Shown here in pieces: positions 1 to 30,419 of a stretch of 30,419 nucleotides of DNA. The stretch's first letter is position 1. Each line of letters begins with the position of its first letter. Origin of the DNA: a virus; IMG/VR virus record IMGVR_UViG_3300025168_000410, positions 1-30,419 of that record, one strand, 5' to 3'. A program made the position numbers and the translations under genes. The notes beneath the pieces are model-generated. The model saw only the letters and a program-made list of their open reading frames with translations. It made no database searches and was not told the origin of the DNA.

Positions 1-3000
1 TTCGAGATCAAAGTTATCTGGCATGTCGAGGTTACTGAGATTAGGCTTGTACCTTCGTCTCTTATACCGGCCCTCGGTAGCGCCGGGAACAAAGTCCTTG
101 TCGATTACCCCAGCCGCGCTGAGGCCAGTCAGCGCCAGCGTAGAAGCAGCGCTTCTGTAGAAAGGGATGAAACGAGACGCAGTCCTCCAAGAGCTAGACT
201 CTAGAGGCTCGCCGTTCTTGGCGCTCTGAACAGTATCAACAATCAAGTTGTTTACTGAGTTCAGCGCACCCGTTGCGGCGCTTCGCCCGACCTCAATCTT
301 AGGTGTGTACCTTTGATTCTCGGGCTCAAATAAGATGTCAGCGGTTGGGGTAAGAACAGAACTCCAGTGCCCAAGCAAGGGCAAACGAGTAACTGCTCTG
401 GCTATAAAGTTACCGGGGTTAGCACGAGCATCGTCTAAGGTCTCGTCAATGCTTCTGCCTTTGTAAGACTCCCTAATAACTTGGTTGATAGTTTCACCAA
501 GCATGTAGGCGGCATACATTCCAGCCGAAGCCTTAAGAGGCATCTGAGCTGCGTCAAGGATGTTGTTGTCATACCAAGATCTTTGCCATGAAGTCATAGC
601 GTATGCAACCCTACCCAGAGCACCTTGGTTGGTAGCGCCGGTTGGGGTTTGCATAAGGCTCTGCTCAGAGACTCGCTTGTTCATAACACCGACCATCATA
701 TCCCTGACCCTGTTAAAGCTGTCATGGAACAGTTCCTGCTCTGCTTTGTTTGAGCCAGTGTATCGGTAAATCTCAAGCATGTCCATGTGACGGAACGTGC
801 CTGTTGTTTTCAAGCTGTTGGTTGCAGCGCCAGCCTTTCTAAGAACAGCAAGACGATCAGCATCCAGAAGCCCAGCCCGTTGCATCTTCTCAGCAACCTG
901 CCAGTTTCCTCCAAAGCCTTCTTCCCTAGCCATTCCAGTCCAAGCCTTCATCCGGGCTTTTTCGCCTGCCTTAAATACGGCTTCTTCTGATGCACCCTTA
1001 GCCAAAGCCTTAGCCGAAGCCTCTTCAGCAACAGCATCCAACTCGTCAGCCGACTTCGACAACCTCGCCGTCAGCTTCTCAGCCGCAACAAAGAACCTCC
1101 CGAACTCATTCTGCTGCGACATGACGTGCATGATGCGAGCAAAGTTAGAGAAGTAGTCAAGACCGCCGAGAGTCATGCCGACATTAGCCCCGGCCTTGAG
1201 AAGGTCAGGAACAGTGTCTGCGCCCCAGCGGACATCAGCAAACGGAGCAAGGACTCGCGGAACAAGGCCGAACTGGAAACTACCAGCAAAGCTCTCGTCC
1301 TGAACGAACCGTTTAAGATTGTGCATACGGTACTGGCGAACAGTCAGGCCAATTACTTCCATCAACTGCCTTTTCTCAGAGCCGCGAATGCTTTTGAAGA
1401 TGTGGCCCAGTGTCCTAATGACATCAGAGGGGCTGTAAATTCTAGCAAGCGTAGCACCAAGAACTTCGGTTGAGAGGATAGTCTGACCAATACCACCGCC
1501 ATAAACCGCACCTGCGGCAGACACGGCTGTGTCAGATACAAACTCTTGAACACTGTCAACCTCGCTTCGCATTGTTGGCGAACGGCCTTCAGCAATAGCG
1601 AGTTTTTCTCGAAGGTTATTAAGCCCGTCTTTCCAAGACCTCTTTTCTTGTGCAGTCCCAAGCTCACGTGACATGCGGGTTTCTACCCAGTCAAGGGTCT
1701 CTTGCATAGTCAAGCCGGGAATACCCCAACGCTCTTGATGTCGAGCGGTGTTCATTGCGCGGAAACCAGAAGACTGGAAGTAGCGAGACATACCGCCAGC
1801 AAAGTCCCAGTCAAGGAACTCTTCTAGCTCTTTGTTCCCCCACACCAATTCCTCAAGCTGCCTGCCTTTTTCAGACTTAGGCCCGTTGTGTCGGACAGTC
1901 TGTAGACGACCGTTAGCACCAATTTCAAAAGAGTCTTCGCCGGTCAGGTTAGCCTTGACCCGGTTAGCGGCTCGCTCCATAGGAGTGAAGCCGTCTTCGC
2001 CCTTGGTAACAAGCCCCTTTAGATACTCTTCTTCGGTTACGCCGATATCATCAGCAGTGTCAGCCTTTAGGTTTTCACGCTTAAGGTTCTTAGGGAGAGG
2101 TTGCCCTTCTACGTCAAGCCAGACGACTTCGCCATCTACAACCTTACGCTCCGCATGGCCCATTGCAACCAAGGTATCAAGATGAACCTCGTCTGTTTCT
2201 GTCCATTGCTTTGTGAAGTGCTTGCTCAGCCCTGCAAGAAAGCCGTCCTCATTTTGAATGATGGAGGCAGGGTTCCAACGTCGGGGGAAGAAGTTAGGCG
2301 TGGGTTTGTAAAGACCTGCCGCCGCTCCTGTTTTTCCAATGTCATCAGCGTGCTTCTTCCAAAGTTTAGCGAGCTTAATAACATCTTCGTCTGTTGAAAT
2401 CTCTGATCCCGTAATGTGTCGGATTACTTGTTTATCGAATTCTTTCCTGTTGTTCTTGTACGTTCTGAATTTGAAAGCAGACCCAAACTTACCCGCGTCG
2501 TTTATGCGCTGGTACTCTCCGAGCAACTCAGAGGTTCGGACTTGCATGTCATTACGAATGTCTTCAAGAGACCTGTATACTTTCTGAGACCTAGGGTCAA
2601 GCGAGCCTACCCTGAGCTTCGAGTTATCAAACTCATGAACAAGTTCACGAAGAACACCTAGAGTTGATCTAGCAGTTTGATTGAGACCTGTGCCAGACTG
2701 GGCAACATTACCCAACTGCCTAAGACCCCACGACTGCAAAACCTTACCTATCATTGTACCGTCTTCGATTAGAGCGTTTGCTCCAAAGTCAACAGCGTCA
2801 GCGATTTCGTCAAGAGCCGCTGCCCTTGCTACCCTAGTTTTAGGAGGGTCAGCCACAAGACGCTCAGCAACCTCTCGGACCCTAGAGCCCGACACTGTAT
2901 CAATACGGTCGGCCTCCTTTGCTGTCTGGTCCTTGATGGTTTTCTTAGCTCTGCGTACAGTAGCCTGCGCGTTCTTTAGCTGCTTCTTCCATGAGTCAGA

Positions 3001-4917
3001 AGTAGAGGGGTTAGCCTTTAGGATCTTAATAGTGTCCTGTGCTCCGACCAGACGGTTGACCGCCTTAGTAAGAGAAGACCCAGAGACCACTCGGTCAGTA
3101 GAGAAAGTCGAGCCGTCTCGGAAGCGCCGCGCTCTTGACTGAGCAAACCCAGCAAGAGGGTCAGGCTCACCCAGAGACTGGAGCTTTCCAGACACCGTGC
3201 CCATGTGATCAAGCTCGGCCTCAGTCAGTCGTCGGCGAGCTGCCGCATCCTGTAGCTCTTGAAGCTGTGCCTTCCAGAACGGAAGCTCTTCAGGCCCTGC
3301 CGCCGGTCGAGCACGCTTAGCCTGAGAAGCAATACGCCTCTCTTGTTTAGCAAGTTCTTCGGGCATAATCTCCTTCGCTCTCTTAAGAACGGCAGAGTTA
3401 TTAGCGGAGTTAGGAAGCTCTCGTGCAGCGCGGCCCAAGGACTCAGCAAACGCAATCGACTCAAGCTGGTTTCCAGCAAAGGTTTCAACAGCGTCAGACT
3501 TAGCCTTAGACACCTTACGCGCGTCAGCAATTATGTCTGACATGACACGGTGAACCGCAACAGCATCAAGACCCTCTTCGCCCACGTTGTCAGCAAGGCG
3601 CTCCATAACATCAGCCACCTGAAAGCGGTGAAGCCCTGACTCTCTGAGCAGGTCGTCATCTAGATAGATAGCCATCTGGTTGAAGTCATCACCAAGCAAC
3701 CGCTCGGATGCACGCTGCACCCGAACACCGGCTTGGTCTACTCGGAACTGAGCGTTAAGGTTATCAAGACTGTGAGCAATAGGTGATGAGTTACCGCCAC
3801 CAGCGACATCAGCAGAAGCCCTTCGGACCTCCTTGAGGTTCTGGTATGAGCCTCTACTAAACCCTGCTGTAGCAAAGCCCAGAGCAGCACCCATGCCGGT
3901 AACCAAACCAAGCTCGGCCCAACTGAATTCAGTCTGGTACTCCGGGTCATCCCAAAGAACCTCACTGTTCTGGATTCTCTGCTGCTGGATAGCAACATCA
4001 AACGCTGCCCCCTGAGAAGCAAGCTCAACAGCGACAGCGGCGCGATGGCCGATGCGGTTGGCAATGCTGGTGTGAACTGCGGCGGGTGACTTAGCCAAAG
4101 CTGTAGCCACCTTACCAGCGGTTGCACCACCGACACGGGAGACAGACTTGCCGATCATGCCAGCAGCCTGCCCCAGCTTACCTGCCCCACCCACCGGCAA
4201 GACTACGCTCGGTGCGAAAGTAGGGTCCGTCAGGATGTAGTTAAACACACCCGAACCAACGTAGCTGGCAGTGTTAGAAAAGATGTTGGATTCTTCCGAC
4301 CAGTTATCCATGTTCTGTCTGGCCTTAGCAGCCTGAAGCTCACGCATCTGGAGGAAGTGAAAGTGGTTACGGTTTCGTGCGCCCTTAAGAACATCGGCCA
4401 TGTCTCGGCCATTGATTCTCTGGACGGCTGCGGACTTTATCTTATTACTCGGATTCGCTGTCCACTCAGCCACGGCTTCGTTTGCGTCGAAGTTCTCATC
4501 CTTGAACATAAGGATGGTGTCCAACTCATTGACATTCTGGACCGGGCTCAGTCGGTTAGACAAAGCGCGGTATCCATCAACCTCCCGAAGAGAACCCTCA
4601 GGCATTGCCTCGCGCATAATGTTTGCAGCGCCAAGGGATACAAAACGGTTCTCTCCAAACTCAGCATCGTTCGAGTCTACAAGAGAGGCGGGGTTGTTCA
4701 TTAGCCATGTGGCAATGTTACCCGGCTCAAGCATAGCTGCGTTGATCTGAGACTCGTGAAAGGTTACACCCCAGAAGCCTAGCTCCGGCGGGGCAGCGGT
4801 TACGTCAAACCCTTGGACTGCGTCCCCTTCCAAGTAGAGGTCGGGGGTTGATCCTGATGGGTCTGTTGTACCATAACGAAGCTCTGAGATAGGAGAGCCA
4901 ACTGTGAATCGAGACAT
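1..4917 (-). CDS. gp16-like internal virion (core) protein, 3' end cut by window edge
   Basis: An open frame runs from the ATG at 4917 without a stop to base 1, giving at least 1639 residues, and the stop lies outside the window. The start is preceded by AAAGGAAG at good spacing. It follows the gp14-like and gp15-like genes, which is the position of T7 gene 16, whose product (1318 aa) forms the ejected inner core that helps DNA cross the cell envelope. The sequence is mostly charged, Ala/Arg/Lys/Glu-rich and apparently helical. A Gly/Ala-rich hydrophobic stretch at about residues 328-352 could be a membrane-active segment. I could not find a soluble lytic transglycosylase signature (the Glu followed by a G-L-M-Q motif) that T7 gp16 carries at its N-terminus. 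Assignment rests on size, composition and synteny, not on a motif. Confidence 0.75.
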   Translation of the reverse strand, partial: MSRFTVGSPISELRYGTTDPSGSTPDLYLEGDAVQGFDVTAAPPELGFWGVTFHESQINAAMLEPGNIATWLMNNPASLVDSNDAEFGENRFVSLGAANIMREAMPEGSLREVDGYRALSNRLSPVQNVNELDTILMFKDENFDANEAVAEWTANPSNKIKSAAVQRINGRDMADVLKGARNRNHFHFLQMRELQAAKARQNMDNWSEESNIFSNTASYVGSGVFNYILTDPTFAPSVVLPVGGAGKLGQAAGMIGKSVSRVGGATAGKVATALAKSPAAVHTSIANRIGHRAAVAVELASQGAAFDVAIQQQRIQNSEVLWDDPEYQTEFSWAELGLVTGMGAALGFATAGFSRGSYQNLKEVRRASADVAGGGNSSPIAHSLDNLNAQFRVDQAGVRVQRASERLLGDDFNQMAIYLDDDLLRESGLHRFQVADVMERLADNVGEEGLDAVAVHRVMSDIIADARKVSKAKSDAVETFAGNQLESIAFAESLGRAARELPNSANNSAVLKRAKEIMPEELAKQERRIASQAKRARPAAGPEELPFWKAQLQELQDAAARRRLTEAELDHMGTVSGKLQSLGEPDPLAGFAQSRARRFRDGSTFSTDRVVSGSSLTKAVNRLVGAQDTIKILKANPSTSDSWKKQLKNAQATVRRAKKTIKDQTAKEADRIDTVSGSRVREVAERLVADPPKTRVARAAALDEIADAVDFGANALIEDGTMIGKVLQSWGLRQLGNVAQSGTGLNQTARSTLGVLRELVHEFDNSKLRVGSLDPRSQKVYRSLEDIRNDMQVRTSELLGEYQRINDAGKFGSAFKFRTYKNNRKEFDKQVIRHITGSEISTDEDVIKLAKLWKKHADDIGKTGAAAGLYKPTPNFFPRRWNPASIIQNEDGFLAGLSKHFTKQWTETDEVHLDTLVAMGHAERKVVDGEVVWLDVEGQPLPKNLKRENLKADTADDIGVTEEEYLKGLVTKGEDGFTPMERAANRVKANLTGEDSFEIGANGRLQTVRHNGPKSEKGRQLEELVWGNKELEEFLDWDFAGGMSRYFQSSGFRAMNTARHQERWGIPGLTMQETLDWVETRMSRELGTAQEKRSWKDGLNNLREKLAIAEGRSPTMRSEVDSVQEFVSDTAVSAAGAVYGGGIGQTILSTEVLGATLARIYSPSDVIRTLGHIFKSIRGSEKRQLMEVIGLTVRQYRMHNLKRFVQDESFAGSFQFGLVPRVLAPFADVRWGADTVPDLLKAGANVGMTLGGLDYFSNFARIMHVMSQQNEFGRFFVAAEKLTARLSKSADELDAVAEEASAKALAKGASEEAVFKAGEKARMKAWTGMAREEGFGGNWQVAEKMQRAGLLDADRLAVLRKAGAATNSLKTTGTFRHMDMLEIYRYTGSNKAEQELFHDSFNRVRDMMVGVMNKRVSEQSLMQTPTGATNQGALGRVAYAMTSWQRSWYDNNILDAAQMPLKASAGMYAAYMLGETINQVIRESYKGRSIDETLDDARANPGNFIARAVTRLPLLGHWSSVLTPTADILFEPENQRYTPKIEVGRSAATGALNSVNNLIVDTVQSAKNGEPLESSSWRTASRFIPFYRSAASTLALTGLSAAGVIDKDFVPGATEGRYKRRRYKPNLSNLDMPDNFDLE

Positions 4918-4938
4918 AATCTTCCTTTGCTACCTGCA

Positions 4939-7764
4939 TCACCCGTCAACATAAGTCCAAGCATCAAAATCATCGATTGATCCCTGAGCACTTGGGGTAT
5001 TAGAAACATCGGGGGCTTCAAACAGGAGGGGATTTATTACGTTAAGAACTGTACCGGCAGGAACAAACACTTGATCGCCGGTAGGTAGAGTAAGGTATGC
5101 GTCGTTAGTGCTGACAGCAGGCTCAAGGATCACGCCGTTGTTCATAGTGAACTCAACGATTGCCCCGCCATAACCCTGAGGAGTTTCAAGCATCCTCATC
5201 TTAGACTTATACTGACTGTCCCACCTAGCCTGAAGCTGACCAGCTTCCGGCCTGTTAGTAGGATCAACAAGATCAGCAAGCACGTCGTTACCAAGCATAC
5301 CCATTTCCATAAGGTTGGTGGGAGTCTGCTGCCCGCTGAGGCCCATAGCCTCCTGCAAGAACGAGCGATATGCTGTATTGAAGGGTGCGGTCATGTTACC
5401 AGCAACGAGTTCTTCGACATTGGCGTAATCTTCGCCACCGATGTAGCCGTTGGGGTCTTGCACCAAGTGCATCTTCCCACCGATAGATCGAGGTCGATAG
5501 CCATCCTTACGGACTGTAGCATAAAGCTGGTTTGCAATCATTTCAGGGGTTAGACCTTGGTCTAAGGCCATACCCGCTGCTGCCAAGACTCGCCAGTTTC
5601 TGCCAATACCATTAGTATCCGACATAATCATTTGGTTAATCTGATCAGCTGTTCCAGCTTCGTCGCTGAGAGTTATCTCACCGTTCTCCTGAAACACCGC
5701 CGCAAGAGACGTAGCAATAGCAAGCCCTTGGCTTACTGTGTCTTGATCGCTTACCCTGTCTGCTGTAAGCCATGTGCTAATATCAGGTGAATTAAGAATA
5801 GTCTGAACGCCGTTGCCCATAGAAGCTCTAGCAACAGGGTCGTCTGAACCCATTTGTCCTAGACGCGAGTTAGTTCTCGCCCACATAATAGCGGCTTCAG
5901 CATTAGGGGCAGCAGAAGACGCTTGGTCTATAAGACTGTCAAGGCTTCCCCCAGCTCCGGGAGCGAGCGTTGTAAGGAACTCAACAGCAGCGGCAACCTC
6001 GTGCTCGTTGTTTGATTGGAGACGAGACATGAACAGGGTTGATCGTTCGGACGGGAAACCGTTCGCTGCTACAACACCCGGAAGATTGTACTGCGATGCT
6101 TCTGCTCTCGCAAAATACATGTTAAGCTCAGCGTTGTCTTCGTTGTATTCAAGAGGCTGACCATCCCATGAGTCCAGCTTAGCCCGAGCCTCGCTGCCTT
6201 CAGGAATAAACTGCCCCACATGCTGGCGCATACCAGCAATTTCATCAACGCCGACAGGAAGCAGATCAAGATTACCAAGCTCTGTACCGCTCATTCGGAA
6301 CCGAGATAAAGGGTCATGCCTGTAAGCCCTGTTTGCGCCACCGGGACCGGTTCGTTGGCCTGTAAAGTAGCCGCCATAAACCTGCTGGTCGCCGTTGTCT
6401 TTAAGATGGAGACGGGCTTGGCTCTGTCGGGCCGCTTCAAACCTATCACGAACTGTCTGCCTAAGAAGGATCTCTTCGGTAGAGGGGTTCTCACTTGTCA
6501 GGTTAAGCTCCCTAATAACTCTAGCCTCTTCACGGTCATAGGAATCAAAGCCCTGCTGATCTCGGTCAAGGAGTGCTCCAAGATTACCCCGCTGGTGAAT
6601 AACACCATCACCTGTAGCGACAGGGATACGGGTTGCTTCTTGCAGTCGGACGATAGCAGCCTGAGCTGTGTTATCGACCGTCTTCTGTCCTGACTGTAGC
6701 GCAGCATTAAGCATTGCCTCTTGCTCGGCAGGAGCAAACACAAGACCGCCGTCGATCTTTATGCTCGCAAGCTCTTTGATTCGGCCAATGTCACCGCCTG
6801 CGTCGATACCATAACGACCGCCTGCCATGTTGGAGATGGTGCTGCGGATATGCTTGCGAACTGTTTCGACCTGCTGCTCAGGGGAAAGATGGCTCAGCTT
6901 CTCGGTCAGAGTAACGCCAATCTGAGCCTCAAGGTCTCCGACCGTCTGGTCACCTAGGACCGTAGACATGGTGTCTGCCTCTAGCTGCCGACCACCATTG
7001 AAGGTGTTAGATTTTTCAATTTCCAAAACGTGTCTTTGACGAAGATTTTCAGTAACATTTGCTGACCACGTAATAATGTTGTGGGTCAAGACTTCTGCGT
7101 CTGCTTCTTCTAGCTCATTGAGGTCGGAAGCGGCAGCCATTTCCGCAAGCGCCCAGTCTTGGACACGACGGCCAATGTTTGTCCCGTCCCCGATAAGGGT
7201 GGCCTTAAGGGCTGGGTCTTCGTTCATCTGTGCAACAAGAGCAAGACCGCCCTTTTCTACCGACATCTTTGCGGAGTTAAACTTCTGCCTGTACTCTTCT
7301 TTGTTAGTACGGTCGATAGAAGAATAAGCCCTCTTCCAGCTATTGGCATAGACACCTGACTCTTCTTGACTCGGGGCGTTGTTCATCCGGGTGCGAAGCT
7401 CTCGCTCACCCCACTCAGGACCACGCCACTCACTGTCTTCAATAATCTGCCGACGAACCTCGTCTGCTTTCCGAAGGCGCTGGTTCTGAAACGCTGCTGA
7501 GTGCCGGTTAAGCTCTCGCTCAACCTTGTTGTAGCTGCGTTCTTTCAGCGTCTTTAGTTCATTGTTAATCTGTGCGCGGCCTTGTGCCGCCCCAACAATT
7601 CCTCTCCCAAAGGAAAACATTGCGTCTCTGAATCTCTCTGCCTCAGTTGGCTGAGCTTGTTGGTTACGACCGGGAGTTGCAACTCGCACCTGCGGAGCTG
7701 TAAAGCCTGCGGAGACTGATCCAACTCCCTTGTTGAGGGGAGTGCTATCTTCCTTACGTGCCAT
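4939..7764 (-). CDS. gp15-like internal virion protein
   Basis: The product has 941 residues, against 747 for T7 gp15. The ATG at 7764 has a TAGGAG ribosome site seven bases upstream. It lies 8 nt after the gp14-like gene and 21 nt before the gp16-like gene, the T7 14-15-16 order. The N-terminal third is rich in Arg, Glu and Gln and looks like long helices, and the C-terminal part (from about residue 780) is more hydrophobic with short beta-like segments. There is no signal peptide, clear membrane segment or catalytic motif. By analogy with T7 it would be an ejected core protein forming part of the trans-envelope channel. Function is inferred from position and composition. Confidence 0.75.
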   Translation of the reverse strand: MARKEDSTPLNKGVGSVSAGFTAPQVRVATPGRNQQAQPTEAERFRDAMFSFGRGIVGAAQGRAQINNELKTLKERSYNKVERELNRHSAAFQNQRLRKADEVRRQIIEDSEWRGPEWGERELRTRMNNAPSQEESGVYANSWKRAYSSIDRTNKEEYRQKFNSAKMSVEKGGLALVAQMNEDPALKATLIGDGTNIGRRVQDWALAEMAAASDLNELEEADAEVLTHNIITWSANVTENLRQRHVLEIEKSNTFNGGRQLEADTMSTVLGDQTVGDLEAQIGVTLTEKLSHLSPEQQVETVRKHIRSTISNMAGGRYGIDAGGDIGRIKELASIKIDGGLVFAPAEQEAMLNAALQSGQKTVDNTAQAAIVRLQEATRIPVATGDGVIHQRGNLGALLDRDQQGFDSYDREEARVIRELNLTSENPSTEEILLRQTVRDRFEAARQSQARLHLKDNGDQQVYGGYFTGQRTGPGGANRAYRHDPLSRFRMSGTELGNLDLLPVGVDEIAGMRQHVGQFIPEGSEARAKLDSWDGQPLEYNEDNAELNMYFARAEASQYNLPGVVAANGFPSERSTLFMSRLQSNNEHEVAAAVEFLTTLAPGAGGSLDSLIDQASSAAPNAEAAIMWARTNSRLGQMGSDDPVARASMGNGVQTILNSPDISTWLTADRVSDQDTVSQGLAIATSLAAVFQENGEITLSDEAGTADQINQMIMSDTNGIGRNWRVLAAAGMALDQGLTPEMIANQLYATVRKDGYRPRSIGGKMHLVQDPNGYIGGEDYANVEELVAGNMTAPFNTAYRSFLQEAMGLSGQQTPTNLMEMGMLGNDVLADLVDPTNRPEAGQLQARWDSQYKSKMRMLETPQGYGGAIVEFTMNNGVILEPAVSTNDAYLTLPTGDQVFVPAGTVLNVINPLLFEAPDVSNTPSAQGSIDDFDAWTYVDG

Positions 7765-7772
7765 TATGGCTC

Positions 7773-8360
7773 CTAACCGAAGTCAATATCCCCCAAGAAA
7801 TCGTTAATGTCGAATCCGGGGATATCTAGAATAGATGAAATGTAGTTCTGATACGATGATGGGGCGTTGACTCCGCCGCTGCTAATCTGCTGTGACCACT
7901 GATGCTGACGCACCGAAGCCTCAGACAGCAAAGCGTTTGCGATGCCCATGCCCATGTTCATGCCCTCGACTCCGCCTTGAATAGCGGCGAGAACAGGGTC
8001 ATCCATCATTACCTGATTAGCGGCGATGACAGCAATCTCCTTGTTGGCAGCGTTAGCCTCTACGATAGCAGCTTGGTCAGCCGCATGAGCAGCGGCTGCG
8101 CTATCGATTGCAAACCCTGAGCCAACTGAGCCACCGCCACGATAAGCTCGGGCGGCGGCCTGAGATCCAGAGAACATAGCCAACTCTCTGGCAATGTTTT
8201 GCCGTTGAGTAGTTTCTTCCAGCTGGATCTGGTCAGTGGTTGCGTTTACGTTTCCCTGCGCAATCTCTAGCCTGCGAAGGTTGCTTGAAGCGGTGGCGCG
8301 GCTGCTTAGTTCAGCAAAGCCGGTAGCCAGTCCGCCAATCTCATTTTGAAATTCTGCCAT
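7773..8360 (-). CDS. gp14-like internal virion protein
   Basis: The protein has 195 residues, the same size as T7 gp14 (196 aa). It begins with a Ser/Ala-rich helix and continues with Gln/Ala-rich helical sequence typical of this family, including an N-terminal stretch describing Leu-Arg-Arg-Leu-Glu and a Gln-Arg-Gln-Asn-Ile-Ala-Arg-Glu segment near residue 55. The middle (residues 76-135) is strongly Ala/Gly-rich with Met-rich patches, and could insert into a membrane after ejection. It starts one base after the tail tubular protein B stop codon, so it is probably translated by coupling. In T7 the equivalent protein is part of the ejected core and sits in the outer membrane. The call is based on size, composition and synteny. 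Confidence 0.75.
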   Translation of the reverse strand: MAEFQNEIGGLATGFAELSSRATASSNLRRLEIAQGNVNATTDQIQLEETTQRQNIARELAMFSGSQAAARAYRGGGSVGSGFAIDSAAAAHAADQAAIVEANAANKEIAVIAANQVMMDDPVLAAIQGGVEGMNMGMGIANALLSEASVRQHQWSQQISSGGVNAPSSYQNYISSILDIPGFDINDFLGDIDFG

Positions 8361-8361
8361 A

Positions 8362-10791
8362 TTACCTCACAGGTGAGTAAGTAGGAACGAAGGTCGTATC
8401 GAAATCGCCGTCGATCCATGTAGTTGGAAAAGGGGTGTCATTGATTAGCTCAATGGTGGTGTTTCTAGCGTGAGACATCACGCGGAACTGAAACTCACCG
8501 AACGATGACAGCGTGGTGCTGTCCAAAGCGGTTGAGCCAATGAAAGGTACATAGTAATTGTGGATCAAAGGAGTACGGCCCTCAGGGGTGACCCTGACCG
8601 AGTAACCTCCAGAGTCCCGGTGGCGAAGACGCATCCGAGACAGGTGGTTGTTACCGTGTACAGGAGCGCCCTGCCCGTCACGAGCAAACTGCTCTGACAT
8701 CTTGACGCTTGAGTCGTACTTAACTCCTACCAAACACTTGGCGGCTGTGCCGTCAGCGTTCCTTGACCAGTCCCCTGTTACGGTGACCTGTTGGTAGTGG
8801 TCTGTAACATCAGACTCATCGCCTATACCCACGCCGATACCATCTTGAAACGTACCGGAGTTTACCACAGCAATTTCTGACCCAGCGGCCTTAATGGTTG
8901 TGGTGTCAAACAGCGGGCCAGCCACAACTTGGTAGTTGTCGGCAAAGCCGTTGTAGGGAAGGATGAACACTGTCTCGTTACTGCCGGGAATGTAGTCGCC
9001 ATTGACGGCTACCTTACGGTCAGCTCGGACAGAGAAGTTTAGAGTCTGAGTGCCCTCGGTCTCCTGTGCAGGAGTGCCTAGGGGCTGACGCTCAAGGAAC
9101 AGGAAGGTTCCGTCCTCTGCGTCGTTACCAAGATTACGTTCCACAAGAATGTACAGGTAATCATCAAAGACTTCAACGGACCTGATCTTGGTAGCTCCGG
9201 GGTATGACCACCGGAACCACGAGTTAAGAACTCGATCTTGTCCGCTGTAGCTTGTAGTGTTGACATAGATAGAGTCTGTGTCTGCTAGGCTCAGCATGTA
9301 GATCTGGTTGTGAGACGCTGATGCGGTCATCCAATGAACCTCGGCAGGGATATACCCATGCACCCGTTCAGTCAGGTCTGCCGCGACGTTAGACACCTGA
9401 TTGGGGGAGTAAGAATACTCCCAGAGCAGGTTCGATGCGTCACGCTCACCGGCAAAGAACATAGAAGACCCGAGTCGGGTAGGTTCTACGTAGTTAGCGG
9501 AGAAGATATCAGTAGAGTTGTACATCTGATATGATTGCGGGGTGATAGGGCCGTTGGCTCGTAGCTCAACCTGCCTTGCACCGTCCGTTATCAAGATCAA
9601 GGACTCTCGGAAGGACTCCAATAGCCGGATGTTTGAGATACGTGTGCCTTGGATCGCGTCATCGATAGGGTCTGCATCTGAGACCAGAGATATACTGTCG
9701 ATCCAAAGGTTAAAGATGTCCCCTGCACGGCTGCTAACGATACGCTCGCCTGAAGCGAACCACAGCCGTCCCTGATGGAAGGCAATATCGTCGATAGCAT
9801 TACCAATGAAGGTGGGTCCAGGGTTTGTACCGCTGTCGCCTGACTTACGGGGTTCCCATTCTACGGCCTGAACCACAAATCGGGGGGTCCCGGTCGTAAC
9901 GTACTTCATCAGCAAGGGCATAGTCTCTCGCTTGAGGAAAGAGTTAGCCAGTTCCGTTGGGAGGCGCTCAAACCATGGGGGCTGGAGAGCCGATGTAGCC
10001 CAGTAAAAGCCCTGAGGCAGGCCGACATCATCATCAGTCGCGTACCAAATCGCTGCGTTAGATATATTATTGGCGCTGTTGTTAGAAATCAAAACAGCTC
10101 TATCGGGGTAAGTCGCGACATCAACAGGTGGGTGTAGAAAGTCAGACCAAGCGGTTACGTTTTTAACGTTGTTTTGGTTGCGGACCCTATCGGTTGATGC
10201 TGTCCCGACCCCATCAAGGTAGGTAATAGCAACACCCTCAACCGCTGTAGTAACAGACCGGTTCAGGATAAACGTCCCGTCCTCAACCGTCAGCGTTCTG
10301 TATCGCTGCTGTGGGGTCTGGGTTCCGTTAGTCAGGTACGCAGCAAGAGCCACGACGAGTGGGTCATTGTCTCCAAGCCCTTGGCCGTCCACGCCACCAA
10401 TAGCGGTTTCATTACCATTTGCCATAACCGCGTGTACAGGAACCTCAGCACCGGTGACGATGTTGAAGATCTGAATGATGTTGTTGGGGTCGCCTGCTGT
10501 GCCCGTGCCCGCTGCCGTAGGGTTGATGATACCCATGAAGCGCTCCGTCTCGGATCGGTTGATCCAGAAGATATGAGCGTCCTCGGTCGGGTCCACCACA
10601 GGAAGGCAGCCGTTAGTGTCACCATCTGTACTAGGCGTAACGTGTTCAGTGCCCGCTCTCTTCGTGACTCCACGAGAAAGGTCAACGTCTACGTTCTCCA
10701 TAGCCTCCATCTCAATAGCTGAGCGTTGGGCCATGGATACTTTGCTAACTCCCCCCATGAAGGAAGGAACACGTACAGTGGTGATAGGCAT
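8362..10791 (-). CDS. Tail tubular protein B (gp12-like)
   Basis: The product has 809 residues, close to T7 gp12 (794 aa), which forms the nozzle of the short tail. The N-terminus carries the family pattern: a short beta strand, then Gly-Gly-Val-Ser near residue 13, a conserved Asn-Val-Asp-Val segment, and a Gly-Val-Thr-Lys-Arg-Ala-Gly-Thr-Glu motif near residue 40 (usually K-R-P-G-T). The rest is beta-rich with many aromatic residues, as expected for a propeller-like nozzle protein. Its ATG overlaps the stop codon of tail tubular protein A in a TAATG junction, which indicates translational coupling and matches the T7 gene 11-12 pair. Confidence 0.93.
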   Translation of the reverse strand: MPITTVRVPSFMGGVSKVSMAQRSAIEMEAMENVDVDLSRGVTKRAGTEHVTPSTDGDTNGCLPVVDPTEDAHIFWINRSETERFMGIINPTAAGTGTAGDPNNIIQIFNIVTGAEVPVHAVMANGNETAIGGVDGQGLGDNDPLVVALAAYLTNGTQTPQQRYRTLTVEDGTFILNRSVTTAVEGVAITYLDGVGTASTDRVRNQNNVKNVTAWSDFLHPPVDVATYPDRAVLISNNSANNISNAAIWYATDDDVGLPQGFYWATSALQPPWFERLPTELANSFLKRETMPLLMKYVTTGTPRFVVQAVEWEPRKSGDSGTNPGPTFIGNAIDDIAFHQGRLWFASGERIVSSRAGDIFNLWIDSISLVSDADPIDDAIQGTRISNIRLLESFRESLILITDGARQVELRANGPITPQSYQMYNSTDIFSANYVEPTRLGSSMFFAGERDASNLLWEYSYSPNQVSNVAADLTERVHGYIPAEVHWMTASASHNQIYMLSLADTDSIYVNTTSYSGQDRVLNSWFRWSYPGATKIRSVEVFDDYLYILVERNLGNDAEDGTFLFLERQPLGTPAQETEGTQTLNFSVRADRKVAVNGDYIPGSNETVFILPYNGFADNYQVVAGPLFDTTTIKAAGSEIAVVNSGTFQDGIGVGIGDESDVTDHYQQVTVTGDWSRNADGTAAKCLVGVKYDSSVKMSEQFARDGQGAPVHGNNHLSRMRLRHRDSGGYSVRVTPEGRTPLIHNYYVPFIGSTALDSTTLSSFGEFQFRVMSHARNTTIELINDTPFPTTWIDGDFDTTFVPTYSPVR

Positions 10792-11444
10792 TATTGTCTC
10801 CGAAGGTCGTTATAGGGCCACGAGCGTTGAACAGCCATGCCGCTACGCTGGACATTACTACGCCCATCCTCGATTTGATTCTTAGGTCGGTAGCGCATGT
10901 CGTATGAGCGAGCGATTGCGCGGCTTCTTCCTGCCCGTTGCTCAAGTTTTGATCCAAGGGAGTTGTCCCCTAGCACAGCTTCTTGGTATTCAACAGCAGA
11001 TTGGTCTACAATAGAGAACTGATAGGCAGCAGGAAGCTCCTCGAACGTAGCTCTCCACGTGATGCGGACATATGCCGTTGCTTCGTCAGCCCCGGCACTA
11101 GAAAAGTCCGAGGTGGCTGGCTGGTGGTCGGCATCAAAGAGGTAGACGTTGCCGTTAACCTCCTTGTGGTAGTAGTTCTTCATGACATGCTGGTTCCAGC
11201 CCTTTACACCGAGCGTGTTGCTAGGCAAAAGAACCTTCTTATCAGTGCCTCGGGTAAACGAGGCTTCGGTCTGGTTCACATGAAGGCCAGTCATCTGCTC
11301 TCGGGTAAGAACATCGTCGAGAATCTGCTCGGCAAGGAGCGAGTCGTTCTGGGTAGCAGAGCCAAGAGACGAAACGGGGTGCTCTCTAGCGGCCCGGAGA
11401 ATCCGGTTGACCGCTTCAAGTTTAGTGAGATTGTGATCAGGCAT
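10791..11444 (-). CDS. Tail tubular protein A (gp11-like)
   Basis: The product has 217 residues (T7 gp11 is 196 aa). The N-terminus has the family form: Leu-Glu-Ala-Val-Asn-Arg-Ile-Leu at about residues 8-15, then a Pro-Val-Ser-Ser-Leu segment and a helix ending in Leu-Asp-Asp-Val-Leu-Thr-Arg-Glu. A conserved Gly-Trp-Asn and a Leu-Phe-Asp-Ala region follow, as in other gatekeeper proteins that sit between portal and nozzle. The start overlaps the stop of the 98-aa gene (TAATG), and the stop overlaps the start of tail tubular protein B. The assignment is firm from sequence pattern and position. Confidence 0.93.
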   Translation of the reverse strand: MPDHNLTKLEAVNRILRAAREHPVSSLGSATQNDSLLAEQILDDVLTREQMTGLHVNQTEASFTRGTDKKVLLPSNTLGVKGWNQHVMKNYYHKEVNGNVYLFDADHQPATSDFSSAGADEATAYVRITWRATFEELPAAYQFSIVDQSAVEYQEAVLGDNSLGSKLEQRAGRSRAIARSYDMRYRPKNQIEDGRSNVQRSGMAVQRSWPYNDLRRQ

Positions 11445-11740
11445 TAGAGTGAAAACCTTCTTATATTTTCAAGATCGTCAAACGACAGCTGGCCTGTCTT
11501 GGTAATACCAGAGGTGTTACGGGCCGCAGACCGGCGTTCAAGGTTGTCGATCTCCGTAGCCTGTGAACTGTTGACAGAGACTACGGCTGAGATGTTGGAT
11601 GTGTTCGTTGTGACCTGAGACTGGACGCTTGAGTTAGCGTCCAACAGGCGACGGACTTCTTGGTTCAAGATTTTACGTATGATCTGCCGAATTCTAGACT
11701 CGGACGGACGATCATTCGTTTCACGAGCGCGAACTGGCAT
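11444..11740 (-). CDS. 98-aa hypothetical protein, likely coiled coil, structural region
   Basis: I do not recognise a family. The protein has a basic N-terminal third with an Arg-rich helix (residues 15-35), then a Ser/Thr/Asn/Val/Gln-rich stretch (residues 37-65) with heptad-like spacing of hydrophobic residues that could form a coiled coil, then a short polar tail. The ATG has TAAGGAAA upstream. It begins 9 nt after the 111-aa gene and its stop overlaps the tail tubular protein A start. Being placed between capsid-associated genes and tail genes suggests a minor virion or tail-assembly protein, but that is an inference from position only. Confidence 0.75.
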   Translation of the reverse strand: MPVRARETNDRPSESRIRQIIRKILNQEVRRLLDANSSVQSQVTTNTSNISAVVSVNSSQATEIDNLERRSAARNTSGITKTGQLSFDDLENIRRFSL

Positions 11741-11749
11741 GGTGTTTCC

Positions 11750-12085
11750 TTACGTAATTAGCAGACCAAAGGCGGTAAAGGTACAGTCGTTATTCACGGC
11801 ACATTGTACCGCGAGGTTGCCTGCCGCGTCGTTCATAGGCCAGTAGACAGACAGGATATGAGTTTCTCCTGCGGCGATTGGGATGTTCTTAAACAGCGCG
11901 GTTGCGTCGCCATAGGTCGTACCGTTATCATCTAGATAGATGCTATAGGTAGACACCCCTGTTGTGACATTGGCAATTGTCAAGTTTTTAATCACGGCTG
12001 TTTCGCCTGAGCCGGGAGAGTACATAGTGGCTGAGGATGCCTGACCGGCTGCCTGAGCAAGCTGCTTTTCTTGAATGGTAGCCAT
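11750..12085 (-). CDS. 111-aa beta-rich putative virion structural protein
   Basis: The protein begins with a short Gln/Ala-rich helix (residues 3-20) and then consists of alternating hydrophobic strands with Gly/Thr/Asn turns, the look of a small beta-sandwich. A segment near residues 47-60 (Tyr-Ser-Ile-Tyr-Leu-Asp-Asp-Asn-Gly) resembles small head- or tail-associated proteins of marine phages. The ATG has a strong GGAGG five bases upstream. It is the first gene after the strong terminator at 12105-12144, so it probably needs either read-through or its own promoter. Function is not established. A capsid decoration or tail-associated role is the best guess. Confidence 0.75.
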   Translation of the reverse strand: MATIQEKQLAQAAGQASSATMYSPGSGETAVIKNLTIANVTTGVSTYSIYLDDNGTTYGDATALFKNIPIAAGETHILSVYWPMNDAAGNLAVQCAVNNDCTFTAFGLLIT

Positions 12086-12104
12086 GAGCGCCTCCGTAAG
12101 GGTT

Positions 12105-12144
12105 AAATAAAAAAGCCCCCTAGATACCGAAGCACCTAGAGGGC
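12105..12144 (-). terminator. Strong Rho-independent terminator after the capsid/decoration genes
   Basis: On the minus strand bases 12144 to 12115 form a 13-bp stem (a few G-T pairs) closed by a TTCG tetraloop, followed directly by six T residues (12114-12109) and a further T/A-rich run. This is a textbook intrinsic terminator. It stands where T7 has its late terminator T-phi, shortly downstream of the capsid gene. Confidence 0.92.
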
Positions 12145-12165
12145 GAGATGAGAGGAGAGAAAGGA

Positions 12166-12189
12166 CCTACCCCCCGTGAAGGGGATAGG
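12166..12189 (-). terminator. Hairpin downstream of the 188-aa gene, possible weak terminator or RNA processing site
   Basis: On the minus strand a 9-bp stem (CCTATCCCC paired with GGGGGTAGG, one T-G pair) encloses a 6-nt loop. It is followed by a pyrimidine-rich run, not a pure T tract, so termination alone would be weak. It shares the outer stem CCTATCC/GGGTAGG with the terminator hairpin at 14043-14064. Confidence 0.6.
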
Positions 12190-12217
12190 CCCGCATATAT
12201 TCAGTTGTAGTACCGGA

Positions 12218-12784
12218 TTAACCGATACGTTCGATCTTCCAAGTACGGCTTGCAGCACTGAGCGCGTCAAGAATGTAGACGTTGCCTGCCTTCAGCACCT
12301 TCCCAGCGCCCCACGCAGCAGCGTGAGTCACGTTAGTAGCGGTAGCAACGAAGACCGTTGCCTTACTGTCCGGACCACTGCCGTTGAGGGTTGCAGCACC
12401 AAAGACGGTGGTGTCAACTGATGCCCGAAGATCGGCGTCATCGGCATCACCAGTAGCACTACCAGCTTCGGAGGAGTCGATAGCCTGAGCTGCGGTCAGG
12501 TAGACACCTGCCGTGTTTTCGTAGATCACGAAGTCAGAGTAGTTCCAAGCACCAAGGCCGTCACCGGACGTAGTGCCCTGATAAGACACACGGTAGACAC
12601 CGCGTGCGTCCTTAGAAACCGCGCCAAGGTCTGCGAGACCAGCCGTACCAAGAGTAACATCGTTAGTAGCGCTTGTGAGGTTAATCTTTTCGACAGACGT
12701 ACCACTTGCGAGGAGGTTACGGCGATCCGCTGGTCGCTCGTCCCCAAGGAGAGGAGCACCATTCGTGTAATTGTAAGTATCCAT
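12218..12784 (-). CDS. 188-aa putative head decoration or capsid-associated protein
   Basis: No family is recognised with certainty. The protein is rich in Ala, Gly, Thr, Ser and Asp, with many short beta-like segments and no Cys. This composition is typical of phage head decoration or stabilisation proteins. It follows the major capsid gene by 20 nt, has a strong AAGGAGG ribosome site, and is followed by a hairpin and then a strong terminator, so it is co-transcribed with the capsid gene and probably made in large amounts. Those points support an abundant virion protein. A different structural role cannot be excluded. Confidence 0.8.
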   Translation of the reverse strand: MDTYNYTNGAPLLGDERPADRRNLLASGTSVEKINLTSATNDVTLGTAGLADLGAVSKDARGVYRVSYQGTTSGDGLGAWNYSDFVIYENTAGVYLTAAQAIDSSEAGSATGDADDADLRASVDTTVFGAATLNGSGPDSKATVFVATATNVTHAAAWGAGKVLKAGNVYILDALSAASRTWKIERIG

Positions 12785-12804
12785 AGTTTAATCCTCCTTA
12801 AGGA

Positions 12805-13884
12805 TCAGTCGTTTGAGATTTCGATTGCGCACTCGGGACGAAGGGTTCCGCCACCAGAGAGCATCTTCGCAACGAAGAGATCGTTCTGGTATGAAACCTG
12901 TCGGTCCATTTCAGCAGTGATTGCCATCTTCTCAACAACAGCGCAAGCGTCAGCTTGGAAGCACATACCAATGGTCTTCGTGAAGTCGCCCTGATACTTA
13001 GCCTCATCGCCGTCAGTGCTGTAGTTCTGACCGAACACCGGAATGTTCGTTCGATAGATCTGCATACCGTTGAAGTCGATGCCCTGCTGGAAGTCGGGTG
13101 ACATAACGGGGAACTGCTGCTGGTTGGCACTAGCTCCATAGGTTCCGTTGTCAGCCATGAACAGAGGGACCATACCGTTCTCAAGGTCGGTGTTGCTTCG
13201 CGGCGAACCGTACTGACGAAGGGCGTGCCACATCTTAACGGTAGTACAGACAGTACGGTCGTTAAAGGGGACGCGCATTTCATCGAAACGGATCTGAATC
13301 GCATCAAGCTGGGTCAAGAAGACACCCACATCAGCTCGGGTAGGAGCGGTAACAGCAGTTGCCTCCGAGTAAGCTCCCGTTGATGCAGTACCAGCGCCGT
13401 CAATACCACCGCCGGGGAAGGCGGAGCTTGAGCCACCGTACATGGTGGTTGGGGTTTCGCGTGAGGCATTGATCAGAAGACGGAGGGTGTTCTGGTCCTG
13501 CGCTTCGGCAAGAGCCTGACCACATTCCATCGCCCAGTGCGAGCGTGACTCGAAGTGAGTCAGCATCTGGTCAACATCGTCAATGACAAAGTGCGAGACC
13601 ATTGGACGATCATCAAGAGAGATCGAAAGCTCGGTGCTTTCAGCCGAGAGGCCGAGAAGCTGGGTGTTAGCGGCGTGGCGCTCAGCCCCGATACCGCCGA
13701 GGCGGGGGAACCTAGCAGTGTTGCCGGACATGATCTGCTGACGGCGGACCATTGACGAAATCCCGAGGTACTCTGAGTATCGGGTGAGAACTTGGCCGCC
13801 AAATACGGGGAGGTAAAGGTCACCAACTGAAGGGCTGGCGAGAGCGGCATTCTGTGAATATCTAATAGCGGATGTATTAGCCAT
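12805..13884 (-). CDS. Major capsid protein (gp10A-like)
   Basis: The product has 359 residues (T7 gp10A is 345 aa). After a short N-terminal arm it has the family segment in which Leu-Tyr-Leu-Pro-Val-Phe-Gly-Gly-Gln-Val-Leu (residues 23-33) leads into a helix, followed by an Arg-Phe-Pro-Arg-Leu-Gly strand near residue 58, and a Asp-Asp-Arg-Pro-Met-Val-Ser segment near residue 91 typical of the HK97-fold T7-type capsid. The ATG has AGGAA at good spacing. It follows the scaffold gene, and a 187-nt gap holding a terminator separates the two, so expression is likely driven by a promoter in that gap. Confidence 0.95.
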   Translation of the reverse strand: MANTSAIRYSQNAALASPSVGDLYLPVFGGQVLTRYSEYLGISSMVRRQQIMSGNTARFPRLGGIGAERHAANTQLLGLSAESTELSISLDDRPMVSHFVIDDVDQMLTHFESRSHWAMECGQALAEAQDQNTLRLLINASRETPTTMYGGSSSAFPGGGIDGAGTASTGAYSEATAVTAPTRADVGVFLTQLDAIQIRFDEMRVPFNDRTVCTTVKMWHALRQYGSPRSNTDLENGMVPLFMADNGTYGASANQQQFPVMSPDFQQGIDFNGMQIYRTNIPVFGQNYSTDGDEAKYQGDFTKTIGMCFQADACAVVEKMAITAEMDRQVSYQNDLFVAKMLSGGGTLRPECAIEISND

Positions 13885-14035
13885 TGTTAATTCCTAATGT
13901 TTGTTTAATGTAACTGACTAGCTGGTTGTCCGCTCTCACTAGGTTGTCCACAACATGTGGGCCTAAACGGGCCGTTGCAAACTACGCAGCTCAGCCAAGA
14001 AGCTCGAAAGGCTTGGATGAGGGTTGTAGTGTCAT
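13885..14035 (-). promoter_or_regulatory. Capsid upstream region, probable promoter (not precisely located)
   Basis: This non-coding stretch lies between the terminator at 14036-14064 and the capsid start. Because the terminator should stop upstream transcripts and the capsid must be strongly expressed, a promoter is expected here. Visible elements are a direct repeat of GGTTGTCC on the plus strand (13924-13931 and 13942-13949, 18-nt period), an inverted repeat CCACA/TGTGG at 13948-13960, and TGAGGGTTGT at 14018-14027. I cannot identify a transcription start or a match to a known phage promoter with confidence. Confidence 0.5.
13924..13949. repeat. Direct repeat GGTTGTCC, 18-nt period
   Basis: Two identical 8-mers start 18 nt apart in the capsid upstream gap. 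The spacing is close to two helical turns, which would suit a dimeric binding site, but two short copies may also be chance. Confidence 0.5.
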
Positions 14036-14064
14036 AAAAAAACCTACCCTTTTTCAAGGATAGG
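14036..14064 (-). terminator. Rho-independent terminator between scaffold and capsid genes
   Basis: On the minus strand bases 14064 to 14043 form a 9-bp stem (CCTATCCTT paired with AAGGGTAGG, one T-G pair) with a GAAA tetraloop, followed by seven T residues (14042-14036). It begins 8 nt after the scaffold stop codon. It should reduce read-through of earlier transcripts into the capsid gene. Confidence 0.9.
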
Positions 14065-14071
14065 CTTCATA

Positions 14072-14920
14072 TTATCTAGGTCCGAGGTGTTCAGGACGAA
14101 TGCCAGCACTAAGCTGTAATCGCATGTCTACCTTGGCTCTGTATTCTGGGTCACTGACGTATTTAGGGTCAGACATTGCGGCGTGTTGTTCGCGGGGCGA
14201 AGTGAACGCTACAATCCGGTCGGCTGCTGGTCCCAAGGCTGGCTGTCCTGTTGATCCGGTGTTTACCTGACCGCTTGATTCAGCACTGGCTTGGTACTTA
14301 GCATGAAGACCCTGAAGAATCATCAGGGCGTTAGGGCCTTTGAGACCCTGAGACATTGTGGCCTTATCAGCCTCGCTCAGGTTCGTCTTTGCCCACTCCA
14401 TAGTAGCATCAAAACTTTCCTTGCCACCCGTAATCTCGTAAGCGTTGTCCATGTCGGACTTCATCTTTGCCTGTCGGCCATAGGCCGCTGACGCAATGAG
14501 GCTTTCAGGCACACCGGCCTGCTTGAGGGCGTTAAAGGTTTCGGGTGTAATTTCACCACCCGTTGAAAGCTCTGTTTCTACCTGTTTCCACAGGTCTGAG
14601 CCTTCCGGTGCAGCAGGCCCATCAAAGGCTTCTGCAATACTGCCCGCATCAGCAGTGTCTTCTGTCTTCAGAGCCTGACTCGGGTCGGTGACAGCCTGAG
14701 GCTGCTCGTTTGCCGGGGGAGTTTCTGATACAGGGACACCACTCATACGTTGTTCCATGTGTAGATAGCTTTGAAGCATGGCATCGCCATTGACGCTACC
14801 ATCTTCGTTCTTAAACTTATCAGGAACCATAGCAGGGTTGTTCATCGCCACTTCCACATTGGCAACAGCCTTTGCTTCGGGCGTATCCGCAGGTGCTGGC
14901 GGAGTGTTTTCTTCAATCAT
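14072..14920 (-). CDS. Scaffolding (capsid assembly) protein, gp9-like
   Basis: The product has 282 residues, near T7 gp9 (307 aa). It is acidic, rich in Pro, Ala, Glu, Asp, Gln and Ser with few aromatics, as expected for a soluble scaffold. It has the family N-terminal segment Pro-Asp-Lys-Phe-Lys-Asn-Glu-Asp-Gly-Ser-Val-Asn near residues 33-44, followed by a Leu-Gln-Ser-Tyr-Leu helix. The C-terminus is basic and helical (Leu-Gln-Leu-Ser-Ala-Gly-Ile-Arg-Pro-Glu-His), matching the capsid-binding end of other scaffolds. The ATG has AAGGAG five bases upstream. It lies just before the capsid gene, as in T7. Confidence 0.92.
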   Translation of the reverse strand: MIEENTPPAPADTPEAKAVANVEVAMNNPAMVPDKFKNEDGSVNGDAMLQSYLHMEQRMSGVPVSETPPANEQPQAVTDPSQALKTEDTADAGSIAEAFDGPAAPEGSDLWKQVETELSTGGEITPETFNALKQAGVPESLIASAAYGRQAKMKSDMDNAYEITGGKESFDATMEWAKTNLSEADKATMSQGLKGPNALMILQGLHAKYQASAESSGQVNTGSTGQPALGPAADRIVAFTSPREQHAAMSDPKYVSDPEYRAKVDMRLQLSAGIRPEHLGPR

Positions 14921-14937
14921 TGTCTCTCCTTCATGTG

Positions 14938-15372
14938 TTACTTACCACGTCTTCTAAGGGGGTTCCATGTGCCACCCGGACCGTAATAACCGGGGGGTAT
15001 TGCGTTCGGTTTAGGTCTGTATGGTGGTCTTGGCCCCGCAGGAATAGACGTAGGTTTCTTTGGATCATAGTTAGGATTAGGAATAGGCACTAACGTTGGA
15101 ATACTTGGAATCGGTGATCCGGGTATTGCGGGCATCTTAATAGGGAACGGTGTATTAGGAGGGTTTTTCCAGTCGGGAGGAAGCGAGACGGGGATGAATT
15201 GATTATCTCCATGCGGTGTAACAAAGTAAAAGTCAGGAGAAAACTCCTGAGCGCTTCTGTTGTCTGGTCGGCGTGATGCCGTTTTACCCTTGGCACTCAT
15301 ACCGCCTCTGCCTTTTGATGCAGAGCCTTTACCTTTGGCAGGAGAGCTGCCTGTCTTTTTACTTTTAGCCAT
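14938..15372 (-). CDS. 144-aa protein with Lys/Gly/Ser basic tail and Pro-rich body
   Basis: No family is recognised. Residues 1-40 are strongly basic and made of Lys, Gly, Ser, Ala and Arg in short repeats such as Lys-Gly-Lys-Gly-Ser-Ala-Ser-Lys, like a histone H1 or protamine tail. The remainder is proline-rich with I-P-x-x-P spacing and ends in Asn-Pro-Leu-Arg-Arg-Arg-Gly-Lys. The N-terminal tail resembles that of the next gene upstream (205 aa), and both have a Phe-x-Thr-Pro segment after the tail, so they may be diverged tandem duplicates. The start overlaps the previous stop (TAATG). Location between portal and scaffold suggests a head-associated, perhaps DNA-binding, role, which is inference only. 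Confidence 0.8.
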   Translation of the reverse strand: MAKSKKTGSSPAKGKGSASKGRGGMSAKGKTASRRPDNRSAQEFSPDFYFVTPHGDNQFIPVSLPPDWKNPPNTPFPIKMPAIPGSPIPSIPTLVPIPNPNYDPKKPTSIPAGPRPPYRPKPNAIPPGYYGPGGTWNPLRRRGK

Positions 15373-15989
15373 TACAAACCGCCAGTCCCATTATTATTTT
15401 CATCCCGTTTTTTATCCCTCATCTGATCCCTGATTTTTTTCTTGTATCCGGGGTCTGTACCTCTCGGAAAACGGTAGAGGGGAAAAACCTGAGTGTCATC
15501 AGAGAGAGGGTCGTATGCGCCCGTGTCTGGTGTGATGAAGAACGGTGCATTAGGAGCCTCTGGAGGTACGGGCTGAGGTTTACCGTTGTCACCGCCACCC
15601 GCTGGCTTAGGCTTCTTGGGTTTAGTCCACTGGTCCATCCAACCATCTACAAGGTCTTTAATCTGTTGCTTCCTGTCAAGATGTTGCTGATAAGCAAACC
15701 ACGTATCCATATCAGGAACAATACCCCCGTCTTCAGGAACCGGCCATGTAAAACCGTCATCCGGAAACTTTTCCCGTGGTGCGCGGGGGTCAAAGTTCTC
15801 TTTAATATCACTGCCCGCAGGAGCTACGACATCGAATGGGTTAGTTTCTTGTCGAGGGCCTTTGTTCCCCTGAGCCTTATTCGACGAGCCGCTGCTTCGA
15901 GCCGCTGTTGGGCGTGCTTTGGAAGCGGACCCTTTTCCTTTAGAAGCGCCTTTGCCTTTGCCTTTGCCCGTTCCTTTTTTACTTGCCAT
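15372..15989 (-). CDS. 205-aa protein with Lys/Gly/Ala-rich histone-like N-terminal tail
   Basis: No family is recognised. Residues 1-45 are almost entirely Lys, Gly, Ala, Ser, Thr and Arg, with Gly-Lys-Gly-Lys-Gly and Lys-Ala-Arg-Pro-Thr-Ala-Ala-Arg segments. The rest is proline-rich and mixed charge, with a Trp-containing helix (Trp-Met-Asp-Gln-Trp, around residue 117), a Lys-Pro-Lys-Lys-Pro-Lys-Pro stretch, and a basic/acidic tail (Arg-Asp-Lys-Lys-Arg-Asp-Glu). It starts inside the end of the 56-aa gene (11-nt overlap), and its stop overlaps the start of the 144-aa gene, so the three small genes are one coupled set. A DNA- or capsid-interior-binding role is a guess from composition and position. 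Confidence 0.8.
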   Translation of the reverse strand: MASKKGTGKGKGKGASKGKGSASKARPTAARSSGSSNKAQGNKGPRQETNPFDVVAPAGSDIKENFDPRAPREKFPDDGFTWPVPEDGGIVPDMDTWFAYQQHLDRKQQIKDLVDGWMDQWTKPKKPKPAGGGDNGKPQPVPPEAPNAPFFITPDTGAYDPLSDDTQVFPLYRFPRGTDPGYKKKIRDQMRDKKRDENNNGTGGL

Positions 15990-16149
15990 AGCTGATCTTC
16001 TTTTTCTTCAGGTCTTTCGTAGCTGTCTTTTTGGGCTTAGACTTTTTCTTTCCCGCTGACTTACTATAACTCTTAGATGCTTGGCGTGCTGCCCCGCCTC
16101 TTTTAGCTGTTTCGCCACCACCACCACCGCGTCTTGCAAATCCGGGCAT
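15979..16149 (-). CDS. 56-aa highly basic small protein
   Basis: This short frame begins at an ATG at 16149, just before the portal stop codon has ended downstream (it starts 2 bases inside the portal gene end), and ends with TAA at 15979-15981. A GGAGA site lies just upstream of the ATG. The product has five consecutive Gly after Ala-Arg-Arg near its start and a C-terminal half dominated by Lys (Lys-Lys-Lys-Ser-Lys-Pro-Lys-Lys, then Asp-Leu-Lys-Lys-Lys-Lys-Ile). The tight fit between portal and the next gene, the ribosome site and the shared basic character with the two following proteins support it as real. No function can be named. Confidence 0.75.
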   Translation of the reverse strand: MPGFARRGGGGGETAKRGGAARQASKSYSKSAGKKKSKPKKTATKDLKKKKISYGK

Positions 16150-16150
16150 A

Positions 16151-17689
16151 TCAGGTCTCCATGTTCATGCCGCCAGAGGCAGCGTTCTGTGCAGCAGCCA
16201 TAGCTGCTTGCTGTTGTGCTTGTTGAGCCTGCATCTGTTGGATCTCTTCGTCGGTTCTAATACGACCAGAAGTTTCCAGACCCATTGACTGCCACCAGTC
16301 ACGGGCGATTGCAGGCCAGTTGAATGCTTGCATTGCATCCTGTGGTAAATTACGCATTCGTTCCATCGCGCCGTCGAGCTTCTCTCGCTCGGCTTCACGC
16401 TGAAGGACCTCAAGACCTGCCTTAATAGACAGCTTAACAAGTCCTAGTTGGTTTTCAATTTCTTCGCTGATCTCTGGGGGGATAAGATTCTGCTTACCCA
16501 TGATGTAGAGTGTCCAACGAACAAGGGGGTCTTGTACCTCACGTCCCGCCATCGACAGGATACCTCCGAGCTGGCCTTCGAGATCCTGAGCATCCATCAC
16601 TACCTCGCGGGCGGTGACTCGTTCAGCGTCTCGCGTAGCACGCTTGAGGAACTTACGGCTAAGGACGCTCTCCCTGTAGACAACAGCTTCCTGTGTTGCG
16701 GCGACTTGCGCTGCGTTCTGGAACTGTAGTGGGAAAACGTCGCCGGGTGAGGTAGGTACAAAGTCACCGTTGACTGAGTCAAGGAGATCCTGTAGCTCGG
16801 TGATACCAGCAGGGTTTACACCCCATCGATACTCCGCGTTAAGCAGGGTCCCGTCGAGCAGCGCCTTTGAAAGCGCGTCAACACATCGGATATCCCCGAA
16901 GTTATCTTCTACGAGTGATGTGCCATAAGCCTCACCAATCATAGACTTCCAACGACAAGGCATCCACCGGCTAACCGGGGTGCTTTCAGGTTTACCAACA
17001 GGCCCGTCTCTGAAAGACTGCGTCTTGGTGATTTCACCGGTAACAGCATCTTTATGTACGTGGGTGTAGAGGGCTTCCCAGTCTTCTTCTTTAGAAAACG
17101 AGGGTGTCTCTGTCCCCGACTTTGCTCGGGACATGTAAGGCTTAAGCTGCTCGTGGAACTCAGGAAGCACCATCTCTTTAATGATGATGTCAACCCAATC
17201 GCCTTCGTGCTTACGGCGGACAACATACTGGTCAGCACGATATAGACGTGCGTTCAAGTCTTCATCCATCTCAAGCATACAGTCACCGACCGTAATCAGG
17301 TGAGCATACAGAAGATTCAGCTGGGATCGTAGGTTGGTTGGCCCAAGTCGTCGCATAGTATAGCGACCAAAACGGGACATGACATCCATAAGCTCTGTGT
17401 CGTCTGTTCCTTCAGGGTTGAAGGGAGTGACGCTGCCAATCTCAAAGATAGGCTGCCCGTTTAGAGGCAGCACTACGCCCATGATACGACTCGCAAGGGA
17501 GTTAATACCATCAGCAGTAGAGCTAGAGTAAGGGACATCAAGGGGTGTGTTAGTTACGCGGCCTTCCCAAGGCAGGATAGATGGGAGCGTCAGCATTGAG
17601 TGCTCGCGCTTTCTATCTAGGAGGGTGACACGGTCACGGTCAAGCTCTTCGTACCACTCCCTTAGGGAGCGTTCATTCTGCGAACTCAT
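16151..17689 (-). CDS. Portal (head-tail connector) protein, gp8-like
   Basis: The product has 512 residues (T7 gp8 is 536 aa). The N-terminus holds the family features: a Leu-Asp-Arg-Lys-Arg helix, then Pro-Tyr-Ser-Ser-Ser-Thr-Ala-Asp-Gly-Ile-Asn-Ser-Leu-Ala-Ser-Arg at about residues 52-67 and a Leu-Pro-Leu-Asn-Gly-Gln-Pro-Ile-Phe motif near residue 73. Later, an Arg-Val-Thr-Ala-Arg-Glu-Val segment near residue 358 and a Leu-Gly-Gly-Ile-Leu-Ser segment are also typical. The C-terminus is Gln/Ala/Met-rich. The ATG has AAGGAG five bases upstream. It forms the dodecameric packaging and ejection channel. Confidence 0.95.
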   Translation of the reverse strand: MSSQNERSLREWYEELDRDRVTLLDRKREHSMLTLPSILPWEGRVTNTPLDVPYSSSTADGINSLASRIMGVVLPLNGQPIFEIGSVTPFNPEGTDDTELMDVMSRFGRYTMRRLGPTNLRSQLNLLYAHLITVGDCMLEMDEDLNARLYRADQYVVRRKHEGDWVDIIIKEMVLPEFHEQLKPYMSRAKSGTETPSFSKEEDWEALYTHVHKDAVTGEITKTQSFRDGPVGKPESTPVSRWMPCRWKSMIGEAYGTSLVEDNFGDIRCVDALSKALLDGTLLNAEYRWGVNPAGITELQDLLDSVNGDFVPTSPGDVFPLQFQNAAQVAATQEAVVYRESVLSRKFLKRATRDAERVTAREVVMDAQDLEGQLGGILSMAGREVQDPLVRWTLYIMGKQNLIPPEISEEIENQLGLVKLSIKAGLEVLQREAEREKLDGAMERMRNLPQDAMQAFNWPAIARDWWQSMGLETSGRIRTDEEIQQMQAQQAQQQAAMAAAQNAASGGMNMET

Positions 17690-17698
17690 AGTCGCTCC

Positions 17699-18244
17699 TT
17701 AAGGGTTGTTCAGTCCCATGTTGAAACTTCCCCATGAGGAGAGGAAGCTGTTCGTCCCAAGGACGTGTGACTGAGGGTCAAAGTTAAATGCTTGTAGGAA
17801 ACCCATAGCGTCTTGCATTGAAAGGCCGCTGCTGCCGGGGACAACCCTGTCAGGTACGTCCTGTAGCGTCTCGAAGACACCACCAAGACCCTGTTGAGTC
17901 TGCCCCACGTTGCCGAGAATAGCAGCAAGATCCTGACCGTCAACGACACCGTCTCCGTTCAGGTCAGCCGCCCCGCTACCACCCCATGAGCCAGTGACAT
18001 AGTCCACGTCGGACTGGTCAACGACACCGTCGCTGTTCATGTCACCACTAAGGGCAGGCATTCTCGGGTCACCGTATCTGTCTAGGTCTGAGCCCGACAC
18101 CCGGTTGATATCCATCGCCATAGATGCCGCCCGTCTGCGGTTAGCTAGACGGCGAGCGTTTTGAGCTCGGATAATACCTTCCTGTTGGTCGGGTTCCGGC
18201 AGACCCCCAACGATCTCCCCCGCCTCGTTCTTGATCTCCGCCAT
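17699..18244 (-). CDS. 181-aa dockerin-repeat (calcium-binding) protein
   Basis: The start at 18244 is chosen because AAAGGAAAG lies just upstream; an in-frame extension to 18373 has no support. Residues 68-88 and 94-114 are two type I dockerin (F-hand) repeats with the pattern D-x-N-x-D-G-V-V-D-x-x-D and a closing Gly. A shorter, possibly vestigial third unit is at residues 45-58 (Asp-Ile-Asn-Arg-Val-Ser-Gly-Ser-Asp-Leu). The N-terminal 44 residues are Arg/Ala-rich and helical, and there is no signal peptide. The gene lies 9 nt before the portal gene, in the structural block, so it may be a virion or assembly protein. Dockerins are known to bind cohesins in cellulosomes, but no cohesin is visible here. 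Confidence 0.85.
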   Translation of the reverse strand: MAEIKNEAGEIVGGLPEPDQQEGIIRAQNARRLANRRRAASMAMDINRVSGSDLDRYGDPRMPALSGDMNSDGVVDQSDVDYVTGSWGGSGAADLNGDGVVDGQDLAAILGNVGQTQQGLGGVFETLQDVPDRVVPGSSGLSMQDAMGFLQAFNFDPQSHVLGTNSFLSSWGSFNMGLNNP

Positions 18245-18473
18245 GTGGGCTTTCCTTTGTGTTCTGTTGTGAGTTGTAAACCGCCCGAAGCTGAGCCACG
18301 GTCTTTCGTATACCATGAGCCGTTGCCGCTGTCTTGAGCGCGTCCTCACCAGTGAAGGTAGGACTGAACTCATACGATTTAATCATGAAGTCAGCCCATT
18401 TCTCAAGCTGTTCTACCAACGCTTTTGAAACGGTTGCTTCAATTAGTGGAAGCAAGTTCTCTGATGATGCCAT
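18141..18473 (-). CDS. 110-aa hypothetical protein, overlapping both neighbours
   Basis: The start at 18473 is chosen because GGAG lies seven bases upstream and the first residues give a good helix (Leu-Leu-Pro-Leu-Ile-Glu-Ala-Thr). Residues 1-65 look helical and soluble, with Trp and Phe on one face. The last 40 residues are rich in Gly, Arg, Ser and Pro and are encoded where the frame overlaps the start of the dockerin gene by 104 nt, so the tail may be constrained by the other frame. The start overlaps the preceding gene by 35 nt. No family is recognised. Confidence 0.65.
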   Translation of the reverse strand: MASSENLLPLIEATVSKALVEQLEKWADFMIKSYEFSPTFTGEDALKTAATAHGIRKTVAQLRAVYNSQQNTKESPHGGDQERGGGDRWGSAGTRPTGRYYPSSKRSPSS

Positions 18474-18915
18474 CTGGTGTCTCCGATTCCAATTCAATAC
18501 CAAGCGATCCGAGTACCACCTTGACAGGTGACACGCAGTTCCACGCTGGCTTGGGCCACATCCTCAGTGCTCTCAGCACGGTTCGGATGGGCTGGCCTTT
18601 CTTGTTCTCAATCTCTTTACACGCGGCCCTGAATTTTTCGGGGCTGTGGTCGGGCATGGACAGGCTCACGCTGAAGAAGTCTCGCTCCCTACCAGCTGCG
18701 TCCATCCACTCGTCGGCAATGTACGCTGCGCCTGTCCCTTTGATGGGTTGATCCCATATCACCCCGTTAAGAATCAGGACAATGTGGGAAAACTCCAGCT
18801 TACGAGCCCAGAACGGGGTTTTTCCAGCCGCAGGGACCAGAGCTATTACCCCCAAAGACACTGGGGTATCATCATCATTCTCTATTACCCCCAATTCTCT
18901 TGTATTACGACTCAT
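18439..18915 (-). CDS. 158-aa protein, possible permuted papain-fold (NlpC/P60-like) hydrolase
   Basis: The ATG at 18915 lies 11 nt inside the end of the exonuclease gene, with AAAGGA upstream. His44 sits in a Phe-Ser-His-Ile-Val-Leu-Ile strand and Cys127 in a Trp-Asn-Cys-Val-Ser-Pro-Val-Lys helix start. This order, His in an early strand and Cys at the N-cap of a late helix, is what is seen in circularly permuted NlpC/P60-like papain-fold proteins. Two short repeats near residues 9-23 (Leu-Gly-Val-Ile) coincide with the GGGGGTAATAG motif in the DNA. There is no signal peptide. A role in cell-wall cleavage or amide hydrolysis is only a hypothesis, and an inactive or unrelated fold is possible. 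Confidence 0.7.
   Translation of the reverse strand: MSRNTRELGVIENDDDTPVSLGVIALVPAAGKTPFWARKLEFSHIVLILNGVIWDQPIKGTGAAYIADEWMDAAGRERDFFSVSLSMPDHSPEKFRAACKEIENKKGQPIRTVLRALRMWPKPAWNCVSPVKVVLGSLGIELESETPDGIIRELASTN
18843..18853 (-). repeat. GGGGGTAATAG motif copy 1
   Basis: The 11-mer on the minus strand is identical to parts of the copies at 18881-18898 and 28262-28279. It lies inside the 158-aa gene. Confidence 0.4.
18881..18898 (-). repeat. AGAATTGGGGGTAATAGA motif copy 2
   Basis: This 18-mer on the minus strand matches the copy at 28262-28279 at 17 of 18 positions. It lies in the first codons of the 158-aa gene, 17 bases after its ATG. Confidence 0.45.
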
Positions 18916-19639
18916 CTGTGTACCATCCTTTAGCTCTAAGATCCATAGGAATCACCTGTTTGGTCTCGCTATCCCAGTCCTCAGACTGGAGGATACGGGC
19001 ACACACGGCCTGCTCCTGTGCTTCTTCATAGGTGTAGCCCGCCTCAAGGTAGGCTTCGACCACCAGCTGGGCACTAGGCCCACCCTCTTGGTCAAGGATC
19101 TTCTCAGCCTTAGCAGGACCGACCCCCTTGATACCACGATAGCCATCGACTGTGTCCCCTGTGAGCCACTGGAGCAGGAACAGGCGGAAGGCTTCGTCCT
19201 CATTGACCCTAACAGGGGCCTCATCTTTCCGGGGGTTGAGATGCCATCCGGGGATAGTTCTCAGGTCCTTGTCAGATGAGATCAGGACGAGGTTCCTAGC
19301 TCTAGGCCCGGTTCCGAGGATGCCCATGATATCATCAGCCTCTAGCTTAGGCAGGGCAATAGTCTTACTCACCGACTCAATAGACTTTCGGGCTGCCCTC
19401 AGCATAGCTGGGGCCTCAGCCGTCCGGTTCGTTTTGTAGGGCGGGTAGGCATCTCTCCTGAAGTTGTCCTCTCTGGAACAGCTGAAGGCAAAGACAGCGT
19501 GCTCGCAGCCTGCCTTCTCTAGCCACTCCTCAAGGTTCTCCTCGATTCTCTCGATCATCTCGAACTGGTTGGCTTGGTTGTCTTGTGCCCATGCGGCCAT
19601 GCTGTACACCAAGTAGTCAGCGTCTACTACTGCAATCAT
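18905..19639 (-). CDS. 5'-3' exonuclease (T7 gp6 / flap-endonuclease family)
   Basis: The product has 244 residues. Metal-binding and structural motifs of the PIN/FEN family are visible: Asp6 and Asp8 in the first strand, Arg-Arg-Asp-Ala-Tyr-Pro-Pro-Tyr-Lys (61-69), Leu-Glu-Ala-Asp-Asp (99-103), Ser-Ser-Asp-Lys-Asp-Leu (121-126), and a helix-three-turn-helix Gly-Asp-x3-Gly-x2-Gly-Ile-Lys-Gly-Val-Gly-Pro (161-175). Such enzymes remove RNA primers during phage replication and degrade host DNA. The ATG has AGGAG nine bases upstream. It follows the dNMP kinase gene directly, as a recycling pair. Confidence 0.94.
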   Translation of the reverse strand: MIAVVDADYLVYSMAAWAQDNQANQFEMIERIEENLEEWLEKAGCEHAVFAFSCSREDNFRRDAYPPYKTNRTAEAPAMLRAARKSIESVSKTIALPKLEADDIMGILGTGPRARNLVLISSDKDLRTIPGWHLNPRKDEAPVRVNEDEAFRLFLLQWLTGDTVDGYRGIKGVGPAKAEKILDQEGGPSAQLVVEAYLEAGYTYEEAQEQAVCARILQSEDWDSETKQVIPMDLRAKGWYTDES

Positions 19640-19640
19640 A

Positions 19641-20243
19641 TTAACATTCTCCTACTGTGTTTACCATTTGAACGGCTAAGCTAGACACAACAGCCTTGAA
19701 GCTCTCTAGATCGTTAGCTGAGTTGTTGGATACGGTGGTGTCGAACAGCTCGTCCTCGAACTCGCCATTCTCATACAGACGAGCCAGCCTCTCACTGTGG
19801 TGCTGCCTCCACTCTGCATCAAGATCCTTGAGCCTGCTCTGAGCAGAGACAAACACAATCTTACCGCTGTACTTCTTGACAAGAGCCAGCTCATTCTCGT
19901 AGCGGATGTCATCGATCAGGACGACCCGCTCGTGCCAGTTCTCTGCACCAATGGTTGATGCCTCTTGATCAGCTATGTCATCAAGCCTCTCGGCCATTAG
20001 GTTGACCCACCACTCAGGGCTCTCTTCTCTAGCTGTCTCACCTACGAACTGACAGAACTTACGATACAGGTGGTCGTACTCGCCATCCTTGACAAAGCCA
20101 AGGGAGTGGGATGCGTCCTTGAGCGGGCCTGCAAAGTGCTCAAGGATTGGTGTGTAACCCTCATCGAACAAGGCTTTTGCCATAGCGATAGCCGCCGTGG
20201 TCTTACCTGCCTTACCCATACCAGCCAATGCAATGATCTTCAT
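19641..20243 (-). CDS. Deoxynucleoside monophosphate kinase (P-loop NTPase)
   Basis: The start at 20243 is set by an AAGGAG seven bases upstream; the longer in-frame extension into the polymerase gene has no such site. The product has 200 residues with a P-loop Gly-Met-Gly-Lys-Ala-Gly-Lys-Thr-Thr at residues 8-16. A Val-Leu-Ile-Asp-Asp-Ile-Arg-Tyr-Glu-Asn-Glu segment near residue 110 is the typical acceptor/Walker B-like part of T4 gp1-type dNMP kinases, and a Leu-x-x-Leu-Asp-Ala-Glu-Trp-Arg segment follows. It would phosphorylate dNMPs released from degraded host DNA for phage synthesis. It lies 11 nt after the DNA polymerase gene and just before the exonuclease. Confidence 0.85.
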   Translation of the reverse strand: MKIIALAGMGKAGKTTAAIAMAKALFDEGYTPILEHFAGPLKDASHSLGFVKDGEYDHLYRKFCQFVGETAREESPEWWVNLMAERLDDIADQEASTIGAENWHERVVLIDDIRYENELALVKKYSGKIVFVSAQSRLKDLDAEWRQHHSERLARLYENGEFEDELFDTTVSNNSANDLESFKAVVSSLAVQMVNTVGEC

Positions 20244-20254
20244 TACTAATCTCC

Positions 20255-22084
20255 TTAGTGGGTCTCTGCCCAAGAGGTTCCGATCTTGTATTCTCCGTCG
20301 AGGGGGCAAGCAAGACGTAGTCTCTTGCCTGCTTCTCGAATGGATTCAACAACCATCTCTCCGACCTCGGTTGAAATATCTGGGTGTGCTTGCAGCTGGA
20401 ACTCATCGTGAGCCCAGAGCATAAAGAAACATTTGGTTCTGTACCAGCCACGCTCTTGTAGCTTGTTGGCTAGAGCGCACATGGCTACCTTCATAACAAT
20501 AGCGCCATCGCCCTGCAACAGGACGTTAAGTGCTGAGTGCTCTGACCTGACAGGCGCGTGCCTGCCATCCAGTAGCGGGATAAAGCTGCGCTCGGAAGCG
20601 CACTGCTTAGTCCAAGCCGTGAGCTTTTCTAGCGCAGGAATCTTAGACATGAAACGATCACGAATCTTACCGCCCTCACGTGAGCCCTTGCCTACGATTG
20701 TACCGATCTTGCCATTGCCTGCGCCATACAATGTGGCGTAGATGAACGTCTTGGCATCGTCACGGGTAGGAAGATCAGCAGCCTTCTGGTTGAGGGTATG
20801 GATGTCGCCATCAACAACCTCTCTAGCATACGCGCCCTTGTCCCACCTAGCTAGGTGATGGCCCAACATACGCAGCTCAAGGCCAGAGGCATCGCCGCCG
20901 ACCATGTGCCAGCCTTCTCTAGGCTGCCAGAGTGAGCGACACTCCCAGCCATAGCGGCCATCGTAACCACGAGCAGTGCCTGTGACCTTAGGCACAGCTG
21001 TCTGGTTAGGCTGGCTGTGCGTAGCTCGTGACGTAGCGCAGCCACAAGGGTTGATCTGGGGGTGGATGATACCGCCGCCTTGTCGGGCACGGGTGCTCCA
21101 GTCAGTCAGATGTTGTAGACGTTTGTCGCACATCTGTATCTTGAGGAGGAGCTTAGCCTCGGGGAACTTAAGAGTCTTGAGTACATCTTCTCCTATGCTC
21201 GGGTTGCCTGCCTCGGTGACAGGGGCTGACCAGCCATACGAATCACGTAGTCTCTCGGAGATCTGCAAAGACGAGCCAGCATTGAACGAGTGCGTCTTGG
21301 TCTTGAGCGGGCCAGCGACCAGCGTCTTTCGGATAGCCGAAGGCGCTGATGATTTGGTCCGGTACTGATTACCCTGATCGTCAGTGTAGTACGACACGGT
21401 CTTGAGTGTCTCGATACGTGGCGGGAACGCCTCATGTAGTTCGTCATAGGCTGTGGCTTTCTCTATCTCTAGTCTCTGGATAAGATCCTCGGCTGAGGAT
21501 ACGTCGATGTGTACACCGGTGTCTTCCATGTCGGACACAATAGTAGCGACACGATGCTCTAGCTTGGACGAGGGAGTGAACTGCTTTGCAAGCGGCGCGA
21601 GCCATAGGAACAGCTTGTAAGACACAAGCGTATCCTGAACACAGTACTCTTCCATCTCTTGTGACCACTGGTCCCAGCCACCATCGTAGTCGCCCTTGTA
21701 ACAGCCAAGGTGATTACCTAGCGCTGCCAAAGAGTTACCGCCATAGGGGTGGTTCTTTCTGTCAGGCCAGAGGAGACGAGCCATGACAAGCGTATCAACA
21801 ACACGCCCCTGTACCTCACCACCGTACAAGCGGCGGAGGACAGGAAGGTCATAGCCTATGATGTTGTGACCGATGACTGCATCGGCAGCCTTGAGCCTGT
21901 CCCACCCCTGCTGGATGGTGTCCTCGTTAGGGTTATTGCGGTAGACGAAAGTAACCTTGGGGTTGTCAATGTCCCGAAGGACCAGCAAGTGTACCCTGCT
22001 GGCCCCCGGAACGGTTTGACCTTTACGATTGATAGTAAGATGGTTAAGGCCATCCGCCTCAATATCGAATACATAACGCGGCAT
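20255..22084 (-). CDS. A-family DNA polymerase (T7 gp5-like)
   Basis: The product has 609 residues, shorter than T7 gp5 (704 aa). The N-terminal 3'-5' exonuclease domain has Phe-Asp-Ile-Glu-Ala-Asp-Gly-Leu (5-12), an Ile-Gly-His-Asn-Ile-Ile-Gly-Tyr-Asp motif near residue 71 and Tyr-x3-Asp-Thr-Leu near residue 150. The polymerase domain has motif A (Gly-Asp-Ala-Ser-Gly-Leu-Glu-Leu-Arg, about 395-405), motif B (Arg-Asp-Asp-Ala-Lys-Thr-Phe-Ile-Tyr, about 438) and motif C (His-Asp-Glu, about 556). All catalytic residues I can see are present, so both activities are expected. The ATG has GGAGA six bases upstream. Confidence 0.97.
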   Translation of the reverse strand: MPRYVFDIEADGLNHLTINRKGQTVPGASRVHLLVLRDIDNPKVTFVYRNNPNEDTIQQGWDRLKAADAVIGHNIIGYDLPVLRRLYGGEVQGRVVDTLVMARLLWPDRKNHPYGGNSLAALGNHLGCYKGDYDGGWDQWSQEMEEYCVQDTLVSYKLFLWLAPLAKQFTPSSKLEHRVATIVSDMEDTGVHIDVSSAEDLIQRLEIEKATAYDELHEAFPPRIETLKTVSYYTDDQGNQYRTKSSAPSAIRKTLVAGPLKTKTHSFNAGSSLQISERLRDSYGWSAPVTEAGNPSIGEDVLKTLKFPEAKLLLKIQMCDKRLQHLTDWSTRARQGGGIIHPQINPCGCATSRATHSQPNQTAVPKVTGTARGYDGRYGWECRSLWQPREGWHMVGGDASGLELRMLGHHLARWDKGAYAREVVDGDIHTLNQKAADLPTRDDAKTFIYATLYGAGNGKIGTIVGKGSREGGKIRDRFMSKIPALEKLTAWTKQCASERSFIPLLDGRHAPVRSEHSALNVLLQGDGAIVMKVAMCALANKLQERGWYRTKCFFMLWAHDEFQLQAHPDISTEVGEMVVESIREAGKRLRLACPLDGEYKIGTSWAETH

Positions 22085-22098
22085 GGTCTCTCCGTTTC

Positions 22099-22386
22099 TT
22101 ACTTAGGGCAATCTTTGTTGCCGGTGCAATCGTAGTTACAGTTGGTGTTAGCGTTGTGAATAAAGAAGTTCACTGCCGTCTGAAGCTCATTGACCTTGGT
22201 GATCAGCGCCTGCATATCTTGGTAGACATCGAAGGGGGAGAACTGGCTCATCTGCCAGCGGGGTTCTTCCTGTTCTGTGACGTTTCTAAGATAAGGCAAC
22301 GGCTTGTACTCAGCCTTAGGCTGTGACTTCGCTGATTCCTTGGGCTCGGGCTTCGAGTTCTTCGTCGAAGGTTGATCCTGTGACAT
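22099..22386 (-). CDS. 95-aa hypothetical protein overlapping the helicase end
   Basis: The start at 22386 has a perfect AAGGAG six bases upstream, although it lies 71 nt inside the primase-helicase gene. The first 35 residues are rich in Lys, Pro, Ser, Gln and Glu and probably disordered. Residues 50-78 form a predicted amphipathic helix (Asp-Met-Gln-Ala-Leu-Ile-Thr-Lys-Val-Asn-Glu-Leu). The C-terminus contains three Cys (Asn-Cys-Asn-Tyr-Asp-Cys, then Asp-Cys-Pro-Lys), which could bind metal. No family is recognised. It sits between helicase and polymerase, so a small accessory replication role is possible. Confidence 0.75.
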   Translation of the reverse strand: MSQDQPSTKNSKPEPKESAKSQPKAEYKPLPYLRNVTEQEEPRWQMSQFSPFDVYQDMQALITKVNELQTAVNFFIHNANTNCNYDCTGNKDCPK

Positions 22387-24100
22387 CTGATTCTCCTTGA
22401 GGTTCTGACCACTCTGCTTCCACCACTCGGCGGGTAGACTGGTCAAGTTTAAGTGTGCCGACAACACCTGTCGCACCGTGGAACCTACCCTTGAGGGATC
22501 GGACCTTAATGATGTGACGTTCTTCTGGGTCATCGGCTTGTTGGTTACGTTCAATAGCAATAACACTGTTAGGTACAGAGCCGAGCGACCCTGACCCACG
22601 AAGGTTGTTCATGGTAATCTGACCACCCTCTTCGGCGGCCTTACCATCCAGCCTGTTGAGCTGTGATACTATGTCAATGTGTACGCCAGTCCGCTGCACA
22701 ATAGAGCGCAGCGTTCTCATCGTCTCATCGATACTCTCTCGCTCACTACCACCCTTGGACATGCCTTGGACAGCAGCCGTGATGTGGTCAATCATGATAA
22801 CATCACAGCCGAGACCGGCAGCCATATACTCCACACGTTGGAGGATACTACCGAACTCGTTAGTGCCGTGATGGTCATAGACATACAGCCCGGTGTGACC
22901 GAACCACTGCTTAGCTTCTTGATACTCCTCGTCAGTGAGGTTGTCAACGAAGCCGAAAGACACAGGGTTGTTACCCTCTGACTCAAGCAGCTGGTTAAGC
23001 TCACGCCCTGCTCTGATCTGACGCACAGGCTTGTTGACTCTGAGAGAGATCAGGTCATCAAGTGTCTCCTGTGGTGTCTCTTCTAGCATCAGCACGCCGA
23101 CCTTACGGCCGTGACAGAGGTGATCATACACCAGCTCACGAACGATGGTAGACTTACCAGAACCTGTGCCAGATGCGATGAGCGTCATCTCACCGCTGCG
23201 CTGCCCCATCAGACCAGCCGTGATGGATCGCCATGGGAATGTCCACTGCGACTGACTGTTAACGTCAGCTGTAGTGATGTCATTCACATGGAGGATACCA
23301 TCAGGCTGGTATGATCTCGCCTCGTAGAGGGCCTGAAGAAGCTGACCGCCTTGGTTAGCCCTAAGCATATCATTGGCATCCTTCATTGGAAGGTGAGCGA
23401 TGCGGGCTTTACCGGGCGGTAGGATCTCGGCACACTTCTGTGCAAAGAGGCGTCCGGGTTCATCACTGTCAAAGCAGAGAACAATCTCCTCGTAACCTGA
23501 GAGGAACTCAAGGTTAGCGCGGATGCTTGCCTCGCTAGACTGAACACCGGAGGGCAAGGAGACAACAGGCCAGCGGTTCTTTTGTAGAGAGGAGATGGTC
23601 AGGCAGTCAATCTCACCCTCGGTGATGACGATGCGCTTGCCTGATCCTGACCAGAGCCACTGACCATAGAGAGGAAGGCTGTCAACATTAGCCTCGCCTC
23701 TCCAACGGAAATCCTTCGGCTTCTGGAACCGAAGGTGCTGGGCCACCATCTCGCCATCCTTCCAATAGTCGGAGACGTGGATGGTAGACCCCTTGTAACG
23801 GGCCATTGCCGACCCGTCAGGAGAATCAAACTTACACAGCCTGTAACCAAACAGGCGGCAAGTCTTCTCATCAATCTTGCGAGCACTGAGCGCTCGGTAC
23901 TCGCCCTCGATAGGACGTGTCAGCTTCTCGCTGATACGTTTGCTCGGCCCTGTCTGTGTGTCACCATGCACATGGTAACCACAGGCAAAGCAGTGCGAGC
24001 CCTTACCTTCTGGGTAGACAACCAAGTTGTCACCACTCTTATCCTTGCCTGCCTTACGGCATTCGGGACAAGCCTCCTTGCGAATTCTTTCTTCGGACAT
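22316..24100 (-). CDS. Fused DNA primase-helicase (T7 gp4-like)
   Basis: The start at 24100 is chosen because GAGGAG lies five bases upstream; a TTG start 15 bases earlier has no support. The product has 594 residues (T7 gp4A is 566 aa). It begins with a zinc-binding domain with Cys11, Cys14, Cys37 and Cys40, followed by the primase TOPRIM core with Thr-Glu-Gly-Glu-Ile-Asp (160-165) and Phe-Asp-Ser-Asp-Glu-Pro-Gly-Arg (210-217). The RecA-like helicase domain has Walker A Gly-Thr-Gly-Ser-Gly-Lys-Ser-Thr at 311-318 and an Ile-Asp-His motif later. It synthesises primers and unwinds DNA at the phage fork. It overlaps the start region of the 79-aa gene. Confidence 0.97.
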   Translation of the reverse strand: MSEERIRKEACPECRKAGKDKSGDNLVVYPEGKGSHCFACGYHVHGDTQTGPSKRISEKLTRPIEGEYRALSARKIDEKTCRLFGYRLCKFDSPDGSAMARYKGSTIHVSDYWKDGEMVAQHLRFQKPKDFRWRGEANVDSLPLYGQWLWSGSGKRIVITEGEIDCLTISSLQKNRWPVVSLPSGVQSSEASIRANLEFLSGYEEIVLCFDSDEPGRLFAQKCAEILPPGKARIAHLPMKDANDMLRANQGGQLLQALYEARSYQPDGILHVNDITTADVNSQSQWTFPWRSITAGLMGQRSGEMTLIASGTGSGKSTIVRELVYDHLCHGRKVGVLMLEETPQETLDDLISLRVNKPVRQIRAGRELNQLLESEGNNPVSFGFVDNLTDEEYQEAKQWFGHTGLYVYDHHGTNEFGSILQRVEYMAAGLGCDVIMIDHITAAVQGMSKGGSERESIDETMRTLRSIVQRTGVHIDIVSQLNRLDGKAAEEGGQITMNNLRGSGSLGSVPNSVIAIERNQQADDPEERHIIKVRSLKGRFHGATGVVGTLKLDQSTRRVVEAEWSEPQGESDVTGSTFDEELEARAQGISEVTA

Positions 24101-24293
24101 TCTTACTCCTCTCAATACGAGTAGTCCAAGTCAGTGTCTCTTCATCAAACGTGGTAACAACTATAGCCTCGGTCGGGTCAACCCCGTGCCGTGACATGAA
24201 TGCAGCAGCTACGTCCTCAGTCTTATTGAGGTGAGCATTGTATGCTCGCTTCATGTGTTGTTTTAGGTAAGCCTCTTCAAATACATTCTTCAT
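24054..24293 (-). CDS. 79-aa hypothetical protein
   Basis: The start at 24293 is set by GGAGG six bases upstream; the longer frame to 24356 has no ribosome site. The protein starts with a basic helix (Glu-Ala-Tyr-Leu-Lys-Gln-His-Met-Lys-Arg), continues with a Val-Asp-Pro-Thr-Glu-Ala-Ile-Val-Val-Thr-Thr strand region, and ends in a basic tail. It overlaps the RusA gene by 17 nt and the primase-helicase by 47 nt. No family is recognised. Its place among replication genes suggests an accessory role, without direct evidence. Confidence 0.7.
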   Translation of the reverse strand: MKNVFEEAYLKQHMKRAYNAHLNKTEDVAAAFMSRHGVDPTEAIVVTTFDEETLTWTTRIERSKNVRRKNSQGGLSRMP

Positions 24294-24687
24294 CGATATC
24301 CTCCACGATGAGTTCAATACTACCAGTGTCTGAGAATTTTTTAACAACTTCTCCAAGCTCTGTCACTTGCACGTCATCTCTCCATACCAACTCATTGCAT
24401 GAGTCAAACAACGCCTTAAGATAGTTATCGATATCCCCACGTGGGTAGGAAAGTTTCGATGTCTTTGGTTTCTTTACCAGAAACGTAGCGCCGACACGCA
24501 GCTGATCAGAGAGGAGGGGGCGGAATCCCTTTCGGAACTCCGCTACCTCCTCCTGAAAAGCCTTGCGATATGAAGAGTATGTCTTCCCGTAGTAGGTTCC
24601 ATACTTCGATACCCGTGGGCGCGAAGCAGGTACAGGTGCAGTGTCAAACTGGAAGTAGTGCGTGTTGCCTTCCTTCCTGTACTGCAT
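24277..24687 (-). CDS. RusA-type Holliday junction resolvase
   Basis: The product has 136 residues (E. coli RusA is 120 aa). An N-terminal Pro-Ala-Ser-Arg-Pro-Arg-Val-Ser motif (20-27) and the catalytic segment Arg-Gly-Asp-Ile-Asp-Asn-Tyr-Leu-Lys-Ala-Leu (83-93), followed by Asp-Asp-Val-Gln-Val (104-108), give the family's acidic triad and lysine (Asp85, Asp87, Asp104 or 105, Lys91). RusA proteins cut four-way DNA junctions. In T7 this slot, between the gp2.5 ssDNA-binding protein and gp4, is held by endonuclease I (gp3), so RusA probably does the same debranching before packaging. The ATG overlaps the stop of the ssDNA-binding protein gene (TAATG). Confidence 0.9.
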   Translation of the reverse strand: MQYRKEGNTHYFQFDTAPVPASRPRVSKYGTYYGKTYSSYRKAFQEEVAEFRKGFRPLLSDQLRVGATFLVKKPKTSKLSYPRGDIDNYLKALFDSCNELVWRDDVQVTELGEVVKKFSDTGSIELIVEDIDEECI

Positions 24688-25346
24688 TAGACAAGCCCAT
24701 CCAAGAGGTCATCGGTGTCATCAGAGAACGTAGCTCCCTCTGCCTCGGGCAGCTCATCAGTAGTGGATGACTCCTCCACGAACGATGACTCACTACCAAA
24801 GGTAGAGCCTGCGCTTGCGGCGAAGTTACACTTGAGCTGCTGAACAGCGTTGAGGTATGCCTTGATACCGTAGTCACCGTTGATCTCCCAGCCCACAAAG
24901 CGAGCCTCGACACGGCATGTGTCGCCGCCGTAGATCTGGGTGTCTTCTTCCTGCCCCTTGGCATTGAAAGTCTTGACGGTGTTAGGCACTGACTCGCCGT
25001 TGCGTACCTGCATAGCGTTCGCAGTGAACTCCATGTAGGGTGCGCCGACTGGGTCACCAGTACGCTCGTTCATCTTAGCATCGACAACCTTCATAGGAAT
25101 CTTGCCGTCCTTCTCAGGCACACCCAGCTCAGCTGTGTGCAGCTTACGAAGAGCCTTGATCTTAGTGCTGAAGTCCTTGAACTCAGCGTCATCCTTGTCG
25201 AAGACAAGCGTGATACGGTAACGGTTGCGACCATAGGTCGAGTCGTCGGGTGATCCGATGTAACAGTATCGGGCAGTGCCAACAGGGGTGCGGACAAGGC
25301 CGCCTTCAAGGCGCGTCATGTTTGCGCCGCCGGTTCGTTTAGCCAT
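24687..25346 (-). CDS. Single-stranded DNA-binding protein (T7 gp2.5-like)
   Basis: The product has 219 residues (T7 gp2.5 is 232 aa). The central region (about 20-160) is beta-rich with an OB-fold look, including Tyr-Arg-Ile-Thr-Leu-Val-Phe-Asp-Lys-Asp-Asp near residue 43 and a Tyr-Gly-Gly-Asp-Thr-Cys-Arg-Val segment near residue 138. The C-terminus is a long acidic, flexible tail rich in Glu, Asp, Ser and Thr ending in Asp-Asp-Leu-Leu-Asp-Gly-Leu-Val, typical of SSBs that recruit polymerase and helicase. Position before the resolvase and the primase-helicase matches T7 gene 2.5. The start overlaps the previous stop (TAATG). Confidence 0.88.
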   Translation of the reverse strand: MAKRTGGANMTRLEGGLVRTPVGTARYCYIGSPDDSTYGRNRYRITLVFDKDDAEFKDFSTKIKALRKLHTAELGVPEKDGKIPMKVVDAKMNERTGDPVGAPYMEFTANAMQVRNGESVPNTVKTFNAKGQEEDTQIYGGDTCRVEARFVGWEINGDYGIKAYLNAVQQLKCNFAASAGSTFGSESSFVEESSTTDELPEAEGATFSDDTDDLLDGLV

Positions 25347-25549
25347 TAGACATTCTCCTTCTGCAAACTCTGTGGAATACTTGGCATAGTAGTACTAGCT
25401 TTGAGCAGCCGACTAGCCAAGTGTGATGTGAGGGCAAGACCGTATACAGAACGATCGTGCCACTCGGTAATATCTGCGCCTGAACTAATGACTGACTGGA
25501 CAATACCAGCAGCCCGGATCCGCGCTTCGCGTTCAATGTTAGAGGTCAA
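25346..25549 (-). CDS. 67-aa hypothetical protein, probable TTG start
   Basis: No ATG fits the start. A TTG at 25549 overlaps the dockerin gene stop in a TTGA junction and has GGGAG six bases upstream, so I chose it; another TTG at 25570 would add seven residues but lacks a ribosome site. The product has a helical N-terminal half (Glu-Arg-Glu-Ala-Arg-Ile-Arg-Ala-Ala-Gly-Ile-Val) and a Leu/Ser/Ala-rich second helix. It ends at the ssDNA-binding protein start (TAATG). No family is recognised. Confidence 0.6.
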   Translation of the reverse strand: MTSNIEREARIRAAGIVQSVISSGADITEWHDRSVYGLALTSHLASRLLKASTTMPSIPQSLQKENV

Positions 25550-26016
25550 TATGTTCTCCCGTAGTTCCAAAGTAAAAGGACTAAGTCACGGCCATCAACA
25601 GTACTGTCATCATTTAGATCACAAGACTTAGACTGATCTGTGATAGGGCCATAACCCCACCACTGCATAAGTATAACTAGATCAACACCATCAACCTCCC
25701 GGTTGTTGTTGATATCAGGACACCGCCGCATCACTGTGTTAGTGAATGTCTCGCAGCTAGGGTCATCCTCTAGGGTAGTGCAGTCAATCCAATCAACACA
25801 CATACAAGAGCAGTTGCCCCAGTTTGATAGTTGTATTGCAAAGTCAGCACCGTCAACAATACCATCATCATTGATGTCAGCAGCGTTGTTAGTAGTACCA
25901 AACCTGCCCAACATAACAGCAACATCAGAGCCGTCAATTACTTCGTTGGTATCTAGGTCACCTGCGCAGGATGGGCATGACCCAAGTGCTAGGGATAGTA
26001 GGAAAGACGATATCAT
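25546..26016 (-). CDS. 156-aa secreted Cys-rich protein with four dockerin (calcium-binding) repeats
   Basis: The N-terminus (residues 1-13) is hydrophobic and leads to a Leu-Gly-Ser-Cys at residues 11-14 that could be a lipobox, so export or lipid anchoring is likely, although it lacks a basic start. Four type I dockerin F-hand repeats are visible at 20-40, 47-67, 101-121 and 133-153, each with D-x-(D/N)-x-(D/N) followed by Val/Ile-Asp-Gly-x-Asp and a closing Gly. The pairs are separated by a Cys-rich linker; the protein has nine Cys in all, fitting an oxidised, extracellular protein. The ATG overlaps the phosphoesterase stop (ATGA). A host-surface or superinfection-exclusion role is speculation. 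Confidence 0.88.
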   Translation of the reverse strand: MISSFLLSLALGSCPSCAGDLDTNEVIDGSDVAVMLGRFGTTNNAADINDDGIVDGADFAIQLSNWGNCSCMCVDWIDCTTLEDDPSCETFTNTVMRRCPDINNNREVDGVDLVILMQWWGYGPITDQSKSCDLNDDSTVDGRDLVLLLWNYGRTY

Positions 26017-26759
26017 AGTGCGCGTCCCTTCAGTAGTGGGTGGATAGGATAGTTATCTCTCCCGAACCTCTCGCCCTTACCACTAGGCATGGCAATAAAG
26101 CGTGTGTCGGCAGGGTTTTCTGTGTCGATAAACCCACAACCAAGCACGCTCTTCTTCTTGCACGCCTTACCGTAAGAGAAGGCATACAGTCTATCGTCTA
26201 CTAGGCAGCCAGTATCCATACCAAACCAACGCTTGGTTGGGTTAGCAAACCAACGGATACCACCAGCTGAGTGGATGTGCCCCATGACTGAGGACATGCT
26301 CATCTCTCGGGCTAGGTTAGCAGCGGGCTGTAGCCCTGACCTGCCTGTGCCGTGAGTAAAGTACACGGCGTTGATACCTGTACCGATGATGACCTCGTCA
26401 ACCCATGACCATCGGGGTGTCTGCCACACACTGGCATAGTCCTTCAGGTATGACCCCGGCACACCAGCTGACTCAGCCATACGCATAGGCCGTGCATCAT
26501 GGTTGCCGATGGTAACTACCGCATCAGGGTAGGCATTGTACCAGCGCTGCACCCCTTCGAGGGCAAGCTCGTACTCATCCTTAGGGCCGGGTGCGGAGGC
26601 GTGCTTAGTCCATGTCGAGATGCCGTGGTGATCCACGATATCTCCGATGAACACAACACTGTCAGGTTGATTCTCTTGGGCAACCCAGTCAACAAAGTCC
26701 ATACTACCGGGGTGAGCAACAGGCTCATGAAGGTCAGGTATCACTAGAATTCTTGGCAT
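26013..26759 (-). CDS. Calcineurin-like metallophosphoesterase
   Basis: The product has 248 residues and all the family's metal-binding motifs in order: Asp9-Leu-His11, Gly39-Asp40 with Asp43, Gly85-Asn86-His87-Asp88, His136 in Thr-His-Gly-Thr-Gly, and Gly160-His161-Ile-His163. It should be a soluble cytoplasmic phosphatase or nuclease with two metal ions. The substrate is not evident; related phage enzymes have been linked to nucleotide or RNA/DNA ends. It starts 26 nt inside the end of the DUF4406 gene and ends in an ATGA overlap with the dockerin gene. Confidence 0.9.
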   Translation of the reverse strand: MPRILVIPDLHEPVAHPGSMDFVDWVAQENQPDSVVFIGDIVDHHGISTWTKHASAPGPKDEYELALEGVQRWYNAYPDAVVTIGNHDARPMRMAESAGVPGSYLKDYASVWQTPRWSWVDEVIIGTGINAVYFTHGTGRSGLQPAANLAREMSMSSVMGHIHSAGGIRWFANPTKRWFGMDTGCLVDDRLYAFSYGKACKKKSVLGCGFIDTENPADTRFIAMPSGKGERFGRDNYPIHPLLKGRAL

Positions 26760-27213
26760 CTTCTTCTCCTTGGTATCTCATAACAGTTTCCAGATACTTA
26801 ACCATCTCATGAACATAGTGATTAAGCGCCTCGGTTTCTACGTGGTTCCTTGGCGGGCCAGCGGGTGCGAAATTGGCGGGGTAATCATACTGCCCCATCT
26901 CAGCCCAATGAATCTCCATCAACCGAGCAGCATGCTCTTCAAAGCACGAGCCTCTTGACTTACGCCATCCGGGCAGGGCAATGGCAGCCTCGCAGCTGCT
27001 CAGTGCAAAGATATCAATTGGTAGGGCGTACTTATACACCTGACCCATACCCATTTTGTTGCGTGACTCAATGTCAATAGTGCTCTCAAGAAAGTGAGGT
27101 GAGATTGCGATGTGTCCCATCTCAGTGATCTTCTTCCAAGCTAACTCGAATGACTTACGGTTGAAGTCGTCGTCAGGAAACGCACCCATTGGACCGGCAA
27201 TATAAATTCTCAT
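26734..27213 (-). CDS. DUF4406 / nucleoside 2-deoxyribosyltransferase-like protein
   Basis: Two ATGs are close together; I chose 27213 because AGGAGG lies seven bases upstream and it overlaps the previous stop in an ATGA junction. The 159-residue product starts with the family signature Arg-Ile-Tyr-Ile-Ala-Gly-Pro-Met, continues with Phe-Asn-Arg-Lys-Ser-Phe, has a Ser-Pro-His-Phe strand and then Ala-Leu-Pro-Gly-Trp-x-x-Ser-x-Gly, with a following Glu near residue 71-110, as in nucleoside deoxyribosyltransferase-fold proteins. Such proteins act on nucleosides or nucleotides. The precise reaction is unknown. Confidence 0.85.
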   Translation of the reverse strand: MRIYIAGPMGAFPDDDFNRKSFELAWKKITEMGHIAISPHFLESTIDIESRNKMGMGQVYKYALPIDIFALSSCEAAIALPGWRKSRGSCFEEHAARLMEIHWAEMGQYDYPANFAPAGPPRNHVETEALNHYVHEMVKYLETVMRYQGEEDAKNSSDT

Positions 27214-27515
27214 TCCCATTCCTCCTCTTCGGGTTCGGTGATACGCATCTCAAGGATGCAGCATCTAGGTATAATTAAGTAAGGGCCTACCTCTGTCTCA
27301 TGGTAGTTCATAGTGACTACGATGTGGTCGTCTGACTCGATCAGCAGGAAGCCTGCCGTCTTACAGAGAAGATCCTTTTCTGTTAAAGCATTACATTCTT
27401 TGAGCACCTCTTCACGGTTGTTCCATGCAGAGTTGCACTCGGTTGTGCTGTCAATCCAACGCACGTAAACTTGTTGTAGTTCAGGCAAAGATGTACTCCG
27501 ATTGAAGAACCTCAT
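27210..27515 (-). CDS. 101-aa acidic-tailed hypothetical protein
   Basis: The frame starts 35 nt inside the RNA polymerase end and stops in an ATGA overlap with the next gene. The protein has a helical first half (Leu-Pro-Glu-Leu-Gln-Gln, then Arg-Glu-Glu-Val-Leu-Lys-Glu) and beta-like second half, with two adjacent Cys (Arg-Cys-Cys-Ile-Leu) and an acidic end of Glu-Pro-Glu-Glu-Glu-Glu-Trp-Glu. The ribosome site is weak (AAGGGA at a long distance), so coupling to the polymerase is likely. No family is recognised. It sits where T7 has small host-takeover genes. Confidence 0.72.
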   Translation of the reverse strand: MRFFNRSTSLPELQQVYVRWIDSTTECNSAWNNREEVLKECNALTEKDLLCKTAGFLLIESDDHIVVTMNYHETEVGPYLIIPRCCILEMRITEPEEEEWE

Positions 27516-29952
27516 TGAGATCGAAGTTCCCTTGTGCTGGTGGGTCGCCGGGATCTTCTCCCGTCTGCATCTCCACCTGTTGTCTAAAGTCTTCTAACAC
27601 GTTGCCACTGTACAGGTTTACAAACTGCTGGCGCAGCACATCCCTGAGGGTATCGACATCACACGCATGAGTACCGAATGAGTCGTGGATCATGAGCCAT
27701 GAGTCAACACCCTCGTCAACACCAGCAACAACAGTCATCATCAGATGAGTAGCGTCGAGGGAGTGTACAAAGTTAGGAGGTAAGCCTGTCCTCTGCTTGG
27801 ATGCACGCACCCCACCCTCACGGTGAGGTGACTTGAAGATGGTCTCTCCATTGAGACACCTGACCCTCGTATCCTTGAGCTGGCTGTATGGGTGACGCAC
27901 CAAGAAACCACTAGGCGTGCGCCATTGCAGTAGAACATCGTGCTTGTTAGCCACAGTGGCACAGTGACGCAGCCAATCCATAGCCTCGGCAGCGCCTGTG
28001 ATGTTCTCTCGGATAGCTTCCCATATCTTCTTGCCCAGATATCTAGAGGCAGCGAACTGGTTAGATGCCCAGTCAACATGACCATCCTCGATGAGGTTAT
28101 CTCTGAGCCCCTGCTCTGTCACACCATACGGGTACGTCATCGTACCCCGCTTGGTAACCTTGCGTGTGATCTGGTAGTCAAGCCACTGCTGAGGCAAGGA
28201 CAACAGGGTTGTGCCTACGTCTGGCTTGTCTGACCACATGCTTCCAAAGATTTGTGGGCCTTCTATTACCCCCGATTCTATCGTCCTACAATCCTCATTA
28301 ACCTTACATTCTACAGCATCAGACACGTTCTGATACGGATCACTAGGTTCAGGTAGGTCTGTAAGGTTTACAAGCACTGCACCTTCTGCATCTCTAAGCA
28401 TAGCAGAGAAGTGCTGAAGACCTGAGTTGCTACCGTCTACGTTGACAGGCAGGCAGCTGATGTAGTTCTCTACACCACCCTCATAGTTACGGGCTGCGAT
28501 GATGTCAGCTACCGTAGCTAGTGCCTGCCATGGTTCGTCAGCATCAGACCAGAGACGCTTGCCTACCTCAGACAAGGGGTCGAAGTCAACAGGTGCGTCG
28601 AGCATCAGCTTGGTGCTGAACTCGACACGCTTCTGGAATGATACCTTGTCAACACCCCAGCAGTTAGACAGCCTGATCATAAGCCAACGCATACCACGCT
28701 TGCCTAGTTTCTTACCGTCACCGAAGCTAAGCAAACCGCGTGCCATGTCCGGCCCCTGCGGCTGCAAGAATGCCGGGATAGGATACAGCCTAGACCTGAA
28801 GTCGTACTGCCAAGGGAAGAAGAAGACACGGCGACGATACTTAACAGCTGTCGCCATAGTCTTGAGGAACTGTATCCTCCTGCCGACAAGCCGTGCGTTC
28901 TCACGGTATACCTGCTCTGCCTTGACCCGCCACTCCCTGTCATCCTCGACATCAGGCCGGGGTGGGATAGGTAGATTCTCAGCAGGTGGCACACCCATAC
29001 CACCACCATGCAACCAGACATGCTGCATGGTAGACAACACCACCGGGTTGATGGTGTATGGTGTCTCCTGTAGTACATTGATAGCACGGTAGGGGATGTC
29101 GCCGTGGTCACGTGGGTCACCTGAAGAGGTATCACCTAGCCCTGACTTGACCATGTTATGGTAGCGTGAGAGCACAGTGTACCCACCGTTGACATCATTC
29201 GACCACCGGTTAGGCGGTACAATCATAGGCTCGTACCGTGGTGACAACAGTTCCAGGTGATCATCCATACGGCTGATACTTTCCATTGCATCATCAGTCA
29301 GGTAGATCTCCTTGCGAGAGAAGGGCTTGCCATGCGGGCCACGCCCTGTGACAACACGTGTGCCGAAGATACCACTGTCAGTGACAGCTAGGTCCAACAG
29401 CTTAGCACCGATCAAACGCTTGCGCTTGATACCCCACCGATCAGTACAATCCTGATCGATCTTCTTGAGGGCAGCACGCAGGGATCTACTATCCCACCGT
29501 TTGATGCGTCTCTCCATCACAGCCTTGAGCTTAGGCGCTTCACGTTTGAGTATGGTGAAGTGTGTCTCCTGCTCAATGTCTCTGCCTATCTTAGTGACTG
29601 CCTGCTGAGGGGAGGTGATACCACCATCTGCCATCAAGTCTATCATCGACATGATGGAGGCAGCAGCAAGGACACGTGCATCCATGTAGATGAACACGTG
29701 TCCCCACTGATTCCCTCCCCGCATACCTCTACCAGCCACGACCTTGGAAGTCTCTGCCTCAATAGCGGACGTAAGATTCTCTGCTGCCAATCCAATAAGC
29801 GAACGACATGATGCCCGCTTGGACATCGGTTGTGCTTTAGTATTCTCCTTGTATCTTAAGATCCCTGCGTCTAGAGACTTGATCTCTAGATCTTCTTCTT
29901 CAACAAACAGCGCAGCTTGTTGCTGCGTGGTCAGCGAGTTCCAATATCCCAT
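27481..29952 (-). CDS. Single-subunit (T7-type) DNA-directed RNA polymerase
   Basis: The start at 29952 is chosen for TGGAGA four bases upstream; a longer frame to 30039 overlaps the previous gene without support. The product has 823 residues (T7 RNAP is 883 aa). Motif A is Asn-Val-Asp-Gly-Ser-Asn-Ser-Gly-Leu-Gln-His-Phe (about 503), motif B is Lys-Val-Thr-Lys-Arg-Gly-x-Met-Thr-Tyr-x-Tyr-Gly (about 597), and motif C is His-Asp-Ser-Phe-Gly-Thr (about 754). The C-terminal end (Leu-x-Ser-x-Tyr-x-Phe-Ala) matches the family. The specificity-loop region is not like T7, so promoter sequence cannot be read across. It transcribes the phage's middle and late genes. The gene holds the third copy of GGGGGTAATAG at 28262-28279. 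Confidence 0.97.
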   Translation of the reverse strand: MGYWNSLTTQQQAALFVEEEDLEIKSLDAGILRYKENTKAQPMSKRASCRSLIGLAAENLTSAIEAETSKVVAGRGMRGGNQWGHVFIYMDARVLAAASIMSMIDLMADGGITSPQQAVTKIGRDIEQETHFTILKREAPKLKAVMERRIKRWDSRSLRAALKKIDQDCTDRWGIKRKRLIGAKLLDLAVTDSGIFGTRVVTGRGPHGKPFSRKEIYLTDDAMESISRMDDHLELLSPRYEPMIVPPNRWSNDVNGGYTVLSRYHNMVKSGLGDTSSGDPRDHGDIPYRAINVLQETPYTINPVVLSTMQHVWLHGGGMGVPPAENLPIPPRPDVEDDREWRVKAEQVYRENARLVGRRIQFLKTMATAVKYRRRVFFFPWQYDFRSRLYPIPAFLQPQGPDMARGLLSFGDGKKLGKRGMRWLMIRLSNCWGVDKVSFQKRVEFSTKLMLDAPVDFDPLSEVGKRLWSDADEPWQALATVADIIAARNYEGGVENYISCLPVNVDGSNSGLQHFSAMLRDAEGAVLVNLTDLPEPSDPYQNVSDAVECKVNEDCRTIESGVIEGPQIFGSMWSDKPDVGTTLLSLPQQWLDYQITRKVTKRGTMTYPYGVTEQGLRDNLIEDGHVDWASNQFAASRYLGKKIWEAIRENITGAAEAMDWLRHCATVANKHDVLLQWRTPSGFLVRHPYSQLKDTRVRCLNGETIFKSPHREGGVRASKQRTGLPPNFVHSLDATHLMMTVVAGVDEGVDSWLMIHDSFGTHACDVDTLRDVLRQQFVNLYSGNVLEDFRQQVEMQTGEDPGDPPAQGNFDLNEVLQSEYIFA
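28262..28279 (-). repeat. AGAATCGGGGGTAATAGA motif copy 3
   Basis: This 18-mer within the RNA polymerase gene matches the copy at 18881-18898 except for one base. Its function is unknown. Confidence 0.45.
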
Positions 29953-29965
29953 TGAGTCTCCAGAC

Positions 29966-30364
29966 TTAGGCTCTGACGTGAGTGAATCCAACGAACACAA
30001 CTTGGTGGTTGTCAAGGTCAACACCTGCTGCCTCAACATGTGAGCTGAGGATGTTCATGAAGTGACCGTACCTGCACGTCCTGATGCAGTCAGGCTTGCG
30101 ACCATTCAGCACACGCTGAGTAGGGATCGCAACGGTACGTCTCTGGAACACGTTACCACCGCTCGACCAGTTAGGTAGAATACCAACGGCCACGTTCACC
30201 ATCATCTGACCACGGTCAGCGTCCCAGTATGACAGGCTGTTGATCGTTCCGACAGTGAGTCGGGGGTAGATCTTGACACCATTGATATGGTTCAGGTTGT
30301 TGGTGTTGTCTTCGGGACAGATCATGGTGTTCAACAGTTCACGGTTATCAGTATCAATCATCAT
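29966..30364 (-). CDS. 132-aa hypothetical early protein
   Basis: The start has two consecutive ATGs (30364 and 30361) with GAGGAG about eight bases upstream of the first. The product has an acidic Asp/Asn-rich N-terminus, then mixed alpha/beta sequence with a Tyr-Trp-Asp-Ala-Asp-Arg-Gly segment near residue 46, a Trp-Ser-Ser-Gly-Gly near residue 66, and basic residues from about 74-98 including two Cys (Cys92 and Cys96 region). It ends 13 nt before the RNA polymerase start. I recognise no family. Small proteins before the RNA polymerase in this phage group are often host-takeover factors, but nothing here shows that. Confidence 0.7.
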   Translation of the reverse strand: MMIDTDNRELLNTMICPEDNTNNLNHINGVKIYPRLTVGTINSLSYWDADRGQMMVNVAVGILPNWSSGGNVFQRRTVAIPTQRVLNGRKPDCIRTCRYGHFMNILSSHVEAAGVDLDNHQVVFVGFTHVRA

Positions 30365-30419
30365 CGAGTCATCTCCTCATTGAGAACTTGAGTAATACAA
30401 GGGACGGACAATCGCCCCT
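30361..30419 (-). CDS. Partial C-terminus of an upstream gene cut by the window edge
   Basis: One minus-strand frame is open from the right edge to a TGA at 30363-30361 that overlaps the next ATG in an ATGA junction, the same coupling seen at other genes here. It would encode a tail ending in Gln-Val-Leu-Asn-Glu-Glu-Met-Thr-Arg. Other frames also run in from the edge, so the call is tentative. Confidence 0.4.
   Translation of the reverse strand, partial: GRLSVPCITQVLNEEMTR

Follow-up and report, generated by a model that had tools for sequence, protein, structure and literature searches.

Gene content of the window

The window, i.e., the whole stretch of DNA analyzed here, is a linear virus record of 30,419 bases with genes on the minus strand, and it covers the greater part of a marine T7-like podophage genome. 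The minus-strand gene set is composed of a single-subunit RNA polymerase of the T7 type (27481-30039; phrog_414, E = 5e-197), a primase-helicase, a DNA polymerase, a gp2.5-like single-strand DNA-binding protein (24687-25346; PF10991, phrog_112), a RusA resolvase, an exonuclease, the portal or head-tail connector (16151-17689; PF12236, E = 2.3e-42, phrog_449), a scaffold, a capsid, and tail proteins. A related contig of 44,230 bp from another sample (IMGVR_UViG_3300029448_000093) shows the same gene order and additionally carries lysis-region genes and a T7-type terminase. With its single-subunit RNA polymerase and collinear genes for a T7-type portal, scaffold, tail, and terminase, the phage is a T7-like podophage (Autographiviridae), which agrees with the first-pass annotation of this DNA.

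The same annotation had pointed to dockerin-type repeats at 17699-18244 and 25546-26016. At both places we find a minus-strand ORF with a match to the Pfam family PF00404; the two genes are termed A and B in the following. Gene A (17699-18244) encodes a protein of 181 aa with one internal dockerin-type pair and lies directly upstream of the portal gene, i.e., in the position of T7 gene 7.3. Gene B (25546-26016) encodes a protein of 156 aa with a signal-peptide-like start, two dockerin-type pairs, and a Cys-rich linker, and is located among the early and replication genes. Directly upstream of B lies a metallophosphoesterase gene (26013-26759, minus strand; PF00149, phrog_221), whose stop codon overlaps the start codon of B in an ATGA. 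The gp2.5-like gene is the second gene downstream, with a 74-aa ORF (25346-25570) in between. Across genes A and B, two fragments from a separate record set show no difference from the window.

Dockerin-type pairs of A and B

A carries one and B two pairs of dockerin-type calcium loops. The pair of A covers residues 67-114 (17903-18046, minus strand), with calcium loops at 18005-18043 and 17927-17965; these loops, DMNSDGVVDQSDV at residue 68 and DLNGDGVVDGQDL at residue 94, are spaced by 26 residues. The loops of B are found at residues 20, 47, 101, and 133. Its first pair (25810-25968, minus strand) is bounded by cysteines and ends with NWGNC, and its second (25549-25722, minus strand; PF00404) forms the extreme C-terminus, where its second loop is followed by 11 residues; planctomycete proteins have the same layout. 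The wording DLNGDGVVDGxDL, previously ascribed to both genes, fits A best, whereas the loops of B are looser (DLDTNEVIDGSDV, DINNNREVDGVDL). As read from the sequence, the ligands at loop positions 1, 3, 5, 9, and 12 are kept in all six loops.

A search with the Pfam profile Dockerin_1 (PF00404), which the first-pass annotation had proposed as a check, recovers B well above the cut-off of 22.9 bits (38.2 bits over two stretches, E = 1.7e-9). A is borderline, its 21.7 bits (E = 2.4e-4) lying just below this cut-off and rising to 24.5 bits when neighboring in-frame matches are included. Against the GC-type dockerin model of NCBIfam (NF041540, cut-off 29), B reaches 34.9 bits and A 26.9 bits, slightly under the cut-off. 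A PHROG search returned no match for A.

Predicted models of both proteins are confident in the pairs and of low confidence in the remainder, with pLDDT values of about 77-84 for the pair of A and 77-91 for the first pair of B. A and B are predicted to share the dockerin fold, and for either protein 2y3n_B is the best match among solved structures (A: TM 0.86 by target length, rmsd 0.8, probability 1.00, Foldseek E = 0.017; B: TM 0.78 by target length, probability 1.00, Foldseek E = 0.046); as the underlying alignment included dockerin pairs from fetched planctomycete loci, these models are not independent of the planctomycete likeness discussed below. 2y3n_B itself is part of a type II cohesin-dockerin complex from B. 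cellulosolvens.

The phage pairs share with the cellulosomal type I dockerins (PF00404) an arrangement of two calcium loops and helices. However, the linker between the loops is shorter in the phage, and the Ser/Thr pair that classical dockerins use for recognition, at loop positions 10-11, is absent, the six phage loops reading QS, GQ, GS, GA, GV, and GR. A cellulosomal identity was set aside, since recognition residues and linker of A and B differ. No cohesin was seen in the phage.

With the GC-type dockerins (NF041540) the phage pairs have in common the short pair, the WG ends, and the flanking cysteines. In the planctomycete loci sampled, the pair usually terminates a large secreted protein, whereas that of A is internal to a probable virion protein and B consists of little beyond its two pairs. 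A C-terminal Gly-x-Cys module, which is our reading of the NF041540 name and of sampled planctomycete pairs, is found in neither protein: the first pair of B ends with GNC but is internal, the second is C-terminal but ends with YGRTY, and the pair of A is internal.

Both genes recur in the 44,230-bp relative, A with 97% identity, the same start, and the same place, and B with 92% identity and its place kept. Between the window and this relative, dN/dS amounts to 0.056 for A and 0.125 for B; the portal and the DNA polymerase have values of 0.054 and 0.044, respectively. Hence, A and B are under purifying selection, which implies current use, and their presence at low dN/dS in a contig from a separate sample is not due to chance.

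Distribution of the module wording among genomes

An alignment of the phage pairs was used as query in a scan of 84,980 species genomes, and the pair of another phage (L009) served as confirming query, so that the starting pattern is phage-derived. Among the best 80 loci listed, about 70 are titled Planctomycetota, mostly Phycisphaerales or Phycisphaerae. The planctomycete type of wording claimed by the first-pass annotation is thereby borne out and narrowed to the order Phycisphaerales.

To reduce circularity, we counted the exact codon pattern D-[LIMF]-N-[GDNS]-D-G-[VIM]-V-D-G-x-D. Among 201 genomes from the order of a Phycisphaerales MAG, 36 contain it, with up to 53 copies in a single genome, and the reversed-pattern control is zero in the same genomes; four of the 201 had already been met through dockerin matches. 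Phylum-wide, the pattern was detected in one of 246 genomes, namely the centre genome, and thus marks a subset of the Planctomycetota. Samples of 199 and 149 genomes around two gut genomes, which possess 82 and 118 dockerin domains, do not contain it at all; they were meant as Bacteroidota and Bacillota controls, but share most genomes and hence count as one control.

The likeness to planctomycete pairs extends past the loops to LLGxWG helix ends, a spacing of 26-27 residues, and flanking cysteines. Loop spacing is 26 in A and 27 in the first pair of B, and its mode in the fetched planctomycete loci is mostly 26-27. Along this line, the NWGNC end of the first pair of B parallels the WGxC ends of many planctomycete pairs, and 75 of 89 planctomycete pairs from the fetched loci end the protein, like the second pair of B. 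The best tblastn match of the A pair in the fetched set is a planctomycete locus with 65% identity (E = 2e-17); a pair in a Phycisphaerales genome titled ALOHA is 59% identical. Judged from these comparisons, the wording of the A and B modules appears to be characteristic of the Planctomycetota and, within them, of the order Phycisphaerales.

Dockerin modules in other phages

A scan of viral contigs with the pair alignment as query revealed dockerin-type repeats in unrelated tailed-phage contigs, including T4-like ones, and often in virion genes. They are located in baseplate-wedge-like proteins of L109 (about 29 domain matches) and L110, in an ORF adjoining baseplate-like genes in L009, between the portal and maturation protease genes of a T4-like head cluster in L124, and downstream of the terminase gene in L117; L125 scores above the GC-type dockerin cut-off. 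Six further loci (L111-L114, L120, and L130) resemble secreted proteins of the host type, including one subtilase, and were excluded as evidence for phage dockerins.

Closer to our phage, the sister podophage L297 encodes a protein of 204 residues with a dockerin-like C-terminus (CDLNKDSFIDSADLTMALAEW...GSWGPCN) and a first part that has a homologue among the proteins of podophage L108. L297 belongs to the 155 more distant portal relatives, in which a dockerin regex detected no pair; its single degenerate loop was found by tblastn.

Neither A, nor B, nor a planctomycete pair gave a match in 50,697 GenBank phage records, where the low-complexity filter may hide short repeats. Thus, in the collections searched, no phage with a planctomycete-type dockerin is described, consistent with the novelty claimed by the first-pass annotation. 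Literature searches on phage dockerins yielded a single item, in which carbohydrate-binding modules are compared in an E. coli phage (PMC5967307).

The presence of such modules in T4-like and other tailed-phage contigs suggests that they may be a recurrent phage trait. We tentatively consider that phages of Phycisphaerales could have acquired the host dockerin module repeatedly and independently, in a T7-like phage as a pre-portal and a secreted protein, in T4-like phages as baseplate-wedge insertions or head-cluster ORFs, and in another tailed phage near the terminase gene, in each case engaging or blocking the anchoring of host proteins.

Alternatively, the pairs may be generic calcium-binding folding units; unrelated aquatic phages carry one or several such loops in virion proteins, those of the baseplate included. 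The pair of A would then stabilize a virion protein in calcium-rich sea water, neither A nor B would bind a host partner, and the planctomycete likeness would be a convergence of short repeats. Such loops are indeed short and easily duplicated, and the rarity of cohesins in Phycisphaerales (see below) points in the same direction. We nevertheless regard this reading as rather unlikely, since the likeness includes the helix ends, the spacing, and the flanking cysteines, B exceeds the curated GC-type cut-off, and the wording is missing from the dockerin-rich gut genomes.

Host of the phage

The Phycisphaerales-like wording of both proteins makes marine members of this order the likely host. This assignment narrows the planctomycete host proposed by the first-pass annotation, of which the module wording is the part that stands; the CRISPR link suggested alongside did not materialize, so the host is inferred. 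A comparison of 20 kb of the window with 392 Planctomycetota genomes gave no CRISPR-type match, but short matches of noise level, several of which fall on dockerin codons. Not one of the 20 fetched loci contains a repeat array, and no near-identical provirus was found in the Planctomycetota genomes examined.

Relatives of the RNA polymerase occur in nine of the 392 Planctomycetota genomes, all distant, and in five of 251 genomes of the order. One contig from the Planctomycetota sample (G251:C370, 51 kb) carries a T7-like provirus that encodes a tyrosine integrase and is flanked by host-like genes, from which we conclude that T7-like phages enter Planctomycetota. The DNA polymerase of the window shows 40% identity to this provirus and likewise to phages of Proteobacteria, and the RNA polymerase 31-32% to either. 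In its core genes, the window thus stands at the same distance from this provirus as from phages of Roseobacter, Desulfovibrio, or Rhizobium. A phylogenetic host link was rejected for this reason, and the provirus is not used as proof of the host.

For several core genes, the best cultured relatives are phages of Proteobacteria, and this, together with the missing CRISPR link to Planctomycetota, would fit a phage whose dockerin genes stem from planctomycete DNA but which, after a host shift, now infects another marine bacterium, e.g., a proteobacterium. Such a shift appears unlikely to us: purifying selection on A and B implies that both are in current use, the dockerin-like end on a different gene of the sister podophage L297 fits repeated contact with such hosts, and T7-like proviruses are present in Planctomycetota.

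The partner of the module in a Phycisphaerales host is probably not a cohesin, as classical cohesins are rare in this order: PF00963 was detected in 9 of 141 genomes, and the centre genome, although rich in dockerins, contains no cohesin. Cohesin and dockerin modules outside cellulose degradation have been discussed for freshwater planctomycetes as parts of a 'planctosome' (PMC6461901), a hypothetical host complex for which no phage part is described.

Proposed roles of A and B

We favor, at a probability of roughly 45%, the reading that a T7-like podophage of Phycisphaerales took up the dockerin module of this order and employs it in an exported blocker, B, and in a virion protein, A. The phage would have acquired a compact calcium-binding module, probably from its host lineage, where Phycisphaerales place modules of the donor type at the C-termini of secreted proteins. 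With its signal-like N-terminus and its place among replication genes, B may be exported during infection and then occupy host sites that normally receive dockerin-bearing proteins. Surface proteins would thereby be masked or displaced and further phages excluded. A, in the position of gene 7.3, would be a virion protein that contacts these sites in the envelope when the phage adsorbs or in the course of ejection.

The hydrophobic N-terminus of B (MISSFLLSLALGSC; 25975-26016, minus strand), as read from its sequence, is a probable signal or lipoprotein-like peptide. Its first seven residues include no basic residue, so it is not a standard lipobox, and the lack of the usual basic residues counts against export. 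Phage T5 encodes Llp, a receptor-blocking lipoprotein. The role proposed for B, a small exported phage protein on a host surface site, would be alike. The division of labor preferred here, by which B would be exported onto the dockerin-binding sites of the host while A would reach them from the virion, must be considered rather doubtful. That B is a mere passenger, i.e., a host gene for a secreted protein with no part in infection, is very improbable: its layout of signal, pair, Cys-rich linker, and C-terminal pair is that of a host protein, but its start codon overlaps the upstream gene, its place is kept in two samples, and its dN/dS is 0.125.

The gp7.3 protein of T7 is an ejected protein of the tail channel, in which the nozzle holds its C-terminal loop (PMC11784390). 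Like the gene of gp7.3, that of A lies immediately upstream of the portal, and the C-terminus of A, GLNNP, resembles the GLNIP with which slot proteins of LUZ100, HTVC200P, and others end; at 181 aa, A is larger than the about 60-120 aa of gp7.3. Of 50 ORFs in T7-like pre-portal slots, 18 contain the motif G[LVI]N[IVLAN]P, compared to 15 of 902 ORFs overall, yet none of 67 pre-portal slot genes of closer relatives does. A homology of A to gp7.3 was not adopted on this account, and only the position is retained.

To our knowledge, phages of planctomycetes are hardly known. If the favored reading holds, the module would provide a sequence marker for marine Phycisphaerales phages in viromes, and the surface-anchoring system of the host would be important enough for a phage to imitate it. 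It would also become testable what planctomycete dockerins bind, cohesins being rare there. The export-like appearance of B, the gene 7.3 position of A, and the occurrence of such modules in other phage lineages are observations that go beyond the first-pass annotation.

Dockerin-type repeats in other phage genes

Several contigs of T4-like phages carry dockerin-type repeats within or beside baseplate-like genes. About 29 dockerin matches fall within a single ORF of L109 (5097-11543), which encodes a baseplate-wedge-like protein, and such a protein with dockerin-type repeats is also encoded on L110 (5865-8321). On L009/L023, the repeats are found in an ORF at 1932-3518, which in L009 adjoins baseplate-like genes. 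In the head gene cluster of the T4-like phage L124, a 155-aa ORF with a dockerin-type end (7602-8069) is flanked by the portal on one side and the head maturation protease on the other, and finds of the same kind were made in L123 and L126.

A further set of phage ORFs, small and coiled-coil-like, has either a single dockerin-type repeat or two; they are located on L119 (7593-8426), L125 (7827-8600), L128 (7704-8417), L131 (7758-8795), and L132 (7767-8162), the last of which stems from record set 3300001450, as do two fragments identical to the window. A protease-like ORF of the 129-kb virus record L118 (7143-8216) contains a dockerin pair.

Among the podophage relatives, a gene of L297 (7777-8391) encodes a beta-rich domain followed by a dockerin-like segment at its end. 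This domain, shared with a gene of L108 (2856-3290), looks cohesin-like by eye; it has no match in Pfam.

Podophage backbone

Compared with the 44-kb relative, the major capsid gene of the window (12805-13884) combines an unusually high dN/dS (0.316) with a low dS, which suggests a mosaic history. Separately, one of the genomes in the Planctomycetota sample harbours a T7-like provirus with a tyrosine integrase (contig G251:C370, L247-L249).
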